Assembly: GCF_017302985.1 (NCBI RefSeq)
Contig: NZ_JAFIMU010000003.1
Span: forward strand, 1-64,000
DNA: 64,000 bases
Reading direction: 5' to 3'
Source of the DNA: Corallococcus macrosporus
GTDB lineage: Bacteria; Myxococcota; Myxococcia; Myxococcales; Myxococcaceae
Part shown: positions 1 through 64,000 of the stretch, one piece after another
Position numbering within the stretch: position 1 is the stretch's first letter
How the letters are laid out: each line of letters opens with the position of its first letter
Program-made: the position numbers and the translations under genes
Notes under the pieces: generated by a model
Databases searched by the model: none
The model's input: only the letters and a program-made list of their open reading frames with translations
What the model was told of the DNA's origin: nothing

Positions 1-754
1 CGAGCCGCGCATCCGGGGGCATGCCGACCAGGGCGTCCAGCCGCTCCTTGAGCGGGAGGGGCAGTCCGGAGGAGTGGAGTTCGGAGCGGCTGAACCACCG
101 GTCCAGCAGGACAGCGGCCTGCGGAGAGCGCAGCACCTCGTGGTGCGGCGGCTCCACGACGACGAAGGCGGCGTCGGGGCGGCGGTAGAGCTCCTCGAGG
201 AGCCGGGCGCTGGTGGCGGCTTCCTGGACGTCACTGCAATTGCGCACGGTGTTCATCAGGTGCGCGGTGAGGCTGGAGAGGAGCGCGGCGTTCCGGGCGG
301 AGAAGGCGCGCGGCAGGTGCCGGTAGAGCGCGAGGGCGCCGAAGAAGCCGGGCCGGATGGGGAGGAGCACGGCCATGATGTGCTCCAGGTTCTGCGCCAG
401 CTCCCGGCTGCGTTGGAAGATGAGCGTCCGCTCGTACTCATTCCGGGTGAGGATCTGCGAATCGCGGATGACCACGTTCGGCCGGGCGAAGATGGGCTCC
501 CGGAAGAAGTCGTGTTCGACCACGCGCTCATACTCATCCAGGATGGGGATGCGATGGCCAGGGACGTGCCAGTGGTTGCTCGCGGACTCGACGTGCATGA
601 GGCACAGGGCCATGGAGTCCGCCTGCGCGAGCTCCAGCAGGTGCGGTCGAACGGCTTCGAGGTTCCGCGAGAGGGACAGCGAGCCGTTGAGGGCCAGGAG
701 GGCCCTGTCCCTGAGCATGAGCTCGTCGGAGCTGAGATTCATTGAGCGGAACAT
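1..754 (-). CDS. Transcriptional regulator, N-terminal part (cut by window edge)
   Basis: An open frame runs leftward from an ATG at 754 to the window edge without a stop (about 251 residues). It begins MFRSMNLSSDELML, and GGGAGGG lies just upstream of the ATG. The visible part is soluble, without a signal peptide. It resembles the GAF-like sensory half of myxobacterial LuxR-type regulators, with segments such as HIMAVLLPIRPG, LALYRH and AFSARNAALLSSL. From that family I expect a C-terminal LuxR helix-turn-helix beyond the left edge, but it is not in the window. The gene is divergent from nothing nearby: the next gene to the right is on the same strand, with 161 bases between them. The coding call is firm. 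The regulator assignment is inference. Confidence 0.6.
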   Translation of the reverse strand, partial: MFRSMNLSSDELMLRDRALLALNGSLSLSRNLEAVRPHLLELAQADSMALCLMHVESASNHWHVPGHRIPILDEYERVVEHDFFREPIFARPNVVIRDSQILTRNEYERTLIFQRSRELAQNLEHIMAVLLPIRPGFFGALALYRHLPRAFSARNAALLSSLTAHLMNTVRNCSDVQEAATSARLLEELYRRPDAAFVVVEPPHHEVLRSPQAAVLLDRWFSRSELHSSGLPLPLKERLDALVGMPPDARL

Positions 755-915
755 CCACCCTCCCGGGTCAGACCATTCTGTGGGGATTGTACGGCACTTC
801 CCCATGCATAGACATGGCCTGAAAACCTGCCCCTCACCCTTCCTGGGGATTGACGGGGCGGAGGAGGGCACCGCCCGGAGCCCCATCCAGGACCCCGGGC
901 GGAGTTCAGCTCAGC

Positions 916-1470
916 TCACTGCATGATGGTGACGATCTGCGCCTGGCAGGTGTTGATGTCGATGAAGGAGTTGATGGTGTCCAGGGCGCAGATGGCGCCG
1001 CCGACGGTGCCGAAGGCGACGGACGCCGTGCAGGTGCCGCCGGAGTCAGCGATGTCCACGCGCCAGATACAGGTCTTCGCGCCGCCCGGGTTCGCCGGGT
1101 CGACCGTCCAGTAGTACTGCTGGGAGAACGACGGCGCCGGGGTGGGCGCGCTGATCTGGAACCCGCCCAGGGTGGCGGTGGGCACGGGGTAGGGCGTGAA
1201 CACGCCGTTGAACGTCCCCGTCACGATCTGGAGGCCCAGGGAGACGGTCGCACCGCTCTGGTTCTGGATGAAGAAGTTCTCCAGCGCCGGACCCACGGAC
1301 GCCCCGCCCTTCACCTGGGGAACCTCGAAGGCCCCCTCGCGGAGGCTGACATATTCGCCGCGCTGGGTGAGGAAGTCGGGGAACCCGAGCTCCACCTGGC
1401 CGGCGAACGCGATGGACGGAGCGAGAGACAACAGCGAGGCAGCCAGGAAACGCTTCACGTTCCTCGTCAT
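916..1470 (-). CDS. Secreted protein of unknown function
   Basis: This 184-residue protein starts at the ATG at 1470, preceded by AGGAGA. A longer frame to 1530 exists but has no ribosome site and would bury the signal peptide. Residues 1-23 (MTRNVKRFLAASLLSLAPSIAFA) form a classical Sec signal with an AFA cleavage site. The mature part is rich in Gly, Thr and Val, has paired cysteines in the C-terminal third (KTCIWRV, GGTCTASV, AICALD, NTCQAQI), and looks beta-rich. It is probably an exported periplasmic or extracellular protein. I recognise no family or catalytic motif. The four cysteines could form two disulfides. Confidence 0.72.
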   Translation of the reverse strand: MTRNVKRFLAASLLSLAPSIAFAGQVELGFPDFLTQRGEYVSLREGAFEVPQVKGGASVGPALENFFIQNQSGATVSLGLQIVTGTFNGVFTPYPVPTATLGGFQISAPTPAPSFSQQYYWTVDPANPGGAKTCIWRVDIADSGGTCTASVAFGTVGGAICALDTINSFIDINTCQAQIVTIMQ

Positions 1471-1656
1471 GGACTTCTCCTGAGTTGTTTGTGCGGGGGT
1501 TGGCCGAAGCCAATGCCTTACTAACACCAATCCCTTTCTAACTGCAAATCAATCCAGGCAATTCGAGGAGTTCCTGTGGGCGTGAATGATTGCGATCGTG
1601 GCGTGCCGGGACGGCCCTACGGGATTCCCACGGGTCAATCAAACCCATAGGCCATA

Positions 1657-2859
1657 TCACCGGGGGCGGCCCGGGGCCTCTTCGCGGAAGATCAACAGTC
1701 CATCCATGACCGTGTCCCACGGCGCCGTCATCCACGTGTAGTTCAAGGCACGCGCCACCCTGGGTCCGAAGTCACGGAGCTGGTGTCCCTCCAGATACCG
1801 GGTGTCCGCGGCGTGGTTGGCGAACGCCCACCCCTCCAGCGATTCGGCCGTCGCGGGGGCCAGGACGTAGGTGCGAGCCGAGCTGCCGAGGGCATAGCCC
1901 CCGGAGTTCGCGGAGAACCCCAGCACGAAGGACCGGTCCCCGTACTTCTCACGGACATGGGAGCCGAAGGACGTCCCGTTTCGAGCGTCCGCATCCACCT
2001 GCCGCAGGTCCTTCGCGGCATGGATGGTGGCAAGCCAGACGATGGCCTTGCGCGGCCTGGGGAACTGGGACAGGAACGATTCCAGGTTGAGGAACATGGA
2101 GCGATCGCGCGCGTCGAAGTCGTTCCAATCCCTTGCGCTCGCGGTCTGCTCCGGAGTCTGGGACATCGCGGCGACCTGGCGGGTGAAGTTCCGTTCCAGG
2201 TTGCGGACCATCCGCAGCGAACGTCCGGACTCGGGAGCGGTGAGCGCCGACGCCAATTCCTGCCAGCACCCCAGGATGAACTTCGCGGTCTCCGCCGTGT
2301 ACGGGTGGGCTTCGTCATATCCCCAGGCCATGTGCCGTTCTATCTCCGCGCCGCACGCGGCCTGCCTTGGCCCCTGGAAGAGAGGGATGAGCTCACGCGC
2401 CATCTGCTTCTGCGCGTAGGTGCCCCTGCCAATCTGATCATCGAGCCCGCCGGCCACCAGCGTCCCCGCCTGGAGCCGCGCGGTCAGGAACGGGATCAGG
2501 GGCGCCATCTCCTCGGTGGCCCACATCCTGCCAATGGCGGCGGCGACCGTGTCCTCGCCGAGGGGTTGGCCTGCCTTCAGCAGCGCCTGGATGTGGAGGA
2601 AGTCGTAGGTGCCTGCCTCGATGACGAACGCGTCGTAGTGGCACTCCTCCACCAGCCTGCGGGTCAAGGCCACCTTGAAGGCAACCGTCCTGGCGTTGCC
2701 GTGGTGGGACTCCTCGCCCAGCAACGCAAGCTGCTTGTCGCAGAGCGCCCGGACGATGCGGTCGGCGTCCGTGTCCGTCACGGCCTCCCGCGGGGACGTG
2801 GCCTGGGATGACGAGGCACAGGCTGCAAGCAGCGGGAGCAGGAGCAGGAGGTATTTCAT
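1657..2859 (-). CDS. Erythromycin-esterase-like lipoprotein
   Basis: The protein has 400 residues. Its N-terminus MKYLLLLLPLLAACASS carries a lipobox (LAAC), so it is probably anchored to the membrane outside the cytoplasm. Residues 46-54 read LLGEESHHG, followed by VIEAGTYDF. This matches the conserved Glu/His start of the erythromycin esterase (PF05139) fold, in which such residues act in hydrolysis. Homologues of known function open macrolide rings, but most bacterial members have no known substrate, so macrolide resistance cannot be assumed. I chose the ATG at 2859 because the lipoprotein signal begins there; an in-frame ATG at 2874 would add five residues. The gene is divergent from a small secreted protein gene, with 92 bases between the starts. 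Confidence 0.78.
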   Translation of the reverse strand: MKYLLLLLPLLAACASSSQATSPREAVTDTDADRIVRALCDKQLALLGEESHHGNARTVAFKVALTRRLVEECHYDAFVIEAGTYDFLHIQALLKAGQPLGEDTVAAAIGRMWATEEMAPLIPFLTARLQAGTLVAGGLDDQIGRGTYAQKQMARELIPLFQGPRQAACGAEIERHMAWGYDEAHPYTAETAKFILGCWQELASALTAPESGRSLRMVRNLERNFTRQVAAMSQTPEQTASARDWNDFDARDRSMFLNLESFLSQFPRPRKAIVWLATIHAAKDLRQVDADARNGTSFGSHVREKYGDRSFVLGFSANSGGYALGSSARTYVLAPATAESLEGWAFANHAADTRYLEGHQLRDFGPRVARALNYTWMTAPWDTVMDGLLIFREEAPGRPR

Positions 2860-2951
2860 TCGCGGCCCTTTCATGAGCGAAAGGTTCACTCTAGGTCCGT
2901 TTGGGTAGTGGTTGTATGCTGCCCGCGCAGTTCTTCTCAGACGGAGCACGC

Positions 2952-3248
2952 ATGCGCACGCTGAAGAAGTCCCTCCTGGCTGCCTCGGTTGTCCTTTCCC
3001 TCTCGCCCGCGGCTGCCTTTGCCGCGAAGCCCCAGTGCGAAGACATCTGTTACGAAAGTCCCTGCAGCACGATCTGCGACGTCCGGGGCCGCACGACCAC
3101 GTGCGCCGAGAACGCGATGTACTGGGGCTGCATCCCGAGCGTCACCGACATCGACCCCGCCGCCACGGAGGCCCAGCAGGCCGAGGCCTCACGGGTGTGC
3201 AGCGAGCAGGACCCGGCGGCCGAGCAGTCCGCCACCGTCGAGAGCTGA
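2952..3248 (+). CDS. Small secreted cysteine-rich protein
   Basis: This 98-residue protein has a Sec signal (MRTLKKSLLAASVVLSLSPA, then AAFA) and a short mature part. Six cysteines cluster in the first half of the mature part (QCEDICYESPCSTICDVRG, then TTTC and YWGC), with a seventh later (RVCSE). Spacing such as C-x3-C and C-x3-C suggests a small disulfide-bonded fold. The tail is acidic. ACGGAG lies a few bases before the ATG. Longer upstream frames would place extra residues before the signal, so this start is preferred. It resembles the many tiny exported cysteine-rich proteins of myxobacteria. Function is unknown. Confidence 0.68.
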   Translation: MRTLKKSLLAASVVLSLSPAAAFAAKPQCEDICYESPCSTICDVRGRTTTCAENAMYWGCIPSVTDIDPAATEAQQAEASRVCSEQDPAAEQSATVES

Positions 3249-3328
3249 GGCGCGAGAATGACCGGGACGTCCGGCATGCTTCATGATTTGCCGGGCGTCT
3301 CATCTCGACTGCCTGTCTCCGGCCCTCC

Positions 3329-4315
3329 ATGACCCGCCCGAACGCATCCCCCGACTTCGACCCCCAGCTCGCCGCGCTCCTGCCTTCGCTGAAGGGGTAT
3401 GTGCCGGTGGGGATGACGCTGGAGCAGCTGGAGCACTTCCGCACGTTGAGCCGCGTGGGCCGGGAGGACCTCATCGGAGACGCGAAGGTCCGCTGCGTCG
3501 ATCACCGCATCCCCGGGTACCAGGGCGCGGAGATCACGGTCTCGGTCATCGCGCGGCAGGACCACGCGACTCCCGGGCCCGCCGTCTATTTCATCCATGG
3601 TGGCGGCATGGTGATGGGGACCCGCTTCGCGGGGGCGAGGCCGCTCGTGGACCAGGCGCTTCGTCACGATGCGGTCTGCGTGACGGTCGAATACCGCCTG
3701 GCGCCCGAGCATCCGGCCCCCACCCTGGTGGAGGACTGCTACGCGGGGCTGGAGTGGATGGCGGCGAACGCCGCGGCGCTCCAGTTCGACCCGAGCCAGC
3801 TCGTCATCTTCGGCGGAAGCGGTGGGGGAGGGCTCGCGGCGGGGACCACGCTCCTGGCCCGGGATCGGCGTGGGCCGCGGCTGCTGGGCCAGTTGCTGCA
3901 ATGCCCCATGCTGGATGACCGCAACGAGACGGAGTCCGCCCACCGGTACGACGGCGTCGGCGTCTGGGACCGCACCAGCAACCTGACGGCCTGGCGGGCG
4001 GTGCTCGGCGACCGTCTGGGCGGCGCCGACGTGTCTCCCTATTCCGCGCCCGCGCGCGCAACGGAGCTCCGGGGGCTGCCACCGACCTTCATCGACGTCG
4101 CGGAAGGGGAGACGTTCCGGGATGAAGCCGTTGCCTACGCGCGCGGAATCATGGCCGCTGGCGGCGAGTGCGAGCTGCATGTCTGGGGCGGCGCCTTCCA
4201 CGGCTTCTACGACATCGCGCCGCAGTCCGACGTGGCCCGGGCCTGCATCGCGACGCGCGACGCGTGGCTGGGACGCATGTTCGCCCGAGGCGCCGCGAGC
4301 AGGGGCGCGAAGTAA
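3329..4315 (+). CDS. Alpha/beta-hydrolase fold-3 esterase (HSL family)
   Basis: A 328-residue soluble hydrolase with every hallmark of the hormone-sensitive-lipase/acetyl-esterase family. The oxyanion motif HGGG is at residues 90-93 and the nucleophile elbow GGSGGG has the serine at 164. The acid position falls in a VAEGETFRDE segment, where Glu261 stands in place of the more common Asp. The catalytic histidine is in HGFYD (His291). It probably hydrolyses short-chain esters in the cytoplasm. The substrate cannot be read from sequence. The gene ends 15 bases before the stop of the convergent NmrA/SDR gene, so the two meet tail to tail. No clear ribosome site is visible, which leaves the start slightly uncertain. 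Confidence 0.85.
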   Translation: MTRPNASPDFDPQLAALLPSLKGYVPVGMTLEQLEHFRTLSRVGREDLIGDAKVRCVDHRIPGYQGAEITVSVIARQDHATPGPAVYFIHGGGMVMGTRFAGARPLVDQALRHDAVCVTVEYRLAPEHPAPTLVEDCYAGLEWMAANAAALQFDPSQLVIFGGSGGGGLAAGTTLLARDRRGPRLLGQLLQCPMLDDRNETESAHRYDGVGVWDRTSNLTAWRAVLGDRLGGADVSPYSAPARATELRGLPPTFIDVAEGETFRDEAVAYARGIMAAGGECELHVWGGAFHGFYDIAPQSDVARACIATRDAWLGRMFARGAASRGAK

Positions 4316-4330
4316 CCGGGGGCCGGGCCG

Positions 4331-5203
4331 CTATGCCGCCCGGCCCAGCTTCTCGGCCAGCACCTCGCGCATGCCCGTCGGCGCACGGCCCAGCAGCTCA
4401 CGCAGCGTGGGATTGACGGCCGCGAACTCTCCGTCGCGGCTCGCGCGGTAGAGGCCGAGCGAGATGGCCACCGCGGGCGCGGGCATGCCGGAGGCGGTGA
4501 GCTTCGCGCGCATCTCGTCCTCCGGCACCGTGCTCCGGTGGAGCGGGCGTCCAAGGATGCCCGACGCGAGCTCGCACAGCGCTCCGAAGTCGAGCGCCTG
4601 CGATGCCGTGAGCGGCGGCGTCGGCCCGTCGTAGCGGCCCTCGTTCGTCAGGATGACTGCTGCTGCCTCCGCGAGGTCCGCGTGCGTGGTCCAGGAGACC
4701 TTGCCGTCCGCGGGTGCCTCGAAGACTCCTGTCTGCAGGCCCTTCGCCAGCAGGAACACCGCGCTCGAAGCGTAGAAGCCGTTGCGAAGCGAGGTCCACG
4801 CCAGCCCGGACTCGCTCAGCAGCTGCTCCGTCGCCGCATGGTCGAGCATCGGCGGAAACGCCGAGGAACGGCTCGCGGCCATGTGGCTCGTGTAGACGAT
4901 GCGTCGCGCGCCAGCGGACCGGGCGGCGTCGATGGCGGCGCGGTGCTGGGCGAGGGTATCGCCGCCCGTCGCTCGCGCGTTCGAAGAGACCATGAACACC
5001 TGGGATGCGCCTTCGAAGGCGTGCGCGAGGCTCGCTGGCTCCGCGAAGTCGCCCCTGCGCACCCGGACGCCCCGTGCCGCCAGGTCCTGGGCCTTCTGCA
5101 CGTCCCGGACGCTGACGGCGACCCGGTCCGCAGGGACGCGGGTGATGAGGTTCTCCACGATGAGACGGCCGAGCTGCCCGGTGGCTCCGGTCACGACGAT
5201 CAT
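4331..5203 (-). CDS. NmrA/SDR-family NAD(P)-binding quinone oxidoreductase
   Basis: The 290-residue protein begins MIVVTGATGQLGRLIVENL, the Rossmann glycine motif (GATGQLG) of atypical short-chain dehydrogenases. It also has the segments VSVRDVQKAQ, RRGDFAEP and RIVYTSHMA. Overall it resembles the NmrA-like NAD(P)H:quinone oxidoreductases of the QorB/YtfG type, which are cytoplasmic and redox- or stress-related. The start at 5203 is set by AGGAGC seven bases upstream; the frame remains open beyond it without a better start. It is divergent from a TetR gene. The two 15-base palindromes in between suggest this is the regulator's target, a very common SDR-TetR arrangement. Confidence 0.85.
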   Translation of the reverse strand: MIVVTGATGQLGRLIVENLITRVPADRVAVSVRDVQKAQDLAARGVRVRRGDFAEPASLAHAFEGASQVFMVSSNARATGGDTLAQHRAAIDAARSAGARRIVYTSHMAASRSSAFPPMLDHAATEQLLSESGLAWTSLRNGFYASSAVFLLAKGLQTGVFEAPADGKVSWTTHADLAEAAAVILTNEGRYDGPTPPLTASQALDFGALCELASGILGRPLHRSTVPEDEMRAKLTASGMPAPAVAISLGLYRASRDGEFAAVNPTLRELLGRAPTGMREVLAEKLGRAA

Positions 5204-5240
5204 CGAACGCTCCTGGTGATATCGGTGGAAGCAGATGATT

Positions 5241-5255
5241 GTTACCGTCGATAAC
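5241..5255. promoter_or_regulatory. Palindromic operator 1 (TetR-type)
   Basis: The sequence GTTACCGTCGATAAC is a near-perfect 15-base inverted repeat around a central T. It lies between the divergent SDR and TetR genes and shares the consensus GTTAYCG-N-CGATAWC with the second site. Placement and symmetry fit binding by the adjacent TetR protein. The protein-site link is inference. Confidence 0.7.
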
Positions 5256-5264
5256 GTAGTGGCC

Positions 5265-5279
5265 GTTATCGCCGATATC
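5265..5279. promoter_or_regulatory. Palindromic operator 2 (TetR-type)
   Basis: GTTATCGCCGATATC is the second copy of the palindrome. Its centre lies 24 bases (just over two helical turns) from the first site, which would put two bound dimers on nearly the same face of the DNA. Weaker half-site matches flank the pair near 5218 and 5288. Confidence 0.7.
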
Positions 5280-5325
5280 AAGCCTTTGTTACCGGCGCTC
5301 CACGGGCGCGTGCTATCTCCACCCC

Positions 5326-6048
5326 ATGAAGGATCGGGACAAGGTCGCTGCCGAGGACGTGGAGGGCTCCGATGCGCGCGCGCGCATCCTGGCGGCCGCC
5401 GCTGAGCTCATCGCCTCTGGAGGGCCCGAGGCCGCGACGACGCGGGCCGTGGCTGCCGCGGCGGGGGTGCAGGCGCCGACGCTCTACCGGCTCTTTGGCG
5501 ACAAGCGAGGCCTGCTCGCGGCGGTCTTCGAGCACGCCATGCGGAGCTACGTGTCGGAGAAGGCCGCGCGCAAGCCGCACCCGGATCCGCTTCAGGACTT
5601 TCGCGACGGGTGGGACATGCACATCGCGTTCGGCCTCAGCCACCCCGGGCTGTTCGCCATCATGAGCAGCGACCCACAGCTCGCGTCGCAGTCTCCGTCC
5701 CTGGGCGACGGGGAGGATGTCCTGCGGCGGCGCATCCGGAACCTCGCGCTCGCGGGCCGGCTGCGGGTCAGCGAGGAGCGGGCGCTCGGCCTGGTGTCCG
5801 CGATGGGCATGGGCGCCGTGCTCACGCTCCTGAGCCAGCCCGAAGGCAAGCGCGACCCCGGGCTCGCCCACGCCGCGCGCGAGGCCGCGGTGGCCGCCAT
5901 CACGAGCGAGGCGGCGAAACCCAAGCACGCGGAGGTCCGCGCCATGGCCGCCGCGCTGCGGGCCTCCCTGGACCGGATCCGCGTCCTGTCAAAAGGCGAA
6001 AGCCTGCTGCTGAGCGAACTGCTCGAGCGCATCACGGACGCGGAGTAG
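5326..6048 (+). CDS. TetR-family transcriptional regulator
   Basis: The protein has 240 residues. Residues 16-62 hold the TetR helix-turn-helix, with [40 protein letters not shown] and [10 protein letters not shown]. The rest is a helical ligand and dimer domain of a TetR_C type ([18 protein letters not shown]) typical of regulators that sit beside redox or SDR genes. It probably represses itself and the divergent NmrA/SDR gene through the two palindromes in the 122-base intergenic region, and would be released by a small hydrophobic ligand. The ligand is not predictable. It converges on a lipoprotein gene, with 5 bases between the stops. Confidence 0.88.
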
Positions 6049-6053
6049 CCGAA

Positions 6054-6476
6054 TCAAGGCGCCGTCACCTCGATGCGGAAGGGATTGCTGATCACCCGCT
6101 CCTGAAGGGAGCGTCCTTCAGCGTCGGTCCTCAGCGTGTCCACGTCGTGCACGATGCGGTACTCGCCGGCCGGCAGCTCCTTGTGGAGTGTCACCATGCC
6201 GTGGGCCTGGTCACCGACCTTCAGCGTGTGAAGCACGGCAGGGCAGGCATCGGTCTCGCCCAGGAGCGGTGTGGGGATCCACTCGCCGTCCTCCCGGTGC
6301 TCGACCCGGGCGCCGCAGAGGTTGTAGCCCACCTCGCGGGTGCCCTCGTTCACCAGCACGAGCTGGACGGTGTCACCGGGCAGGTACGCCGTGGCGTCCG
6401 TGGAGAGGGAGACCTCGACCTCCCCACAGGCCATCAGGAGCGTGGTGAGGGCTAGCAACGGCAGGGTGTGTCGCAT
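6054..6476 (-). CDS. Lipoprotein with Ig-like domain
   Basis: This 140-residue protein has the lipoprotein signal MRHTLPLLALTTLLMACGEV (lipobox LMAC). The mature part is a single beta-sandwich-like domain with the strand pattern AYLPGDTVQLVLVNEG, GYNLCGA, MVTLHKELPAGEYRIVHDV and NPFRIEV. That order resembles the small Ig-like/BsuPI-like domains found in bacterial lipoproteins. Two cysteines (YNLCGA, DACPAV) could pair. It is expected to be anchored in the envelope. No catalytic motif is seen. It is a single-gene unit converging on the TetR gene. Confidence 0.72.
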   Translation of the reverse strand: MRHTLPLLALTTLLMACGEVEVSLSTDATAYLPGDTVQLVLVNEGTREVGYNLCGARVEHREDGEWIPTPLLGETDACPAVLHTLKVGDQAHGMVTLHKELPAGEYRIVHDVDTLRTDAEGRSLQERVISNPFRIEVTAP

Positions 6477-6613
6477 TCGCGTCCTCCTGGGATTGAGGCC
6501 CGGCGCTGATGCAGCCGCCAGGCCATCTTCAAACCCAGACGCATCAAGGGAGTACGCGGAGGGCCCTCTCGGAAAAGCATGGCGATGGCGCCGGGGCCCT
6601 CAGCAATCTGAGG

Positions 6614-7036
6614 TCAGGAGTCGTACAGCGCGGCGCCGTAGACCGCGAACAGGCCCTGCTCGAAGGCGCCCAGCGGGGTGCCGTTGTCGTTGCCGGGCGA
6701 CAGCTCCATCCCGAGCAGGTCCAGGACGGCTCTGCGCACCGCCCCCGCGCCCTCGCTCAAGGCCTTGTCCACCGACACGCGCTCGGCTTCCGACAGCACT
6801 CCTGACAGCAGGGTGCCCGTGGCGGGATCCGTCCGGAAGGACATGCCGAGGTTGGCGAGGCCCCGCGCGAACTCGATGTCCGGTCCGCCCAGCTCCGCCG
6901 CCGTGAGCGAGTCCGCCGCGCGGATCATCGAGCCGGCGACCGCTTCCTGCTGGAGCGCTGCCTGGCGTGCCGCGGCCTCCGCCGCGAGCCGCGCGGCGAG
7001 CTGGCCATACCCCGACTGAATCGTGCTGTCCCCCAT
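6614..7036 (-). CDS. Protein of unknown function
   Basis: A 140-residue Ala-rich, soluble, mainly helical protein beginning MGDSTIQSGYGQLAARLAAE. The start at 7036 is supported by GGGAGG eight bases upstream; a longer frame to 7093 lacks this support. No signal peptide, membrane segment, cysteine or catalytic motif is visible. The C-terminal part (GAFEQGLFAVYGAALYDS) is more conserved-looking than the low-complexity Ala-rich start. I do not recognise a family. It lies alone on the minus strand, about 100 bases upstream of the haloperoxidase stop. Confidence 0.6.
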   Translation of the reverse strand: MGDSTIQSGYGQLAARLAAEAAARQAALQQEAVAGSMIRAADSLTAAELGGPDIEFARGLANLGMSFRTDPATGTLLSGVLSEAERVSVDKALSEGAGAVRRAVLDLLGMELSPGNDNGTPLGAFEQGLFAVYGAALYDS

Positions 7037-7137
7037 GACACATCCTCCCCAGGAATGTTCGCACCCTGCTGCGTGCGAACGGAGTATCGGCAAGGGGCCG
7101 GGGGAGGATGAGTCAAGCCGGATTAAATCCGCGGCCG

Positions 7138-9105
7138 CTAGGGCTGCACGGTGAAGCGCACGCTCAGGGGAACGCCGCCGAGTCCCTGCCCGTTGGCCTC
7201 GCTGTAGGGCGTGGCCGTCAGCACGTGGGTGCCGACGGTCGCCGTGGCCGGGAGGATGTAGGGCGCCTGGTTGTCGACGGTATCGACGCCGTCGAGCTGG
7301 AAGCGCACGCTGCCCACCTGGGCCTCGTAGGTCCAGGCCATGAGGCCCACGGAGTTTCCTCCCAGGTCACTCAGGTCGAAGACCGCGCCGTTGTACATCG
7401 GCGCCAGCTCCCTGCCGGAGTCCGGGTTCACGACGGTGAAGGAGTTCACCTCGCTCACGTGGTTGGGCAGGACCGGGGTCGTCCGCTGGATGGTGAGCGT
7501 GTTGCCTCCGAAGGTGCGGACCTGGAAGCCCGCGAAGGGCTCGTTGTAGTAGTGCGCCAGGTCCTGCAGCGTGCGCAGCGCGAGCAGCTCACCCAGGCGG
7601 GAGCCGTGGTCGTGGTCGCTGCGGTAGTGCACCCCCGCGAAGAGCCGTCCCACGCCGACGTTGCTGACCAGCTTGTCCAGCTCGTCGAAGGCGTAGAGCG
7701 TGGGGCCGGTATAGGGCAGCAGCGCCGTGCCGTCCTCGTTGGGGACCACCGGGTTCGGCAGGGGGATGTCCTTGTAGAAGGCCTTGATCATCGTCACCCC
7801 CGCGCCAATGTAGGTGGAGTGGCCGGACGCATAGGCGGGGTGGACCGGGCTTCCTTCGGGAAAGGCCTGATTGAGCAGGTACGTGCCGCCCGCGCCTGCG
7901 TTGAGCGCGTTGTTGCGAGCCAGCACGAGCGGCAGCACCGGCGAGGTGAGCAGTTCCTGGGGAACGGGGTAGACGCGCGCCCCGGTCACGGTGTTGTGCA
8001 CGCGGCCCGCGTACTCCTCCGGACGCAGGCGCCGGTGGATGAGCCACTTCTGGAACCACTGCGCGCGCAGCGCCGGATTCACGATGCGGCTCACCAGGTC
8101 CAGCCCTTCACCGTTGCCCAGCGTCGCGAAGGGCTCCTGGTTGCGGTAGTTCCGGTAGGGATTCAGCTCATCGAAGACGAGCGGCGAAGCTTTCGGATCC
8201 GCGTCCACATCGCCCAGCCGGGTGAGCAGCAGCGCCGCGTTGAGGCTGGACTGCACCGGATAGTCCAGGTGCACCCACTCGGCCAGGTCGCGGCCGTTGC
8301 GAAGGTACCGGCGGACCGGGTCGTAGATCGGCGGCTGGGTGGGGAGCGCACCGTTCTGGATGTTCAGCCAGGCGTCGAACCGGAAGACGCGGTCATCACC
8401 GGCGACACGCGTCAGGTTGCGCTGGGGAATCACCTGGGCGCCATAGGGCACGTCCATCAGCAGGAACTGGGAGATGAACGGACCCTTCACGCTCCCGGAT
8501 AGCTCGGCCCGGAAGAGCGTCTGGCCCGTCACGACGCCGGCGTCCTTCGCCCCCCGGTATTCGCGGAGCGCGTTGAGGCGCTGGACGGCCTGGGTGATGA
8601 CCGCGGGCGGATTGGACGTGTAGGCCTGGAACGGGACGTCCCGGACGAGAGACATCCAGTACAGTTCGTCCAGCTCTCCCGCGACCTCGGGGCTGATGAA
8701 CAGCGGCGCGGGCCTGAGCGCGAGCGCGTGCGGGTCCGGCCCCACGGGCAGGTAGGAGAAGCCCGCTACGGGATTGACGAGCTTGCGCTCGCCAAGGAGT
8801 AGCGCCTCCAAGCCCTCCTCCGGATCATTCTCCAACAGGGCCGTGAGCAGCTTGTCGTACTCGGTCGTGACGACGTCGCCCAGCGCGTCGTGCTGCAAGC
8901 CCTTGCTGTAGCTGGCGAAGCGCGTGGGGTAGCGCTCCTCGTCGTTGTTATCCGGGTTCTCGGGCAGGGGTTTGGCGTACTCGGCCTCCGCCGCATTGAC
9001 GCGAAGGACCCGGGCAATGCCGGCACGCAGGCCATTCGCGAGTTGGGCGTGCGCGCTTGTCGCAAGCAGGACGACACAGGGGATCAGGGGACGCAAACAT
9101 CTCAT
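7138..9105 (-). CDS. Vanadium-dependent haloperoxidase-like secreted protein
   Basis: A 655-residue protein with a Sec signal (MRCLRPLIPCVVLLATSAHA). The active-site signatures of vanadium haloperoxidases and the PAP2 fold are present in order. KWLIHRRLRP is near residue 352 (Lys and Arg that hold vanadate). HPAYASGHSTY is near 425 (the SGH triplet). GRLFAGVHYRSD is near 490 (Arg-x5-His). Such enzymes oxidise halides with peroxide to halogenate organic compounds. Some relatives act as phosphatases, and the halide preference cannot be judged here. The last ~150 residues look like beta-rich Ig-like modules (SVRFQLDGVDTVDNQ, HVLTATPYSE), which may bind surfaces. The start at 9105 is set by TTGGAG upstream and by the signal peptide. 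Confidence 0.85.
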   Translation of the reverse strand: MRCLRPLIPCVVLLATSAHAQLANGLRAGIARVLRVNAAEAEYAKPLPENPDNNDEERYPTRFASYSKGLQHDALGDVVTTEYDKLLTALLENDPEEGLEALLLGERKLVNPVAGFSYLPVGPDPHALALRPAPLFISPEVAGELDELYWMSLVRDVPFQAYTSNPPAVITQAVQRLNALREYRGAKDAGVVTGQTLFRAELSGSVKGPFISQFLLMDVPYGAQVIPQRNLTRVAGDDRVFRFDAWLNIQNGALPTQPPIYDPVRRYLRNGRDLAEWVHLDYPVQSSLNAALLLTRLGDVDADPKASPLVFDELNPYRNYRNQEPFATLGNGEGLDLVSRIVNPALRAQWFQKWLIHRRLRPEEYAGRVHNTVTGARVYPVPQELLTSPVLPLVLARNNALNAGAGGTYLLNQAFPEGSPVHPAYASGHSTYIGAGVTMIKAFYKDIPLPNPVVPNEDGTALLPYTGPTLYAFDELDKLVSNVGVGRLFAGVHYRSDHDHGSRLGELLALRTLQDLAHYYNEPFAGFQVRTFGGNTLTIQRTTPVLPNHVSEVNSFTVVNPDSGRELAPMYNGAVFDLSDLGGNSVGLMAWTYEAQVGSVRFQLDGVDTVDNQAPYILPATATVGTHVLTATPYSEANGQGLGGVPLSVRFTVQP

Positions 9106-9313
9106 CGGGGGGCTCCAACCGGCACGGGTTGCCGGGCGACGGAGATGCACCGGCTGCCCAGAAGGCGCACGCATGTGCCTGGATTCGAGCAGGGCCATGT
9201 GTCCGAAAGGGCCTGTTCGGCGCGGGAAGTGATGGCAAGCGCTCAGTGGACACGTCCCCGGGGGGCGGGGCTGCCATCCACACCTTCGCCGCATTCATGC
9301 GCACCTATGCTGG

Positions 9314-10081
9314 GTGCGGCCACCCACCCATGACAGAGTGGGGATCATCCGAATCCCCATCTCGATCGCGTTCTGGATCTTCCTCGCGCTGTCCAGCGCG
9401 GTGTTGTTCCTTGGAGCGCTCCTGCTGTGGGCGCTCACCCGCCCGTTTGACGCGAATGGACGCGTGCTTCACCTGTACTCGTGCTTCTGGGCGCAGCTGT
9501 ATTTCTATGTGAACCCGATGTGGCACCTGCGGGTGGAGGGCCGTGAACGCCTGCCCTGGAAGGGCGCGGCGGTGCTGGTGGCCAACCACGAATCGCTGGG
9601 GGACATCCTGGTCCTCTTCGGCCTCTACCGGCCTTTCAAGTGGGTCTCCAAGGCGGAGAACTTCAAGCTACCGCTCATCGGCTGGAACATGCGCCTCAAC
9701 CGCTATGTGCCGCTCATCCGCGGAGACCGCGCCAGCATCATCCAGATGATGGCGGGGTGCAGGCATTGGCTGTCGCGCGGCGTCCCCATCCTGATGTTTC
9801 CCGAAGGCACCCGCTCCCATGACGGCCAGGTGAAGGCCTTCAAGGACGGCGCCTTCACGCTCTCCATCCAGGAGCGCTGTCCCATCATCCCCGTGGTCCT
9901 CACAGGCACCGCGCGGACCATGCCCAAGCATGGGCTCATCCTCCAGCAGGCCGTCCACGCCAGGGTGCGCGTGCTGGAGCCCATCGACCCAGAGGCCTTC
10001 GGCGGGGACGTGCACGCCCTGCGCGACCACGTGCGCGACGTCATCATCCGCGAGAAGGCGCGCATGGAGGCTGAACGTTGA
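9314..10081 (+). CDS. Lysophospholipid/1-acylglycerol-phosphate acyltransferase
   Basis: This protein has up to 255 residues. One N-terminal membrane segment (IAFWIFLALSSAVLFLGALL) is followed by the PlsC acyltransferase domain. The catalytic motif NHESLGD is the H-x4-D box, and FPEGTRS is the acyl-acceptor motif. The segment LTGTARTMPKHG follows. It transfers an acyl chain to a lysophospholipid, most likely making phosphatidic acid at the inner membrane. The first possible start is a GTG at 9314; a second GTG at 9338 would begin nearer the membrane segment and is equally plausible, because neither has a strong ribosome site. The following gene starts 24 bases after its stop, so the two may be cotranscribed. 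Confidence 0.87.
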   Translation: MRPPTHDRVGIIRIPISIAFWIFLALSSAVLFLGALLLWALTRPFDANGRVLHLYSCFWAQLYFYVNPMWHLRVEGRERLPWKGAAVLVANHESLGDILVLFGLYRPFKWVSKAENFKLPLIGWNMRLNRYVPLIRGDRASIIQMMAGCRHWLSRGVPILMFPEGTRSHDGQVKAFKDGAFTLSIQERCPIIPVVLTGTARTMPKHGLILQQAVHARVRVLEPIDPEAFGGDVHALRDHVRDVIIREKARMEAER

Positions 10082-10105
10082 GCGTGCCGCGTGAGATAAG
10101 GCGCC

Positions 10106-11407
10106 ATGCCTGACTGGAAGCGGCTGCGGAAGCTCAACGGCGGGGACCCCATCTGGTACTCGGACCCCCAGCTCGACACGAAGGACGAGGTCTGGCTCTA
10201 CACCCAGGGCGGTGCCCTGCGCGTCTGGAGCGCGGGCACGCTCGACAAGGAGGATGCGAACGTCTTCAAGGGGCTCGCGCCCGTCGAACGGCGGCACACC
10301 CTGTACCGGCTCGGCAGCCTGCTTCACGTCGACGTCGAGGTGCGTGGCGCGCAGTCCCTCATCCGCCGGGGGACGCTGAACGGCGCGCACCTGGTCTCCC
10401 GCATCGAGACCTCCCAGGTCGAGGCCCTGCTGGCACGCTACCGCAAGCTGGGGTTCAAGGATGGCGCGCCGTGGAACGCGACGAAGAAGTTCGTGACGCG
10501 GCGTCAGTACCACCGGGCTCCCGACAAGTATTGGGGGGTCCTCGTGGACGGCGAGCATGTCTTCGAGGACTCCTCGAAGCAGACGACCTGCGACAGCCGT
10601 GAAGCCGCCCTCGCCCGGGCCGAGCAGCGCGTGCGAGCCAGGGAGAAGGCCGGCTTCGTGCTCCAGAACATCGAGCTCACGTCAGCCCGGTTCTCCAACC
10701 CGGAGCCCAGGCCCGCGCCGAACGCCCCCAAGCGCGCGCCCCTTCCCAATCGGCCCTCCTTCCCGAAGCCCCGGGACGCCTTCGAGGCCGTCGACGTGGC
10801 CATCGCGATGCTGAAGGACCTGCACGCGCGCATGCCCACGGGGCACTTCGTCGCGGAGCAACTGGACGCGCAGGAGGAGAAGAAGCGCATCGCCACGACC
10901 GTGGAGCACGTGTCCTTCTTCAAGCGCATGCACAAGGCGCGCATCGGCCGCTGGAGGACGGCGAAGCCGGGCAAGCCGAAGAAGCGCGAGTCCAGCTGGG
11001 ACTACTTCCTGCGCGTGTATGGCTCCATCACCTGGATTGTCGGCAGCGGCGCGGACCAGGACCTGCCCATGTTCCTGTGCGGCAACGTCACCGGCGGCGG
11101 CTGGAGCTGCCTGGAGATCGCCGACGACGTCTACGACATCGAGGGCCTCGTCGAAGCCACCGGCAACACGGAGCTGGAGAACCTCCGCGTGTTTCACGGG
11201 GGCTGGCACACCTCCCGGTCCTTCGCGTTCGACGCCCGCGTGGTGTCCCCCACGGGCGAGCAGGCCATCATTCCCTTCGACGAGGGCGAGGCGGAGCTGC
11301 CCCGGCCCATGAAGCGCGAGCGGGTGCAGCCCTTTGGCCTGTGGCTCCACAAGCGCGTCGCCCAGTTGGCCCGCACCGCGGAGGAGAACCTGCGCGAGAT
11401 GCTGTGA
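10106..11407 (+). CDS. WGR-like and SUKH-like domain protein, unknown function
   Basis: A 433-residue soluble basic protein. Residues about 135-190 (KYWGVLVDGEHVFED through REKAGF) have the layout of a WGR domain, but the Trp-Gly-Arg core itself is missing. An N-terminal segment (VWLYTQGGALRVWSAG) may be a second degenerate copy. After a Pro-rich linker, the C-terminal third (SSWDYFLRVYGSITWI, IIPFDEGEAELP, PFGLWLHKRV) looks like a SUKH/SMI1-KNR4 fold, which is often found in immunity proteins of contact-dependent toxin systems. No toxin gene is adjacent. WGR domains are otherwise found in PARP enzymes and bacterial DNA-associated proteins. Domain assignments come from reading alone and are moderate. 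The coding call is firm. Confidence 0.6.
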   Translation: MPDWKRLRKLNGGDPIWYSDPQLDTKDEVWLYTQGGALRVWSAGTLDKEDANVFKGLAPVERRHTLYRLGSLLHVDVEVRGAQSLIRRGTLNGAHLVSRIETSQVEALLARYRKLGFKDGAPWNATKKFVTRRQYHRAPDKYWGVLVDGEHVFEDSSKQTTCDSREAALARAEQRVRAREKAGFVLQNIELTSARFSNPEPRPAPNAPKRAPLPNRPSFPKPRDAFEAVDVAIAMLKDLHARMPTGHFVAEQLDAQEEKKRIATTVEHVSFFKRMHKARIGRWRTAKPGKPKKRESSWDYFLRVYGSITWIVGSGADQDLPMFLCGNVTGGGWSCLEIADDVYDIEGLVEATGNTELENLRVFHGGWHTSRSFAFDARVVSPTGEQAIIPFDEGEAELPRPMKRERVQPFGLWLHKRVAQLARTAEENLREML

Positions 11408-11422
11408 GCCGCGGTCCTCGCC

Positions 11423-12790
11423 TCAGGGCGTGCCGAGGGCGGGCGGAGCCTCCGGCCGCCGGGTGCGCCGGCGCCAGTAGAGGAACACGGGCACACCCGC
11501 GCCGAGCAGCAACGTGCCCTTGAGCGCGTTGAGCGGGTTGGAGGCCGTCGAGCCCAAGAGGACGTACAGCGCCGCGGCGATGAAGAGCAGCGGGGTGACG
11601 GGATAGCCGGGCACCCGGTACGCGGCGCGGGGCACCAGGCCCTGCCGCTCACGCGCGCGGTAGACGAACAGCGTCGCGGCCGTGGCGCCGAAGACGAGCC
11701 AGTCCGCGAAGACGACGTAGTCGAGCAGCTCGCCGTACGTGCCCGTGCCCGTGAGCAGGATGGCCCAGACCGCCTGGAAGACGATGGCGTTGGAGGGCGT
11801 GCGGAAGCGCGGGTGCAGCCGGGCCATCCAGGGGAAGAACAGTCCATCCGCGGCCATGGCCTGATAGACGCGCGGTGAGACGAGGATGACCAGGTTGAGG
11901 AAGCCGAAGGTGGAGAGGGCGATTCCCGCGGTGATGAACGTGCGGCCCGCGGGCCCCAGCAACTGACCGAGCGCGTCCGCCGCCGGCGCGCTGCTCGCCG
12001 CGAGCCCCACCGCGCCGAGCGTGCGCAGGTAGGTGATGTTCGCGAGCAGGTACACCGTCACCACGCCGATGACGCCGAGCAACAGGGCGCGCGGCAGGTT
12101 GCGCTCGGGGTCGACCATCTCCTCGGCCACGAAGTTCGTCTGCTGCCACCCGCCGTAGCTGAACAGCACCGGGACGAGCGCCGCCCCCAGGGCGAGCACG
12201 ATGGAGTCCGGCGCCTGGGGCGCGGCGACCGCCTCCACCGCCGCAGGACGGACGCTCTCGAGCAGCAGCCCCGCGCCCACCAGCACCGCGAGCGCCAGCA
12301 GCTTGAGCACGGTGAAGACGTTCTGCGTGAGCGCGCCGGGCCGCACGCCGAGGTAGTTCACGCCGGAGAGCAGGAGGATGGCACCGACGGCGAGGGGGAA
12401 GCGGAAGCCGGGCCCCAGGCCGGTGAGCGCGAGGGTGTAGTTGGCGAAGGTGACCGCCACGGCGGCGATGGCCCCGGTGGCGATCATCAGCATCAAGCCC
12501 CACGCATTGAGGAACGCGGGCAGCGGGCCGAAGGCATCGCGCAGGTAGACGTAGCTGCCGCCCGCCTTGGGGCTGCGCTGTCCCAGCTCCCCGTAGATGA
12601 AGGCGCCAATGAGCGCCACCCCGCCGCCCATGAGCCACACCAGCAGGGTGAGCTCCGGCGTGTGCACGCGCTGCGCGACGATGGCCGGGTTGAGGAAGAT
12701 GCCCGAGCCGATGATGCCGCCAATGACGAGCATCACCCCCGAGAAGAGGCCGACGCGTCGCGCGTATCCGTGGAGGGGGGAGGGGCTCAT
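11423..12790 (-). CDS. Amino acid permease (APC superfamily)
   Basis: A 455-residue integral membrane protein with about 12 hydrophobic segments. It starts with the signature GVMLVIGGIIGSGIFLNP, the substrate-binding GxG break in helix 1 of APC transporters. The following segment (YGELGQRSPKAGGSYVYLRD) is also typical, as are SYGGWQQTNFVAEEM and DPERNLPRAL. The pattern is closest to the LAT/SteT-like amino-acid exchangers or permeases of bacteria. It moves amino acids across the inner membrane; the substrate is not predictable. It stands alone, converging on the WGR-like gene with 15 bases between stops. Confidence 0.9.
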   Translation of the reverse strand: MSPSPLHGYARRVGLFSGVMLVIGGIIGSGIFLNPAIVAQRVHTPELTLLVWLMGGGVALIGAFIYGELGQRSPKAGGSYVYLRDAFGPLPAFLNAWGLMLMIATGAIAAVAVTFANYTLALTGLGPGFRFPLAVGAILLLSGVNYLGVRPGALTQNVFTVLKLLALAVLVGAGLLLESVRPAAVEAVAAPQAPDSIVLALGAALVPVLFSYGGWQQTNFVAEEMVDPERNLPRALLLGVIGVVTVYLLANITYLRTLGAVGLAASSAPAADALGQLLGPAGRTFITAGIALSTFGFLNLVILVSPRVYQAMAADGLFFPWMARLHPRFRTPSNAIVFQAVWAILLTGTGTYGELLDYVVFADWLVFGATAATLFVYRARERQGLVPRAAYRVPGYPVTPLLFIAAALYVLLGSTASNPLNALKGTLLLGAGVPVFLYWRRRTRRPEAPPALGTP

Positions 12791-12823
12791 GGGACGCCGA
12801 GCATAGTCCGGCTGCCCCCGGGC

Positions 12824-14275
12824 TCAGTGCCACGACACGAACACCTGGAACCGCGGGGTCTGCACGGGGTCGGGCCTCTCGTTGGAAATGAGCGTGTCGC
12901 GCCGGAAGAGCTGGAGGCTGCCACCCAGCCCCAGCCCACGGTAGACCGGGATGTCCGCATGGAGGCGGCCCTCGTGGATCAGGTGGTCCTTCACCACCCC
13001 GTCCAGGGTGTGGATCCATGACGTCTCCAGCTCCACGCCGAGGTACTCCCACGGCCAGGAGCCCAACGCGGCCCGCAGCGTGACTCCCACCCCGGGCCCG
13101 TAGTCGTAGCCCCGTTCGTTGGTTTCGGAGGGGATGGAGGAGATGGCCGCGAGCGCCACTCCCCGCAGATCCAGGGCCGCGCGCACATCCATCGCTCCCG
13201 TCAGTTCATGGCGGTAGAGCAGGCTCCCGCTGAAGGACTGCGCGCCCACCTGGTAGTTGCCGATGTCCACGAAGTCGTAGAACTGGTACGCGCCCAGCAA
13301 GACCTGCCACCGGGGTCGCCGCGACAGCGAGGTGACCGCGAGCAGCCCTTGCGCATCGGCCTGGCCGAGGAAGTGGCCCTGGCGGACGATGAAGCTGGCA
13401 TCCACCGCGAAGCTGTCGAACGGCTTGCGGAAGTCGTCGAGGAACGGGTCGCCGTGGCGCATGCCCAACCCGAGCACGAACCGGCCCGAGCCCTCTTGCC
13501 CCGCGTCGCCAGCTCCCTCCTGGAGGAACCCCGCCCGCGCGAAGCCGGCGAAGTGGGCCGGCGTCCACTCGCGCGGCGTGGGCCCGACCCGCCACGCCTC
13601 GCCCCGGACGACCCGGCTGAACCCACGCCCCGGATTGAGCAAGCCCGCCGCCACCTCGCGGCCGCCCCGCTCCCAGCCCGTGGCACCGTTGTCCAGAATC
13701 ATCGAGGACAACCGGTACAGCACCTCGCCGACGGCGAGACCTCCGATGCTCGTGTTGATGACGTCGTTGGCGGACGGGGGGTTGTTCTCGCCGAACACCT
13801 CCCATTGGAGGCTGCCGAGGAAGGTGAGGGGAGCCGCCTCCCAGTAGCTCAGGCCGTTGTCGCGCCCGATGTTGTAGTAGATGCCGCCGTGGTACGGATG
13901 GTCGAGCTGGTTGGCGGTGAACTTGTCCGCGTCCCACTCGAAGCCGCTCGTCAGGTTGCGCCCCCAGACTTCCGGGCTCACCTCGGCCCAGTCGCGCTTC
14001 CGGATGTACCGGTTCACCGCCCACACCGCCGTGTTCACCGCCGTCACCTCGCCCAGCGCCAGCCAGGGATGCCGGCGCGGAGGCTCTGGCTCCTGGCACC
14101 CGGGAGCGGCTTCCAGGGCCGCATTCCCCGTGGCCTGAACCGTGGGCTCCTGCCTGGCGAGCGGCGCATCCGCGGGGAACCCGCGCGCCTGGGACGGAAA
14201 GACAGTGGCCAGCAGCAACACCGTCGCGACGTGCGCGAGGGCCGCCCGGCTGGGCCGCTCGGACCTCACGGCCAT
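12824..14275 (-). CDS. DUF3943 domain protein (envelope)
   Basis: A 483-residue protein with a Sec signal (MAVRSERPSRAALAHVATVL through SQARG) and a DUF3943 core. That core is visible as WAVNRYIRKRDWAEVSPEVW, NQLDHPYHGGIYYN, NINTSIGG-like text (DVINTSIGGLAVGEVLYRL) and GWERGGREVAAGLLNPG. The second half alternates polar and aromatic residues (FVVDASFIVRQ-like strands, VLLGAYQFYDFVDIG) and ends FQVFVSWH, which fits an outer-membrane beta-barrel. The function of DUF3943 is unknown. The ATG at 14275 directly precedes the signal peptide. Upstream in-frame ATGs would add ~60 unlikely residues. Confidence 0.8.
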   Translation of the reverse strand: MAVRSERPSRAALAHVATVLLLATVFPSQARGFPADAPLARQEPTVQATGNAALEAAPGCQEPEPPRRHPWLALGEVTAVNTAVWAVNRYIRKRDWAEVSPEVWGRNLTSGFEWDADKFTANQLDHPYHGGIYYNIGRDNGLSYWEAAPLTFLGSLQWEVFGENNPPSANDVINTSIGGLAVGEVLYRLSSMILDNGATGWERGGREVAAGLLNPGRGFSRVVRGEAWRVGPTPREWTPAHFAGFARAGFLQEGAGDAGQEGSGRFVLGLGMRHGDPFLDDFRKPFDSFAVDASFIVRQGHFLGQADAQGLLAVTSLSRRPRWQVLLGAYQFYDFVDIGNYQVGAQSFSGSLLYRHELTGAMDVRAALDLRGVALAAISSIPSETNERGYDYGPGVGVTLRAALGSWPWEYLGVELETSWIHTLDGVVKDHLIHEGRLHADIPVYRGLGLGGSLQLFRRDTLISNERPDPVQTPRFQVFVSWH

Positions 14276-14511
14276 TGTCCCCAACACGCGGCCCCCCGTT
14301 CCCCCACGCCGGGAAGCATGCCGGGATTGAGGGTGGGACCGACCTGCCAGGGCGGCCATCGGCCCTGGAGCCGGAAGCGCCGTCGGCCGCGGAACGGTTG
14401 CTTCCTCCCTGCCCGAATCCCAGGGCAATGGAGGGACCAGGCGAAGGCTGTGATGCATCCCGGATGCCGCGCGAATGGAATCTCTGATTCTGCGCGCCGT
14501 TCAGTTGCTTG

Positions 14512-15390
14512 ATGAGTCAGTCATTGCGTCTTAACGAAGTAAACCGCACCCGAAGGAGGGGCTCGCTCGTCGCGCTGCCGTGGGCGCTCCTCCTGCTCTC
14601 GCTGCTGACCGGGTGCCCGCTCGCGGAGAACTACCCGGATGAAACAGGACCGAGGTACAGCGGGGACCATCGGACCGCTGGCGCCGTCTCCGCGGAGGAG
14701 CCCTCCTCGCTCACCGTCGTGACGTTCAACCTTTCCTTCGCCGAGCACGTCCCCGAGGCAATCACAGCCCTCACGAGGCCACCGCTCGCGGGGGCGGACG
14801 TCATCCTGATGCAGGAGATGGACGCGGCCTCCGTGGACCGGATCGCCAGGGAGCTCGGGCTGGCCTACGTCTACTACCCCGGGTCGGTCGCGAAGGATGG
14901 GGATGACTTCGGAAACGCGGTGTTGAGCCGCTGGCCCATCACCGCGGACTGGAAGATCAACCTGCCGCATGACGACCCCTACCGCCAGCAGCACCGCATC
15001 GCGGTCGTCGCGACGCTGGACATCCGGGGGACCCCCGTCCAGGCGGTCTGCGTGCACAACGCGACCCCCATCGTCGGGCTCGGCGCCCGGCTGGATCAGG
15101 CGGAGACGATCATCGACGCGCTCGACGGAAAGGGGCCGTTGCAGATCATCGCTGGCGACTTCAACACCTCCGACCCCGGGAGCCTCACCCAGACCGTGAA
15201 GCTGTTCTCGGGGCGGGGCTTCCAGTGGGCCTCGGAAGGAGTGGGGGACACCGTGGACTCCATGATCGGGGGCCTGCCGCTCGACTCCGTCTTCGTCCAG
15301 GGCCTCTCCGTGGAGGAGCGCGGCGTGGACAGGCTCCCCGCCGGCAGCGACCACCATCCGGTCTGGGTGCGCTTCGCGTGGCCGCCATGA
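14512..15390 (+). CDS. Secreted endonuclease/exonuclease/phosphatase-family lipoprotein
   Basis: A 292-residue protein. A basic N-terminus and hydrophobic stretch end in the lipobox LLTGC, so export and lipidation are likely. The EEP fold is clear: VVTFNLSF, ILMQEMD (metal-binding Glu), RWPI, VCVHNAT, IIAGDFNTSDPG and GSDHHPVWVRF (catalytic Asp-His pair). EEP proteins cleave phosphodiester or phosphomonoester bonds in DNA, sphingomyelin or inositol phosphates. An exported member could act on prey nucleic acid or lipids. No clear ribosome site precedes the ATG at 14512. Its stop overlaps the start of the next gene (ATGA), which indicates translational coupling. Confidence 0.83.
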   Translation: MSQSLRLNEVNRTRRRGSLVALPWALLLLSLLTGCPLAENYPDETGPRYSGDHRTAGAVSAEEPSSLTVVTFNLSFAEHVPEAITALTRPPLAGADVILMQEMDAASVDRIARELGLAYVYYPGSVAKDGDDFGNAVLSRWPITADWKINLPHDDPYRQQHRIAVVATLDIRGTPVQAVCVHNATPIVGLGARLDQAETIIDALDGKGPLQIIAGDFNTSDPGSLTQTVKLFSGRGFQWASEGVGDTVDSMIGGLPLDSVFVQGLSVEERGVDRLPAGSDHHPVWVRFAWPP

Positions 15391-16061
15391 CGCCGCGACA
15401 CGCCATGCGGGCCTTTGGCTTGGGCGGGCTGCTCCTTCTTGCAGCACCCGGCTGTATGAGCGGAGCGCGGAACCTCGGCGCGGCGACGACCCCGGCGGGG
15501 ACGACCGACGTCGGCGTTTCGCTGAACACCCTCGCTTTCGAGCGCGGCCGGGAGCGGGCGTATCTGCCCAACCCCGAGCTCACCTTCCGCAGGGGGGCGG
15601 GGGAGAACTGGGATTGGGGGGGCCGCCTCACGCTGCTGGGCCTCGAGCTCGGGACCCGGCATCGGCTCGCCGAGCAGTCTGCCTGGACGTTGTCGGTCGC
15701 CCCGAGCGCGGGTGTCTGGTACGTGCCCGTCACCAACAACTCCACGGAGCCCGTCAACCTGCGCCTGGGGGCGCAGGCGCTGCTGGACTACCGGCTCAGC
15801 CGGGCGTGGACCGTCACCGGGGGCGTCTCGATGATGGGGACCTTCGCGGGACCCCTCACCGTCTTTCAAGGCAGGTTCAACGGCACGCACCTGCTTGCGT
15901 CACCGGGCGGCTCGCTGGGCATTGGTTTCCGCCTGCGCCCGAACCTGGAGCTGCGAGCCGAGGGCGGCCTCGAGCTTCCGCTCGACCTGAGAGAAGGCCG
16001 CCGGCAGCCGACGGGCTACGCGGGGCTGACGCTCCGCTGGCGGCGCGCCGACGTTCGCTGA
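15387..16061 (+). CDS. Lipoprotein, possible beta-barrel, unknown function
   Basis: A 224-residue protein starting at the ATG inside the ATGA overlap with the EEP gene. The signal MTPRHAMRAFGLGGLLLLAA ends in the lipobox APGC. The mature part has repeating amphipathic strands (NLRLGAQALLDYRLSRAW, SLGIGFRLRPNLELRAEGG, GYAGLTLRWR) typical of small outer-membrane beta-barrels, although a lipobox on a barrel is unusual. It may act with the EEP lipoprotein encoded in the same transcript. I recognise no family. Confidence 0.7.
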   Translation: MTPRHAMRAFGLGGLLLLAAPGCMSGARNLGAATTPAGTTDVGVSLNTLAFERGRERAYLPNPELTFRRGAGENWDWGGRLTLLGLELGTRHRLAEQSAWTLSVAPSAGVWYVPVTNNSTEPVNLRLGAQALLDYRLSRAWTVTGGVSMMGTFAGPLTVFQGRFNGTHLLASPGGSLGIGFRLRPNLELRAEGGLELPLDLREGRRQPTGYAGLTLRWRRADVR

Positions 16062-16152
16062 CGGAGCGGGAGTCAGGAGGGGCTCATGGGCCGCGGAGCA
16101 TCTCGGCTAGCATGCCGTCCGCCGTGAATGCCCATGCTGGAAGGACGGTCCC

Positions 16153-17208
16153 GTGGCAGCCGCTGATGGCATCAACCCGACGTCGCAGGCCCTGGTCGTC
16201 GAAGGGCCCCTGTCGGGCGTGATGAGCTCCCTGGCGGTGCTGCCGGAGACCCAGAAGTCCCGCCGCTTCTGGCGCCGCGTGTGGACCCGGCTGAAGTCCC
16301 TGGCGCGGCTGGGGACCTTCCTGCTGTGTGTGTGGATTGCCGGCACCGCCGAGGCTCCCCTGGACGCCGTGGCGGGCGTCCTCGCGGTCGTGCTGGGGCT
16401 GGTGCTGTGGTTTCGCAACCTGCTCCCCAATCCCTTCCACGCGGAGGGCCATCCGGGTGACGCGCTGAGCCGCCGGCCGGAGCTGGTCCTGCGGGTGCTC
16501 CGGCGCCTCAAGGCGGACCTGGCACCGGATGCGTCCGTGCGCCTGCGGCTTCGTCCCGATCCGCGTCCCCAGGGGCCGGGGTCGAGCTTCTACGAGATGA
16601 AGTTCACCCGGAAGGTCTCACGGGATGTGCTGGATCCGTGGCTCCTGCTGGAGACCCGGCTGGTGGATGGCGCGCACCTGCGGCTGAGCGCGGTGGAGCG
16701 CCGCAGGGTCAAGGTCAGCAACCGCAGACCGGATGGGACCCCGCGGCGCACCCGAAGCAAGGAGTACGACACGCTGTTCCTGGAGGCCCGGCTGCGCGTG
16801 AAGGCGAAGCGGCACCCGCAGCTCGCGACGCTCTCGGAGAAGCGGGCCCGGGAGGCGGTGCACCTGCCGCCCGGCGCGACGCTCCAGCGGCTGCGCGTCA
16901 CCGGGGAGCGGCTCCTGCTCCGGATCCGCCTGGAGGAGTCCTGGCTTCCGTATGTCCCGAAGGACGCAACGGGAGAGGCGGCCACGGCCCCGGACGCGTC
17001 CCGCGCCGTGACGATGATGCTGCTGAGCCTCTACCAGATGCTCCATTTCGCCCGGACGCCCGCGGCCCGCCGGGCCATCAAGGCGCCGCCTCGCCCGAAG
17101 CCGTTGCCGCAAGAGGCGCTGCCTCACGAGCCGCCGTCGCCTCCCCAGAAGCAGCCACACCCTCGCGCGAAGTCGCGGCGCCTCCTCAGAACGAGGCGTT
17201 CCAGGTGA
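16153..17208 (+). CDS. Membrane protein of unknown function
   Basis: A 351-residue protein beginning with GTG at 16153. Residues about 55-90 form two hydrophobic helices (LGTFLLCVWIAGTA and AVAGVLAVVLGLVLWF) that anchor a cytoplasmic, strongly basic domain. That domain carries pairs such as VRLRLRPDPRPQGPG and RRRVKVSNRRPDG, then a Pro-rich basic tail. The last 23 bases overlap the convergent secreted-protein gene. Very high Arg content (RRLLRTRRSR at the end) may reflect nucleic-acid or membrane-surface binding. No family is recognised. Confidence 0.6.
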   Translation: MAAADGINPTSQALVVEGPLSGVMSSLAVLPETQKSRRFWRRVWTRLKSLARLGTFLLCVWIAGTAEAPLDAVAGVLAVVLGLVLWFRNLLPNPFHAEGHPGDALSRRPELVLRVLRRLKADLAPDASVRLRLRPDPRPQGPGSSFYEMKFTRKVSRDVLDPWLLLETRLVDGAHLRLSAVERRRVKVSNRRPDGTPRRTRSKEYDTLFLEARLRVKAKRHPQLATLSEKRAREAVHLPPGATLQRLRVTGERLLLRIRLEESWLPYVPKDATGEAATAPDASRAVTMMLLSLYQMLHFARTPAARRAIKAPPRPKPLPQEALPHEPPSPPQKQPHPRAKSRRLLRTRRSR

Positions 17209-17599
17209 GCGCGGCGCCGCCAGCGGTCGGCGTGATGCCGACCTCGGTCAGCGCGGCGAGGGCGCGGTGCTGCCGCTTCCACTCGACATAGTCGTTGTGG
17301 CGGCTGACGCCCACGAGCAGCAGCGGGACACCCACGGCCGTCAGGACGCCGCCGAGGACCAACGAGGTCCCAAGACAGACGTCCTGCGTGTCCCGGGGGA
17401 CCATGCTGGTTTTACAGAGGGGCGAGGTGAGCAGGTTGACCGCCCCCACGCCCGTCATGATGCTGCCGGTGACGAGCATGCCCGTGCCCGTGGGCGGAGG
17501 CCTGCCGCCGAGCAGCTCGTTCGCGCGCTCCTGCGCGAAGGCGGGATTCGAAGCGAAAGTGACGGCTGCGCTCACAACCAGGGAGAGGGTCGCTTTCAT
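17186..17599 (-). CDS. Small exported or membrane protein, unknown function
   Basis: A 137-residue protein with a Sec signal (MKATLSLVVSAAVTFASNPAFA) followed by two hydrophobic Gly-rich segments (GMLVTGSIMTGVGAVNLLTS and SLVLGGVLTAVGVPLLLVGV). Two cysteines, LCKTSM and DVCLG, lie in the loop between them. The C-terminus (ALTEVGITPTAGGAALTWNASF) resembles the end of small outer-membrane-associated myxobacterial proteins. Its tail overlaps the preceding convergent gene by 23 bases. No function can be inferred. Confidence 0.68.
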   Translation of the reverse strand: MKATLSLVVSAAVTFASNPAFAQERANELLGGRPPPTGTGMLVTGSIMTGVGAVNLLTSPLCKTSMVPRDTQDVCLGTSLVLGGVLTAVGVPLLLVGVSRHNDYVEWKRQHRALAALTEVGITPTAGGAALTWNASF

Positions 17600-17647
17600 G
17601 TGACAAAGAGAGCGAGGGGCACGCTCAACGTCAAGCGTACCCAGGGC

Positions 17648-18052
17648 TCAGTCCACGACCGCGGTGGCTTCAATCTCGACGAGGACATCCGGCTCGAAGA
17701 GCACGGAGACCCCGATGAGCGAAGCGGGCGCCGGCACGATGCGCAGCTCCTTGGAGACCTGCTCGATGCCGGCGAGGAAGTCGGGCATCCGCTCATGCTT
17801 CCAGTCGACCACGTAGATGGTCAGCCGGACGACGTCGTTGAACGTCGCCCCGGCCGCCGCGAGCGCGATGGAGACGTTGCGGTAGGCCTGCGCCACCTGC
17901 CCGGCCAGGTCCCCTCGCGCGACGAGCTGTCCTTGCGCGTCGTACGCGACCTGTCCCGCGATGTGCACCTGCCGGGTGCCGGTGGCGATCGCCACCTGCC
18001 GGTACACGTCGGGCTTCATGAGTCCATCGGGGTTGAGCAGGGTGACAGGCAT
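17648..18052 (-). CDS. Rid-family (YjgF/UK114) protein lacking the deaminase arginine
   Basis: A 134-residue cytoplasmic protein of the YjgF/YER057c/UK114 fold. It contains VHIAGQVAYDAQGQL, VAQAYRNVSIALAAAGA, DVVRLTIYVVDW and the closing strand VLVEIEATAVVD. In true RidA proteins an Arg in a PARS-like segment binds the imine or enamine substrate. Here the matching segment reads PAPASLIGVSVL, so the Arg appears absent, as in several Rid4-7 type subfamilies of unknown reaction. It is divergent from a LysR regulator with 104 bases between starts, so LysR control is plausible. Confidence 0.85.
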   Translation of the reverse strand: MPVTLLNPDGLMKPDVYRQVAIATGTRQVHIAGQVAYDAQGQLVARGDLAGQVAQAYRNVSIALAAAGATFNDVVRLTIYVVDWKHERMPDFLAGIEQVSKELRIVPAPASLIGVSVLFEPDVLVEIEATAVVD

Positions 18053-18156
18053 GGAGGCGCTCCAGGTGAATGGGTGAATGCCGGGCTCTATACCGGGCCC
18101 ATTGACGAACGGCGTTCCCCACTCCAGCGACGCGGTCGCTACAATGCGCGCCAGCG

Positions 18157-19071
18157 ATGAAACGCGCGCAGCTGGATGAGATCTTCGCCTTCATGGCCGT
18201 CGTGGACGCGGGCAGCTTCGTGGGAGGCGGCCAGTCCCTCGGGCTGACGCGCTCGGCGGCGGGCAAGGCCCTGGCCCGGTTGGAGTCGCGCCTCGGCGTG
18301 CGCCTGCTCAATCGCACGACGCGCCAGCTCAGCCTCACCGACGAGGGCCGCGTCTTCCACGAGCACTGCCTGCAGGTCGTCGCGGCCCTGGACGACGCGG
18401 AGGCCAGCGTGGGTCAGCGCGCGGGAACGCCCCGGGGCGTTCTCCGGATCACCCTGCCGGCGGCGTTCGGCAGACGTCAGGTCCTCCCGCTGCTGCGGGA
18501 CTACCTGCGCGCCTGGCCGGAGCTCCAGGCGGAGGTGAGCTTCACGGATGGCGTCTCGGACATCATCGAGGAGGGCTACGACCTGGCCGTGCGCATCAAC
18601 GCCTCCAGCACGGACACGCGCCTGGTCTCCCGGGTCGTGGCCCGATCCCCGGTGTTCGTCTGCGCCGCGCCCGCCTACCTCAAGGCGCACGGCGAACCCC
18701 GCACGCTGGAGGACCTGGCGGCCCATGAGTGCCTGCTCTTCAGCAGCCGGACGCGGCGGCAGCACTGGCGTCTGCGCGAGAAGGGCGGTGCCCCGTTGAA
18801 GGTGGAGGGGCGAAGCCGGCTGCGGCTCGACAGCGGCGAGGCCATCCGCGACGCGGCCATCGCGGGGCTGGGCATCGCCTATCTTCCCGGCTTCCTGGTC
18901 GGCGAAGACCTGGCGAACGGGCGGCTCAAGGCGCTGCTGCCGTCCTGCGAGACGGAGTTCGTCCCCATCATGGCGCTCTACCCGAGCAAGCGGCACCTGC
19001 CCGCGAAGGTGCGGCGCTTCATCGACCTGATGGTGGAGCGATGGGGCGCGACTTCGACAGCACCCAAATGA
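18157..19071 (+). CDS. LysR-family transcriptional regulator
   Basis: A 304-residue protein. The winged helix-turn-helix occupies residues about 5-64, with FMAVVDAGSFVGGGQSLGLT, RSAAGKALARLESRLGVRLL and NRTTRQLSLTDEG. The effector domain follows from about residue 90 (GVLRITLPAAFGRRQVLPLL, GYDLAVRINASS, AGLGIAYLPGFL). This layout is typical of the CrgA/AaeR-like branch of LysR. It probably controls the divergent Rid gene and itself. The effector is unknown. Its stop is followed by a hairpin shared with the convergent cytochrome-like gene. Confidence 0.9.
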   Translation: MKRAQLDEIFAFMAVVDAGSFVGGGQSLGLTRSAAGKALARLESRLGVRLLNRTTRQLSLTDEGRVFHEHCLQVVAALDDAEASVGQRAGTPRGVLRITLPAAFGRRQVLPLLRDYLRAWPELQAEVSFTDGVSDIIEEGYDLAVRINASSTDTRLVSRVVARSPVFVCAAPAYLKAHGEPRTLEDLAAHECLLFSSRTRRQHWRLREKGGAPLKVEGRSRLRLDSGEAIRDAAIAGLGIAYLPGFLVGEDLANGRLKALLPSCETEFVPIMALYPSKRHLPAKVRRFIDLMVERWGATSTAPK

Positions 19072-19077
19072 TGAAGA

Positions 19078-19113
19078 GCCCCGCCTCCCCGGGTGCACCG
19101 GAAGAGGCGGGGC
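19078..19113. terminator. Bidirectional terminator-like hairpin
   Basis: The ten-base arms GCCCCGCCTC (19078-19087) and GAGGCGGGGC (19104-19113) are perfectly complementary around a 16-base loop. The hairpin lies between the stops of two convergent genes, LysR on the plus strand and the propeller protein on the minus strand. There is no U-tract, as is common in GC-rich genomes. Confidence 0.5.
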
Positions 19114-19136
19114 AGGGGGCCACGAACGTCTGCCGG

Positions 19137-22022
19137 CTACTGGCCGTCGAGCCTGCCGTCCAGGTTCCGGTCGAGCGCGATGCGCGTGCCGGAGCCCGGA
19201 GGCACCGCGGTGAAGGTCACCTCCTGGCCCAGCGTGTTCGCCAGCGCGCGCAGGGCCGCGGTGGTGATGTTGGCGGTGCCGTCATCCGGCTTCCACGTGC
19301 CGGCCGCGCGGTCGAACAGGAAGCCCTTCACGCGCGTGCCGATGGCGGCCTTCGCCACCAGGTCTGCCTCGTACGTGGCGCCGCCGAGGATCTTCGACAC
19401 GAACGGCGCCTTCGCCCGAGCCATCAAGAGGTCGATGCGCGCCCCCACCACGGAGGCGTTCGTCGACGTGAGCGTCACCTGCTGACCGACGATGGGCGCC
19501 AGGTCCGAGTCCACCGCCAGCATGTACGCCTCCACGCCCCGGCGTTCCGTGTCGCTCCGGAAGCCCACCAGCGGGCCGCCGATGCTGTTGTTGGCGAAGA
19601 CGATGGCGCTGAAGAAGCGGAACAGCGTGTCCACCGCGCCGTCGTGCGTGAAGCCGAAGCCGCGCACCTGGTCACCCGTGGGCCCCGTCTCCGAGTGCTG
19701 GAAGAAGCTGCTGTCCGGGAAGCCGAACATGCCGACCTTCGTGTACATGTTGCGTACGTGGGGGATCTTCATGATCTGGCTGATGCCCTCGAAGCTCGAC
19801 TGGCCATCCGTGCCGAAGAAGCCCTTCGACGCGTCGATGACGTGACAGCCATTGCAGTTGAAGCCGGTGTTGGTGCCAATGGCCAGACCATCCACGCGGC
19901 GGCTGCCAAAGAAGAAGTCGCGACCGGCCGCCTGCGTGGACGTGAGCGAGTTGTCCAGGTTGCGGATGGGATTGGGCGGCAGCTGCACCTGGAGCTGGAA
20001 GTTCGTGAACGTGTTCATCTCCGCCTCGGTGGGCATGTCGGCGCGGCCGAGCAGCCCGGGGAAGGCGACGACGAAGTTCTTGAACGACAGGGCCTCGTCG
20101 TACGCCCCCGCGCCGAAGAAGCCCGTGGACCGGTCCCCTCGCCAGTGCATGGCGCCCGACGTGGACATGCCGCGCAGCGTCTGCGTCGTCATGGGGCCCT
20201 TCATCGGGTGGAAGGAGTTCTGGTTGCCGGTGCCGTTGACGTCGGAGCTCGGGTGGCCGGTGAGCAGGCGGAACGCGCCAATCTCCAGGCTGCTCGCGAG
20301 GCGCTTGTCGATGGCGTTGGTCGTCACGGCGTCATCCGGGTTGCCCAGGTCCCACGCGAGCTCGTCCTTGTCACCGAACACGTGGCAGCTGGCGCACGAG
20401 GCCTCGCCGTTGGCCGAGGAGAAGTTCGCGTCGTAGAGGAACGGGCGGCCCTGCACGACGGAGGCGGGCTCCGGGTTGTAGAGCGCGGCCGAGGCCACCT
20501 GGCTCTTCGTCCCGAGGTCGATGACCTTCACCGCGTTGTCGAAGCGGGTCATCACGTAGAGGCGGTTGCGTGCCTCGTCCAGCACCAGGCCGCTGGGGCC
20601 ACCGCCGCTCACCGGGATGTAGTTGGCGCTCGCCGTCCTCGGGTTGAAAGTGTCCGCCTCCAGCGCCGCGGTGTCGAAGACGCCGACCTTGCTGGAGCTG
20701 AACGCGGCCACGTACAGCTTCGCTCCGTCACCGGACACGGCCATCTCCGTGGGGGTGGAGAGGCTGTGGTCGCGGGCCGTGGGGTCGAAGCCGGGGGCGC
20801 CCGCCAGCTTCGAATAGTCGATGTGCTTGTTCAGGTGGCGCGGCGACACCGTCGTCCCCTTGATGACGGTGATGCGCATCTTCGCGATGTTGCCCTGCAC
20901 GGTGCTGCCGCCGAAGGAGCCGGGGCCCTCGAAGCGGGTGAGGTTGTTGGCGTCGCTGTTGGTCGCGTACACCGTGCCCGTCTTCGGGTTGGTGGCCAGG
21001 TTGAAAACCGTCGTGCCCACGCCCGTGTAGAACGCCTTCTGCTGCAGGCCGTCCGCGTCGATGGCGAAGACGTCCTTGTCCGGCAGGTTGAAGCGCACGC
21101 CGTTGTTCCAGTTGCGGCCGAGCGTGTCCTCCCAGCGGCTGGCGGCGGGGTTCCACTTGACGATGAGGCCCGTCTCCGGAGCCTTCGCGCCCTGGGCGTT
21201 GGTGGACGGCCCGGGCAGGCCGCCCAGGAAGAGGTTGTTGCCCCACGGGAACGTGTCCGGCTGGACCAGACAGATGCCCGCCTCGCCGAAGCCGTTACAC
21301 ACGCTGTCCATGTTGATGGTCGTCGTCCGGTTGCCGGACTGCGCGATGGCCGCGTAGACCGTCTTCTTGTCCGGGCTGACAGCCAGCGAGCGCGGCGTGT
21401 CGCCAAAGAGCGTCACGATGCGCACGGGCGTTCCGCCCAGCGTCGTCCCCAGGGCCGCCGGGTTGAAGACCCAGAGGTCCGCGCGGCCCACGCCCGGCGT
21501 GGTGAGCTGCGGATCCCCCGCGCCGGGCACGGAGGCGATGGACGGATCCGTGCGGTGCTGGCCCCGGTGCGCGGTGGAGATGAACGCATGGCCGTTGGCC
21601 CCGGCGAACACGACGTCGCGAGGCTCGTCACCCACCAGCAGCGTGCGCACCACGCGCGGCGTGCCGCTCACGTTCACCACGCTGACGCTGTCGGACAGGT
21701 GGTTGACCACCCAGACCTCGGTGTTGCTGCGCGCGGCGACGGAGACGGGCTCCAGGCCCACCGGCACCTCGGCCACCAGTGACAGGCCCGCGCTCGTGAC
21801 GTTGAAGACCTCCAGGCGGTTGTCCGGCGTGTTGACGGCGAACAGCTTCGTGCCGTCCGGAGACAGGGCCAGCGGACGCACGTGCGCGCTCTCGAACTCG
21901 ATGAACGCGGGCGCCTGGGCCTGGGCACGGGAGGAGACGAACAACGACACGGCGGCGCACAGCAGACCGGCTCGGGCGTGCCACCGGTTCTTGCTCAGGG
22001 CCACCTGCGGGGAAGGGACCAT
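19137..22022 (-). CDS. Exported two-haem c-type cytochrome with beta-propeller
   Basis: A 961-residue protein. A signal region ends near SRAQA. The first ~450 residues form a YVTN/WD-like beta-propeller (LALSPDGTKLFAVNTPDNRL, EVPVGLEPVSVAAR, LAVSPDKKTVYAAI, MAVSGDGAKLYVAAF). Two haem-c sites follow, CASCH near residue 543 and CNGCH near 722, in a MauG/di-haem-peroxidase-like context (PMKGPMTTQTLRGM, KIPHVRNMYTKVGMFG). It is probably a periplasmic or surface electron-transfer or peroxidase-like protein. The last residues (IALDRNLDGRLDG) are a typical tail of these myxobacterial proteins. The start at 22022 has AGGAG six bases upstream. A 12-residue longer form is possible but less supported. 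Confidence 0.83.
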   Translation of the reverse strand: MVPSPQVALSKNRWHARAGLLCAAVSLFVSSRAQAQAPAFIEFESAHVRPLALSPDGTKLFAVNTPDNRLEVFNVTSAGLSLVAEVPVGLEPVSVAARSNTEVWVVNHLSDSVSVVNVSGTPRVVRTLLVGDEPRDVVFAGANGHAFISTAHRGQHRTDPSIASVPGAGDPQLTTPGVGRADLWVFNPAALGTTLGGTPVRIVTLFGDTPRSLAVSPDKKTVYAAIAQSGNRTTTINMDSVCNGFGEAGICLVQPDTFPWGNNLFLGGLPGPSTNAQGAKAPETGLIVKWNPAASRWEDTLGRNWNNGVRFNLPDKDVFAIDADGLQQKAFYTGVGTTVFNLATNPKTGTVYATNSDANNLTRFEGPGSFGGSTVQGNIAKMRITVIKGTTVSPRHLNKHIDYSKLAGAPGFDPTARDHSLSTPTEMAVSGDGAKLYVAAFSSSKVGVFDTAALEADTFNPRTASANYIPVSGGGPSGLVLDEARNRLYVMTRFDNAVKVIDLGTKSQVASAALYNPEPASVVQGRPFLYDANFSSANGEASCASCHVFGDKDELAWDLGNPDDAVTTNAIDKRLASSLEIGAFRLLTGHPSSDVNGTGNQNSFHPMKGPMTTQTLRGMSTSGAMHWRGDRSTGFFGAGAYDEALSFKNFVVAFPGLLGRADMPTEAEMNTFTNFQLQVQLPPNPIRNLDNSLTSTQAAGRDFFFGSRRVDGLAIGTNTGFNCNGCHVIDASKGFFGTDGQSSFEGISQIMKIPHVRNMYTKVGMFGFPDSSFFQHSETGPTGDQVRGFGFTHDGAVDTLFRFFSAIVFANNSIGGPLVGFRSDTERRGVEAYMLAVDSDLAPIVGQQVTLTSTNASVVGARIDLLMARAKAPFVSKILGGATYEADLVAKAAIGTRVKGFLFDRAAGTWKPDDGTANITTAALRALANTLGQEVTFTAVPPGSGTRIALDRNLDGRLDGQ

Positions 22023-22086
22023 CTGGAACTCCTGGGTGAGCAGGTAAGAGCTGCTCAAGCGGAATTACCAGCGGGTGCCGCGACAT

Positions 22087-22110
22087 CGCCCCCTCCGAAG
22101 GGAGGGGGCG
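22087..22110. other. Strong GC hairpin in a divergent intergenic region
   Basis: The arms CGCCCCCTCC and GGAGGGGGCG are perfectly complementary around a GAAG loop. The element lies 65 bases upstream of the cytochrome-like start and 137 bases upstream of the LAL regulator. It could be an upstream-transcript leader structure, a fail-safe terminator or chance in GC-rich DNA. Confidence 0.4.
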
Positions 22111-22246
22111 GGGAGGGGCCGTCTCCAGAGAGGGTGACGCGTTGCGGCGTTCGCTGTTTGACGCTGTGTGTCTTGAGGCCCCCGTCCTCGCGCGCGGCGC
22201 CCGTGGTCTACTCGGGAGCGCCATCGGTCACAGGGGAAACGCGCCC

Positions 22247-25012
22247 ATGCCGAGCTCTCGAAATACCCCGGGGAGCCCTCCCCCAGCGCCCGCGCCGATG
22301 GGCGACGCGCTCTCACACCTGCTGCCAACGAAGCTGTCGCCGCCGCAGACGGCGTCGGTGCTCGTGTCGCGGGCCGCGGCGCTCCGGAAGATGGACCGGG
22401 GTGCCGGCGGCAAGCTGGTGCTGGTGACCGCGCCGCTGGGCTCGGGCAAGACGACGCTGCTGACGCAGTGGTACCGCGAGCTGCGCGGGTCGCGGGTGCT
22501 CGCGTGGCTGTCGCTCGACGAGCGGGACAACGCGCCCGAGCGCTTCTTCTCCTACCTCGTCGGGGCCATCCGCCGCGCGGCCCCGGAGTTCGACGCGTAC
22601 ATCACCAGCCAGTTGGACGCGCAGGTGGCGCTCCCGCTGGACCATGCGACGACGGTGGTGCTGCGCAGCCTCTGGAACCTGGGGCGCGAGCTCGTCGTGG
22701 TGCTGGACGACTTCCACGTGCTGCGGGAGCGCTCGGTGGTGCGGGCCTTCTCGTACCTGCTGGACCATGCGCCGCCGCACGTGCACTGGATTGTCTCCTC
22801 GCGCGGCATGCCGGAGCTGGACCTGGCGAAGCTGAAGCTCACCGAGCAACTGGTGACGCTCGACAGCCGCGACCTGGGCCTGGACGGAGAGGCCATCCAC
22901 GAGCTGGGGCAGCGCCTGTGCGGCGCCGCGCTGAAGCCCGAGGACGTCGAGTACCTGCGCGCGCGCACCGAGGGCTGGGTGGCCGGCGTGAAGCTGGCCC
23001 TGCTGACGGCGGGGGAGCACGCCAGCGTGAGCGACGCGCTCCGCAAGGCCATTGGCTCCAACCACGACGTGGCGAAGTACCTGGCGGACGTGGTGCTGCG
23101 TGAGCAGACGGAGGAGGTGCACACCTTCCTGGTGCTGAGCTCGGTGGTGGACCGGCTCAACGGCGAGCTGTGCAACGCGCTGCTGGGCATCACCCGGGGG
23201 CCGGCGCTGCTGGCGGAGCTGGAGCGGGGACAGCTGTTCATCCAGTCGCTCGACACGCAGCACCAGTGGTACCGCTACCACCCGCTGTTCCTCGACTTCC
23301 TGCGCACCCAGCTCGCGTGTACGCACGGCGACCGCATCCCCGGGCTGCACCGCGCGGCGAGCGCGTGGTTCGCCGGGCACGGGCTGCCAGACGAGGCCCT
23401 GACGCACGCGTTCGCCTCGGGGGACCGGGGCTGGTGCCTGGAGCTCACGGCCCGCTGCGTGGAGGCGTGGATGCGCGAGGGGGAAATCGCCTCCGTGCTC
23501 CACTGGACGACGAAGCTGACGGCGGAGGAGACCCTCTGCTCGCCGGCCATCTGCGTGGCGCGCATCGCGTGCCTCATCCTGTCCCGCGCCTTCGTGCCCG
23601 CCTCCCTGGCGCTGCAGGACGCGCAGCGCCGGCTCCAGACGGCGGCGTCGGATCCGGAGCGCGAGCGGCTGTCGCGACAGCTCTCCCGGCTCGCGCTGCT
23701 GCACGCCGTGCTGTCGGACTCGGCGCAAGGAGCCGTTATCGAGCTGGAGACGCCTCCGGGGGACGAGGACCCGGACGTCTTCATGGCGGGCGCGGTGCTG
23801 GCGGCGAAGGCCTACCAGGCGCTCCGGCTGAACCGGTTCGACGCGATGCGGAGGCTCGCGTCCATCGCGCGGGAGACGCTGCAGGGACAGAACAACCCGT
23901 ACATGGTGGGCTACACGGACGTCCTCACCGTGCTGGCGGACCGGGCGCAGGGGAACATGAAGGACGCGGCGGACCGGTGCGAGGCGGCCTTCGAGCGCGC
24001 GAGCCGGGGACGGCGCAACCCGGTGTGGGTGAACGCGGCGACGGCGCTGGCCACCACCCGCTACGACCAGAACCGCCTGGACGAGGCCGAGGCGCTCTGC
24101 ATCGAGGTCCTGCCGCTGCTGTCCCAGGCGGCCGTGTTCGAGACCTTCGCGATGGCCTACCTGGTGCTGGCCCGCATCAAGACGATTCGAGGCAAGTACG
24201 CGGAGGCCTGGCAACTGCTGGACTACCTGCACAGCGTGCTCGAGTGCGGACACCAGACGCGCTTCCTGGCCCACGTCTGCGGCGAGAAGGTCCGCCTGTC
24301 CCTGGTGGAGCAGTCCCCCGCGAGGATGAAGGCGGTGGCGCAGGAGTTCGGCCTGGGCGAGCGCATGCGCCGGGGCGAGTGGAGCGAGCGGCGCTTCTAC
24401 GACGAGGCCTGGGAGCAACTGGGCGTGGCGCAGGCCTGGGTGCTGATGGCGCGCGGGAGGCATGACCGGGCGCACGGGCTGCTGGAGACGCTGCGGGCCA
24501 GCGCGCACGACGCGGGCTGCGTCGCCCGGGAGACGGCGCTCCTGGCCGCGCTGGCGGTGTGTCATTGGCGAGCGGGAGACCCGGCGGCGGCGTTCGCGGC
24601 GGTGAACCGGGGCTTCGCGCTGGTGCCCCGGTTCGGCTTCAGCCGGGGCGTGTTCGACGAGACGCCGGGGCTTCAGGAGGTCATCGTCGCGGCGGCCACG
24701 CAGCGCAAGCTGAGCCACGTGCTGCCGGCCCGCTACGCCGAGCGGTACCAGGACCTGCTGTCGTCGGCCAGCGCGGGCCAGGCCCCGTTCCCGGCCCTGC
24801 CCAGCGCGCCGCTGGAGCCACTCACCGAGCGGGAGCTCCAGATGCTCAAGCTGCTGGCGCAGGGCCTGAGCAACCAGGAGATCAGCGAGCGCTCCAACGT
24901 CGCGCTCTCCACCACGAAGTGGCACCTGCGCAACGTGTTCGCGAAGCTCGACGTGACGACGCGCACCGCGGCCATCGTGAAGGCGCGGGAGCGGCTGGAA
25001 GGGACGCTCTAG
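22247..25012 (+). CDS. LAL/MalT-type LuxR-family ATP-binding regulator
   Basis: A 921-residue protein with the architecture of MalT-like STAND regulators. The Walker A APLGSGKTT is near residue 65 and a Walker B-like LVVVLDDFH near 150. A long helical repeat region with TPR-like segments follows. The C-terminal LuxR helix-turn-helix spans about residues 860-915 (LTERELQMLKLLAQGLSNQE, ISERSNVALSTTKWHLRNVF). Such proteins bind ATP and an inducer, oligomerise and activate transcription. The start at 22247 is preferred because of the AGGGGA upstream and the family start. Its last four bases overlap the stop of the convergent carotenoid oxygenase gene. Its target is unknown; the neighbouring oxygenase operon is one candidate. 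Confidence 0.88.
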   Translation: MPSSRNTPGSPPPAPAPMGDALSHLLPTKLSPPQTASVLVSRAAALRKMDRGAGGKLVLVTAPLGSGKTTLLTQWYRELRGSRVLAWLSLDERDNAPERFFSYLVGAIRRAAPEFDAYITSQLDAQVALPLDHATTVVLRSLWNLGRELVVVLDDFHVLRERSVVRAFSYLLDHAPPHVHWIVSSRGMPELDLAKLKLTEQLVTLDSRDLGLDGEAIHELGQRLCGAALKPEDVEYLRARTEGWVAGVKLALLTAGEHASVSDALRKAIGSNHDVAKYLADVVLREQTEEVHTFLVLSSVVDRLNGELCNALLGITRGPALLAELERGQLFIQSLDTQHQWYRYHPLFLDFLRTQLACTHGDRIPGLHRAASAWFAGHGLPDEALTHAFASGDRGWCLELTARCVEAWMREGEIASVLHWTTKLTAEETLCSPAICVARIACLILSRAFVPASLALQDAQRRLQTAASDPERERLSRQLSRLALLHAVLSDSAQGAVIELETPPGDEDPDVFMAGAVLAAKAYQALRLNRFDAMRRLASIARETLQGQNNPYMVGYTDVLTVLADRAQGNMKDAADRCEAAFERASRGRRNPVWVNAATALATTRYDQNRLDEAEALCIEVLPLLSQAAVFETFAMAYLVLARIKTIRGKYAEAWQLLDYLHSVLECGHQTRFLAHVCGEKVRLSLVEQSPARMKAVAQEFGLGERMRRGEWSERRFYDEAWEQLGVAQAWVLMARGRHDRAHGLLETLRASAHDAGCVARETALLAALAVCHWRAGDPAAAFAAVNRGFALVPRFGFSRGVFDETPGLQEVIVAAATQRKLSHVLPARYAERYQDLLSSASAGQAPFPALPSAPLEPLTERELQMLKLLAQGLSNQEISERSNVALSTTKWHLRNVFAKLDVTTRTAAIVKARERLEGTL

Positions 25013-26460
25013 GCCTGGCCGTGGGCCGGGGGCCCGGCGGGGATGAACTCGCCGTGGAAGGTGGGCGGCAGGGCGTGCTCGAAGTGGCAGCGCGCCACGG
25101 GCCCCGCGTCCAGCCGCTCCGCGTCCAGGACGGCCACGTGGGTGGTGTCCGTCTTCGCGTCGAAGACCTGGGTGAGGATCCATCCGTCGTCCTCGGCGCG
25201 GGAGCCGGGGCGGGGCACGAAGACGGGCTCGGAGGGGAACTGGTCCGCCTCCAGCGCGGCCCGCGTCACGCGGCCGGTGCCCAGGTCCAGCCGCACCACC
25301 GAGTCATAGAGGCCGCGCCGGGCCTCGCGGGTGGCGTGCGCGCCCAGGTAGACCGTCTGGTAGGGCCGGCACTCCACGCTGGGGGCGACGCGGGGGAACT
25401 CGCAGCTCAGGTCCAGCAGGGGCTCGCTGCGGAACGTCCGGGCCTTCAGGTCGATGACCGCGCGGTGGAGCATGCCGTCGGCGTCGGCGGACGGCGTGCC
25501 GCGCACCAGCTCTCCCAGCCACTGGTTGGAGGCGAAGTCCGGATAGCGCACGTAGTCCACCACCAGCGTGTCGCCGTCCTCGTACGCGTTGGAGAAATGC
25601 CAGTTGAAGAAGGAGTCGGCGGGGATGCGGATGGGGTGGGCCACGTCGTCGATGGGCACCACCAGCACCTCCGCCGCCGCGCCCGGCCGGAAGTGGACGT
25701 TGTGCGCGAACGCGCCGATGCGCAGCAGCATCTTCAGGACGTCGATGCGCATCGCCGGCAGGAAGAAGACAAGGTAGCGGTCCGTGACCATGTAGTCGTG
25801 GACCATGGTCGCGCCGGGCAGCGGCACGGACCCCAGGTGCCGCGCCTTGCCGCCGTCCGGCAGCGCGTACAGCTCCAGCGTGTTCACCCGGCCGTGGTGC
25901 TGCGCGAAGTTGTACGTCGTGCGCCGCGAGTGGATCCGGTGGGGGTGCGCGGAGAACGACTTCAGCACGGCGCCCTCCAGGTCCGACTCACCCAGGGTGG
26001 ACAGGTCCTCCGGGGACAGCTCCACGGGGAGGTTCGGCTCGTGCAGCGCGTACAGCCGGCCGTTCCAGGACATCACCGCCGTGTTCGCGTTGTTCTTCTG
26101 GGGATTGAGCAGCTTGTTGCGCAGCGGCGTGGGCATGGCGTAGCTGCCGTAGAGCTGCCGGCCCGCCTTCCGCTCCGTGACCATGGTGCGCGAGTCCACG
26201 AGCCGGGCCGCGCCCTGGACGCCGTCCGGCCCGAAGCGCACGCCCATCACGCCCCCGTCACCGTCGAACCAGTGCTGGAGCGGCACCCCGTGCACGTCCA
26301 CCGTCCACGCGCCCGCGCGGAACAGCGTCCCGCGCAGCCCCTCGGGAAGCCGTCCCTCCACCCGCAGGGGCTGGAAGGCGTGCTGCCGGGAGATGTTGCG
26401 GAAGGCCCGCTTCCAGGCGGGGAGGGCAGGGGTGGCGGGCTGCGGCGTCGCGGTCGTCAT
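25009..26460 (-). CDS. Carotenoid cleavage oxygenase (RPE65 family)
   Basis: A 483-residue protein of the carotenoid/retinoid/stilbene oxygenase family. The four iron-binding histidines fall in typical contexts: AHPHR, ATMVHDYMVT, FFNWHFSNAY and the C-terminal TFHGEFIP. Other family text is FRAGAWTVDVHG, HWFDGDGGV and SEPVFVPRPG. These non-haem iron enzymes split a double bond of carotenoids, apocarotenals or phenylpropanoids with oxygen. The substrate cannot be told here. It is encoded 28 bases downstream of a small four-helix membrane protein, so the two are likely cotranscribed. Confidence 0.9.
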   Translation of the reverse strand: MTTATPQPATPALPAWKRAFRNISRQHAFQPLRVEGRLPEGLRGTLFRAGAWTVDVHGVPLQHWFDGDGGVMGVRFGPDGVQGAARLVDSRTMVTERKAGRQLYGSYAMPTPLRNKLLNPQKNNANTAVMSWNGRLYALHEPNLPVELSPEDLSTLGESDLEGAVLKSFSAHPHRIHSRRTTYNFAQHHGRVNTLELYALPDGGKARHLGSVPLPGATMVHDYMVTDRYLVFFLPAMRIDVLKMLLRIGAFAHNVHFRPGAAAEVLVVPIDDVAHPIRIPADSFFNWHFSNAYEDGDTLVVDYVRYPDFASNQWLGELVRGTPSADADGMLHRAVIDLKARTFRSEPLLDLSCEFPRVAPSVECRPYQTVYLGAHATREARRGLYDSVVRLDLGTGRVTRAALEADQFPSEPVFVPRPGSRAEDDGWILTQVFDAKTDTTHVAVLDAERLDAGPVARCHFEHALPPTFHGEFIPAGPPAHGQA

Positions 26461-26488
26461 GACGGGTCCAGGAGGTGGAGATGGAGGA

Positions 26489-26944
26489 TCAGGGCGTGGG
26501 CTGGGCGAGCACGGCCTGCTGCCCGCGCGCCTCGGCCTCGTCGCGGCGCAGCCCCATGAGCGTCCACATGGCGCCGCTGAAGTCGATGCAGCCGAAGAAC
26601 GTGACGATGGGCTCGCACAGGCCCATGGCCGTACAGACGATGAGCACCCCCACGATGAAGGTGCGCCCCATCACCGCCCAGACGAAGAACTGGCGCATGT
26701 CCAGGATGGCCGCCTGATGGGACATGAAGGACATGGACACCAGCAGCGCGCCCGCGAGGCGCATGAAGAACAGGTTGCCGTCCGCGGCCCCGGGCGCGAT
26801 GCCCATCACCTTGAGGAACAGCCCCGGCGCCAGCAGCAGCGTGAAGGCGAGCGGGATCGTGTAGTAGACCCAGAGGTACATCGAGCGTCCCGCGTGGCTC
26901 AGCGTGGACAGCTTGGGGAACACCTTCGGCGCGAAGAGCATCAT
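26489..26944 (-). CDS. Four-helix membrane protein, cotranscribed with carotenoid oxygenase
   Basis: A 151-residue protein beginning MMLFAPKVFPKLSTLSHAGR. GGAG lies a few bases upstream of the first ATG (26944). Four hydrophobic segments are visible (YYTIPLAFTLLLAPGLFL, MRLAGALLVSMSFMS, FFVWAVMGRTFIVGVLIV, LCEPIVTFFGCIDFSGAMW). The layout resembles small DoxX/DUF4267-like membrane proteins, but I cannot assign a family. It lies first in an apparent two-gene operon with the carotenoid oxygenase. It might handle a lipophilic substrate or redox partner. The C-terminus is charged and cytoplasmic. Confidence 0.72.
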   Translation of the reverse strand: MMLFAPKVFPKLSTLSHAGRSMYLWVYYTIPLAFTLLLAPGLFLKVMGIAPGAADGNLFFMRLAGALLVSMSFMSHQAAILDMRQFFVWAVMGRTFIVGVLIVCTAMGLCEPIVTFFGCIDFSGAMWTLMGLRRDEAEARGQQAVLAQPTP

Positions 26945-27159
26945 GGAGACTCCGGGGGGCAGGCTTGGGGGCGGTGGCGGGATCGTAGTGGAAATCCCAG
27001 GCTCGGCGCACGGGGGGGCCCCTGGGGCCGGGCCGTTCGCGGTGGCCGTTAGGCGCCGGCCCGGGTCTTCCGGGCTGTCACGCCACGCCGTGGCGCCCAT
27101 GGAGGCCGGAGCCCGCCGAAGGCAGGGCGGCGACGGTCGGCCGGGAAGGGACCAACCGG

Positions 27160-28779
27160 ATGAACGCGAACCGCTGGCTGTTGCTGGGTGCCCTGGGGCT
27201 GTCCCTGGGAGTCGTGGCGTGTAGCAGTGGAGACATCGGCACGCCGCCGGACAACAAACCACCGGTCCCCGGGGACGCCGGGACGGACGCGGGACAGCCC
27301 GTTCCCGACGGCGGACAGTCCCTCCCGGACGGGGGACAGCCGCTCCCCGACGGAGGGTCGGGCTCCCAGTGCGGCGCCGCGGGTGAGGCCTGTACCAGCG
27401 GGCTCGAGTGCTGCACGAACAGCTGTCTGGACGGCAAGTGCTCCACGCTGCAGTGTCTGGACGTGGGCGGCGCGTGCGCCAGCGCGGAGGCGTGCTGCAC
27501 GAAGCTCTGCGGCGCGGACGGCAAGTGCGCGGCGCTGCCCTCCAGCAGCACCAGCAGCTGCAAGGTCCCGGGCCAGGCCTGCACCGGCGCGGGGGACTGC
27601 TGCTCCAGCAACTGCCAGGGCGGGGTCTGCAAGCCGGCGTACTCGTGCCAGGCCAACGACGACCTGTGCATGAAGGGCGCGGATTGCTGCGGCGGGGTGT
27701 GCTCGCAGGAGAACACGGGCACTCCGGGCCGCTGCGTGGCGGTGAGCGGTGGCGGCGCGGGCGGCTGCCTCCAGGACGGCAACCCGTGCTCGGGCTCCAG
27801 CAACTGCTGTTCGCGCACGTGCGTGGACCTGGGCTTTGGGACGACGGTGTGCCAGCCGGTGGGCGGCTGCCGCCCCACGGGCAACTACTGCACCAGCGAC
27901 GGCGTGTGCTGCGGCGGGGAGAAGCTGTCCAACGCGGTGGACTGCCGCGAGAGCCGCTGTGACAAGCCCAATGGCTGCAACCCGGTGGGCAACATCTGCG
28001 GCAGCGGCCAGCTGCCCGACGGCGGCATCATCGACGTGAACGCCCGCGAGGCCTGCTGCGACGGCCAGAAGGCCGTGTGCAAGGTGGACTCCGCCGGCGT
28101 GCCGCGCTGCTTCGGCGGCTGCCCCAACAACAACTGCCCCGCGGAGTGCCCCACGGGCTACACCGGCGAGGCGCCGTGCTGCATCGCGCAGGAGCAGCAG
28201 TGCCAGTTCTCCGACCAGTGCTGCGGCGGCGCGCGCTGCCTGCCCGGCGCCGATGGCGGCCTGACCTGCCAGAAGGCGACGTGCGATGCGGTGGGCACGA
28301 CCTGTGACCCGCAGGACTCCAAGTGCTGCGCTGGAACGACCTGTTCCCTCGTCTCCGAGTTCGCCTACGCCTGCCTCGCCAAGGGCGTGCCGGGTGGCGG
28401 CACCGACGGCGGCACCGGCACCCAGGACGGCGGCACGGGCGGGACGGACGCGGGCACGTGCGCCGCGAACGGGAAGGCCTGTGGCTCGGGTTCCGCCTGC
28501 TGCTCCGGCATCTGCACCAACGGCACCTGCGCGGCCCCCAGCGCCTGTCAGCCCCAGGGCCAGGCCTGCACCTCGCCCGCGGACTGCTGCGTCGGGCTGG
28601 GCTGCACCATCCCGGGGGGAAGCATCGTCGGCACCTGCCAGCCGGGCTCCACCTGCTCGGCCGCGGGTCAGGCGTGCTCGCCCACCAGCCCGTGCTGCAC
28701 GCGGCTCAGCTGCGAGACGGCCGCCGGCGAAGCCTGCACCGGGACGACGCCCTGCACCTGCAACGGCACCATCGGCTGA
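27160..28779 (+). CDS. Cysteine-rich surface lipoprotein with CC repeats
   Basis: A 539-residue protein with the lipoprotein signal MNANRWLLLGALGLSLGVVA-C. A Pro-Asp-Gly-Gly-rich linker follows, then about ten imperfect ~40-residue modules of the form C-xG-x-AC-x5-CC-x4-C-x2-G-x-C. Examples are GAAGEACTSGLECC, LDVGGACASAEACC, AACGSG-type text and NGKACGSGSACCSGIC. A second Asp-Gly-Gly linker (GGTDGGTGTQDGG) divides the modules. The pattern resembles the disulfide-knot repeats of myxobacterial and animal secreted proteins. It is likely surface-exposed, perhaps adhesive or protective. It is followed after 11 bases by another lipoprotein gene in the same operon. Confidence 0.82.
   Translation: MNANRWLLLGALGLSLGVVACSSGDIGTPPDNKPPVPGDAGTDAGQPVPDGGQSLPDGGQPLPDGGSGSQCGAAGEACTSGLECCTNSCLDGKCSTLQCLDVGGACASAEACCTKLCGADGKCAALPSSSTSSCKVPGQACTGAGDCCSSNCQGGVCKPAYSCQANDDLCMKGADCCGGVCSQENTGTPGRCVAVSGGGAGGCLQDGNPCSGSSNCCSRTCVDLGFGTTVCQPVGGCRPTGNYCTSDGVCCGGEKLSNAVDCRESRCDKPNGCNPVGNICGSGQLPDGGIIDVNAREACCDGQKAVCKVDSAGVPRCFGGCPNNNCPAECPTGYTGEAPCCIAQEQQCQFSDQCCGGARCLPGADGGLTCQKATCDAVGTTCDPQDSKCCAGTTCSLVSEFAYACLAKGVPGGGTDGGTGTQDGGTGGTDAGTCAANGKACGSGSACCSGICTNGTCAAPSACQPQGQACTSPADCCVGLGCTIPGGSIVGTCQPGSTCSAAGQACSPTSPCCTRLSCETAAGEACTGTTPCTCNGTIG
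27294..27360 (+). repeat. Imperfect tandem repeat coding for Pro-Asp-Gly-Gly-Gln linker
   Basis: Three or four diverged copies of a roughly 24-base unit encode successive GQPVPDG, GQSLPDG and GQPLPDG segments in the N-terminal linker of the cysteine-rich lipoprotein. Such units can expand or contract by slippage and change linker length. Confidence 0.65.
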
Positions 28780-28790
28780 CAGGAGAAATC

Positions 28791-29417
28791 ATGCTCACCT
28801 CCCTTCCTCGTACCCTGACCGCTGTCGCGTGTTCCTTCTTCCTGTCCCTGGGCCTCACGGCTTGCGGTGATGACGACATCAGCTCCGACGAGCAGGCCCG
28901 CCGCGCGTACCTCGGGCTCGACACGTCCGTGAGCAAGGCGCTGCAGCTGGGCTTCGCGGGCTTCAACGCCGCGTCCAGCGCGAACATCCCGCCCCAGTCC
29001 ACGACGGGCACCGCCTCCGGGACGCTGCTCGTCACCGGGCAGGTGGATCAGGGCAGCTCGGCCAACAAGGGCATGCGCCTGCGCATCGGCATGACCGGGT
29101 ACTCCGACGGAGAGATTGCCGTGGGCGAGGACGAGGATCCGGTGACCCTCACCTACGACACGGGCACCGACACGGCGGCGCAGCCGGAGCTCACCCTCCA
29201 GCTGCGCGACATCCCGGGCGGCACCTTCACCGGGACGCTCAAGGGGCCCTTCCAGATGGCCGGGGACCTGGAGGGCAGCGTCACCCTGGACCTCGCCCTC
29301 TCGGGTGAAATCGAGGACGACGGCACCGGTCAGGTCCGCCGCACGCCGGGCAGCACGCGCGTGACGGGCACCGCCACGTCCGGCGACGGCGTCTACACCG
29401 TCGACGTCACGCGGTAG
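28791..29417 (+). CDS. Lipoprotein of unknown function
   Basis: A 208-residue protein whose signal (MLTSLPRTLTAVACSFFLSL, then GLTAC) ends in a lipobox. The mature part is acidic and beta-rich (GTLLVTGQVDQG, MRLRIGMTGYSDGEIAV, LTLQLRDIPGGTFTGTLKGP, DLEGSVTLDLALSGEI) and ends RVTGTATSGDGVYTVDVTR. It resembles a single lipocalin- or barrel-like sensor or storage domain, but I cannot name a family. AGGAGA lies four bases before the ATG. It probably forms an operon with the cysteine-rich lipoprotein 11 bases upstream. Confidence 0.75.
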   Translation: MLTSLPRTLTAVACSFFLSLGLTACGDDDISSDEQARRAYLGLDTSVSKALQLGFAGFNAASSANIPPQSTTGTASGTLLVTGQVDQGSSANKGMRLRIGMTGYSDGEIAVGEDEDPVTLTYDTGTDTAAQPELTLQLRDIPGGTFTGTLKGPFQMAGDLEGSVTLDLALSGEIEDDGTGQVRRTPGSTRVTGTATSGDGVYTVDVTR

Positions 29418-29438
29418 TGGAAGGCCAGGGGCTCACCG

Positions 29439-30314
29439 CTACGCCGCGCGGGAGAGCCCCCGCCGCTCCATGAAGGCCCGCAGCTCGGGCCAACGGGCGG
29501 AGAGGAACTCGAGGTCGCCGGGGCGCAGGGGCTGGAGGGACGCCAGCGCGGCGTCGATGGCGGACGCGTGGCCCACCGGGTCCAGGGCATCCAGGGCGAA
29601 GGCCCTGAGCAGCTTGAGCCTGCGAGCGTCCCGCCCCACCAGCGCATCCGCCTCGCCCGCCCGTGCATCCAGCTCCGTCACGGCGGCGGCGGGGTTGCCT
29701 TCGCGGCAGAGGAGCGCGACCTCCGGCAGCAGCGCATACATGGGGGGCAGGGTGCCGTTGCGCTTGCGTCCCTCCTCCAGCCACGCGTGCGCGGAGGCCA
29801 GCTCTCCCTGCGCGAGGTGCGCCGTGGCGATGAGGCTGGGCATCCACCGGTGGATCGCCGGGACGGAGGCCCTCAGCTTGCCGGAGCGCTCCGCCGAGCC
29901 GAAGAGCTCCAGCGCGCGTCCGGTGTCTCCGAGCGACATCTGGCACTGCCCCATCATGGCGACGGAGATGGCGCGCTGGGCGCCCTGGGTGGCGCGGCGG
30001 GCGGCCTCCTCGAAGTGGTGGGAGGCCTGCTGTTCGTCCCCCGCGCTGAAGAAGGCCACGCCCTGGTGGTAGGCCCGTCCCCAGCGGCGGATCCGCCAGT
30101 AGAAGAAGGCGAACAGCCCCAGGAAGACCGTGACGAGGAGCGGGATGTGGAACCGCGGCCCCCAGGCCTCCCCCGCCGCACGGCCGCCACGGCTGAAGTG
30201 GTTGTAGGAGACGAGGAAGACGCCCACCCAGACCGCCCAGGCAACAAGCCGTTGCGCCGAGAGGAATGGGAAGGGCTTGAGGTGTGACTCTTTCGGCAGG
30301 GGAAGTTCGTTCAC
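29439..30314 (-). CDS. Membrane protein with TPR-like repeats
   Basis: A 291-residue protein beginning with GTG (VNELPLPKESHLKPF). Two membrane helices near residues 20-45 and 60-80 (WAVWVGVFLVSYNHFSRGG, PLLVTVFLGLFAFFYW) anchor a soluble part of helix-turn-helix TPR-like units. Examples are YHQGVAFFSAGDEQQASHHF, ISVAMMGQCQMSLGDTGRA and LIATAHLAQGELASAHAWL. TPRs mediate protein-protein contact; the partner is unknown. Extending the frame to 30488 gives an implausible Arg-rich N-terminus. It converges on the lipoprotein gene and is divergent from the hydroxyacyl-CoA dehydrogenase gene. Confidence 0.68.
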   Translation of the reverse strand: MNELPLPKESHLKPFPFLSAQRLVAWAVWVGVFLVSYNHFSRGGRAAGEAWGPRFHIPLLVTVFLGLFAFFYWRIRRWGRAYHQGVAFFSAGDEQQASHHFEEAARRATQGAQRAISVAMMGQCQMSLGDTGRALELFGSAERSGKLRASVPAIHRWMPSLIATAHLAQGELASAHAWLEEGRKRNGTLPPMYALLPEVALLCREGNPAAAVTELDARAGEADALVGRDARRLKLLRAFALDALDPVGHASAIDAALASLQPLRPGDLEFLSARWPELRAFMERRGLSRAA

Positions 30315-30421
30315 GGAACCCGCGAGGTTACCAGCTCGCGTCACTTGAGCCGACGGACGACGCGATGCGGTGGAGGGAAGGGATTGCTTCCGCCACGCGG
30401 GCGCGGCGAGGCTGCGCCGCC

Positions 30422-31390
30422 ATGACGACCAGACGGTTGATGCGGGTGGGCGTGGTGGGTGGTGGAGCCATGGGGTGCGGCATCGCACTCGAGCTCGCCA
30501 TCGCTGGCAGGCGGGTGGTGCTCCACAACACGCGCCCGGACAGCAGCGAGCGCGCGAGGGTGAAGCTGGAGCGCGACGCGGCCCTGATGGTGGAGACGGG
30601 CCTGCTGGCCCCCGCGCAACGGGAGGCGGCGCTCGGGCGCATCCGGCGCACCACGGTGCTCGCGGAGGCCGCCGTGGACCAGGACCTGGTCATCGAGTCC
30701 GTGCCCGAGGACCTCGCGCTCAAGCAGGAGGTCTTCCGTCAACTGGACGGGCTCGCGGCACCGGACACCGTGCTCGCGTCCAACACCACCGCGTTGAGCG
30801 TGACGGCGCTGGCCCGGGACTGCACCCGGCCCGAGCGCGTCCTCAGCGCGCACTACTACCTGCCCGCGCACCTGGTCCCCCTGGTGGACGTCATCCCCGG
30901 GGAGCGCACCGCCCCGGAGGTCGTGGAGGCCGTGCGGCGGCTGCTCGAGGAGATTGGCAAGACACCGGTGGTGTACGCGAAGGACGTGCCGGGCGCGTCG
31001 GTGGGCCCCCGGCTGTTGCAGGCGCTCATCGGCGAGGGCATCCGGCTGGTGCAGGAGGGCGTCGCCACGCCGGAGATGGTGGACCGCGTGCTCACCCAGG
31101 GCATCGGGCGGCGCCTGGGCGTGTCCGGCGTCTTCGACCGGCTGGACCTCGCGGGGTTGGACCTGGTCACCAACGTCATGCGCAACGCCGGGCGCCCGGT
31201 GCCTCCGGTGCTCGCCCAGAAGGTGGAGCAGGGGGAGCTGGGATTGAAGACGGGGAAGGGCTTCTACGCCTGGACGCCGGACACCACCGCCGCGTTCGAG
31301 GAGCGCGTCGCGCGCGGCCTCATCACCCAGCTTCGCGAGGATCGGGCCGAGGGCCGCCTCCGCGTCCCCACGGCGGAGGTCCCGGAATGA
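30422..31390 (+). CDS. 3-hydroxyacyl-CoA dehydrogenase family protein
   Basis: A 322-residue NAD-dependent enzyme. The N-terminal Rossmann motif reads VGVVGGGAMGCGIALELA. VIESVPEDLALKQEVFRQLD and LASNTTALSVTALA are classical for 3-hydroxyacyl- or 3-hydroxybutyryl-CoA dehydrogenases. The catalytic His lies in AHYYLPAHLVPLVDVIPG, where the usual N of HFFNP is replaced by L. The C-terminal helical domain ends ELGLKTGKGFYAW, also typical. It would oxidise a 3-hydroxyacyl-CoA, or reduce the ketone, in the cytoplasm. An alternative start is the ATG at 30440. Its stop overlaps the ATG of the downstream JAMM gene (ATGA), so the two are translationally coupled. Confidence 0.85.
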   Translation: MTTRRLMRVGVVGGGAMGCGIALELAIAGRRVVLHNTRPDSSERARVKLERDAALMVETGLLAPAQREAALGRIRRTTVLAEAAVDQDLVIESVPEDLALKQEVFRQLDGLAAPDTVLASNTTALSVTALARDCTRPERVLSAHYYLPAHLVPLVDVIPGERTAPEVVEAVRRLLEEIGKTPVVYAKDVPGASVGPRLLQALIGEGIRLVQEGVATPEMVDRVLTQGIGRRLGVSGVFDRLDLAGLDLVTNVMRNAGRPVPPVLAQKVEQGELGLKTGKGFYAWTPDTTAAFEERVARGLITQLREDRAEGRLRVPTAEVPE

Positions 31391-31983
31391 GCCCGCGGCA
31401 CGTGCTGCTGGATCCGGGCGTGCTGTCGGACTTCCTCGCGGACGCCCAGCGCGAATACGTGGCCTGCACCCCGGAGCTGCCGCCGCGGAGCTGGGCGGTG
31501 TTGCTGGGGCGCTTCACCGAGGACGCGATGCGGGTGGAGCGCGTCCGCTTCGCCACCAACATCCGCGAGACGGACGCGTCCGTGCTCCAGGAGTTCGACG
31601 CCGCCATCATCCCGCGCTTCGGGGCCTGTTATGCCAATGGACGGCGCGGCTACTGGTGTGAGCCCCGGGAGCTGATGCGCATCACCGCGGAGGCGGAGGC
31701 CGCGGGGCTGGAGGTGCTCGGCTCCATCCACCTGCACCCGGACTGGCACCGCATCGGCCCGCCTCACGAGCGGGGCCTGCGGGTGAGCCAGGAGCCCACG
31801 CCCATGGACAGACACCTGTTCCAGGGCTCTGGCTGGCCGCTCAACATGATCCTCTACCTGGAGCGGCGCGAGGGGCGGCTTTATCACGCGCTCGGGGCCT
31901 GGGCGCCCCCGGACGCTTCCACGCCCGACGCGGGCTGCAACGCCTTGAGCCTCCACTTCGGCATGCCGGACACCCGGGCTTGA
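31387..31983 (+). CDS. JAMM/MPN-type metalloprotein (JAB domain)
   Basis: A 198-residue protein with a JAB/MPN-like core. GSIHLHPDWH supplies the HxH metal ligands, EPTPMDRHLFQGSGWPL supplies the distal T/S-x2-D, and MILYLERR is the closing strand. JAMM enzymes are zinc isopeptidases that cut at a C-terminal Gly of ubiquitin-like or sulfur-carrier proteins. Some bacterial members act in siderophore or thioacid biosynthesis. No E1, E2 or ThiS-like gene is nearby. The start overlaps the dehydrogenase stop by four bases. The long insertion between HxH and the Asp (about 26 residues) is unusual and might alter activity. Confidence 0.72.
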   Translation: MSPRHVLLDPGVLSDFLADAQREYVACTPELPPRSWAVLLGRFTEDAMRVERVRFATNIRETDASVLQEFDAAIIPRFGACYANGRRGYWCEPRELMRITAEAEAAGLEVLGSIHLHPDWHRIGPPHERGLRVSQEPTPMDRHLFQGSGWPLNMILYLERREGRLYHALGAWAPPDASTPDAGCNALSLHFGMPDTRA

Positions 31984-31992
31984 GCTCCGGCG

Positions 31993-33483
31993 TCACCGCC
32001 CGAAGGGCAGGGTGGGCGGCGGCAGCCTCAAGAGGAACGTGTCACGGCTGCCCAGGGGCGGACTGCCCGCGACCAGACCGCCCTCGGTGGAGCCCACGAG
32101 CACGGCATTGCCGCATGGATCCACGGCCAGGCCGGTGACGTGGTCATCCATGGGAGTGCCCTGCTGCCAGGTCCCCAGCAGCCGCCCGTCCGCGCTGAAG
32201 CGCAGCACGAACAGGTCGCTTCCCCCCTGATTCACGAAGCCGGGGAAGCTCCCCAGGGTGTCGCCCGCGACGAGGACGTCGCCGTTGGGCGCCAGGGACA
32301 GGGCCATGGTCCGGTCTCCGTCCCGGGTGCCCACCTGCCGCACCCATTGCACCTGTCCGGAGTCGGGCTCGAGCCGCGCGAGGAAGACGTCCGTCTCTCC
32401 CACGACGGGGACGCCGGGCTCCAGCGCCATCTGGCTGGACCCCGCCAGCAACAGCTGGTGGTCGGGCGTCAGGAGCAGTTCGTCCGCCTCGGTGCCCGTG
32501 GGCGCGATGACGCTCGTCCAGAGGACGTGGCCGTCTTCCGGATCGTGGCGCTGGACGAACGCGCCGCCCGGTCCCTCTTCGTCCGCGAAGAACCGGAAGC
32601 CGGACGTGAACAGGGACTCGCCGTCGGGCGAGAGCGCCAGTCCCGTCAGCCGGTCCGGATTGTCCACCACCTGGGAGCGCACCCGCCAGGACGGCCCCTC
32701 GGGTCCACCTGGAGCCGGGAACCGGGCGACAAAGCCATTCTCCATGTCCAGGGACACGCGGTTCTGGACGAACAGGTCGTCATGGCCGACGACCACTCCC
32801 CGGCCCCGTGCATCGACCGCCACCTTCACCGGATGCTGGGGGCGCTCGTCGCCCTGCTGCGCGGTGTGCAGCAGGTTCCCCTCGCCATCCAGCTCCAGGA
32901 GGAAGACATCGAACTGGCCGCCATTGCCGTGCCCCTCCAGGGCTCCGGTGGTGCGCCCCACCACCCGCACCGTGCCGTCCTCGCGGCCTCCGACGACGTG
33001 CTCCGCCGTATCCGTCCCCGCCGTGTCCAGGCGCTTTCGCCAGAGCACCTGTCCATCGGCCGAGTACCGGGTCACCACCGCGCGCGAGTCGCCCGAGGGC
33101 TCGATGTTGGTCGCTCCGAGCACGCCCTCCCAGTAGCCCGCCGTGTAGAGGTCGCCGGCCTTGCTGACCCAGACGGACAGCGTCTCGTCCGCTCCCGCCG
33201 TGCCTTCCTGGCGGTCTCCCCGCCAGGGCGAAGCACACGTCACCGGACCCGCGTCCTCGCTCCCACCGTCAAAGCCGCCATCCAGTCCCGCGTCCGGTGC
33301 TCCCGCGTCCGGCGCTCCCGCGTCGACCGGGCCCGCGTCCAGGGTGCCGCCATCCGTCGTGGGGTCGACCTGGCCGGACGGCGAGGAAGTGCAACCCAGC
33401 CCGAACAGCCCGAACATGACTCCCAGGGCGATTCCCAGACAGGGACTCGCGGCTGTGCTGCGGCTCGTGTCGCGTCCCTGCAC
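31993..33483 (-). CDS. SBBP-like beta-propeller lipoprotein (paralogue A)
   Basis: A 496-residue protein. The signal ends in the lipobox FGLGC, and an Asp-Ala-Gly-rich linker (APDAGAPDAGLDGGFDGG) follows. The rest consists of SBBP-like propeller blades: DLYTAGYWEGVLGATNIEPS, VVGRTTGALEGHGNGGQFDV, VFVQR-type strands and DRLTGLALSPDGESLFTSGF. The C-terminal blade (GSRDTFLLRLP) is typical. About half of the residues look identical to the paralogue at 38182-39555. It is likely anchored at the cell surface. It lies last in the minus-strand gene row, after a terminator-like hairpin, so it may have its own promoter or be read through. No clear ribosome site precedes the GTG at 33483. Confidence 0.78.
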   Translation of the reverse strand: MQGRDTSRSTAASPCLGIALGVMFGLFGLGCTSSPSGQVDPTTDGGTLDAGPVDAGAPDAGAPDAGLDGGFDGGSEDAGPVTCASPWRGDRQEGTAGADETLSVWVSKAGDLYTAGYWEGVLGATNIEPSGDSRAVVTRYSADGQVLWRKRLDTAGTDTAEHVVGGREDGTVRVVGRTTGALEGHGNGGQFDVFLLELDGEGNLLHTAQQGDERPQHPVKVAVDARGRGVVVGHDDLFVQNRVSLDMENGFVARFPAPGGPEGPSWRVRSQVVDNPDRLTGLALSPDGESLFTSGFRFFADEEGPGGAFVQRHDPEDGHVLWTSVIAPTGTEADELLLTPDHQLLLAGSSQMALEPGVPVVGETDVFLARLEPDSGQVQWVRQVGTRDGDRTMALSLAPNGDVLVAGDTLGSFPGFVNQGGSDLFVLRFSADGRLLGTWQQGTPMDDHVTGLAVDPCGNAVLVGSTEGGLVAGSPPLGSRDTFLLRLPPPTLPFGR

Positions 33484-33520
33484 GTCGCACCCCCGGCCCT
33501 CGGGGCCTTCCCCATTCCAT

Positions 33521-33558
33521 ATCAGACAAACACCCGGGACCGCCGCCGGTCCCGGGTG
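33521..33558 (-). terminator. Rho-independent-type terminator after Hint gene 1
   Basis: The 12-base arms CACCCGGGACCG (33531-33542) and CGGTCCCGGGTG (33547-33558) are perfectly complementary with a four-base CCGC loop. Read on the minus strand, the stem is followed by TTTGTCTG. It lies 26 bases beyond the stop of the last Hint gene and 48 bases upstream of the SBBP A start. Confidence 0.7.
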
Positions 33559-33583
33559 CCGCCTGTCACGACGGAAGGACGTC

Positions 33584-34708
33584 CTACCGGGGGAGCAGGT
33601 CCTCGGGAACGGAGCGCTGCAGGATGATGCGGTTCATGAAGCCGACGTCCTCGTTCTGGTAGCGGGCGGAGCCCACCAGGAAGCCCTGGGCCACCAGGAC
33701 GTTGGTCACCTGGTCGCGGGTGATGGGCCGCAGGTTGTAGACCTTCCCGAAGTGCGTCGTCTTCTCCACGCTCACGACGCGCTCACGCGTGCCGTCCTGG
33801 CGCAGCAGCTCGTCATCCACCTTCAGGTCCGCCGCGCGAACCATCCGGCCCTCGCTGTTGACCACCGGGTGCTCGTTGGTCAGCCGCAGCTTGCCGCCAT
33901 TCTCGGTGAGGATGGTGTAGAGCAGGTGCTCGCTGTCGCGCGTCTCCGACGTGTAGCTGTAGACGTGGTTCGTCTGGAGTTGCACGTCGTCCAGCGTGGA
34001 GTCCGGCGTCAGGGTGACGATGTCCACCTGCTGCTCCTGGACCGCCTTGGAGATGGGCACCGTGCCCTGGCTGAACAACAGCTCCTGGTCCGGCGCGTAG
34101 CAACTGGACTCGCAGTTCGCCACGACGAAGAAGATTCCGCCGGTGTACAGCGTGTCGCCCTTGGCGTCGGAGTTGGTGTCCCGGTAGAGGCGGCAGTCGG
34201 TGGTGTCCGTCGGGTGCGGATAGAGCGGCGTCCCGGAGCCCGCGGGCAGCGACGTCTCGAAGGTCGGGTAGAGCGGCCGCGCGCGGGCCACGGTCGTGGG
34301 CGCGGGGTTCCACTTGAAGTACCCCGTGGTGAGGCCCGTGGTCTCCGCCTCCACCTTGAGGATGGGCGTCGCGTCATACATCGCGATCGCGTAGTAGTAA
34401 TTCACCCTGTAGCCCTGCGAGTTGCCTGTGTAGGCCCGCAGGGTGTCCTTCTCGATGTACTCCTTGGCGGGCGCGAAGTTGGTGTCGAAGGTCGTGGTGG
34501 AGGCCACCCAGTTCGAGGGGCCCGCGGGGTTGAGGTTGGTGAGCAGACCGCACCTGCGAGCCCATTCGGCGCGCACGATGGCCTGGCTTGGCGTCAGGCT
34601 GTCGACGTTGCAGCGCCACTCCTGCTGGGTCTGCGCGCCTGCCACGGTCGGGAACAGCGCGACGGCGGCCGCGCCCCCCAGGACGATTCTGAAGACAGAC
34701 TTGGACAT
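33584..34708 (-). CDS. Secreted Hint-domain protein 1
   Basis: A 374-residue protein with a Sec signal (MSKSVFRIVLGGAAAVALFP). The shared N-terminal domain (about residues 30-200) starts WRCNVDSLTPSQAIVRAEWA and includes YDATPILKVEAETTGLTTGY, LYPTFE and GSGTPLYPHPTDTTDCRLY. The C-terminal domain reads as a Hint self-splicing fold. The putative nucleophile Cys203 is in ANCESSCYAPDQELLFSQG, block B is RLTNEHPVV (Thr277-x2-His280), and then come VYNL (323-326) and LVAQGFLVGS. The last segment lacks the His-Asn of inteins and resembles the Hedgehog C-terminus. It would be exported, then cut itself at Cys203, releasing the N-terminal domain or attaching it to a nucleophile. That reaction is inference. 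Confidence 0.77.
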   Translation of the reverse strand: MSKSVFRIVLGGAAAVALFPTVAGAQTQQEWRCNVDSLTPSQAIVRAEWARRCGLLTNLNPAGPSNWVASTTTFDTNFAPAKEYIEKDTLRAYTGNSQGYRVNYYYAIAMYDATPILKVEAETTGLTTGYFKWNPAPTTVARARPLYPTFETSLPAGSGTPLYPHPTDTTDCRLYRDTNSDAKGDTLYTGGIFFVVANCESSCYAPDQELLFSQGTVPISKAVQEQQVDIVTLTPDSTLDDVQLQTNHVYSYTSETRDSEHLLYTILTENGGKLRLTNEHPVVNSEGRMVRAADLKVDDELLRQDGTRERVVSVEKTTHFGKVYNLRPITRDQVTNVLVAQGFLVGSARYQNEDVGFMNRIILQRSVPEDLLPR

Positions 34709-34791
34709 GGAATTCCCCTTCTTGGACAGACTGCCGCCCCCTCGTGTTTCAGCAGACCACCACCTGAACCTCCCCAGGGGGCGCGGGAGGC

Positions 34792-36009
34792 CTACTCCGG
34801 CAGCACTTCCGCCGGGATGCCACGCTGTCGCAGGACGCGGTTGAGCTGCTCCACGTCCTCGTTCTGGGGGCGGGACAGGCCCACCACGTACCCTTGAGAC
34901 AGCAGCAGCCGCGACACCGGATCCCTTGCATCCGGCTGGACGGCGTAGATCCTGGCGGACTGTGTCGTCTGTTTCACCGTCACGATGCGGTCCGGCGTCC
35001 CATCCATGCGCAGCAACGCATCCCCGGGCCGCAGCGACTCCGCCTTCACCAGCCGGCCGTCGCTCGTGAGGACGGGTTGCTCGCGCGTCACCCGCAGCAG
35101 GCCTCCGGACTCCGTGAAGAATTCATGGAAGCGGTGCTCGCTGTCGCCCAGGTCCGTCGTGTCGCTGGGCACGGGACTGACGCGCAGCACCGGGTTCTCC
35201 AGCGTGGCCTCGGGCCCCAGGACCGTCAGCTCCTCACGGCCCGCATGCGCGGCGTCCTGGGGGGCCGTGCCGTCATGGCCCAACATCAGCAACTGGTCCC
35301 CCGGGTGACAGCCGGACTCGCAGTAGGCCACCGCGTAGAAGGGCCGCTCGACCGTCTTGATGACGATGCGGCAACCGTCCCGGATGATGCCCTCCGGACC
35401 GGCAGGCTCGTCTTCCGCCCCCTGCAGGTACTCGATGGGCTCATCGTCACAGACGGTGGTCCGGGTCGTGGTCACCCACGGCGTGGTGCCCGCCGTGTCG
35501 CTGAAGAGGCGGCAGTCATTCGTGTTGGTGGGGTGGGGATACAGGGGCGTGCCGCTGCCCGCGACGTTGGTGCTCTCGAAGGTGGGGTAGAGCGGCCGCG
35601 CGCGCGGCGTCGTGTGGGACCACTTCCAGTAGCCGGTCGTGCCTCCGCTGGTCTCCTGGAACACGGAGTACATCGGCGTCGCGTCGTAGAGCGAGCGGGC
35701 GTGGTAGTAGTTGACGTTGTTGTAGTGCGTGTTGCCCGTGTACGCGTGGCTCGTGTCGGCCTCGCGGTATTCCTTGGCCCACGCGTAGCCGGTGTCGAAG
35801 GCCGCGGTCGAGGAGAACCAGGCCGCCGCGCCCCCCGTGTTCCGCCACAGCCCACACCGCCGGGCCCACTCGGAGCGCGCGATGGCCTGGTCGATCGTGA
35901 GGAAGTCGCTGCCGCACCGGGCCTGCTGCGGGTCCTGCGCCAGGGCGGAGCAGGGCAGCAGGCCGAGCGCGAGGACCTTCAGGGCCTGGGCAAGGTGGGG
36001 GCTTCGCAT
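34792..36009 (-). CDS. Secreted Hint-domain protein 2, catalytic His replaced
   Basis: A 405-residue paralogue of the neighbouring Hint proteins. The signal is MRSPHLAQALKVLALGLLPC and the shared N-terminal domain is recognisable (RARPLYPTFEST, SGTPLYPHP). It has an insertion of about 30 residues before the Hint part (VCDDEPIEYLQGAEDEPAG). The putative nucleophile Cys234 is kept (CESGCHPGDQLLML). Block B reads VTREQPVL, so Gln311 (CAA; TTG at 35077-35079 on the plus strand) replaces the catalytic His. The VYNL motif is also changed, to IYAV. It is therefore probably slow or inactive in self-processing, unless another residue substitutes. It lies 83 bases upstream of Hint gene 1 and 27 bases downstream of the haem-propeller gene. 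Confidence 0.77.
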   Translation of the reverse strand: MRSPHLAQALKVLALGLLPCSALAQDPQQARCGSDFLTIDQAIARSEWARRCGLWRNTGGAAAWFSSTAAFDTGYAWAKEYREADTSHAYTGNTHYNNVNYYHARSLYDATPMYSVFQETSGGTTGYWKWSHTTPRARPLYPTFESTNVAGSGTPLYPHPTNTNDCRLFSDTAGTTPWVTTTRTTVCDDEPIEYLQGAEDEPAGPEGIIRDGCRIVIKTVERPFYAVAYCESGCHPGDQLLMLGHDGTAPQDAAHAGREELTVLGPEATLENPVLRVSPVPSDTTDLGDSEHRFHEFFTESGGLLRVTREQPVLTSDGRLVKAESLRPGDALLRMDGTPDRIVTVKQTTQSARIYAVQPDARDPVSRLLLSQGYVVGLSRPQNEDVEQLNRVLRQRGIPAEVLPE

Positions 36010-36036
36010 GGGGCTCTCCGTGCGGCGGGGGCGCGG

Positions 36037-38163
36037 CTACTTCGTCTTCGCCATCACGGTTCCGGGGCCGCGGTTCTCGGTCCACACGACGTGGTCCCCG
36101 CCCACCGCCACGCTGGTGAGGTTGAACGTGGGGGTGAAGGCCTGCACCGCGGTGCCACCGCCCACCGGCACGCGGAGGATGCGCCCCGGCACCGCGTCCT
36201 CGGCCAGCCATACCTGCGTGCCGTCACTGGCCAGGCCCGTGATGGAGGCGCGCGTGAGCAGCGTGGACACGGTGCCTCCGCCCTTGGGCATCTTGCGGAT
36301 GGCATCCCCCTCCTGCCAGTAGACGCTGCCGCCATCCACGGTGATGCGGCCCGTGACGTTGGTGCGCTGGGTGATGACGTCCGAGCGGGTCCCGCCCTGG
36401 GTGGACATCTTCCGGAGGGCGCCGCCCTCGGTCCAGAACAGGGTCGTCCCGTCCGTGGCGATGCCGCCCAGCCCGGTGATGCCGCTGGCCAGGACCGTGG
36501 GCGCGGCGAGCGGCGTGGCCACCGGCAGCTTGAGGATGGAGCCCGCGGCTTCCGTCCAGTACAGGTGGGTGCCGTCGGTCGCGATGGCCATCGGCTCGTT
36601 GCGGTTGAAGGCCATCAACTGCTCGCCGCCGCCGTCCAGTGACGCGCGCATCACCACGCCGCCCGCGCGGCGCTCCACCCAGTAGGCGAAGCGGCCGTCC
36701 GACGCGGTGCCGGACAGGTTGAAGCGCGAGGGGGGCGTGAGCGGGTGCTCCGCGTTGAGGAAGTCCTCCATCACCTGCTTGCGGAACGGGATGAACGTCT
36801 GGGTGAGCGCGCTGGAGAGGAAGAACCGGTTGCCGTCCGGGCCCGGCTCCTGGAACTCCAGGTTGTGGATGAAGCCCGCGGCGCTGGGGAAGCGCAGGGT
36901 GCTGCCGTCCGGCAGGGTGCCCACGTCCGCGCTGTCGCTGCGCTGATGACAGCCACTGCAGGACAGCGCCTGCGCCCGGGCGACAATCTGCGTGGGCGTC
37001 AGGTCGCTGCCAATCATGTCGAGCCGGGACTGGATGTCATTGCGGAAGCCGCTGGGCCCGGTCCCGAAGCGCAGGCTGTACTCGTCCACGGCATTGAAGG
37101 TGCTGGAGTCGCCCTGGGCGGCGTTGAATTGATCCGGCACCGCGTAGTTGAAGGTGTTGAGGTTGTTGGTGGCCAGCGCGGGCACCTGGGTGAGGAAGTG
37201 CGCGCGGAAGCTGGCGGCCAGCGGGTGCGTGGAGGCGGGGTTGAACAGCTCGCCGAACGGGTTGGTCTTCACCGTCACCGGGGCGAACTTCAGGGTGCAC
37301 ACCCCGCCCGGGCACTGCCGCTGGAGCTTGAACTCCTTGAGCACCCACAGGGGCTCGATGAACACGTTGAAGCGCACCTGGCCGGTGCCGTCCGGGTTGA
37401 GGCCGTAGTTGTTGATGTGGAACACCGGCGAGAAGCCGGGCAGGCCCGTGAAGTAGAAGTCGCGCAGGGCAATGCCGCGGTCGGTGACGTTCTTCGCGCT
37501 CAGGTCGCGCCAGAAGGTCTGCACGGGGCGGCAGCCGTCGAGCCCCAGGTCCGGACGGGGATTGGGAAGCGAGGCCTCCAGGATGAGGAAGGCGCGGCCC
37601 GCGCCTCCGGACGTCTTGCCGAAGACGACCCGGTATTCACCGCAGTGGGCCCCGGAGACGGGCGCCAGGTCGAAGCGGTTGAAGAGGCCGATGGCGGAGT
37701 AGGAGTTGAGGGTCGTGGGGCTGTTGGCCGCCGCCTGGGCGCCCTCCTGGGGACGGCAGCCATACGGAAAGCCGTTGAGCGAGCCTCCGTTGTCATTGCA
37801 GTGCGCCCCCGGCTGCAGGTCCGGCTGGCCGGGGGAGGGGTTCTGCGTGTCCCAGAGCTGGCGGAAGAGCTGGGTGGCGTTGAGCCCCGTGCCCCCGTTC
37901 TGGGTGACGAGCTGCTGCAGGACGTTGGAGAGGGCGAAGTGGGCCAGGATGGAGGCCTCCGTCACCGCCACGGACTTGCGCCCGTCGACCGTCTGGGAGG
38001 CCAGGGCCGTCAACTCCCGCGCCTGCGAGGTGATGCCAATGCCTCCCCGCTCGGAGAAGGGCGCGGAGGGAGTGGACTCGGCGTCAACGGTTCCGGGCGG
38101 CTGACAGCCGGTCCCCAGGAGGGCTCCCGCGGCGAGGAGCGCGCGCGACCAGTGCTTGAACAT
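36037..38163 (-). CDS. Haem-c and beta-propeller lipoprotein (paralogue A)
   Basis: A 708-residue lipoprotein (MFKHWSRALLAAGALLGTGC). The long N-terminal part includes GLFNRFDLAPVSGAHCGEYR, RPVQTFWRDLS and FHINNYGLNPDGTGQVRFN. One haem-c motif, ALSCSGCHQRS, lies near residue 400. The C-terminal part is a propeller with repeated blades of the form MAIATDGTHLYWTEAAGSIL, GGIATDGTTLFWTEGGALRK and ITVDGGSVYWQEGDAIRKM. It is a close paralogue of the gene at 42882-44996. The single CxxCH implies one covalent haem, so it may take part in electron transfer or sensing. It starts 18 bases downstream of SBBP B and is followed by Hint gene 2, fitting one transcript. Confidence 0.8.
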   Translation of the reverse strand: MFKHWSRALLAAGALLGTGCQPPGTVDAESTPSAPFSERGGIGITSQARELTALASQTVDGRKSVAVTEASILAHFALSNVLQQLVTQNGGTGLNATQLFRQLWDTQNPSPGQPDLQPGAHCNDNGGSLNGFPYGCRPQEGAQAAANSPTTLNSYSAIGLFNRFDLAPVSGAHCGEYRVVFGKTSGGAGRAFLILEASLPNPRPDLGLDGCRPVQTFWRDLSAKNVTDRGIALRDFYFTGLPGFSPVFHINNYGLNPDGTGQVRFNVFIEPLWVLKEFKLQRQCPGGVCTLKFAPVTVKTNPFGELFNPASTHPLAASFRAHFLTQVPALATNNLNTFNYAVPDQFNAAQGDSSTFNAVDEYSLRFGTGPSGFRNDIQSRLDMIGSDLTPTQIVARAQALSCSGCHQRSDSADVGTLPDGSTLRFPSAAGFIHNLEFQEPGPDGNRFFLSSALTQTFIPFRKQVMEDFLNAEHPLTPPSRFNLSGTASDGRFAYWVERRAGGVVMRASLDGGGEQLMAFNRNEPMAIATDGTHLYWTEAAGSILKLPVATPLAAPTVLASGITGLGGIATDGTTLFWTEGGALRKMSTQGGTRSDVITQRTNVTGRITVDGGSVYWQEGDAIRKMPKGGGTVSTLLTRASITGLASDGTQVWLAEDAVPGRILRVPVGGGTAVQAFTPTFNLTSVAVGGDHVVWTENRGPGTVMAKTK

Positions 38164-38181
38164 GTCAGGTCTTCCTTTGGA

Positions 38182-39555
38182 TTAGAGCGGAGGCGACTGG
38201 GGCTGGGGGACGTCCACCTTGAGCAGGAACATGTCGCGGCTGCCCTGGTGCTGGCGGCCGGGCACGAGCGCGCCCTCGGTGTGGCCCGCCAGGAAGACCC
38301 TTCCGCACGGGTCCACCCAGATGGCCGTCGCCTGATCATTGCCGGCGGTGCCGCGCTGCCACGTTCCCCGCAGGCGCCCGTCCGCGCTGAAGCGCAGCAC
38401 GAACAGGTCCCGGGCACCCTGGTTGGTGAAGCCCGGGAAGCTGCCCTGGGTGGCGCCCGCGACGTAGAGGTCGCCGTTGGGCGCGCGGGCGAGCGCGGTG
38501 ACCAGCTCACTGCCCGCCGTGCCCACCGTCCGCAGCCACTGGACCTGTCCGTCGGCGGGGTTGAGCTGCGCGACGAAGATGTCCACCTCTCCCGCGTTGG
38601 GGACGCCCGGCTCCAGGGGCATCTGGCTGGAGCCCGCGAGGATGAGCTGGTTGTCGGGCGTCAGCAGCAGCTCGTCCGCCTCGGTGGCCACGGGCGCGAT
38701 GACGCTCGTCCAGACGACACCGCCATCCGCGGGGTTGAGGCGCCGGACGAACGCGCCGCCGGGCCCCTCGCTGTCGGCGAAGAACTTGAAGCCGGACGCG
38801 AACAGCGCGTCCCCGCTGGGGCTGGCCGTGAAGCCCGTCAGCCGGTCCGGGTTGGACTCCACGGTGGACGCGAACTTCCAGGCCGCGCTGGAGGAGAAGC
38901 CATTGCCGTCCCGGTTGATGCGGGTGACGAAGCCATTCTCCGAGTCCAGCACCACGCGGTTCTCGACGTACAGGTCCTCGTAGCCGGCGACGAACACGCT
39001 GCCATTGGGATGGACGGCGACCTTCAGCGGATGCTGCGGGCGCTCGTTGCCCTGCTGCACGGTCCGCTTCTTGTTGCCCTTGGCATCCAGCTGCGACACG
39101 AAGAGGTCGAACTGTCCCCGGTTGGTGGAGTTCTCCAGCGCGCCCGTGGTGCGGCCCACCACCGTCAGCAGCCCCAGGGACTCGTTGCCCACGATGTGCT
39201 CGGCGACGTCCGTGCCCCCCGTGTCCACGACCTCCGTGCGGTCCAGCGACCCGTTGGGGTTGAAGCGCAGCACCACCGCCCGCGAGTTGTCCGAGGGCTC
39301 GATGTTCGTCTTGCCCAGGCTCCCGCGGTCATAGCCCGCGACATAGACGGCGCCGGAGCTGCCGGCCCAGACGGAGAGCGCCTCGTCCGCGCTGGCGGTG
39401 CCGCCCTGGTAGTCCTGCTGCCAGGCCGTCTGGCACGTGCCCGCGGGCTCCTCGGGTTCGTCGTCACCCGTACAGCCCACCGTCCCCAGCACGCCCATGG
39501 CCATCACCAGCCCCCACCCCTTGCGCGTGCTCCGGCTCTCTCTGTGTTGCGACAC
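38182..39555 (-). CDS. SBBP-like beta-propeller lipoprotein (paralogue B)
   Basis: A ~457-residue protein that parallels SBBP A: VYVAGYDRGSLGKTNIEPSD, VVGRTTGALENSTNRGQFDL, DRLTGFTASPSGDALFASGF, SVIAPVATEADELLLTPD and RDMFLLKVD. The lipobox LGTVGC follows the hydrophobic stretch MAMGVLGTVG. I chose the GTG at 39555 because AGGTGG lies six bases upstream; an ATG at 39588 (MPRTNNNRWW) is the main alternative. Unlike paralogue A it has no Asp-Ala-Gly linker. It is likely surface-attached. It is the last gene of the first tandem block, and 18 bases later the haem-propeller A gene begins the second block. Confidence 0.78.
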   Translation of the reverse strand: MSQHRESRSTRKGWGLVMAMGVLGTVGCTGDDEPEEPAGTCQTAWQQDYQGGTASADEALSVWAGSSGAVYVAGYDRGSLGKTNIEPSDNSRAVVLRFNPNGSLDRTEVVDTGGTDVAEHIVGNESLGLLTVVGRTTGALENSTNRGQFDLFVSQLDAKGNKKRTVQQGNERPQHPLKVAVHPNGSVFVAGYEDLYVENRVVLDSENGFVTRINRDGNGFSSSAAWKFASTVESNPDRLTGFTASPSGDALFASGFKFFADSEGPGGAFVRRLNPADGGVVWTSVIAPVATEADELLLTPDNQLILAGSSQMPLEPGVPNAGEVDIFVAQLNPADGQVQWLRTVGTAGSELVTALARAPNGDLYVAGATQGSFPGFTNQGARDLFVLRFSADGRLRGTWQRGTAGNDQATAIWVDPCGRVFLAGHTEGALVPGRQHQGSRDMFLLKVDVPQPQSPPL

Positions 39556-39632
39556 TGACCACCACCTGTTGTTGTTTGTGCGGGGCATGGACCATCCATG
39601 CAATGGAAGACACGGGATGCGGGAGCGGGGCC

Positions 39633-40421
39633 TCAAGGCGCGGCGGAGTTGCGGGCCTGGGCCTGCATCTCCAGGCGGATCTGCTCCTCCTGGGTGCGGC
39701 GGCGCTGCTCCTCCTGCGCCATCCACCCGGTGAGCTTCTCCATGTTGGTGCCCCGGGCGCGCTCACCCAACGCGAGCGCCCGCTGCATGTCGTGCTCCGC
39801 CAGCAGGCGGTACATCTCCATCTTCCCGCCCGCGAGCATGTAGCGGCGCTCGGTGTCCTGGGCGCCGAAGATGTTCTGCTGGAGGATGATGTCCTCGGCG
39901 TGCGCGAGCAGCTGGTCGCGCTGGGGGTTGTCCTTCCACGCGAGCGCGGCCTTGAAGTAGTCCACCTCCATCAGCCGCTCGTACTGCTCCTGGGGCTGCA
40001 CCTCGCCGCGGCCTGGATCCTTCAGGCGGTCGGCCATGGTCTTCATCATCTCCGGCCCGGAGAGCAGCTTGCGGTACTCGTCGCGGCCCTGCGCGTCGAG
40101 CAGCACGTGCTTGTGGTAGTGCATGAACAGCCCCAGCGGCTTGTTGTCCTCCAGCGCCTGGGCGATCAGCTCCTTGGGCATCAGCGGAGGGCGCTCGGTG
40201 CCAGGGGGCGGTGCCTCCGCCTCGAGCAGGGGAGGCGCCTTCTCACGGGGACGCGGCGGGATGGGGGCCGCCGCGGCGGGCGGGGCGGCGGGCGGGCGCG
40301 GGGCCTCGGCCACGGGGGCGGCTTCAGGCGCGGGCGCTTCCTCTCCCGTCCAGAGCCAGACGCCTCCCACGACCGCCAGCAGGGCCAACCCCAGGACCAT
40401 CCACGAACGGCTGCGCTTCAT
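39633..40421 (-). CDS. Membrane-anchored protein with Pro-rich linker and helical domain
   Basis: A 262-residue protein starting MKRSRSWMVLGLALLAVVGG, one N-terminal membrane helix that leaves the rest outside. A Pro/Ala-rich linker (EAPRPPAAPPAAAAPIPPRP) precedes a mostly helical, charged domain: LFMHYHKHVLLDAQG, RDEYRKLLSGPEMM and MAQEEQRRRTQEEQIRLEMQ. The start at 40421 is preceded by GGGAGGAGAGCACC. It occurs only in the first block, between Hint gene 3 and SBBP B. It may be an inner-membrane partner for the exported Hint proteins. No family is recognised. The weakly coiled C-terminus suggests oligomerisation. Confidence 0.72.
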   Translation of the reverse strand: MKRSRSWMVLGLALLAVVGGVWLWTGEEAPAPEAAPVAEAPRPPAAPPAAAAPIPPRPREKAPPLLEAEAPPPGTERPPLMPKELIAQALEDNKPLGLFMHYHKHVLLDAQGRDEYRKLLSGPEMMKTMADRLKDPGRGEVQPQEQYERLMEVDYFKAALAWKDNPQRDQLLAHAEDIILQQNIFGAQDTERRYMLAGGKMEMYRLLAEHDMQRALALGERARGTNMEKLTGWMAQEEQRRRTQEEQIRLEMQAQARNSAAP

Positions 40422-40460
40422 GGTGCTCTCCTCCCAACCAAGACATCCAGGACCAGCGGG

Positions 40461-40487
40461 CCCGGGGCCCACGACGGGCCCCGGGCG
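40461..40487 (-). terminator. GC-rich terminator-like hairpin after Hint gene 3
   Basis: The 11-base arms GCCCGGGGCCC (40461-40471) and GGGCCCCGGGC (40477-40487) are perfectly complementary around the loop ACGAC. The element lies 31 bases beyond the stop of Hint gene 3. There is no U-tract, so it may only attenuate transcription or protect the 3' end of the mRNA. Confidence 0.45.
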
Positions 40488-40518
40488 GACTGCGTGTGAC
40501 GGGGGACGCTTCCGGGCG

Positions 40519-41637
40519 CTACTGGGGGAGCGCTTCGGCGGGGATGCCGCGGTACAGGATGATGCGGTTCATGTACTCGACGTCGTCGTTCTGGAAGCGG
40601 GCGGAGCCGACGAGGAAGCCCTGCGCGACGAGGACGTTGGAGACGGGGTCGCGCGCTTCCGGCTTGAGGTTGTAGACCTTGCCGGAGTGGGTGCCCTGCT
40701 CCACGGAGACGATGGCGTCCGGCGTGCCATCCGCGCGCAGCAGCTCATCCCCCACCTTGAGCGTCTGGGCCTGCACCATCCGGCCCTCGCGGTTGAGGAC
40801 GGGGTGCTCGTTGGTGACGCGCAGCTCACCGCCAGACGCGGTGCGCAGGTTGAAGATGATGTGCTCGCTGTCCCGGGTCTCGGACGTGTAGCTGTACACC
40901 TTGCCCTGGGCGAGCTGGGGCGCGTCCAGCGTGGAGTCGGGGCTCAGCGTGACGACGTCCTCGCGGCCCTGCTTCATGGCCTCCAGGATGTTCGCGTCGC
41001 CGCCGCTGAACAGCACGCGCTGATCCGGCGTGTAGCAGGAGGACTCGCAGTAGGCGACGACGAAGAAGCTGCTGCTGTTGGGCACCGGCGTCCCCGTGCC
41101 CGCCGGGTTGCTGTAGAGGCGGCAGTCGTCGGGGTTGGTGGGGTGCGGGAAGAGCTGCGTGCCCGTGCCCACGGAGGCGACGTTCTCGAAGGTGGGGTAC
41201 AGGGGCCTGGGCCGGGTGGCCGTGTGGGACCACTTGAAGTAGTTGGCCGTCGCGCCGGTGGTCTCCTGCGACACGGTGTAGAGCGGCGTCGCGTCGAAGG
41301 TGCCCCACGCGTGGTAGAAGTTGACGTTCCACTGGAACGCGCTTCCGGAGAAGGACTTGTCACCCAGCGGGTTCACCGCGGTGTTGACCTCCTTGTAGTC
41401 CTTGGCGAACTGGAAGGTCGAATCGAACGCGCGCGAGGACAGGAACCACGCCTCGGGGTTGAGGACGTTGCGGATGAGCCCGCACTTGCGCGCCCGCTCG
41501 ATGCGGATGGCGGCCTGCGCGGGCGTGAGGCTGTCGGTGCTGCAACGCCACTCCTGCAAAGGCTCGGCTTGCGCCGCCAGCGGGAAGAGGGACAGTGCCG
41601 CCAGCGCGGCGAGGGGACGTGAAAGGGATGAGGTCAT
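40519..41637 (-). CDS. Secreted Hint-domain protein 3
   Basis: A 372-residue protein with a Sec signal (MTSSLSRPLAALAALSLFPL, then AAQA). The common N-terminal domain is LQEWRCSTDSLTPAQAAIRI, KWSHTATRPRPLYPTFE and GTQLFPHPTNPDDCRLY. The Hint domain keeps Cys201 (CESSCYTPDQRVLFSGG), Thr275-x2-His278 (RVTNEHPVLN), VYNLKPE and LVAQGFLVGS. Processing is therefore expected to be possible. The start at 41637 is set by AAGGAGC upstream. It lies 54 bases after the stop of Hint gene 4 and is probably cotranscribed. Identity to Hint 4 is obvious by eye, so this looks like a recent duplication. Confidence 0.78.
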   Translation of the reverse strand: MTSSLSRPLAALAALSLFPLAAQAEPLQEWRCSTDSLTPAQAAIRIERARKCGLIRNVLNPEAWFLSSRAFDSTFQFAKDYKEVNTAVNPLGDKSFSGSAFQWNVNFYHAWGTFDATPLYTVSQETTGATANYFKWSHTATRPRPLYPTFENVASVGTGTQLFPHPTNPDDCRLYSNPAGTGTPVPNSSSFFVVAYCESSCYTPDQRVLFSGGDANILEAMKQGREDVVTLSPDSTLDAPQLAQGKVYSYTSETRDSEHIIFNLRTASGGELRVTNEHPVLNREGRMVQAQTLKVGDELLRADGTPDAIVSVEQGTHSGKVYNLKPEARDPVSNVLVAQGFLVGSARFQNDDVEYMNRIILYRGIPAEALPQ

Positions 41638-41691
41638 CCTGCTTGCTCCTTGGGTGTTCAGGGACACGGCCAGACAACAGACACCGGGGCG

Positions 41692-42786
41692 CTACTGCGG
41701 CAACACGTCGGCGGGGACGCCGCGGTACAGCAGGACGCGGTTCATGTATTCGATGTCGTCGTTCTGGAAGCGGGCGGAGCCGACGAGGAAGCCCTGGGCG
41801 ACGAGGATGTTGGAGACGGGGTCACGCGCCTCCGGCTTGAGGTTGTAGACCTTGCCGAAGTGGGTGCTCTTCTCCACGGAGACGATGGCGTCCGGCGTGC
41901 CGTCCTGGCGCAGGAGCTCATCCCCCACCTTGAGCGTCTGGGCCTGCACCAGCCGGCCCTCGCGGGTGACGACGGGGTGCTCGTTGGTGACCTTCAGCTC
42001 GCCGCCGGACGCGGTGCGCAGGTGGTAGAGCAGGTGCTCGCTGTCCCGGGTCTCGGACGTGTAGCTGTACACCTTGCCCTGGGTGAGCTGGAGGTCATCC
42101 AGCGTGGCATTGGCGCCCAGGGTGATGACGTCCTCGCGGCCCTGCTTCATGGCCTCCACGAGGTTCTTCTCCCCGTCGCTGAACAGCACGCGCTGGTCCG
42201 GCGCGTAGCAGGACGACTCGCAGTAGGCGATGACGTAGAAGTTGGAGGGCCAGACGGTGGTGCCCGCCGCGTCCGCGTAAAGGTTGCAGTCGTTCAGCGT
42301 GGGGTGCGGAAAGAGCTGCGTGCCGCTGCCGGCCACCGGGCTGTTCTCGAAGGAGGGGTAGAGCGTGCGGGGGCGGGTGCTGGTGTGCGTCCACTTGAAG
42401 TAGTTCGCCGTGGGGCCGGTCGTCTCCGGGGCCACCGTGTACATGGGCGTGTTGGCGTACTTCGAGAACGCGTAATAGTAATTGACGTTGTACTGGTTGA
42501 GGTTGCCCGTCCAGGCGCGGTTGGTGTTGAACTCCTTGTATTCCTTGGCCCAGTCGAAGTTCGTGTCGAAGGCCTTGCCCGACAGGAACCACGCGTTCGG
42601 GCCCGCCGGGTTGAGGTTCTGGGTGAGGCCGCACTTGCGGGCCCACTCGATGCGCGCCTGGGCCTGCTCCGGGGTGAGGCTGTCGACGCTGCAACGCCAT
42701 TCCTGCATGGGTTCAGCGACCGCGGCGGCGGGCAGGAGGGTGAGGACCGCGACCTTCAGGAAGGGGGAAGGGGAAGGCTTGCGCAT
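41692..42786 (-). CDS. Secreted Hint-domain protein 4
   Basis: A 364-residue protein with a Sec signal (MRKPSPSPFLKVAVLTLLPA, then AAVA), the first Hint gene of the transcript. The N-terminal domain (MQEWRCSVDSLTPEQAQARI, FKWTHTSTRPRTLYPSFE, GTQLFPHPTLNDC) precedes the Hint domain. Cys193 is in CESSCYAPDQRVLFSDG, Thr267-x2-His270 is in KVTNEHPVV, and VYNLKPE and LVAQGFLVGS follow. Both catalytic motifs are intact. The SETRDSEHLLYHL segment between blocks is nearly invariant in Hints 1, 3 and 4. Export and self-cleavage are inferred from the fold, not shown. The gene lies 95 bases downstream of the haem-propeller B stop, and a hairpin sits in the gap. Confidence 0.78.
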   Translation of the reverse strand: MRKPSPSPFLKVAVLTLLPAAAVAEPMQEWRCSVDSLTPEQAQARIEWARKCGLTQNLNPAGPNAWFLSGKAFDTNFDWAKEYKEFNTNRAWTGNLNQYNVNYYYAFSKYANTPMYTVAPETTGPTANYFKWTHTSTRPRTLYPSFENSPVAGSGTQLFPHPTLNDCNLYADAAGTTVWPSNFYVIAYCESSCYAPDQRVLFSDGEKNLVEAMKQGREDVITLGANATLDDLQLTQGKVYSYTSETRDSEHLLYHLRTASGGELKVTNEHPVVTREGRLVQAQTLKVGDELLRQDGTPDAIVSVEKSTHFGKVYNLKPEARDPVSNILVAQGFLVGSARFQNDDIEYMNRVLLYRGVPADVLPQ

Positions 42787-42839
42787 GTGGGACCCATCGC
42801 GTGAGCGGTTGAAGGGAACAGCGGAGCTGGGAGGAAGGA

Positions 42840-42860
42840 GGCCCCCCTGGCAGGGGGGCC
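42840..42860 (-). terminator. Hairpin between haem-propeller B and Hint gene 4
   Basis: The arms GGCCCCCC (42840-42847) and GGGGGGCC (42853-42860) surround the loop TGGCA. The hairpin lies 21 bases beyond the haem-propeller B stop, and no U-tract follows. It may be an attenuator that lowers downstream Hint expression relative to the first gene. Confidence 0.45.
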
Positions 42861-42881
42861 GGTGACGCGTCGCTGGGAGGG

Positions 42882-44996
42882 CTACTTCACCTTCGCCATG
42901 ACGACGCCGGGGTTGCGGTTCTCCGTCCAGACGACGTGGCCGCCGCCCGCGGAGATGCTGTTGATGCTGAAGGCCGCGGCGAAGGTGGCCACCGGTGCTC
43001 CGCCCGCCAGGGGGAAGGCCAGCACGTTGCCGGGGTTCAGGTTCTCCGCCACCCAGAGGCGCACGCCGTCACTGGCCAGGCCGGTGATGGAGGGCCGCGA
43101 GGTGAACACGCCGAGGGCGCCGCCGCCCTTGGGCATGCGCTGCACGTCGTTGCCCTCCTGCCAGAAGAGGTGGGTGCCATCCACGGTGAGCAGGCCCGTG
43201 ACACCCGGGCGGCCGCTGACGAGCGTGGTGGGGGCGCCGCCCGCCACGGGCAGGGACAGGATGGAGCCGCCCTGGGTGACGAACAGGCTGGTGCCGTCGG
43301 TGGCGATGCCGCCCAGGCCCGTGAGGCCCGTGGCGAGCGTGGACACCGCGCCGCCGTTGACGGAGACCTTGAGGATGGAGCCCGCGGCTTCTGTCCAGTA
43401 CACGTTGACGCCATCCGTCGCGACGGCGATGGGGTCCGGGCGGTTGAAGGCGAGGACGCTCTCGCCGCCGCTGTCGAGCGAGGCCTTCATCACCACGCCG
43501 GTGCCGCGGCGCTCCACCCAGTAGCCGAAGCGGCCATCCGTGGCGGAGCCGGAGAGGTCGAACCGGGAGACGGGGGTGAGCGGGTGGTCCGCGTTGAGGA
43601 AGTCCTCCATCACCTGCTTGCGGAAGGGGATGAAGGTGTTGGCGAGCGCGCTGGACACGACGAAGCGGGTGCCTTCAGGCCCCGTCTGGGTGCTCTCCGT
43701 GCTGTGCACGAAGGACGCCGAGTTCGGGAAGGAGATGCCGCCGCCCATGGCGCCGCCGCTGCTGCGGTCATGGCAGCCGCCGCAGGACAGGGCCTGGGCG
43801 CGGGCGACGATCTGGTTCGGCGTGAGCGGGCTGCCCAGCCGGGTGAGCTCCGCCTGGATGTCGTTGCGGAAGGTGCTGGCGCCGCTGCCGAACTGGGCCG
43901 CGTAGTCATCCTCGACACCGAAGGACTGCGCGTCGCTCTGGGCGGCGTTGAACTGATCCGGAACCGAGTAGTTGAACGTGTTGACGTTGTTGACCGCCAG
44001 CTCCTCCACCTGGGTGATGAAGTGCGCGCGGAAGCTGGGGGCCAGCGCATGCGTGGAGGCCGGGTTGAAGAGCCGGCCCGCCGGGTTGGCCTTCACCGTC
44101 ACGGGGGCGAACTTCAGGGTGCACACCCCGCCCGGGCACTGGCGCTGGATCTTGAACTCCTTCAGCATCCACGGCCCGTTGATGAACATGTTGACGCGCA
44201 CCTGACCGATGCCCGCCGGGTTGAAGCCGTAGTTGTTGATGTGGATGACCGGCGAGAAGCCCGGCAGGCCGGTGAAGTAGAAGTCGCGCACGGCGATGGC
44301 GCGGTTGGCCAGCGTCTTCGTGCTCAGGTCGCGCCAGAAGGACTGGACGGGACGGCAGCCATCGATACCCAGGTCCGGACGGGGATTGGGAAGGGCGGCC
44401 TCGAAGATGATGAAGTTGCGTCCGCCGCCTCCGCCTGTCTTGCCAAAGACGACGCGATACTCACCACAGTCGGCGCCGGAGGTGGGGGCCAGGTCAAAGC
44501 GGTTGTAGATGCCGATGGCGGAGTAGGAGCCGATGTTGGTGAGGCTGGTGGGGACCGCCTGCGCGCCCTCCTGGGGACGGCAGCCATTGGGGAAGCCGTT
44601 GAGCAGGTTGCCACTGTCCGTGCAGTGCGCGCCCGGCTGCAGGTCCGCCTGCCCGGGCGACGGCGTCTGCGTGTCCCAGAGCTGGCGGAAGAGCTGGGTG
44701 CTGTTGAGCCCCGTGCCCCCGTTCTGCGCGGCCAGCTGGTTGAGGACGCCGGACAGGGTGAAGTTGGCCAGGATGGCCGTCTCGGTCAGCACCACCGACT
44801 TGCGGGCATCCACCGTCTGGGGCGTCACCGAGCCCAGTGCCTGCGACTGTCGCCGGCTCGTGACACCCATTTCACCACGGTCGGAGATGGGATCCCGGCC
44901 CGCCGCCGCCGGGGCCTCATCCGGCCCCTCGGCCTGACAACCCGCGCACAACATGGCTCCGGCCGCGAGCGCGGCCTTGAGAGAGTGCTTCAGCAT
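42882..44996 (-). CDS. Haem-c and beta-propeller lipoprotein (paralogue B)
   Basis: A 704-residue lipoprotein (MLKHSLKAALAAGAMLCAGC), first gene of the minus-strand row. The body matches paralogue A throughout: GIYNRFDLAPTSGADCGEYR, PVQSFWRDLSTK, IHINNYGFNPAGIGQV and FIPFRKQVMEDFLNADHPLT. One haem-c motif, ALSCGGCHDRS, is near residue 403. The C-terminal propeller has units such as VATDGVNVYWTEAAGSILKV and GGIATDGTSLFVTQGGSIL. It is expected at the outer face of a membrane, carrying one covalent haem. GGAAGGA precedes the ATG. The strong promoter-like sequence at 45065-45093 lies about 70 bases upstream. Confidence 0.82.
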   Translation of the reverse strand: MLKHSLKAALAAGAMLCAGCQAEGPDEAPAAAGRDPISDRGEMGVTSRRQSQALGSVTPQTVDARKSVVLTETAILANFTLSGVLNQLAAQNGGTGLNSTQLFRQLWDTQTPSPGQADLQPGAHCTDSGNLLNGFPNGCRPQEGAQAVPTSLTNIGSYSAIGIYNRFDLAPTSGADCGEYRVVFGKTGGGGGRNFIIFEAALPNPRPDLGIDGCRPVQSFWRDLSTKTLANRAIAVRDFYFTGLPGFSPVIHINNYGFNPAGIGQVRVNMFINGPWMLKEFKIQRQCPGGVCTLKFAPVTVKANPAGRLFNPASTHALAPSFRAHFITQVEELAVNNVNTFNYSVPDQFNAAQSDAQSFGVEDDYAAQFGSGASTFRNDIQAELTRLGSPLTPNQIVARAQALSCGGCHDRSSGGAMGGGISFPNSASFVHSTESTQTGPEGTRFVVSSALANTFIPFRKQVMEDFLNADHPLTPVSRFDLSGSATDGRFGYWVERRGTGVVMKASLDSGGESVLAFNRPDPIAVATDGVNVYWTEAAGSILKVSVNGGAVSTLATGLTGLGGIATDGTSLFVTQGGSILSLPVAGGAPTTLVSGRPGVTGLLTVDGTHLFWQEGNDVQRMPKGGGALGVFTSRPSITGLASDGVRLWVAENLNPGNVLAFPLAGGAPVATFAAAFSINSISAGGGHVVWTENRNPGVVMAKVK

Positions 44997-45064
44997 GTGG
45001 GGATTCCTTCCGGGCGGACGGGTGCCGCTAGAGCAGGGGATGCCTGTCTTTGACCCGGAATGTA

Positions 45065-45093
45065 ACTATTGACTCACTCACAGTGAAAGTCAA
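45065..45093 (-). promoter_or_regulatory. Sigma70-like promoter overlapping a dyad
   Basis: Read on the minus strand, TTGACT (45088-45093) and AATAGT (45065-45070) are separated by exactly 17 bases, a good -35/-10 pair about 70 bases upstream of the haem-propeller B start. The same stretch contains an inverted repeat (TTGACT with AGTCAA, inner CACT with AGTG) between about 45069 and 45093. A repressor or activator could use it. The promoter call is by inspection only. Confidence 0.55.
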
Positions 45094-45447
45094 ACACGGC
45101 CAAACGATTTGCTCGCAAAGCTTTTAACGCGGCTCGTGCTGTGCTCGCCGCTTGATCCAGTCCGGCAGAATTCCAGCGGATTGCGGAGATAAGACTGTTT
45201 TTGAGGATTCCTTTTTGCGGGATCCGGATCCTGGTGCGTTGTGTTGAGGCGCAGAATCCGCCTGTGACTTCGGGCGTCGGCGTGTATCGAGTTGCGTCAT
45301 GAGCTCGTGACACGTCAGAGGGCATGCCAGCCGGTGCACACCGTGCAGCCCGCTTCACACGAAGAGGGGGCTATCGTCCTGACCGTGAAGCTCCCCGTGC
45401 TGCTGGGCAACCACACCGTCTTCTCCAACTTCCATCTGTGAGCAGGG
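45094..45447. other. Gene-poor stretch with relatively low GC
   Basis: This stretch lies between the promoter of the Hint/haem row and the stop of the next minus-strand gene. It is less GC-rich than its surroundings and contains a GGATCCGGATCC palindrome near 45220. A short plus-strand frame runs from the GTG at 45334 to a TGA at 45441 (36 codons, ending KLPVLLGNHTVFSNFHL). It may be a remnant of a gene or chance. I see no RNA gene or convincing terminator here. Confidence 0.4.
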
Positions 45448-46368
45448 TCAGGGTGCCTTGACGTAACCCGAGACCTTCGGGTTGCAGGCGCTCACTTTCT
45501 TCAGCGCGGCCTCGGCTGCCTTCTTCTCCGGGAGGAGCTTCGTCACGATGAACAGCCCCGGGGTCAGGCGTTTGAACGAGGTGCTCTCGAGGACCAGGAA
45601 GTCGTTCGTACAGAGCTTCTCCGACTGTGTGTCTTCACGGTAGGCGATGGCCTCCCGGACCGTCTTGAAGCTTCCGATGATGGCCGCGTGGCGCTCGGGC
45701 CGCCGCTCCTTCACCACCTTCTGGGCCGTGGCATCCCAGCGATAGGCCTGGAGCTTCCACTGGTCGGGCTCGCCGCTGTCGGCATCGGCGGAGAGAAACA
45801 CATACTCCCTGAAGAAGCCTTCGACCGGTGAGTCTGGCGTCAGCGGATACGGGCTGACGGAGGACTGCTCCGGACCCGCGAAGTTCTCATCCCCCTTCCA
45901 GGCTTCCGCCACGCCCCCATCCTTGACGACATAGAGGCGGTGCCGGCGATGGACGTGCTCGAACCCGCTCTCCTGGGTGACGAGGAGCCCCCACGCGTCA
46001 GCCGTGAGCCGGACCGGCTGGACGGAGGTCGTGACGTTGCGCTCCTCCTCGCCGGAGGTCCAGCGCTCGGAGGACGCGGTTCCTGAGGGGGCCTGCTGAA
46101 TCCCGTGAGCCATGCCGTCGGGAAGCCTCGCCTTGCGCTTCCCCTCCGCGCCTTCGCTCAGCTCGAGCTCCAGCTTGCAGGTGTCGCTCGCCTTGCGGCA
46201 GCCCGTGGCGCGCAGGACATACATCGCGTCGGTCGTTTCACTCGCCTTGAAGCGCTTGAGCTCGAGCCCGTCCTGCGCCGGAGGCGCGGCGCTGACCGTC
46301 CGGGGCGTGGCTGCGACCAGAAGCGCGATGAGCACCGAACCCCGCGCGGACCGACTTTCAAAGCGCAT
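45448..46368 (-). CDS. Exported protein of unknown function, SPOR-like tail
   Basis: A 306-residue protein with a Sec-like N-terminus (MRFESRSARGSVLIALLVAA, then TPRTVSA). GGAGG lies eight bases upstream of the ATG at 46368; longer starts up to 46407 are possible. The mature part is mixed alpha/beta without catalytic motifs. The last ~70 residues (DFLVLESTSFKRLTPGLFIV, TKLLPEKKAAEAALKKVSAC) alternate strands and helices rather like a SPOR domain, which binds septal peptidoglycan. The assignment is weak. Cysteines at CRKASDTC and near the C-terminus may pair. Confidence 0.65.
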   Translation of the reverse strand: MRFESRSARGSVLIALLVAATPRTVSAAPPAQDGLELKRFKASETTDAMYVLRATGCRKASDTCKLELELSEGAEGKRKARLPDGMAHGIQQAPSGTASSERWTSGEEERNVTTSVQPVRLTADAWGLLVTQESGFEHVHRRHRLYVVKDGGVAEAWKGDENFAGPEQSSVSPYPLTPDSPVEGFFREYVFLSADADSGEPDQWKLQAYRWDATAQKVVKERRPERHAAIIGSFKTVREAIAYREDTQSEKLCTNDFLVLESTSFKRLTPGLFIVTKLLPEKKAAEAALKKVSACNPKVSGYVKAP

Positions 46369-46465
46369 CTTCACTGCCTCCATGTTTCGGCCCTTCCTGT
46401 TGGCCACACTCTAGTCCGCGCAGGTATCCGGCCGGGCACGAGTGTCCAGCGCTACGCTGCCCGGC

Positions 46466-47296
46466 ATGGACTCCCCGCCCGAAGCCGACCTCTCCACCGA
46501 CGAGCTCTTCGCCCGCACGCTCCAGGGGGATGAGGAGGACGCGGGCGCGTGGCGCGCCATCTGGCAGTTGCACCACCGCGGTGGCGAGGACGTCTTCCAG
46601 CGCGCCGCGGCCTGGCTCCAGTCCTCCTCCGCGAAGGAGCGGGGCCGCGGCGCGAACGTCCTTGCACAGCTGGACTTCCGGAACCGGTCTCCGGAGCTCG
46701 TCGCACGCTTCACGGACGCACTCCTGCCGGCGCTCGCGAAGGAGCAGGATGCCGCGGTGCTGGAGGCCATGGCCGCTGCCCTGGGCCACCTGGGGGACCC
46801 CCGCGCGGTCCCCGCGCTCCTTCCCCTGAAGGACCACCCGGACGCGCACGTCCGCTTCGGCGTCGTCATGGGGCTGTCGGGGCACCGGGATGCCCAGGCG
46901 CTCCAGGCCTTGATTCATCTCTCCCGTGACTTCGACGAGACCGTGCGCGAGTGGGCCACGTTCACGCTCGGCTCCCAGGCGCGCGAGGTGGACACGCTGG
47001 AGCTGCGCGAGGCCCTGGTGGAGCGGCTCTCCGAGGACCACCCGAAGATTCGCGGAGAGGCGCTGCTGGGCCTGGCCTTGCGCAAGGACGCGCGTGCCCT
47101 GGAGCCGCTGCGGCGCGTGCTGGAGGAGGGCGTGGTGACCACGCTGGACGTGGAGGCGGCCCAGGCGCTGGAGGATGTCTCACTGCTCCCCCCGCTCCGG
47201 GAGCTCCGCGAGTCTGTCAATGAAGAGGACGACGACCCCGAGTTCCGCGCGGTCCTCTTCGAGGCCATCCACGTCCTGGAGTCGCTGTCTCGGTGA
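46466..47296 (+). CDS. HEAT-repeat protein
   Basis: A 276-residue soluble helical protein. After a short acidic start (MDSPPEADLSTDELFARTLQ) it consists of ~30-residue helical pairs. Examples are LEAMAAALGHLGDPRAVPAL, HVRFGVVMGLSGHRDAQALQ and IRGEALLGLALRKDARALEP, the pattern of bacterial HEAT or PBS-lyase-like repeats. Such proteins act as scaffolds for protein-protein contact. The ATG at 46466 is used, although a GTG 24 bases upstream is in frame. No operon partner is evident: the gene is divergent from the exported-protein gene and converges on a membrane protein gene. Confidence 0.8.
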   Translation: MDSPPEADLSTDELFARTLQGDEEDAGAWRAIWQLHHRGGEDVFQRAAAWLQSSSAKERGRGANVLAQLDFRNRSPELVARFTDALLPALAKEQDAAVLEAMAAALGHLGDPRAVPALLPLKDHPDAHVRFGVVMGLSGHRDAQALQALIHLSRDFDETVREWATFTLGSQAREVDTLELREALVERLSEDHPKIRGEALLGLALRKDARALEPLRRVLEEGVVTTLDVEAAQALEDVSLLPPLRELRESVNEEDDDPEFRAVLFEAIHVLESLSR

Positions 47297-47383
47297 CGCA
47301 ACAGGCCGAATAGCAGGAATTCATTATAAATCTGTAAATATTGGATTCCCTGGCCATGCGGCGCGCCGCTTTTGACGGCTGTA

Positions 47384-47977
47384 TCAAGGGACTCCATCCG
47401 CCAACTCCAACAGCGCGTCGAACAGGGGGGCATCGATGCGGTGTGCGGTCTGCGAATGCTGACCGGCGCGCAGCCCCGGCCACGCGCCGGCCAGTTGATG
47501 CGTCATCAGGAGGGTCGTGCCGCCCGCGTGCTCAAGGGCGAGCGCGCCCACCAGGCCACGGCCGTGCTGCAGGTTCGTGCGCAGGACCCGCAGCGTTCCG
47601 TTGGAGTGGGCTCCCAGCACCTGGCCAGAAGCATCTCGCAGGACCAGTTCCCGCGCGGAGCGCTCCAGGTGCAGCAGCGGCACCTTGCAGTACGTGGATC
47701 CCGGCGCGTCGACCTTCAGGATCAGCAGCATCAGGTTCACCATCCCGATGCCGAAGCCGGTCGCGACCAACAGCGCCACGAACCACGGCAGGCTGAAGCC
47801 CGGCCACGAAAACCACGCTACCGATGCCGCGGAGAGCACCACGGCCGGAGGCGCCGTCCATGCCACCAGCGCCAGCACGAAGCTCCGGGTGCTCACCTTC
47901 CACAGGGTGACCTCTTCCAGGGCCCGCCCCTTGCTCCGGCCGCTTCGGTCCGGAATGCGCTCGCGTGTCGAATCCAT
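47384..47977 (-). CDS. Two-helix membrane protein, unknown function
   Basis: A 197-residue protein with a charged start and two hydrophobic segments, FVLALVAWTAPPAVVLSAAS and PWFVALLVATGFGIGMVNLM, near residues 33-85. A soluble C-terminal domain (STYCKVPLLHLERSARELVL, LRTNLQHGRGLVGALALEHA, LLMTHQLAGAWPGLRAGQHS) follows, with a small beta sheet suggested. I recognise no family. It is transcribed leftward toward the HEAT gene; the 87 bases between their stops contain a short AT-rich island near 47320. Confidence 0.65.
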   Translation of the reverse strand: MDSTRERIPDRSGRSKGRALEEVTLWKVSTRSFVLALVAWTAPPAVVLSAASVAWFSWPGFSLPWFVALLVATGFGIGMVNLMLLILKVDAPGSTYCKVPLLHLERSARELVLRDASGQVLGAHSNGTLRVLRTNLQHGRGLVGALALEHAGGTTLLMTHQLAGAWPGLRAGQHSQTAHRIDAPLFDALLELADGVP

Positions 47978-48054
47978 CCCCCCAGGATGGACGAATCCCG
48001 CCCCAAGGCGAAGCCCCCGCTTCGCCTCGGGCCTGCTTCAGCGGCGCGGCGGCG

Positions 48055-48447
48055 CTAGTAGTTGAGCCAGCGGTAGCCCGTGGACGCCGAGCCCGAGCAC
48101 AGCAGGGAGTTCGGCTGGTGGCTCGTGGCGTTGCAGCACTCCTTCGTCGCGCCCGGAGTGGTGCACCGCAGGTTCACGTACAGGCTGCACGACGGCAGTC
48201 CGGCACACGTGGACGGGCACGCGGTCAGCACGCCGTCACACGTGACGCCCTGGTAGTCGGTCGAAGAGCAGGTGGCCCCGGTACAGGAGACCGAAGTTCC
48301 CCCCGAGCAGGCCGCCGTACAGGTGCCGAACTGGGACACCGTGCGCGCTTCGGCCTCGGGAGCCATCGTGTCCTCAAGGGCCGGGCCTCCGCACCCCAGG
48401 AGGGAAATACCAACCAACGTCACCATCGCCGCGAGAGAGAGCTTCAT
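48055..48447 (-). CDS. Small cysteine-rich lipoprotein
   Basis: A 130-residue protein with the lipoprotein signal MKLSLAAMVTLVGISLLGCG. The mature part has about a dozen cysteines, for example FGTCTAACSGGTSVSCTGAT, CPSTCAGLPSC and KECCNATSH, which implies many disulfides. AGGAG lies six bases before the ATG at 48447. It lies 44 bases downstream of the tiny cysteine-rich peptide gene 48492-48698, and the pair probably forms one transcript. A similar pair exists at 54844-55447. Function is unknown; a secreted binding, toxin or signal role is possible. Confidence 0.7.
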   Translation of the reverse strand: MKLSLAAMVTLVGISLLGCGGPALEDTMAPEAEARTVSQFGTCTAACSGGTSVSCTGATCSSTDYQGVTCDGVLTACPSTCAGLPSCSLYVNLRCTTPGATKECCNATSHQPNSLLCSGSASTGYRWLNY

Positions 48448-48491
48448 GGGAGACTCCTGGAGGATTTTCGAGATGAAAGCGGCGAACTGTT

Positions 48492-48698
48492 TCAGTAGCA
48501 GGCGCACTCGTTCCGGCTGGGGCAGAAGCCATAGGAGAAACCCATCTCGATGCATGACGCGATGCAGGCATCACAGGTGTACGCCTGCGGCCCCACCGGT
48601 GCTGGCGTGGACAGGGCCTGCGTGGCCGTGAATGAGAAGGCAGCGGCCGCGACGACGGCGAGCAAGGTCTGTCCGGCACTCTTCGCAATGCGAATCAT
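48492..48698 (-). CDS. Tiny secreted cysteine-rich peptide 1
   Basis: A 68-residue protein with a signal MIRIAKSAGQTLLAVVAAAA, then FSFTATQA. It has a mature part of only ~40 residues with six cysteines: YTCDACIASCIEMGFSYGFC and NECACY. The core C-x3-C-x-E-x-GF-x-YG-x-C recurs in the peptide encoded at 55223-55447. GGAGG precedes the ATG. It is the first gene of a two-gene unit with a cysteine-rich lipoprotein. It could be a disulfide-knot peptide released from the cell. Confidence 0.72.
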   Translation of the reverse strand: MIRIAKSAGQTLLAVVAAAAFSFTATQALSTPAPVGPQAYTCDACIASCIEMGFSYGFCPSRNECACY

Positions 48699-48915
48699 GA
48701 CAACCTCCTGGAGGGGCTGACACCCGTTCGGAATACCGCGGCAAGAGCTGCGGCCTGAAAACGGTAGCCCTGCAGGGAAAAGCCGTCAAAGCGGTACAGC
48801 CCGGGCCTGTCTCCAGGTGTTCGAAGGCGTGTCAGGTCCGGGTTCCAGTCTTCGTGTGTTGTGGACACGAAGGCTGCCGGGTCCATCCCGGGAGCCGCCA
48901 GCCAGGGAGGGGGCC

Positions 48916-49737
48916 ATGTCGCTGAAGGGAATCGCGCAGGAGACCGTCGGAATCGTGGAGCAGGGCGAGTACGTGGCACCGTCCGGGAGGCCCGTGCGGT
49001 TCCGGGAGCAGGTGGAGCACGCCCTGCGCGGGACGCGGCTCTACCGGCCCGGTGACTTCGAGCGGCTGCCCCGGCCCGAGCCTCGCGTGGAAGGCGCCGC
49101 GCTTCGCATCGAGGTGACGCCGGAGAAGACCGGCGCCGCGTCGCGCCGGTGCGTGGAGGCGGAAGGAGTGACGGACGTCGTCGCGCTCAACTTCGCGTCC
49201 GCGAAGAACCCGGGCGGCGGCTTCCTGGGCGGAGCGAAGGCGCAGGAGGAGGACCTGGCGCGCTGCTCGGCGCTCTACCCGTGCCTGCTCACGCAGCGCG
49301 AGTACTACGACGCCAACCGTGCGCAGTCCTCGCCGCTGTACACGGACCACGTCATCTACTCACCCCAGGTGCCGTTCTTCCGGGACGAGGGCCTCACGCT
49401 GCTGGAGAAACCCTTCCGCGTGTCCGTCATCACCGCGCCCGCGCCCAACGCCGGTTCAGCCGCGCGGAACGCACCGCACCTGCTGCCCCGCATGCGGGAG
49501 GTGCTGCAAGCGCGGGCGGTGAAGGTGCTCCAGGTGGCGGCGCACCACGGGCACCGCACGCTGGTGCTGGGAGCGTGGGGCTGTGGCGCCTTCCGCAACC
49601 AGCCGCACGACGCGGCGGAGGCCTTCGCCAGCGCCCTGGACGCCTTCCCCGGCGTCTTCGAGCGCGTGGTGTTCGCGGTGTGGGAGCGGGGAGGGGACGG
49701 CCCCAACCTGCGGGCCTTCCGCGAGCGGTTCGCCTGA
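48916..49737 (+). CDS. Bacterial-type poly(ADP-ribose) glycohydrolase (TIGR02452 family)
   Basis: A 273-residue protein of the TIGR02452/microbial PARG group. The catalytic loop is intact: NFASAKNPGGGFLGGAKAQE, then EDLARC, giving GGG-x7-QEE, where the two Glu act on the ADP-ribose bond. AAHHGHRTLVLGAWGCGAFRN is the macro-domain-like part. It removes poly- or mono-ADP-ribose from targets in the cytoplasm. The start at 48916 is set by GGGAGGGGGCC. No ADP-ribosyltransferase or toxin gene is adjacent, so it appears to be an orphan hydrolase. A role in countering ADP-ribosylating toxins is possible but not shown. Confidence 0.87.
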   Translation: MSLKGIAQETVGIVEQGEYVAPSGRPVRFREQVEHALRGTRLYRPGDFERLPRPEPRVEGAALRIEVTPEKTGAASRRCVEAEGVTDVVALNFASAKNPGGGFLGGAKAQEEDLARCSALYPCLLTQREYYDANRAQSSPLYTDHVIYSPQVPFFRDEGLTLLEKPFRVSVITAPAPNAGSAARNAPHLLPRMREVLQARAVKVLQVAAHHGHRTLVLGAWGCGAFRNQPHDAAEAFASALDAFPGVFERVVFAVWERGGDGPNLRAFRERFA

Positions 49738-49747
49738 CGCGCCGGGG

Positions 49748-50089
49748 CTACTCGACGACGTACACGAGGCTCTCCCCCTGGTAGTAGGGGCGGTAGCGGA
49801 CGCCGCCGCACTGCTGGTAGGTGATGCCGCCCGCCACGCTGGCCACGCATCCCGCGGGGAGCGCCGTGACGGTCTGCGCGCCCGCGGGCACCGCCACCAC
49901 GGCCGTGCTCGTGCCGCCGTAATAGGCGTCGTGACGGGCGGCCGTGCGTCGCGAGGTGCGCCGCGCCACCCGGCGCGACGTGCCGTAATTCTGGGCCAGG
50001 GCCACCTCCGGGAGCATCTCACCCAGGAAGAAGAGTCCCAGCATCATCGCCGCCGCCCGCTGGCGGGACCTGCGCGCGAGCATCCTCAT
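49748..50089 (-). CDS. DUF6515-like small exported protein
   Basis: A 113-residue protein with the signal MRMLARRSRQRAAAMMLGLF, then FLGEMLPEVALA. A basic linker (RRVARRTSRRTAARHDAYYG) follows. The C-terminal segment TALPAGCVASVAGGITYQQC, then GGVRYRPYYQGESLVYVVE, matches the conserved core of DUF6515-like proteins. AAGGAGG lies six bases before the ATG. Its start overlaps the DUF2092 stop (ATGA), so the two genes are translationally coupled. Function of the family is unknown. Probably periplasmic or outer-membrane associated. Confidence 0.75.
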   Translation of the reverse strand: MRMLARRSRQRAAAMMLGLFFLGEMLPEVALAQNYGTSRRVARRTSRRTAARHDAYYGGTSTAVVAVPAGAQTVTALPAGCVASVAGGITYQQCGGVRYRPYYQGESLVYVVE

Positions 50090-50913
50090 TTCGAGCCTCC
50101 TTGCTGCGCCCCGCCCTGCGAGTCGGGTGCGAGGAACGACACGCGCATCGCATCGCGCGGGGGCGTGAACTGGAACTGGTCCTGGGTGAGCTGGGGCGAC
50201 AGGTTCCACTCGGACAGGCTCACCGAGTACTGCGGCGCTCCTGGCAGGTCCCTGGAGGTGATGACGTACTTGCGCGGCAGGGGCCGCGGGCCGTCCTCGA
50301 CCCACAATTCCCAGTCCACGCCGTCGCTGTTGCGGAACGCCAGGTGGTGCACGGCCACGCCGTCCACCATGGAGCCGCCGAGATAGCGCCCCGAGCACAC
50401 GTCCTCGGTGAGGGCGGCGTAGGGGTTGCTGACGAGGAGGTCCGCCCCGGGTGCATCCAACCCGAGCTTTTGTGAGGCCATGTCCAGCGTGGCATCCACC
50501 GTGGTGGGGGCTGGCGTCGTCGCATAGGCATTGGCGCGCTCGCCATGGAGGGTGAGCTGCCGGCCGTCGTAGAAGAGGTGGAGCCTGGCCAGGTCTCCGG
50601 TGCGGTCCACGCGGAGCCGGTTGGGCCGCTGCAGGCGCACGTCACCCGAGCGCTGCAGCTGGATCTTCTGCCCCGAGTCGAGCACCTCATCGAGCGTCCC
50701 CTGGGTGCGGACGGAGAACTCGCGCTGCGCGGACAGGAAGTCGCTCATCTGGCGCAGGATGCGCTGCGCCTGGGGATCGATTCGAGCGTCGGACCCGGTG
50801 GAGGCCTTCGCCTGCTGCGCGGCTCCAAGCAGGGGTGTCGCTCCGAGGAGCAGGGCGAGCAGGGGCCCCCACCACCTCTTCCATGATCCTCCGCTGCTAC
50901 CTGTGTCTGTCAT
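50086..50913 (-). CDS. DUF2092 domain protein (exported, LolA-like fold)
   Basis: A 275-residue protein with a signal-like N-terminus (SWKRWWGPLLALLLGATPLL, then GAAQQAKA). The mature part matches DUF2092: ILRQMSDFLSAQREFSVRTQ, RLQRPNRLRVDRTGDLARLH, FYDGRQLTLHG, NSDGVDWELWVEDGPRPLPR and WNLSPQLTQDQFQFTPP. DUF2092 proteins have a LolA/LppX-like fold that holds hydrophobic ligands in the periplasm. The start at 50913 is preceded by AGGAGG. It is followed by the overlapping DUF6515-like gene, a pairing that recurs in bacteria. The ligand is unknown. Confidence 0.82.
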   Translation of the reverse strand: MTDTGSSGGSWKRWWGPLLALLLGATPLLGAAQQAKASTGSDARIDPQAQRILRQMSDFLSAQREFSVRTQGTLDEVLDSGQKIQLQRSGDVRLQRPNRLRVDRTGDLARLHLFYDGRQLTLHGERANAYATTPAPTTVDATLDMASQKLGLDAPGADLLVSNPYAALTEDVCSGRYLGGSMVDGVAVHHLAFRNSDGVDWELWVEDGPRPLPRKYVITSRDLPGAPQYSVSLSEWNLSPQLTQDQFQFTPPRDAMRVSFLAPDSQGGAQQGGSK

Positions 50914-51160
50914 GAGCACCTCCTGGGGCGCGAGAGGCGCCCCGGACGCCGGGCGGCTTCGCCGCACGCCTTCGACCGTTGCCCCAGGACGTTGGGCGTG
51001 GGGTCACCCGGCACAAAGACTCACCGGCTCGACCGCCGAACTGGCTGGTGGCTGGCGGAAGGCCGCCGCCGCGCACAGCATCGGTGTCAGGAGCGGAGGG
51101 CCCGGCAGGCTGGCTGTCCGGGAGGAGGCAATCGCTGGGGCAGGGGAGGTGGCGCGGCGG

Positions 51161-51435
51161 CTACAGGGGGCCCGAGCAGTTGCTGGTGTGAGCGCCCGGC
51201 GGGCACCAGTAGTTGGTGATGTTCAGCTCGGCCTTCGTGCCGGTGCGCGCGTCGCAGGCGCTGGTGCTGAACAGGCCAAAGGGCAGATTGATGCCGTAGG
51301 AATCCTGCTCCGTCCGGCAACGCGCATAGAGGACGCATTCGTCATCACAGAGTGGAGCGCACGGCCCGTGCTGGGGCCACAGCCCGTGAAGGCCAGGGAG
51401 AAGGTGAGGGCGGCCAGCTTGGACTTGAACGTCAT
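51161..51435 (-). pseudogene. Frameshifted small cysteine-rich lipoprotein
   Basis: The start MTFKSKLAALTFSLAFTGCG (lipobox FTGC) is at 51435, with GGAG upstream. In that frame the text soon loses its cysteine-rich character. Shifting by one base near 51376 restores a typical tail, CAPLCDDECVLYARCRTEQD through NCSGPL, ending at 51161. A one-base loss at that point would explain both halves. The intact product would be about 92 residues, similar in style to the other small cysteine-rich lipoproteins nearby. It could be a real pseudogene or an assembly error. Confidence 0.65.
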
Positions 51436-51604
51436 GGGACTGTCTCCGTGAGGGACCACGAAAAGGCGTCCACAAATCCGTGGCGGCATGACGCCCGTGT
51501 CGTGAGTCCAAGGGCCGGGGGGTGGCAGAGAGCCTGTCTCCCTGGGACGGCCCTCTCAGGCATGGTGATTGCTCAGGCAGCCACCACCTCAAGGGGGAAG
51601 AGCC

Positions 51605-52369
51605 ATGCCGCGTTTCATCTGCCTGATCATGCTGTTGTGGTGGGTCGTCCCTCCGTCATTCGCTCGGGCCGAGGAGCCAGGGACGGCATCGCCCGAGACC
51701 TCATCCCAGGACTGGTTCGAGAATCCCACCCGCACCCGCAGCCTCGTGGGGCCCACCGCGCTCCCGCTGCATGCGGGAGAGGGCTACATCGGTCAGCAGG
51801 CCTTCCTCATCACCGCCGCGGAGGTAGGCCTCTCCGAGCGCGTGTCCCTGAACGCGGCTTCGGTCATCCCCATCGTCGCGCTGGCGCGGGGCTTCAGCGA
51901 CGTGCCCTTCAGCCTGCTGGCGGGCATCAAGGTGACGTTCCCGTTGACGGAGCGCCTGCATCTGGCGTTTGGCGCGCAGGGCGGCACCTTCGACAGCGAC
52001 CTGGGAGGCTTGAACGTCGTCAATGGCGTCGCGGCCTACGGCGTCCTCACCTATGGAACGGGCGACGCCTACGTGTCTCTGACGGTCCAGCCCATCTTCA
52101 CCTGGGGAAGCATGGACGAATCCGGGAGCGCGATGGTGCTGCCCATGCTGGGAGGCTTCATCCGCCTGGGCAGGCATTGGGGCCTCGCGGCGGATGTCGC
52201 GCTGTCACCGGTCGAGGGCATCAGCGCGCCGTTTGCCTTCGCGACCGCGGGCGGACGGCTCCTGGGGCAGCATTGGTCCGTGGACCTGGGCGTCCTCGCC
52301 GGGAAGCAATTGCATGACTCCACGCTTGCCGTGGTCCCCGGCGCCTCGTTCCTGTTTCACTGGCGCTGA
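51605..52369 (+). CDS. Outer-membrane beta-barrel-like protein
   Basis: A 254-residue protein with a Sec signal (MPRFICLIMLLWWVVPPSFA). The mature sequence alternates polar and non-polar residues in strands. Examples are YIGQQAFLITAAEVGLSERV, LLAGIKVTFPLTERLHLAFG, AYVSLTVQPIFTWGSM, GRHWGLAADVALSPVEG and the final ASFLFHWR, whose terminal aromatic residues suit BAM-dependent insertion. It is probably an eight- to twelve-strand barrel of unknown function. GGGGAAG lies upstream. Its stop directly abuts the stop of the convergent sterol-desaturase-like gene. Confidence 0.72.
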   Translation: MPRFICLIMLLWWVVPPSFARAEEPGTASPETSSQDWFENPTRTRSLVGPTALPLHAGEGYIGQQAFLITAAEVGLSERVSLNAASVIPIVALARGFSDVPFSLLAGIKVTFPLTERLHLAFGAQGGTFDSDLGGLNVVNGVAAYGVLTYGTGDAYVSLTVQPIFTWGSMDESGSAMVLPMLGGFIRLGRHWGLAADVALSPVEGISAPFAFATAGGRLLGQHWSVDLGVLAGKQLHDSTLAVVPGASFLFHWR

Positions 52370-53524
52370 CTATCCGTAGGGGGTCTCCTTGTGGCGCTGG
52401 AACGGGTACGCCAGCTGCCCCAGGTAGGTCTCCGGCGGCTGGAACTTCGTGGTCCCGTAGTTCGAGGGCCAGTGGGCCGGCATGTGCGCCGTGCCGAAGA
52501 TGACGTCGATGAACGACAGGAAGACGGCGAAGTTCTTGTCGATGCCTTCGTCGTCCGAGGTGTGGTGCCAGTGGTGGAACTCCGGCGTCGCGAAGATCCA
52601 GCGCAGGTACGGCCAGCGGTGGTTGACGTTGGCGTGGATGTACACCGCGTGGAAGGACACGAAGACGAGGTAGCCGTAGATGGCGGACGGGTGGAAGCCC
52701 AGGAGGAACACCGGCACGAAGCCCGCGAAGCGGTTGACCAGGGTGTCCACCAGGTGGCTGCGCGAGCTGGCCAGCCAGTCCATCTGCAGCGGCGAGTGGT
52801 GGATGGCGTGGAAGTTCCACATCCACCCGAAGGTGTGGAAGGCCCGGTGCACCCAGTAGCTCACCAGGTCGATGACCAGCAGGATTTCAAAGAACTGCAG
52901 CCAGATGGGCTGCGCGGCCACGTGCGCCTGGAAGTCCAGCTTCACGGCCCAGGACAGGAACACCTGCACGGGGATGAGCACCGCGAAGGAGATGAGCTGC
53001 ACGCCCACGTGGCTGACGAAGAAGTGCTTGAGGTCGGTCTGCCAGCCCTTGCGGAAGATCTTCTGCTCGTGCAGCCCCCACAGCCGCTCCATGGGGATGA
53101 ACACCAGCCCGAGCACCAGCAGGTCCAACGCGAAGAAGTCCAGGCCCGCGCTCATCGCGCGCGGCGTGTGCGTCAGGGGCTCCGCCTCGCTGCCGCCCAA
53201 GAGCAGCGCCACCATCGCCAGCACCATGGCGATGCCGCCGTGCGCCTTGGAGCGCAGGGTCAGCACGCTGAAGGTGCCCAGCAGGAAGGTGGCGACGATG
53301 GACACCTGGAGGATGCCTCGGAAGACCTCCAGGTGCTCCACGTAGAAGGCCCGCCCGTCGTTGGACACGAGCACGTGGGGGAACAGGAAGCAGAACTCCG
53401 CGATGACGCAGAGCACGCCCAACAGCCCGCCCGTGACACCGGCGCGCTTGCCCAGGTCGATGCGCCGGGCGGGAGCAAGAAGGATTTCCAAGGAGGACCG
53501 TCCAGAAGGAATGCGGCGGGGCAC
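52370..53524 (-). CDS. Sterol desaturase / fatty acid hydroxylase superfamily membrane protein
   Basis: A ~384-residue protein with several membrane helices, including FVSHVGVQLISFAVLIPVQV and FFEILLVIDLVSYWVHRAF. The His boxes of the integral-membrane di-iron hydroxylases are present: HRAFH, HAIHH and HHWHH. This family oxidises C-H bonds of sterols, carotenoids or fatty acids, using two irons held by the histidines. The start is uncertain: GTG at 53524 or TTG at 53491, neither with a strong ribosome site. It lies 50 bases downstream of a ferritin-like di-iron protein gene, probably in one operon, and may act on the same lipid. Confidence 0.83.
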   Translation of the reverse strand: MPRRIPSGRSSLEILLAPARRIDLGKRAGVTGGLLGVLCVIAEFCFLFPHVLVSNDGRAFYVEHLEVFRGILQVSIVATFLLGTFSVLTLRSKAHGGIAMVLAMVALLLGGSEAEPLTHTPRAMSAGLDFFALDLLVLGLVFIPMERLWGLHEQKIFRKGWQTDLKHFFVSHVGVQLISFAVLIPVQVFLSWAVKLDFQAHVAAQPIWLQFFEILLVIDLVSYWVHRAFHTFGWMWNFHAIHHSPLQMDWLASSRSHLVDTLVNRFAGFVPVFLLGFHPSAIYGYLVFVSFHAVYIHANVNHRWPYLRWIFATPEFHHWHHTSDDEGIDKNFAVFLSFIDVIFGTAHMPAHWPSNYGTTKFQPPETYLGQLAYPFQRHKETPYG

Positions 53525-53574
53525 GACTCTACACCACCCGGGCGGTGGAGCAGGGACGCCCCCCTGGAGGGCGC

Positions 53575-54399
53575 TCAGGGAACGCGGATGCCGTGGCGCA
53601 GGAGCGGCGCCCGCACCTGCGTCTCCGCCGTCTCCTGGCTCACCGTGACGTAGTCCCGGGACTCCATCCAGCCCAGCTCCGTCACGTGCTCCAGCAGGAA
53701 GCCCTCGCTCGTGACGCCGTCCTTCGTGGTGCTGCGAAGCTTCTCCCAGAGCGGGGCCTGCGCCTCCAGGGCCTCGCGCGCCACGCGCCCCAGCCGGTCC
53801 TTCTCCGCGGCGTCCAGGTCCGGGGCAAGCCAGTCCAGGTAGAGGTAGCCCAGCCGTCCGTGAAGGGCCTCCTCCTGGACCAGGGTCGTGAGCACCGCGC
53901 GCGTCAGCGGATGGGCCGTCGCGCGCAGACAGCCGGACAGGAGCGCGAAGGAGAGCGTCTCCCCCACGCAGCACACCCGCACGATGAGCTCGCTGGCGCG
54001 CTGGAGCCAGGTGAGCGACGGGTCGAACGCCACGGCGAAGGCTCCGGGCGAATAGGACAGCCGGGTCCCGCCCCCCAGCCGCATCGCCATCCGGGCGCAG
54101 AGCTCCACGTGGTGGATCTCCTCCGCGGGGAAGCGCGCCGCCAGGCTCCACAGGTCCAGGGGCACGCGTGCCTCGCCCATCACCTGGACCAGCTGTCCCA
54201 TCACCGTCGCGCTGCCGAACTCGTTGAGCGCCCGCAGCGTCCACGAGTACCGCGCCCGCTCCAGCAGCGCCGCCGGGTAGCGCGACGGCTCCAGCGAGTC
54301 CCACGGATAGCGTTCCGCCACGTGGCCCGACGCCCGCTCATGCAGCGTCAGCGCGGGGCCGTCCGTCAGGTCCAATTCGAAGAGCGCCTCGGTGCTCAT
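53575..54399 (-). CDS. Ferritin-like di-iron protein
   Basis: A 274-residue helical protein. Glu and ExxH patterns of a ferritin-like four-helix bundle appear in order: ALNEFGSATVMGQL, FPAEEIHHVELCARM, CCVGETLSFALLSG and LVQEEALHGRLGYLYLDWLA. That gives E - ExxH - E - ExxH, the ligand set of AurF- or RNR-like non-haem di-iron oxygenases and ferritins. The start at 54399 has AAGGGGG upstream. It is between a small lipoprotein gene and the sterol-desaturase-like gene, all leftward, so a joint oxidation role is plausible. The substrate is unknown. Confidence 0.72.
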   Translation of the reverse strand: MSTEALFELDLTDGPALTLHERASGHVAERYPWDSLEPSRYPAALLERARYSWTLRALNEFGSATVMGQLVQVMGEARVPLDLWSLAARFPAEEIHHVELCARMAMRLGGGTRLSYSPGAFAVAFDPSLTWLQRASELIVRVCCVGETLSFALLSGCLRATAHPLTRAVLTTLVQEEALHGRLGYLYLDWLAPDLDAAEKDRLGRVAREALEAQAPLWEKLRSTTKDGVTSEGFLLEHVTELGWMESRDYVTVSQETAETQVRAPLLRHGIRVP

Positions 54400-54413
54400 G
54401 GCGGACGCCCCCT

Positions 54414-54698
54414 TCACGGTTGCTGGGGCAGACCCGCGTCCGTCCCCGCGTCGGTGCCCGCGTCCTCTGGGAAGTTGTCGGTGCCATTGGACGGATTGCA
54501 ATCATCGTCAATCAGGCCCCCGTCGTAGACACACGGCGCGGGATTGGTCGTCAGCAATGAATCGCACGCGACCATCGAGAAGGCCGCGCTCGCGGCGGTG
54601 GCGGCCAGCAGCACCCGGCCCCGGCGACGTCCCGGAGGGGCGGACTCCAAAGGCAGGGAAGGGGACGACACACCGGGCTTCGGGGGGAAATCGCTCAT
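54414..54698 (-). CDS. Small lipoprotein with Asp-Ala-Gly tail
   Basis: A 94-residue protein. A 28-residue polar and basic N-terminus precedes the hydrophobic stretch GRVLLAATAASAAFSMVAC, ending in the lipobox MVAC. The mature part is acidic with three Asp-Ala-Gly units near the end (GTDAGTDAG) and two cysteines. GAGGAAG precedes the ATG. It is 14 bases upstream of the ferritin-like gene and so likely leads that operon. The long leader before the hydrophobic part suggests Tat or unusual Sec export (RRRGR). Function unknown. Confidence 0.66.
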   Translation of the reverse strand: MSDFPPKPGVSSPSLPLESAPPGRRRGRVLLAATAASAAFSMVACDSLLTTNPAPCVYDGGLIDDDCNPSNGTDNFPEDAGTDAGTDAGLPQQP

Positions 54699-54843
54699 GG
54701 CTTCCTCGCGGTTCGCCGGCCCGACAGCTCGCGCGGCACCCTATCCCGGGTGATGTGGAACTGTCACGCACCGGGGCCTCTCCGCGTAAGCGGGGCGGCG
54801 GGTGACGGCACCGGCTTCGCCACCCGCCCTCCTCAAGCCCTGA

Positions 54844-55203
54844 CTAGCAGAGGCCCGCCCAGCGGACGTAGCCGTAGCCGCCGATGCAGGTATAGGGCGG
54901 GGAGCAATAGAGCTGGCCGCGGACCCAGTTCTCGCCGTTCGACGAGAACACGGAGCTGTCGGTGTTGAAATGGTTGCCGTAGCTCATCACGAACACAATC
55001 GAGGAGGACGTGTTGGGCTGGCTGTAGATGCCAAGCTGGTCCCAGCAGACCGTGTAGACAGACTCCTGGTGGAGGCGGGGCTGCTCGGGGGTGGGCTGCT
55101 GCTCGGAGTCCGTGGAGACCTCCTCCTGGGACTCGACACCACAGCCCGTGCCGAGCAACGCGATACCGCCAGCCAGGGCCACAATCATTCGCAGGTTCAT
55201 CAT
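54844..55203 (-). CDS. Small lipoprotein with SH3-like domain
   Basis: A 119-residue protein with the signal MMNLRMIVALAGGIALLGTG, lipobox GTGC. The mature part contains CWDQLGIYSQPNTSSSIVFV, NWVRGQLYCSP and YGYVRWAGLC. This is the layout of a bacterial SH3 (SH3b) domain, often a cell-wall binding module, with four or five cysteines for disulfides. It lies 19 bases downstream of the tiny cysteine-rich peptide gene. It parallels the pair at 48055-48698 in arrangement, though not in domain type. Confidence 0.72.
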   Translation of the reverse strand: MMNLRMIVALAGGIALLGTGCGVESQEEVSTDSEQQPTPEQPRLHQESVYTVCWDQLGIYSQPNTSSSIVFVMSYGNHFNTDSSVFSSNGENWVRGQLYCSPPYTCIGGYGYVRWAGLC

Positions 55204-55222
55204 GGGGTGTCTTCTCCGTGAA

Positions 55223-55447
55223 TCAGTACGCGTAGAAGCAGACGCAGTCGCCGTAGCAGCGCCCGTAGTCGAACCCGTCCTCGATGCAGTCATTGACACA
55301 GCTGCCGCCGTGGGACCCCACGCAGGCGAGGGACTGGGACTGCTCGGAGGGGCTGGAGGAGGCGGCGACGGTGGTGCCGAACGACGCGGCCGCGCCGACG
55401 GCGACGGCGAGGAGCAGCTTTCCAAACTTCTTCACGGAGGGGCTCAT
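55223..55447 (-). CDS. Tiny secreted cysteine-rich peptide 2
   Basis: A 74-residue protein with signal MSPSVKKFGKLLLAVAVGAA, then ASFGTTVAA. It has a short mature peptide with six cysteines: SLACVGSHGGSCVNDCIEDG, then FDYGRCYGDCVCFYAY. The core C-x3-CIE-x-GF-x-YG-x-C is shared with peptide 1 (48492-48698). It is the first gene of a two-gene unit with an SH3-like lipoprotein. It is likely released or held in the envelope, with disulfide bonds. Function is not recognised. Confidence 0.72.
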   Translation of the reverse strand: MSPSVKKFGKLLLAVAVGAAASFGTTVAASSSPSEQSQSLACVGSHGGSCVNDCIEDGFDYGRCYGDCVCFYAY

Positions 55448-55528
55448 GGTGACCTCGAAGCAGGGGGACAGCGGCGCGAGACGATAGCCGATGCCACGGT
55501 GCTTCTGGAGCAGGGGGCCCGTGCGCCT

Positions 55529-56893
55529 TCAGCGGGCGCGGACGACGGCCAGCGTGGTGAGGCTGCCCCCCTGGGCCAGGTTGAGCATGCTGGAGTCGGA
55601 CTGGCGCACCAGGAAGCCCTCCTGCCGGCCGTGCTCCCAGAGGAAGGGGTTCAGGTCCGAGTTCAGCGACTGCTGGCGCACCCCGCCCCCGTCGAACACC
55701 GGGAACGCCTGCGGCTGCATGGGAACGCGCTCCTGCACCACCCAGGCCTCCCCCAATGCCCGCTGGAGCGTGGCCTTCCACGTGTCCGCGTCCGTCCGCC
55801 AGCCCAGCGTGACGCCGTTGCCGCCGAACTCGTTGACGGGCTTGAGCACCAGGTGTTCGCGGTGCTCCGCGATCCAGGGCACCAGGTCCACGCTCGCGCC
55901 GTCGCGCGACGTGTGCTCCTCGCGCACCAGGCGCGTCCACGGCAGGTGCCGCTGGAGGAGCGTGCCGCGCTCCGCGTCGAAGGCGCCCTCGTCCGCCATG
56001 CGGCTCATGACCGCGAAGAGCGCCTTGGTGCGCAGGATGACCGAGCGGAACAGCCCGTTGAGGAACTGCGCCGCGCCGTCGGTGAGCGCGCGGGTGACCG
56101 GGTGGTCCGGGCCACAGCCGACCACGAAGCCCCCGAAGCCCACGGACGAGATGTACGTGACGACGTCCACCGGGAAGTCCCCCACGCGCAGCACGCCGCC
56201 CGCGTATGTCCAGTCGTCCTCGGACGTGACGATGCGCTGGCGCACGCCGTGCGCCTCCAGGTACTGCTGGTACGCCACCTCCTCGTCGGCGTCGTCCGGG
56301 CTGGCCGGACCGAACAGGGCCAACGTGGGCAGCCCCGAGCGGCCCCCCCTCGCCTGGAGCGCGCCGAGCGACCTCATCAGGTTGGGCGCGGTCGCCGGAC
56401 GGGTGACCTCGTAGCGGCGGCCGAACGCCTCCATCACCGGCGCCACGTCGAAGGCCTGGCCCAGGTGGTGGGAGTTGATGGGGCCCCCAGGGTCGGGGTT
56501 GAACTCGATGAAGCGGATGACCCCGTCCGGCCCCAGGAAGCCATCCAGCCGACCCACGACGGCCTGGCCCGGGCGCAGGCCGTCCACCGGCACCAGCAGC
56601 TCCTCCCACCCCTGCGGCGCGAGTGACGCCAGGAAGGCCGGGTCCCGGGCTGCCCGGGCCGCCAGCTCCTCCAGCGTCTGGTACACCGCGAACGCGCCCC
56701 GGCGGATCTCCAGGTGCTGCTCTGGCGTCACGAAGAACGGCCGCAGCACGCGGTGGAGCCCCCGGCCGCCGTAGGTGATGCTGTTCTCCCGGGCGGTGCG
56801 CTCGAGCAGCTCGTGGGTGCGGCGCGCCAGGTCGCCCTGCTGGAGCAGATCGTCATGGAAGGCGATGGCGTCGGACAGGACGGTGGAGGACAT
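55529..56893 (-). CDS. ATP-grasp-like enzyme next to NRPS cluster
   Basis: A 454-residue cytoplasmic protein. The segment RFIEFNPDPGGPINSHHLGQ and the later HLVLKPVNEFGGNGVTLGW look like the carboxylate- and ATP-binding loops of an ATP-grasp fold in a circularly permuted arrangement. AWVVQERVPMQPQAFPVFD is a further ATP-grasp strand. Such enzymes ligate a carboxylate to an amine or thiol using ATP. In a natural-product cluster it could make a peptide bond or activate a building block. AAGGAAG precedes the ATG at 56893. It lies 14 bases after the tandem NTF2-like gene, so the two form an operon divergent from the acyltransferase/NRPS genes. Confidence 0.72.
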   Translation of the reverse strand: MSSTVLSDAIAFHDDLLQQGDLARRTHELLERTARENSITYGGRGLHRVLRPFFVTPEQHLEIRRGAFAVYQTLEELAARAARDPAFLASLAPQGWEELLVPVDGLRPGQAVVGRLDGFLGPDGVIRFIEFNPDPGGPINSHHLGQAFDVAPVMEAFGRRYEVTRPATAPNLMRSLGALQARGGRSGLPTLALFGPASPDDADEEVAYQQYLEAHGVRQRIVTSEDDWTYAGGVLRVGDFPVDVVTYISSVGFGGFVVGCGPDHPVTRALTDGAAQFLNGLFRSVILRTKALFAVMSRMADEGAFDAERGTLLQRHLPWTRLVREEHTSRDGASVDLVPWIAEHREHLVLKPVNEFGGNGVTLGWRTDADTWKATLQRALGEAWVVQERVPMQPQAFPVFDGGGVRQQSLNSDLNPFLWEHGRQEGFLVRQSDSSMLNLAQGGSLTTLAVVRAR

Positions 56894-56907
56894 GGCGCGA
56901 CTTCCTT

Positions 56908-57783
56908 TCAGGGGCCCTGGGGGCCGGGGTTGGAGTTGCCGCCGTCGGTGACGTAGCGCCACTGGCCATCCGCCTGCCGGCGCCACACGGTGAGGTACTT
57001 CAAGAAGTCCTTCTTCGGCTGACCCTGCGCGTCCTTGCCCGTCCAGATGGCGCGGCCCACCGTGTACGCCAGGTCCCCGGACGCCGCCGCGTCGCCCAGC
57101 ACCGGCTCCCAGCGCAGGTCGAGCTGCTCCAGCGTGAACGGCGCGTAGGCCCTGGCGATGGCGTCGTGGCCGTACAGGCCCGCGTCGCCCATCAGCATCA
57201 CCGCGTCTTGCGCCGCCCAGGCCGTGAACGCCTGGCCCATGCCCTCCCGCACGGACCGCGCGGAGAAGGCGCGGTCCGCCGCCTTCGCCTCCTCCAGCAC
57301 CGCGTCCTTCGACAGCGTGCGCGCCGCGGCCCCGGGCTCCGTGTTCGCTGGCGAGAAGCCCGCGGGCGGCATCATGGGCGCCGTGGCGGCGTTGCGCACC
57401 ATGGCGGCCACGCGCCACTGGCCATCCGCCTGCTGCCTCCACACGCAGATGTAGCGTCCCACCGCCTTCCGCGTCGCCCCGTCCACGTCCACCGTCGCGG
57501 TGCCCACCGAATAGCCCAGCGTCCCGTCCGCGCTCACGTCCCAGCGCACCGGCTCCCACCGCGGCGTGCCGCCCTGCTCCAGCGGGTGCGCGGCCAGCCA
57601 CGTCTGGATGGCCTGCCTTCCCCTCAGCGCGTACGCACCCTCCACCAGCATCACCGCGTCCTCCGCCAGGAAGTCCGCGAAGCCAGCCTCCGCGCTCGCG
57701 TCCGACATCGCCTGCTCCGCCTGCCGCAGCCCCGCACGCGCGTCCGACGCCGTGACCGGCGCACCCGCGAACATCCGGTTCAT
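56908..57783 (-). CDS. Tandem NTF2-like (DUF4440/SnoaL-type) protein
   Basis: A 291-residue protein with two copies of an NTF2-like domain. Copy 1 contains FLAEDAVMLVEGAYALRGRQ, LGYSVGTATVD and YICVWRQQADGQWRVAAM. Copy 2 contains FTAWAAQDAVMLMGDAGLYG, LAYTVGRAIWTG and YLTVWRRQADGQWRYVTDG. The pocket-lining Trp/Arg positions are similar in both. NTF2-like proteins can be binding proteins or enzymes (cyclase, isomerase) in biosynthesis. No signal peptide is present at this start (57783); AAGGGA is upstream. It is the first gene of a leftward pair with the ATP-grasp gene. Confidence 0.8.
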   Translation of the reverse strand: MNRMFAGAPVTASDARAGLRQAEQAMSDASAEAGFADFLAEDAVMLVEGAYALRGRQAIQTWLAAHPLEQGGTPRWEPVRWDVSADGTLGYSVGTATVDVDGATRKAVGRYICVWRQQADGQWRVAAMVRNAATAPMMPPAGFSPANTEPGAAARTLSKDAVLEEAKAADRAFSARSVREGMGQAFTAWAAQDAVMLMGDAGLYGHDAIARAYAPFTLEQLDLRWEPVLGDAAASGDLAYTVGRAIWTGKDAQGQPKKDFLKYLTVWRRQADGQWRYVTDGGNSNPGPQGP

Positions 57784-57878
57784 GGCTTCATTCCCTTTCC
57801 AGTCATGAAGACTCTGTGAATCACGTTCTGTGTGACTACCTTGATTCGCTCTGGGATACACGCAATCGTGACTCATTC
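57784..57878. promoter_or_regulatory. Divergent intergenic region of the biosynthetic genes
   Basis: These 95 bases separate the NTF2-like start from the first acyltransferase start and must carry both promoters. They are clearly less GC-rich than their surroundings. I could not assign -35/-10 boxes or an operator with confidence. Confidence 0.4.
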
Positions 57879-59699
57879 ATGAATCTCTACGACGCGCAGA
57901 CTGTCGACTCGTGCACCTGGCCGGACACGCCCGAGGGCCAGAGGGCCCGGGACTTCATCGTGCCGCTGGTGAAACACGGCAGCACGGCGTACGTCACCGA
58001 CCGGACCACCTTCCAGGTGCTGGCGCTGGACGCGCTGCGCCTGCCGCTGGCCGTCAACGACACGGAGTACGAGAACTCCGCGCTGCACTCCACCTTCTCT
58101 CGCTACATCACGCTGCAGATGACGGGGGTGACGGCGGAGGCGTTCGGCGCGGCGCGCGCGGCGGTGATGCGCGGCGCCATGCACTCGGTGGGGGCGCTGC
58201 TCAAGGCGGCGGGCATCAACAAGGTGGTGCTGGTGGACCACTGGCTGGTGCTGCGCAACGTCCACTCGCAGCCCACCGGTGAGCAGGTGGACCGCATCAC
58301 CGCGTTCCTGGCGGAGCGGTTCCCACACCACGCCATCGTCTTCTGCGCGCTCAACCCGGCCGGTTACGCGCCGCTGCTCAACACGCTGGTGGAGCGGGGT
58401 TACGGGCTGCTCTACGCGGCGCACACGCGCATGACGCTGCCCCTGCAGGAGGTCAGCAAGCAGGTGCGGGAGAACCGGCGGCGCGACGCGCGGCTGCTGG
58501 AGGCGTCCGGCTACCGCGTGGTGGACGGGCGCGAGGTGCCGGACTGCGAGCCCCGGCTGGAGGAGCTCTACCGCGCGCTCAACGGCGGCAAGTACCACAC
58601 CAACCTCCAGTTCACCCAGGAGTGGTACCGCTGGACGCTGCGCCAGGGACTGCTCACCTACAAGCTGGCGGTGAAGGACGGGCGGGTGGATGGCTTCTAT
58701 GCCCACCACGTCAGCCAGGGCGTCCTCTTCTCCCCGCTGTTCGGCTACGACCTGGCGCTGCCGCAGGAGCTGGGGCTGTACCGGGGGCTGGTGTTCCAGC
58801 TCATGAACGACGCGCTGGACGTGGGCCTCACCATCGAGCTGGGGCCGGGCGCGGATCCGTTCAAGAGCATGCGCGGCTCCGTGCCGGTGCCCCGCTGGAG
58901 CGCCGTCTACACGCAGCACCTGGCCGGCCCGCGACGGCTCGCCTGGCGCGCGCTCCAGCGCTACGCCAACGACGCCGTGCGGCCGCCCACGATGGCCATG
59001 CTGCGCAAGGTGGACGGCGACGCGGTGGTGGGCTTCGGACCGCCCCACACGCCCCTGGCCTCGCCCCTGGGGCAGACGCCGCTGGAGGCGGCGCTCAAGG
59101 TGCGCGAGCAGCTGGACGCGCTGGAGGCGGCGCTCGACGCGGCGGCGAGGCTCGCTGGCGATGCGCGCCTCCAGGCCCTGGCCCCGCTGTCGCAGACGCT
59201 GCACAACTGGCCCCAGCCCATGTCGCGCGTGGTCGCGCTGCGCGAGCGGCTGACGAAGCTGGAGCAGGAGGCTCGCCGCAAGCCCGCCCGGCCCGCCGAG
59301 CCCCAGGGCCCCACCCCGGCGGAGCACGCACAGCAACTGCTGGCGTCCGCCACGCGCTGGGGCGACACCGCGCTGGTCGCCGCGCACCTGGGCGAAGCGC
59401 CCGCGCCGCACCTCAAGGCGCTGGTGGAGGCCCTGCGGGGCGCGGCCGGCAGCGTGGGCGTGGTGCTCACCGCCACGCGCGGCGACAAGGTGGTGCTGGT
59501 GACGGCCGCGAGCGCGGCGCTGCGCGGCCTGGGCCTGGACGCGGGGCAGCTCATGGCGGCGGCGGCGCCGTGCGTGGACGGCAAGGGGGGCGGCTCGCCG
59601 GAGGTGGCCTGGGGCGGGGGCGCGCGCACGGACGGTGTGGACGCGGCGCTGGACGCGGCGCGCAGCCGCGTGCGCACGCACCTGGGCGTCGAGGCCTGA
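57879..59699 (+). CDS. GNAT/FemAB-like acyltransferase fused to DHHA1/C-Ala domain (1)
   Basis: A 606-residue protein. Residues about 10-390 resemble the FemAB/BioF2-type double-GNAT acyltransferases (VRENRRRDARLLEASGYRVV near 197, AHHVSQGVLFSPLFGYDLA, LGLYRGLVFQLMND, PGADPFKSMRG). A helical spacer follows. The last ~110 residues match the C-Ala/DHHA1 domain of alanyl-tRNA synthetase: GVVLTATRGDKVVLVTAASA, LDAGQLMAAAAPCV, then GKGGGSPEVAWGGG at 568-581. That domain binds the tRNA elbow. The fusion suggests transfer of an aminoacyl group from tRNA. The ATG at 57879 aligns with the start of the downstream paralogue; a GTG at 57816 is possible but would extend into the promoter. No ribosome site is visible. 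Confidence 0.75.
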   Translation: MNLYDAQTVDSCTWPDTPEGQRARDFIVPLVKHGSTAYVTDRTTFQVLALDALRLPLAVNDTEYENSALHSTFSRYITLQMTGVTAEAFGAARAAVMRGAMHSVGALLKAAGINKVVLVDHWLVLRNVHSQPTGEQVDRITAFLAERFPHHAIVFCALNPAGYAPLLNTLVERGYGLLYAAHTRMTLPLQEVSKQVRENRRRDARLLEASGYRVVDGREVPDCEPRLEELYRALNGGKYHTNLQFTQEWYRWTLRQGLLTYKLAVKDGRVDGFYAHHVSQGVLFSPLFGYDLALPQELGLYRGLVFQLMNDALDVGLTIELGPGADPFKSMRGSVPVPRWSAVYTQHLAGPRRLAWRALQRYANDAVRPPTMAMLRKVDGDAVVGFGPPHTPLASPLGQTPLEAALKVREQLDALEAALDAAARLAGDARLQALAPLSQTLHNWPQPMSRVVALRERLTKLEQEARRKPARPAEPQGPTPAEHAQQLLASATRWGDTALVAAHLGEAPAPHLKALVEALRGAAGSVGVVLTATRGDKVVLVTAASAALRGLGLDAGQLMAAAAPCVDGKGGGSPEVAWGGGARTDGVDAALDAARSRVRTHLGVEA

Positions 59700-59706
59700 G
59701 CCGACC

Positions 59707-61533
59707 ATGATCCTCTACGACGCGACGACCCTCCACACGGCTCCCTTCCCCGACACGGCGGAAGGGCGCGGCCTGAGGAGCTTCCTCGTCCCGCTGGTCC
59801 AGCACGGCCCCGGGCCGTGGTTCGAGGACCGCGCGCGGATGTTCGTGCTGGGGCTGGACGACCTGCTCATCCCGCTGGCCGTCACCGACGGCACCTTCGG
59901 CAACTCGGTGCTGCATTCGGTGTATGAGCGCTTCATCGGCAGCCAGCGCAAGGCCATCCGGACCGGGAACTGGAAGCCCCTGGCCGGCTTCGCCGCCAGC
60001 AGCGCGCTCTGGGGCGTGGGCGCGGTGATGAAGACGCTGCGCCTGGACAAGGCCGTCCAGGTGGACTGCTGGCCCAGCCTGCGCAACGCGGGCGCGAACC
60101 TCACGGAGGACCAGGCGCGGCGGCTGACGGAGTTCCTCACCACGCGCTTCCCGGACCACGCCCCCTACTTCCTCGCGGTGAACCCCGTCACGCACGCGGC
60201 CCTGCTCAACCACCTCAAAGCGCAGGGCTACGACTTCGCGTACATGACGCACACGCGGATGATGCTCCCCTTCGAGCCGGAGCTGGAGCGGCGCGTCCGG
60301 GAGAACCGGCGGCGCGACGCGCGGCTGCTGGAGCCGTCCGGCTACCGCCTGGTGGACGCCCGGGAGCTCTCCGGCTGCGCGCCCCGGCTGGCGGAGCTGT
60401 ACCGGCGGCTGCACCGCGAGAAGTACGCCACCAACCCGCCCATCAGCGTCACGTACATGGAGGAGATGCTGGCGGGCTCGCTGCAGGACGTGCGCGCGCT
60501 GGTGAAGGACGGCCGCGTGGACATGTTCTACGCCACGGTCGTGGTGAACGGCGTCATGTACTCGCCCGTCTCCGGCTACGACACGTCGCTGCCGCAGGAG
60601 GTGGGCCTGTACCGGTTGATCAACAACCTGCTGATGCGCGACGCGCAGGCGCGGGGCGTGATGCTGGAGACCGGCGGCGGCGCGGATCCCTTCAAGACGC
60701 TGCGCGGGGACCGGCCGGTGCCGCGCTACAACGCGGTGTACCTGCGCCACCTGCCGTCCTGGCGACATACCCCGTGGCGGCTGGCGATGAAGGTGGGCAA
60801 CGAGCAGCTGCTGCCCTTCAGCCGCAAGCGCCTGCACGCCGTGGATGGCGAGGCGAACGTCGTGGGCTTCGACCGCGTCCCGGAGGTCTTCGCGCCCACC
60901 TTCCCCACGCCCCAGGAGGCCACGGCGCGGCAGGAGCAGGCGCTGGCGGAGCTGGAGCAGGACCTGGCGCGGACGGAGGCCCTGGGCGGCAACGAGCGCG
61001 TGCGGCACCTGGGCGCGCTGCACAAGCGCCTGGAGGATGAGCAGCTGCCGCCCGCGCGGGTCGCCCCCCTGCTGGAGCGCTGGGAGCACCTGTCGCACGG
61101 GCCCCAGGCCGACAAGAAGGAGAAGCGCAAGGCGCAGCGGGCCGTGCGCGCGGAGCTGGCGCGGCGCCTGCTGGAGACCGCGACCACCGTGGGGGACACC
61201 ACCGTCGTGTGTCACCACCTGGGGGACGGGCTGGACTTCCAGCCACGCACCCTGGCGGAGCAGCTGCGCAAGGGGACCGGCTCCATCGCGGTGGCGCTGA
61301 CGTCCACGCGGGAGGGCACCCTGGAGCTGGTGACCGCGCTGGCGCCGCCGCTGGTGGAGCGCGGCCTGGAAGCACGGCGGCTGCTGGAACAGATGGTCCC
61401 CCCGGGAGTTGCCAGTGGGGAAGGGGGGGCGGAGCTGGCCTGGACGGAGGCGGTCGTCCCCGCTGACGACGTGAGCGCGGTCCTGGAGCGGGCCCGCGCG
61501 GTCCTTCACACCCGGCTGTCCATTCCGACGTAG
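59707..61533 (+). CDS. GNAT/FemAB-like acyltransferase with degenerate DHHA1 domain (2)
   Basis: A 608-residue paralogue of the preceding gene, starting 7 bases after it. The start MILYDATTLHTAPFPDTAEG aligns with the first protein, and ERRVRENRRRDARLLEPSGY and LETGGGADPFKTLRGD correspond closely. In the C-terminal domain the key segment reads GEGGAELAW (571-579) where the first has GKGGGSPEVAW, so the tRNA-contacting Gly-Lys-Gly loop is changed. It may be catalytic with a different RNA preference, or a partner subunit. A coiled segment (ATARQEQALAELEQDLARTE) joins the two parts. It is followed by the NRPS gene 76 bases downstream. Confidence 0.74.
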   Translation: MILYDATTLHTAPFPDTAEGRGLRSFLVPLVQHGPGPWFEDRARMFVLGLDDLLIPLAVTDGTFGNSVLHSVYERFIGSQRKAIRTGNWKPLAGFAASSALWGVGAVMKTLRLDKAVQVDCWPSLRNAGANLTEDQARRLTEFLTTRFPDHAPYFLAVNPVTHAALLNHLKAQGYDFAYMTHTRMMLPFEPELERRVRENRRRDARLLEPSGYRLVDARELSGCAPRLAELYRRLHREKYATNPPISVTYMEEMLAGSLQDVRALVKDGRVDMFYATVVVNGVMYSPVSGYDTSLPQEVGLYRLINNLLMRDAQARGVMLETGGGADPFKTLRGDRPVPRYNAVYLRHLPSWRHTPWRLAMKVGNEQLLPFSRKRLHAVDGEANVVGFDRVPEVFAPTFPTPQEATARQEQALAELEQDLARTEALGGNERVRHLGALHKRLEDEQLPPARVAPLLERWEHLSHGPQADKKEKRKAQRAVRAELARRLLETATTVGDTTVVCHHLGDGLDFQPRTLAEQLRKGTGSIAVALTSTREGTLELVTALAPPLVERGLEARRLLEQMVPPGVASGEGGAELAWTEAVVPADDVSAVLERARAVLHTRLSIPT

Positions 61534-61609
61534 CCACAGTCCTTTCACGACAGCAGCGAGCCCCCTTGTGCGACCGGCATCCCCGGCGCCTGTAGCGAGG
61601 TGCGTTTCC

Positions 61610-64000
<2,391 letters not shown>

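Follow-up and report, generated by a model that had tools for sequence, protein, structure and literature searches.

Organisation of the locus

The window analysed is a stretch of 64,000 nucleotides from Corallococcus macrosporus, a predatory soil bacterium, in which nine ORFs, all on the minus strand, occupy positions 31993 to 44996 (Table 1). Given plausible starts, the intergenic gaps are of about 18-100 bases. The initial annotation had described the same nine co-directional genes, with short gaps and in this order, and it was right in each respect, its numbering running from the left of the window. Here the numbering follows transcription, and our block A (44996 to 38182) is the block formerly called B. 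Two promoter-like sites were found in the region, compared with 0.5 expected from shuffles, and the one ahead of hemeA may be taken as weak evidence for a single operon.

Table 1. Features of the double block, in 5' to 3' order of transcription
Feature	Position	Strand	Description
promoter-like site	45065..45093	-	consensus match 9/12, upstream of first gene
hemeA	42882..44996	-	secreted, 704 aa; N-terminal c-type-haem domain (CGGCH, residues 405-409) and C-terminal propeller-like domain
Hint1	41692..42786	-	signal peptide, Nd (to residue 192), Hint from Cys193, TNEH, no C-terminal His-Asn
Hint2	40519..41637	-	architecture of Hint1; open frame from 41667
MP	39633..40421	-	N-terminal membrane helix, Pro-rich linker, all-helical domain (82-260); open frame from 40472
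SBBP-A	38182..39555	-	exported propeller of SBBP/delta-60 repeats; frame open from 39726, GTG at 39555 the likely start
hemeB	36037..38163	-	hemeA paralogue, 65% identical; CSGCH
Hint3	34792..36009	-	decaying copy; TREQ in place of TxxH (His replaced); fastest-evolving gene in block
Hint4	33584..34708	-	Nd-Hint; Cys and TNEH intact
SBBP-B	31993..33483	-	SBBP-A paralogue, 58% identical

The family assignments made initially (Hint, haem-binding CxxCH and SBBP propeller) were also upheld. The two SBBP proteins (P0001 and P0005) both pass the Pfam cut-off for the SBBP/delta-60 repeat propellers (PF06739; 23.0 vs 20.5), but with 94.9 and 105.4 bits they fall short of the equivalog cut-off of 400 of the NCBIfam LipL53 model, which describes SBBP lipoproteins. 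Both haem proteins contain the CxxCH motif in the form CxGCH, as do 26 of 26 aligned domains, with one site in each; their Pfam match to CCP_MauG is weak, with an E of only 0.27. The Hint assignment comes from the NCBIfam intein_Nterm model, whose cut-off is reached by Hint1 (29.6 vs 24.5), and from the predicted fold. The suggestion that all the products are exported or lipidated stands in part: in the haem-propeller and SBBP proteins a Cys follows the hydrophobic segment, but their lipoboxes depart from the canonical pattern and lipidation is not firm.

The Nd-Hint proteins

Hint1 and Hint2 consist of a secreted N-terminal domain (Nd, with the signal peptide judged by eye) that leads straight into a Hint domain at the C-terminus; they end some 23 residues beyond the Hint fold. 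The Pfam Hint matches do not reach cut-off, the best E value of each protein being between 2e-5 and 0.09. The structural model is confident for the Hint part (pLDDT mostly 80-93) and poor for Nd (block means mostly 30-60), and the predicted fold is that of a Hint domain, with TM scores (by target) of 0.82 to the BIL domain 2lwy and 0.75 to the Hedgehog autoprocessing domain 1at0. Across 67 aligned Hint proteins, the catalytic residues Cys193, Thr267 and His270 are kept in 66, 65 and 66, respectively; the residue before the cysteine is Gly, Ser or Ala in all of them, the spacing from the last Nd cysteine to Cys193 is exactly three residues in 66, and Q341, in the tail after the fold, is present in 65. 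None of the 67 has the C-terminal His-Asn, mostly replaced by Gly-Ser or Gly-Asp, and splicing is therefore not expected; the features that define an intein (C-terminal His-Asn, +1 nucleophile and C-extein) are not found in the aligned proteins. The self-cleavage, or self-processing, proposed initially is likely for the Nd-Hint proteins. The Asn occupying the F:4-like position in 63/67, instead of the Asp of inteins, would count against cleavage, the position being assigned by our own reading of the alignment.

Free-standing forms of Nd point to the place of the cut. Of the Nd proteins in which no Hint domain was matched, 17 are distinct (loci L044 and L083 contain one Nd gene twice). Ten of these end 2-4 residues past the same cysteine, compared with three at the Hint junction, which places their own stop codons within one residue of the predicted cut point; six others run on into PPC domains, and one is a short, diverged match. 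An apparent fusion of Nd to a subtilase proved wrong, the match lying in the PPC domains with which the subtilase query ends. Since the Hint-less proteins retain a cysteine at the place of Cys189, this residue belongs to Nd, and the idea of Cys189 as a redox trap for Cys193 was dropped.

It might be argued that the Hint domain is a folded appendage that does not cut and serves in binding or oligomerisation, as the Pfam scores under cut-off and the persistence of Hint3, the only Hint of the block with a broken catalytic motif, would allow. Nevertheless, the catalytic residues are kept in nearly all of the 67 proteins, Hint-less Nd proteins naturally end where the junction lies, and Hint3 is under the weakest purifying selection of the block (dN/dS of 0.60 against C. 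praedator, vs 0.19-0.33 for the other eight genes); we regard such an appendage as unlikely. Delivery of the polymorphic-toxin kind, with the toxin being either Nd or a part downstream, has in its favour that PT-HINT is the best Pfam match (E 2.3e-5 for Hint2, below cut-off). However, the toxin module of PT-HINT proteins stands after the Hint domain, where the Nd-Hint proteins have a short tail alone, Nd being N-terminal; the locus maps, compared by eye, show no recurrent small companion gene next to free Nd; and PADLOC gave no match for the nine proteins, all of which makes this explanation highly improbable.

The membrane partner and the neighbourhood in relatives

MP gave 36 matches in 28 of 142 genomes and, against the Hint matches listed, each of the 36 has a Hint gene no more than 3 kb away; the same 28 genomes contain the full-type Nd-Hint proteins, and relatives without Hint genes seem never to have kept MP. 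MP is absent from the 10 kb around 13 of the 45 full-type clusters formed by the Hint matches listed; at least three of these clusters are on contig fragments, and some carry a weakly related family, cl11, in its place. The hhalign probability of MP is 84% against cl19 and 71% against cl11, both stand-ins at other Hint loci, and the kinship is suggestive only. Locus L037 does carry an MP, which was missed by ORF calling in the locus survey. The lipase-specific foldases, which have a layout of membrane segment, linker and helices similar to that of MP, were considered as relatives of it and received no support, the Lif fold not being among the fold matches listed.

The proximity counts are based on 75 full-type and 46 short-type Hint rows among the matches listed, once Nd-only rows, split Hint3 pieces, a fragment of 63 residues and weak rows covering part of the profile (about 241-341) had been dropped. 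With these Hint matches, a Hint gene lies no farther than 10 kb from 20 of the 28 SBBP rows, and 12 of these 20 come from genomes that lack this block. Nd-Hint and MP usually have a subtilase, a beta-propeller or both as neighbours; in two distant low-GC relatives (L124 and L128) the order is Hint-S8-MP-Kelch propeller, and Polyangium shows Hint-MP-SBBP. Two of the seven distinct distant loci examined (L127, and L126/L092 as one locus) have neither MP nor a peptidase. A subtilase was present at 16/33 Hint loci vs 0/14 haem loci and 0/8 free-Nd loci, fractions that are non-independent draws from hand-picked loci, several per genome and many of them orthologous. These subtilase (S8) genes, with PPC domains, adjoin Hint genes in relatives; the block of the window itself has no peptidase gene. 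The reading of the 460-aa family cl9, which stands beside some Hint genes, as a subtilase received no support, with no PDB or Pfam match and an hhalign probability of 0.4%, a weak comparison in that alignment A8 included one ill-chosen row (the tenth, 20% identity).

The core of the wider system revealed by these neighbourhoods is a secreted Nd-Hint protein together with MP. The initial parts list had put MP in brackets and contained no subtilase, and so missed both the most constant partner and the peptidase of the relatives.

The haem-propeller proteins

Only 7 of 95 haem rows lie near an Nd-Hint gene among the Hint matches listed, all of them in this block, an eighth block copy being on a contig fragment; six of the 95 match the propeller part only. 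The haem protein was therefore rejected as a core member outside the block, most of its relatives standing alone, and is best seen as a local addition to the Hint system. Eleven further haem rows adjoin a different Hint protein of 650 aa (neighbours compared by eye), and a second haem-Hint-propeller arrangement came to light at control haem loci.

The idea that the three protein types work together is supported for Hint and propeller, which stay together in 12 SBBP rows beyond the block genomes, in Polyangium and in L124/L128, but not generally for haem. Likewise, the co-occurrence to be checked in other myxobacterial genomes was found for the Hint-propeller pair and, in three more genomes, for the double block, but, among the Hint matches listed, not for the haem protein with Nd-Hint outside that block. 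Paralogues scattered singly, which the initial annotation would have taken against its reading, do occur among the haem relatives, but are accompanied by the eleven rows beside the 650-aa Hint protein.

Duplication, age and selection

Blocks A and B are joined in register by DNA repeats of up to 300 nt with 62-83% identity. The protein identity between Hint1 and Hint2, Hint3 and Hint4 is 70, 52 and 59%, respectively, and in the Hint tree Hint1 groups with Hint2 (support 80-84), instead of Hint1 with Hint3 and Hint2 with Hint4. A single clean duplication of all four genes is therefore unproven for the Hint pair; moreover, MP is present in single copy, only in the first-transcribed block A. The tandem duplication of four genes described initially is thus supported by the two order-preserving blocks and their repeats, but not by the pairing of Hint1 and Hint2 or by the unduplicated MP. 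Three other genomes, of which two are named Corallococcus and one is from another genus, also have the double block, which is therefore old.

An ordinary tandem expansion of exported genes, having no joint function, would agree with the many paralogues of these exported families in the searched genomes and with the location of most haem relatives away from Hint genes. It is difficult to reconcile with an MP not found apart from Hint, with the retention of the same part types in a distant low-GC lineage, and with purifying selection on a double block kept in four genomes, and we give it very little credence.

Proposed mechanism

On balance, we favour the view that Myxococcota have an envelope system centred on Hint proteins, of which the block is a duplicated form specific to this lineage, and the explanation that probably best accounts for the whole is that Nd is released by self-cleavage, MP and the propellers being partners. 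From gene order, fold, motif conservation, co-occurrence and the stop positions of Hint-less Nd proteins, all established by computation, we infer how cleavage and resolution, the membrane topology and the roles of MP, the propellers and the haem protein may fit together. Each Hint gene would encode a secreted Nd-Hint precursor of Hedgehog-like layout, with a short tail after the Hint domain. After export, Cys193, acting with Thr267 and His270, would form a thioester from the bond between Ser192 and Cys193. As the protein has neither the C-terminal His-Asn nor a +1 nucleophile, it would not splice, and the thioester would be resolved by water or by an outside nucleophile; the cut would fall just before Cys193, and Nd, now ending in ...YCESS, would be freed or passed on. 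MP would be a periplasmic helical protein, anchored in the inner membrane, that serves the Hint protein alone and holds or gates its product or hands it on. The propellers, plus the subtilase in many relatives, could be surface or periplasmic partners, and the haem-propeller protein would have joined the system in this lineage. With regard to the prey contact suggested initially, the findings are neutral.

The outside nucleophile could also be a specific acceptor, such as a surface lipoprotein, a glycan or a lipid reacting through an amine or hydroxyl group, in a Hedgehog-like conjugation that would leave Nd covalently fixed, the tail being the acceptor-recognition region and MP or a propeller the acceptor or carrier. 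The Hedgehog-like layout, the small residue before the cysteine, the conserved C-terminal tail and the dedicated membrane partner in all 28 genomes would suit it; against it, the tail is short, no acceptor was identified and hydrolysis would require nothing more, and we consider conjugation rather improbable.

Relation to known systems and significance

A group of secreted bacterial proteins with a C-terminal Hint-like domain, including MXAN_6253 and STIAU_1829, was described in 2008 (PMC2362128). By that description it resembles the Nd-Hint proteins in being secreted, in the conserved cysteines upstream of the Hint-like domain and in its myxobacterial members. Unlike the present analysis, the section on this group describes neither the gene neighbourhood nor a free-standing N-domain, and it mentions no membrane or other partner, no peptidase or propeller, and no function. 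Type B BIL domains, in the part of PMC4031507 that defines them, have the Hint fold without the intein block G His-Asn and cleave rather than splice; the Nd-Hint proteins share the fold, motifs A and B and the missing His-Asn, but have no C-terminal flanking protein and do have fixed operon partners. With the Hedgehog precursor and its Hog domain they share a signal peptide, an N-terminal domain, a terminal Hint fold, a small residue before Cys, and TxxH; in contrast, Nd has no Pfam match to the Hedge domain, and a conserved short tail stands where no sterol region is identifiable. In the open-licence literature, nothing was found joining the Hint domain with myxobacteria, or Hint, subtilisin-like and beta-propeller proteins in Myxococcus, and no title on Corallococcus about Hint proteins.

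A bolder and rather doubtful possibility is that of a bacterial Hedgehog counterpart, in which a secreted precursor would cut itself and transfer Nd, in thioester form, to a dedicated acceptor in the membrane or at the surface, with fixed partners (helical membrane anchor, subtilase, beta-propeller) across distant Myxococcota, and in which the haem-propeller gained in Corallococcus might confer redox sensitivity on the reaction. MP and the natural free Nd yield testable predictions of the cut position, the mature product and the handling protein, and the Nd-Hint system would bear on the origin of Hedgehog-type processing.

Organisation of the block

The nine genes form, as the initial annotation had described, a closely spaced run on one strand (ORF positions), and its proposal of a tandem duplication was borne out, the two halves matching in register at the DNA level with protein identities of 52-70%. 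From the start of transcription the order is hemeA, Hint1, Hint2, MP (a membrane protein gene), SBBP-A (a beta-propeller), hemeB, Hint3, Hint4 and SBBP-B. The sole terminator-like match on the coding strand within the run is inside Hint4, the whole region holding three such sites vs 6.3 expected by chance; judged from sequence, a single operon is plausible. The SBBP-A repeats have a sequence match to CylK structures (7fh6, E 9e-29), a likeness that probably reflects a common repeat type only.

Features of the block and of related loci (positions in the window, or in the locus named)
Feature	Location	Strand	Remark
Promoter-like site	45093-45065		just upstream of hemeA; single site there
SBBP propeller repeats	38182-39555		
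HEAT-repeat protein gene	46442-47293	+	divergent from the block
Microbial PARG-type enzyme gene	48817-49734	+	near the block
Haem-domain fusions	L104:5853-9482, L109:6258-10241, L106:5194-7419, L102:5900-7861		RCC1, ricin-B lectin or Ig-like
Second haem-Hint-propeller arrangement	L105:6542-11986; L108:4001-13684		
Hint protein with Ser at the catalytic Cys position	L045:9559-10659		preceded by Hint-cl11-cl9 genes
cl5 and cl3 (example)	L062:4664-8146		

The Hint domain and its predicted cut site

The C-terminal domain of the Hint1 model (pLDDT mostly 80-93) has the Hint fold, its top PDB matches being inteins, BIL domains and Hedgehog. Among 67 aligned Hint proteins Cys193 (Hint1 numbering), Thr267 and His270 are almost invariant, and the intein C-terminal His-Asn is missing, with Gly-Ser or Gly-Asp mostly in its place; seven distant loci likewise keep both the Cys and TxxH. 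By the rules given in PMC4031507, such a domain could cleave by way of an N-terminal thioester but would be unable to splice.

The N-terminal domain (Nd), which has no significant Pfam match, was found by searches in 17 distinct proteins lacking Hint: ten are made up of a single Nd or a pair and stop 2-4 residues past the last conserved Cys, six extend into PPC domains, and one is a short diverged match. The spacing between that Cys and Cys193 is three residues in 66 of the 67 Hint proteins, all 67 of which have Gly, Ser or Ala immediately ahead of Cys193. A cut before Cys193 would therefore yield, within one residue, a protein that is encoded outright elsewhere. This coincidence is the strongest support found for self-cleavage, and it is indirect: a Hint domain merely joined at the natural edge of Nd would give it also, so that it is not proof of cleavage.

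Partners of the Hint proteins

The constant partner is MP, predicted to be membrane-anchored, with a Pro-rich linker and an all-helical domain (pLDDT 80.6 overall) for which structure comparisons gave no clear fold relative. A profile search of 142 genomes found MP in 28 of them, with 36 genes in total. Each of these genes has a Hint gene no more than 3 kb away, and full-type Nd-Hint (E below about 1e-59) occurs in precisely the same 28 genomes. Conversely, MP lies within 10 kb in 32 of 45 full-type Hint clusters.

The remaining neighbours vary. Of 33 full-type Hint loci examined, 16 include a subtilase, 12 SBBP, three the haem protein, 14 cl5 (a vitellogenin-N/HEAT protein, judged by eye to be membrane-anchored) and 14 cl3 (exported by eye); these last two, companions of Hint-MP loci, are missing from the window block. 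Neither the eight free-Nd loci nor the 14 haem loci lying outside the block contained MP, subtilase or SBBP. A short Hint subfamily adjoins thermolysin-like M4 and M1 peptidases in four of six loci (L060, L061, L063, L076), three of which also contain the MP-like protein cl19; here similar classes of component are combined in another way. Hint genes are also adjoined by cl9, a 460-aa exported family, in L045, L052, L067, L075, L086 and L129, accompanied by the weakly MP-like cl11 in all of these except L129.

Polyangium sp. y55x31, which we take to belong to another order, has the gene order Hint-MP-SBBP (L089). Among seven distinct distant loci MP is present at four, two of these by weak matches. 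L124 and L128, from a same-phylum family with genomes of 1.3-1.8 Mb, have an S8 peptidase and a Kelch propeller (by Pfam in L124, by eye in L128) alongside Hint and MP, the last at hmmsearch E values of 1e-29 and 4e-24; L125 and L094 carry Hint and the weak MP match; L127 and L126/L092 (a single locus, counted once) have neither MP nor peptidase; and in L129 Hint adjoins a cl9 relative.

The haem protein

The haem N-terminal domain, for which no Pfam family was found, carries CxGCH in 26 of 26 aligned sequences and belongs to a common myxobacterial module (95 rows, six of them propeller-only, in 44 of 145 genomes), fused elsewhere to RCC1 repeats/propellers, ricin-B lectin or Ig-like domains. 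The proposed association of haem and Hint proteins holds for Nd-Hint within this block but not beyond it. A haem gene adjoins a 650-aa Hint protein (a family in 44/145 genomes) in 11 genomes, all of one genus. Two of the 14 haem loci outside the block, L105 and L108, contain this other kind of Hint, followed by a propeller-like-repeat protein (by eye), L108 having three 650-aa Hint genes around a single haem gene. In the haem tree these haem genes are not sister to the block's; thus the haem-Hint-propeller arrangement arose twice or was lost often.

Age and selection

The same double block occurs in Corallococcus praedator CA031B, in C. terminator CA054A (spread across contigs) and in G114, which represents a different genus within the family. 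Trees place the hemeA copies from all four genomes in a single clade (100/97) and those of hemeB in a second (100/100), and each of the four Hint positions forms its own group; the duplication therefore predates these species. Hint1 is closest to Hint2, so the Hint pair has had a separate history (later duplication or conversion). Against C. praedator, dN/dS is 0.19-0.33 in eight block genes and 0.60 in Hint3, whose motif reads TREQ in the window. In the two other Corallococcus genomes Pro takes the place of the Thr in Hint3, and in G114 the motif is intact.

Overall reading

Secreted Hint proteins of this kind had been noticed earlier (PMC2362128); no description of their partners, the free Nd form or the haem addition was found in the literature searched. 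The best explanation of the data is an envelope system that has Hint at its centre, a membrane partner dedicated to it, and propellers and peptidases that can be exchanged; the window shows a variant of this system with a haem-propeller protein added and no peptidase gene in the block.

Follow-up and report, generated by a model that had tools for sequence, protein, structure and literature searches.

A double-GNAT protein carrying an alanyl-tRNA synthetase C-Ala domain beside an NRPS in Myxococcaceae, a candidate aminoacyl-tRNA-dependent aminoacyltransferase

The 64,000-nucleotide stretch of Corallococcus macrosporus DNA analysed here (the window) encodes two adjacent proteins, each of which joins a GNAT transferase part to the C-Ala domain of alanyl-tRNA synthetase (AlaRS). 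We consider it probable that the first, copy 1, is a Fem-like aminoacyl-tRNA-dependent aminoacyltransferase with a captured C-Ala that grips the tRNA elbow, and that the second, copy 2, lacks such a grip and is its paralogue or partner. The first-pass annotation had called the architecture previously undescribed, and indeed the literature searched held no enzyme joining a GNAT transferase to C-Ala.

Both open reading frames are where that annotation had placed them. Copy 1 (57879..59699, + strand, 606 aa) starts with ATG at 57879, and its paralogue copy 2 (59707..61533, + strand, 608 aa), which is 42% identical to it, follows on the same strand after 7 bp. Orthologues of copy 1 show 95-96% identity in near relatives and 53-75% across the Myxococcaceae. 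We ruled out an artefact in which two genes are misread as one, because about 30 proteins in many different genomes show the fusion as one uninterrupted reading frame. Among 195 Myxococcota genomes it is confined to the Myxococcaceae, and a scan of genome contigs returned it from Corallococcus, Archangium and Citreicoccus only. No relative was found in viral collections and the defence-system models gave no match. A plasmid search turned up only GNAT relatives lacking C-Ala, and AlaRS-type proteins that match just the tail. The fused C-Ala domains make up a clade of their own, separate from all AlaRS sampled. The fusion has a single origin and was later duplicated into copy 1 and copy 2.

The C-Ala tail and its GG motif

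The tail of copy 1 matches Pfam DHHA1 with an E value of 6.7e-6, above the gathering score, and the same family was matched by 15/18 homologues (best 3e-11). The TIGR00344 alaS model was also matched (E 4.3e-7 for copy 1, 1e-3 for copy 2). Identification of copy 1 as an alanyl-tRNA synthetase was rejected, since its score of 28.6 bits lies far under the cut-off of 457 and comes from the C-terminal end only, the AlaRS catalytic domain being absent; an ordinary AlaRS is encoded elsewhere in the same genome. When a profile of 18 sequences was searched against the PDB, the top six hits were all C-Ala or AlaRS structures, including 3g98 (1.1e-8) and 5t5s (6.9e-6 over residues 404-602). The predicted model of copy 1 agrees, its C-terminus showing the C-Ala fold at Z 15-18 (3g98, Z 16.9, rmsd 1.7 over 110 residues; 2zvf, 17.3; 5t5s, 15.0). 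By sequence and by predicted fold, residues ~401-603 are thus a complete AlaRS C-Ala, with a helical subdomain at residues 401-489 (59079..59345, + strand; the profile aligns with 5t5s from residue 404 onward, AF2 model helices at 401-423, 427-442 and 449-466) and a globular (DHHA1) subdomain at residues 490-603 (59346..59687, + strand; Pfam DHHA1 at 505-599, fold match to 3g98). The first-pass annotation had recognised C-Ala/DHHA1 in the last ~110 residues; the identity stands, although the homology extends over the last ~200 residues and takes in the helical subdomain. The catalytic, tRNA-recognition and editing domains of AlaRS are all missing from the fusion proteins. C-Ala outside AlaRS is also carried by type II AlaX (PMC10485164).

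Alignment with AlaRS and a motif count place a GKGGG motif, shared with AlaRS C-Ala, at residues 568-572 of copy 1 (59580..59594, + strand), and K569 aligns with the Lys/Arg of the AlaRS GG motif that contacts tRNA G18. In the C. elegans C-Ala, K934 makes the G18 contact and its mutation causes an 11-fold loss (PMC10485164). Of the copy-1-type proteins, a third copy included, 18/18 retain GKGGG, against 0/11 copy-2 proteins; at the same position copy 2 reads SGEGGAELAWTEA, so that its C-Ala (60913..61530, + strand), identified from TIGR00344 and the alignment, has a degenerate GG motif. In one genome copy 2 is without the globular part. The longer pattern GKGGG-x-PE-x-A-x-GGG, which had been attributed to both proteins, therefore holds for copy 1 and fails for copy 2, and the two cannot be treated as equivalent twins, because only copy 1 keeps the tRNA-contacting lysine.

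Branch lengths summed by hand from the tree indicate that the C-Ala of copy 1 has evolved no faster than its own GNAT part, whereas that of copy 2 has evolved about 1.6 times faster. The fused C-Ala lies far from AlaRS (branch 1.1), which may reflect altered function, yet the copy-1-type proteins retain GKGGG. Its retention despite this divergence, together with its loss from all 11 copy-2 proteins, argues for a tRNA grip by copy 1. Compared with the C-Ala of Myxococcaceae AlaRS (net charge about +2 to +3, 17-18 K/R) the fused domain is less basic (net charge about 0, ~10 K/R) and has lost the second lysine of the GG motif (GGGK to GGGS/A), so its affinity for tRNA could be weak.

The NRPS and other neighbouring genes

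Directly downstream of the pair lies an NRPS gene (61568..64000, + strand, extending beyond the window to position ~68995 on the same scale). The 2475-aa product has the order C-A(Ser)-T-A-T-C-TE by Pfam, codes and motifs, starting with a condensation domain followed by a Ser-type A domain. An orthologue with 69-96% identity occupies this position in 12/12 tandem loci. The serine-activating NRPS proposed at first reading is supported as a conserved neighbour, and a biosynthetic role of the pair is indicated. The code of the second A domain, DLFNNALTY, which we take to be Ala-type, was not found in the literature searched.

On the opposite strand, a gene at 55529..56893 (- strand, about 454 aa) encodes a probable circularly permuted ATP-grasp ligase. 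All of its homologues (6/6) match CP_ATPgrasp_2 (best E 2e-5); on its own, the protein from the window gives E 0.012, under the curated cut-off, and E 0.13 to 3n6x, and its AF2 model (pLDDT 44) was too poor for use. A gene of this type is found near the pair in 9/12 tandem loci. ATP-grasp proteins also occur in clusters lacking C-Ala. Between this gene and copy 1, and divergent from the latter, is a gene for two SnoaL/DUF4440 domains (56908..57876, - strand; Pfam), whose homologues adjoin several Corallococcus pairs and whose membership of the cluster is uncertain.

The NRPS bears on a narrower form of the main reading, in which C-Ala recruits tRNA-Ala (as Ala-tRNA-Ala or mischarged Ser-tRNA-Ala) and the pair supplies Ala or Ser. 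The Ser-type first A domain and the presumed Ala-type second code would both suit such a supply. The C. elegans C-Ala also prefers tRNA-Ala, though it binds various tRNAs (PMC10485164). However, since C-Ala contacts invariant elbow bases present in nearly all tRNAs, Ala specificity need not follow from its presence, and we regard this restriction to tRNA-Ala as a tentative option with perhaps one chance in a few.

The GNAT part and its likely substrate

Residues 1 to about 362 of copy 1 (57879..58964, + strand) are predicted to form a double GNAT, Fem-like part (AF2 model, pLDDT 82.6). With VIA-align, the best PDB matches of the predicted model across both domains were Sbb17/Sba18 (Z 14.9 over 254 residues), FemX (Z 14.1-14.3 over ~279-285 residues, with two tandem GNAT domains arranged alike), MprF (Z 13.6) and FemA (Z 13.0). 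The predicted fold, with the double-GNAT architecture of aminoacyl-tRNA-dependent transferases, supports the FemAB-like resemblance that had been noted from the sequence, and since the matches spanning both domains are aminoacyl-tRNA users, it favours an aminoacyl-tRNA substrate for copy 1. On the other side, of the Pfam families only Acetyltransf_6 was matched in the GNAT part (PF13480, residues 196-330 of copy 2, E 9.2e-8), FemAB not being matched, and a profile search of the PDB with this part returned no FemX-family chain and no convincing match.

F328-K329 of copy 1 (58860..58865, + strand) fall within a motif, G-x-x-x-F-K-x-x-R-G, that alignments show to be invariant in the fusion proteins and in their relatives lacking C-Ala. 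In DhpH-C, K329 is required and F328 is used (PMC12945691). K329 of copy 1 may correspond to FemX K305 and DhpH-C K329 and is a candidate catalytic lysine. The canonical acyl-CoA P-loop consensus is Q/R-x-x-G-x-G/A (PMC4964394), and the fusion copies instead read PQ(E/D)(L/V)GLY and the relatives G(L/W)Y, with the final Tyr invariant. The invariant F-K and a P-loop that is not intact fit the aminoacyl-tRNA reading of copy 1, although the lysine is equally conserved in the relatives lacking C-Ala.

An alternative is a conventional N-acyltransferase that uses acyl-CoA or acyl-ACP, say to tailor the NRPS product, in which C-Ala would serve as a dimerisation module only, through its helical subdomain. 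The Pfam name Acetyltransf_6 would fit such an enzyme, and the double-GNAT protein VipF (Z 12.3 to the predicted model) works with acetyl-CoA; copy 2 persists with a degenerate globular part, or in one case none, and the helical part of C-Ala does dimerise AlaRS (PMC10485164). Against this, the best full-length fold matches are aminoacyl-tRNA users, and the globular GKGGG of the copy-1-type proteins would not be needed for dimerisation alone. Atypical P-loops exist, so the consensus broken at the invariant Tyr makes acyl-CoA use less likely without excluding it. On balance we think this alternative unlikely. Least probable by far is a regulatory or moonlighting role, with a tail that recognises DNA or some other nucleic acid. 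A preference for DNA is known from human C-Ala, and that of C. elegans binds DNA as well as tRNA, but the DNA binding of the latter belongs to the helical subdomain while the element conserved here is the globular tRNA motif (PMC10485164), and the NRPS operon and the enzyme fold point to biosynthesis. Since certain C-Ala domains have DNA as their ligand instead of tRNA, possession of C-Ala is by itself no proof of tRNA binding.

Proposed mechanism and comparison with known systems

Returning to the aminoacyl-tRNA-dependent reading, we infer tRNA binding, aminoacyl transfer and a copy 1/copy 2 heterodimer, and the tRNA step has this standing because C-Ala domains may bind DNA or merely dimerise. 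In this scheme the acceptor and the charged CCA end would lie in the GNAT domains, which would transfer the amino acid to an amine of the acceptor, K329 of the invariant F-K being close to the reaction centre. The C-Ala tail would hold the same tRNA at its elbow by means of the GKGGG strand, and the enzyme would dimerise through the helical part of this tail. Copy 2, an ancient duplicate that has kept its GNAT part and lost the tRNA-contacting motif, would most likely carry out a second transfer or serve copy 1 as a partner subunit. With the Ser-activating NRPS, and usually with the ATP-grasp-like ligase, the pair would make a small peptide in which a charged tRNA supplies at least one residue, comparable to the alanine that PacB adds from Ala-tRNA in pacidamycin.

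Precedents for aminoacyl-tRNA-dependent chemistry are PacB, VlmA, DhpH-C, DhpK and Orf11 (PMC12945691). These and Sbb17/Sba18 resemble copy 1 in the double-GNAT fold predicted for it, in a putatively equivalent F-K motif and in lying in an operon beside biosynthetic genes. PacB acts together with an NRPS, and the pair here adjoins one; however, the Fem-like natural-product transferases reviewed are without a C-Ala tail, unlike copy 1 (PMC12945691), and their sequences are too far from its GNAT part for profile detection. FemABX and MprF have the same two-GNAT layout, but act on cell-wall or lipid substrates and lack C-Ala, and the fusion proteins give no Pfam FemAB match. Synthetase parts have been recruited before, in MprF-LysRS fusions and the VlmA-VlmL pairing, although the MprF fusion involves a different and whole synthetase (PMC2922099). 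In AcmF (ascamycin) an AlaRS-derived part was likewise recruited into natural-product aminoacylation (PMC12945691), but AcmF is an AlaRS-like catalyst, whereas in the fusion proteins AlaRS has contributed just the presumed tRNA-binding tail, and the GNAT part would be the catalyst.

Seen as a whole, the pair and its NRPS look like a so far undescribed route from the amino acids of protein synthesis into a natural product. It is possible, if somewhat short of an even chance, that they define a new architectural class, with a Fem-like catalyst, an AlaRS-derived elbow grip and a heteromer with a non-gripping duplicate, delivering amino acids from tRNA to an NRPS line of its own. In the Fem-like transferases known so far a charged helix probably holds the acceptor stem of the tRNA, and we know of no elbow-binding module described for them. 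If our reading is true, a fusion that brought in such a module would illustrate how enzymes of biosynthesis compete for charged tRNA. Copy 1, with the GG motif, and copy 2, without it, provide a natural test pair, within an unstudied peptide gene cluster of predatory myxobacteria.

A C-Ala tail on a double-GNAT body

The adjoining ORFs copy 1 (57879-59699, 606 aa) and its paralogue copy 2 (59707-61533, 608 aa) encode fusion proteins whose tail is C-Ala, the C-terminal domain of alanyl-tRNA synthetase (AlaRS). Pfam DHHA1 matched copy 1 above its gathering threshold and was also matched by 15 of 18 homologues, and the TIGR00344 (alaS) match was confined to that model's own C-terminal end. With a profile of the 18 homologues searched against all PDB sequences, the six best matches were alanyl-tRNA synthetase structures (E 1.1e-8 for 3g98); the alignment to the human structure 5t5s covered residues 404-602. 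C-Ala structures superposed on the AF2 model (pLDDT 82.6) at Z 15-18. The first-pass annotation had placed the homology in the last ∼110 residues; since the match spans the helical and globular subdomains, the tail is a whole C-Ala. Fused C-Ala has a lower basic charge than that of AlaRS, the second GG-motif Lys of AlaRS is replaced by Ser or Ala, and the C-Ala of human AlaRS binds DNA rather than tRNA (PMC10485164); for these reasons we rate the predicted tRNA binding as no more than likely.

The body (residues 1-362) is modelled as a double GNAT, which supports the Fem-like assignment made earlier. Across both GNAT domains the AF2 model matched Sbb17 and Sba18 (Z 14.9), peptide synthases dependent on aminoacyl-tRNA whose structures were solved with streptothrisamine, as well as FemX (Z 14.3), MprF (Z 13.6) and FemA (Z 13.0). 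All five use aminoacyl-tRNA; VipF, a two-GNAT acetyl-CoA enzyme, ranked lower (Z 12.3). The motif G-x-x-x-F-K-x-x-R-G is invariant in the fusion proteins and in the C-Ala-less relatives. DhpH-C needs K329 and uses F328, and FemX relies on K305 (PMC12945691); we infer that the F-K pair corresponds to these residues. The final position of the acyl-CoA P-loop consensus is Gly/Ala (PMC4964394), whereas its equivalent in the fusion proteins is an invariant Tyr.

Origin and divergence of the copies

A survey of 195 Myxococcota genomes found full-length fusions in no family but Myxococcaceae, to which the window belongs; the nearest named relatives of the window genome are Corallococcus species. In the C-Ala domain tree the fused domains form a single clade separate from every AlaRS sampled (100/100), within which the copy 2 domains form one clade. 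The window genome also encodes, away from the pair, a GNAT-only relative and a third full copy (68-69% identity to copy 1), which the tree places as a Corallococcus duplicate of copy 1. A single fusion event and a later duplication make up the simplest history. In Corallococcus the third, copy-1-type gene lies near another NRPS (C-A-T-C-A-T-TE part) in the opposite direction, separated from it by LysR and FBP_C genes (L055, the window genome's own C2:638552 region, L066, L067, L068 and L072).

The GKGGG motif, previously ascribed to both twins, is kept in all copy-1-type proteins (18/18) and in no copy 2 protein (0/11). In C. elegans C-Ala the motif Lys touches G18 of the tRNA D-loop in a docking model, and its mutation causes an 11-fold loss of affinity (PMC10485164). 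By hand-summed branch lengths, the C-Ala of copy 2 evolves at ∼1.6 times the rate of its GNAT part, whereas the two parts of copy 1 evolve at about equal rates. In genome G023 (L069:10830-12272) copy 2 stops near residue 479, without the globular C-Ala, the final residues of which are still readable in another frame; either an internal deletion with a frame change or an assembly fault would account for this.

The neighbouring NRPS and other gene contexts

Co-occurrence with NRPS genes, suggested as a check in the first reading, was found: an orthologous NRPS follows the pair on the same strand in 12/12 tandem loci. These loci belong to Corallococcus, Citreicoccus, Archangium and one more Myxococcaceae genus (g19). 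The NRPS orthologues are 69-96% identical over the part read, with the layout C-A-T-A-T-C-TE in copies readable to the end. This unusual order (window 61568-64000; L053:68-7495) is conserved across genera; the second A domain has no preceding C domain, and the last C domain directly precedes the thioesterase with no carrier domain between. The code of the first A domain, DVWHVSLVD, is a Ser code (DVWHVSLI of PvdJ and DVWHLSLVDK both specify Ser), in agreement with the serine activation proposed earlier. That of the second, DLFNNALTY, is a putative Ala-type code of the kind in McyA. A gene weakly but consistently similar to circularly permuted ATP-grasp type 2 lies nearby in 9/12 tandem loci. 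Upstream in two related genomes is a microbial PARG-type gene (window 48817-49737; L056:6408-7688), assigned by PF10021 in L056 and by membership of the window gene in the same blastp cluster.

Plasmids of Paenibacillus, Paraburkholderia, Roseateles and Rhizobium carry C-Ala-less relatives, beside genes for KAS III, an NAD(P) oxidoreductase, an MBL hydrolase and an F390-synthetase-like ligase (TIGR02304 match in L073). This set is conserved in L073, L075, L076 and L077, often accompanied by an ATP-grasp or DUF3419 gene, and looks like a little-studied biosynthetic cluster. Another C-Ala-less GNAT relative (Acetyltransf_6; L004:1435-2562) directly follows an aspartyl/asparaginyl beta-hydroxylase-like gene (L004:573-1454).

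A proposed tRNA-dependent transfer

No description of a GNAT-C-Ala fusion was found in the openly licensed papers searched, in keeping with the novelty first claimed for it. Synthetase parts are known to have been recruited in the MprF-LysRS fusion and in VlmA with VlmL (PMC2922099), and in AcmF (PMC12945691). The nearest functioning parallel is PacB; this enzyme performs tRNA-dependent addition of L-alanine to pacidamycin, an NRPS product (PMC12945691). We propose that the C-Ala of copy 1 would hold the elbow of a charged tRNA and its GNAT body the acceptor end of the same tRNA, and that copy 1 would move the amino acid onto an amine group in an acceptor associated with the NRPS assembly line. 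Copy 2 has the helical (dimerisation) part in common with copy 1 but not the gripping motif, and may be either the partner subunit of copy 1 or an additional transferase. The first-pass observation is confirmed with two corrections and its interpretation partly supported; the tRNA-dependent transfer mechanism is a well-motivated hypothesis.
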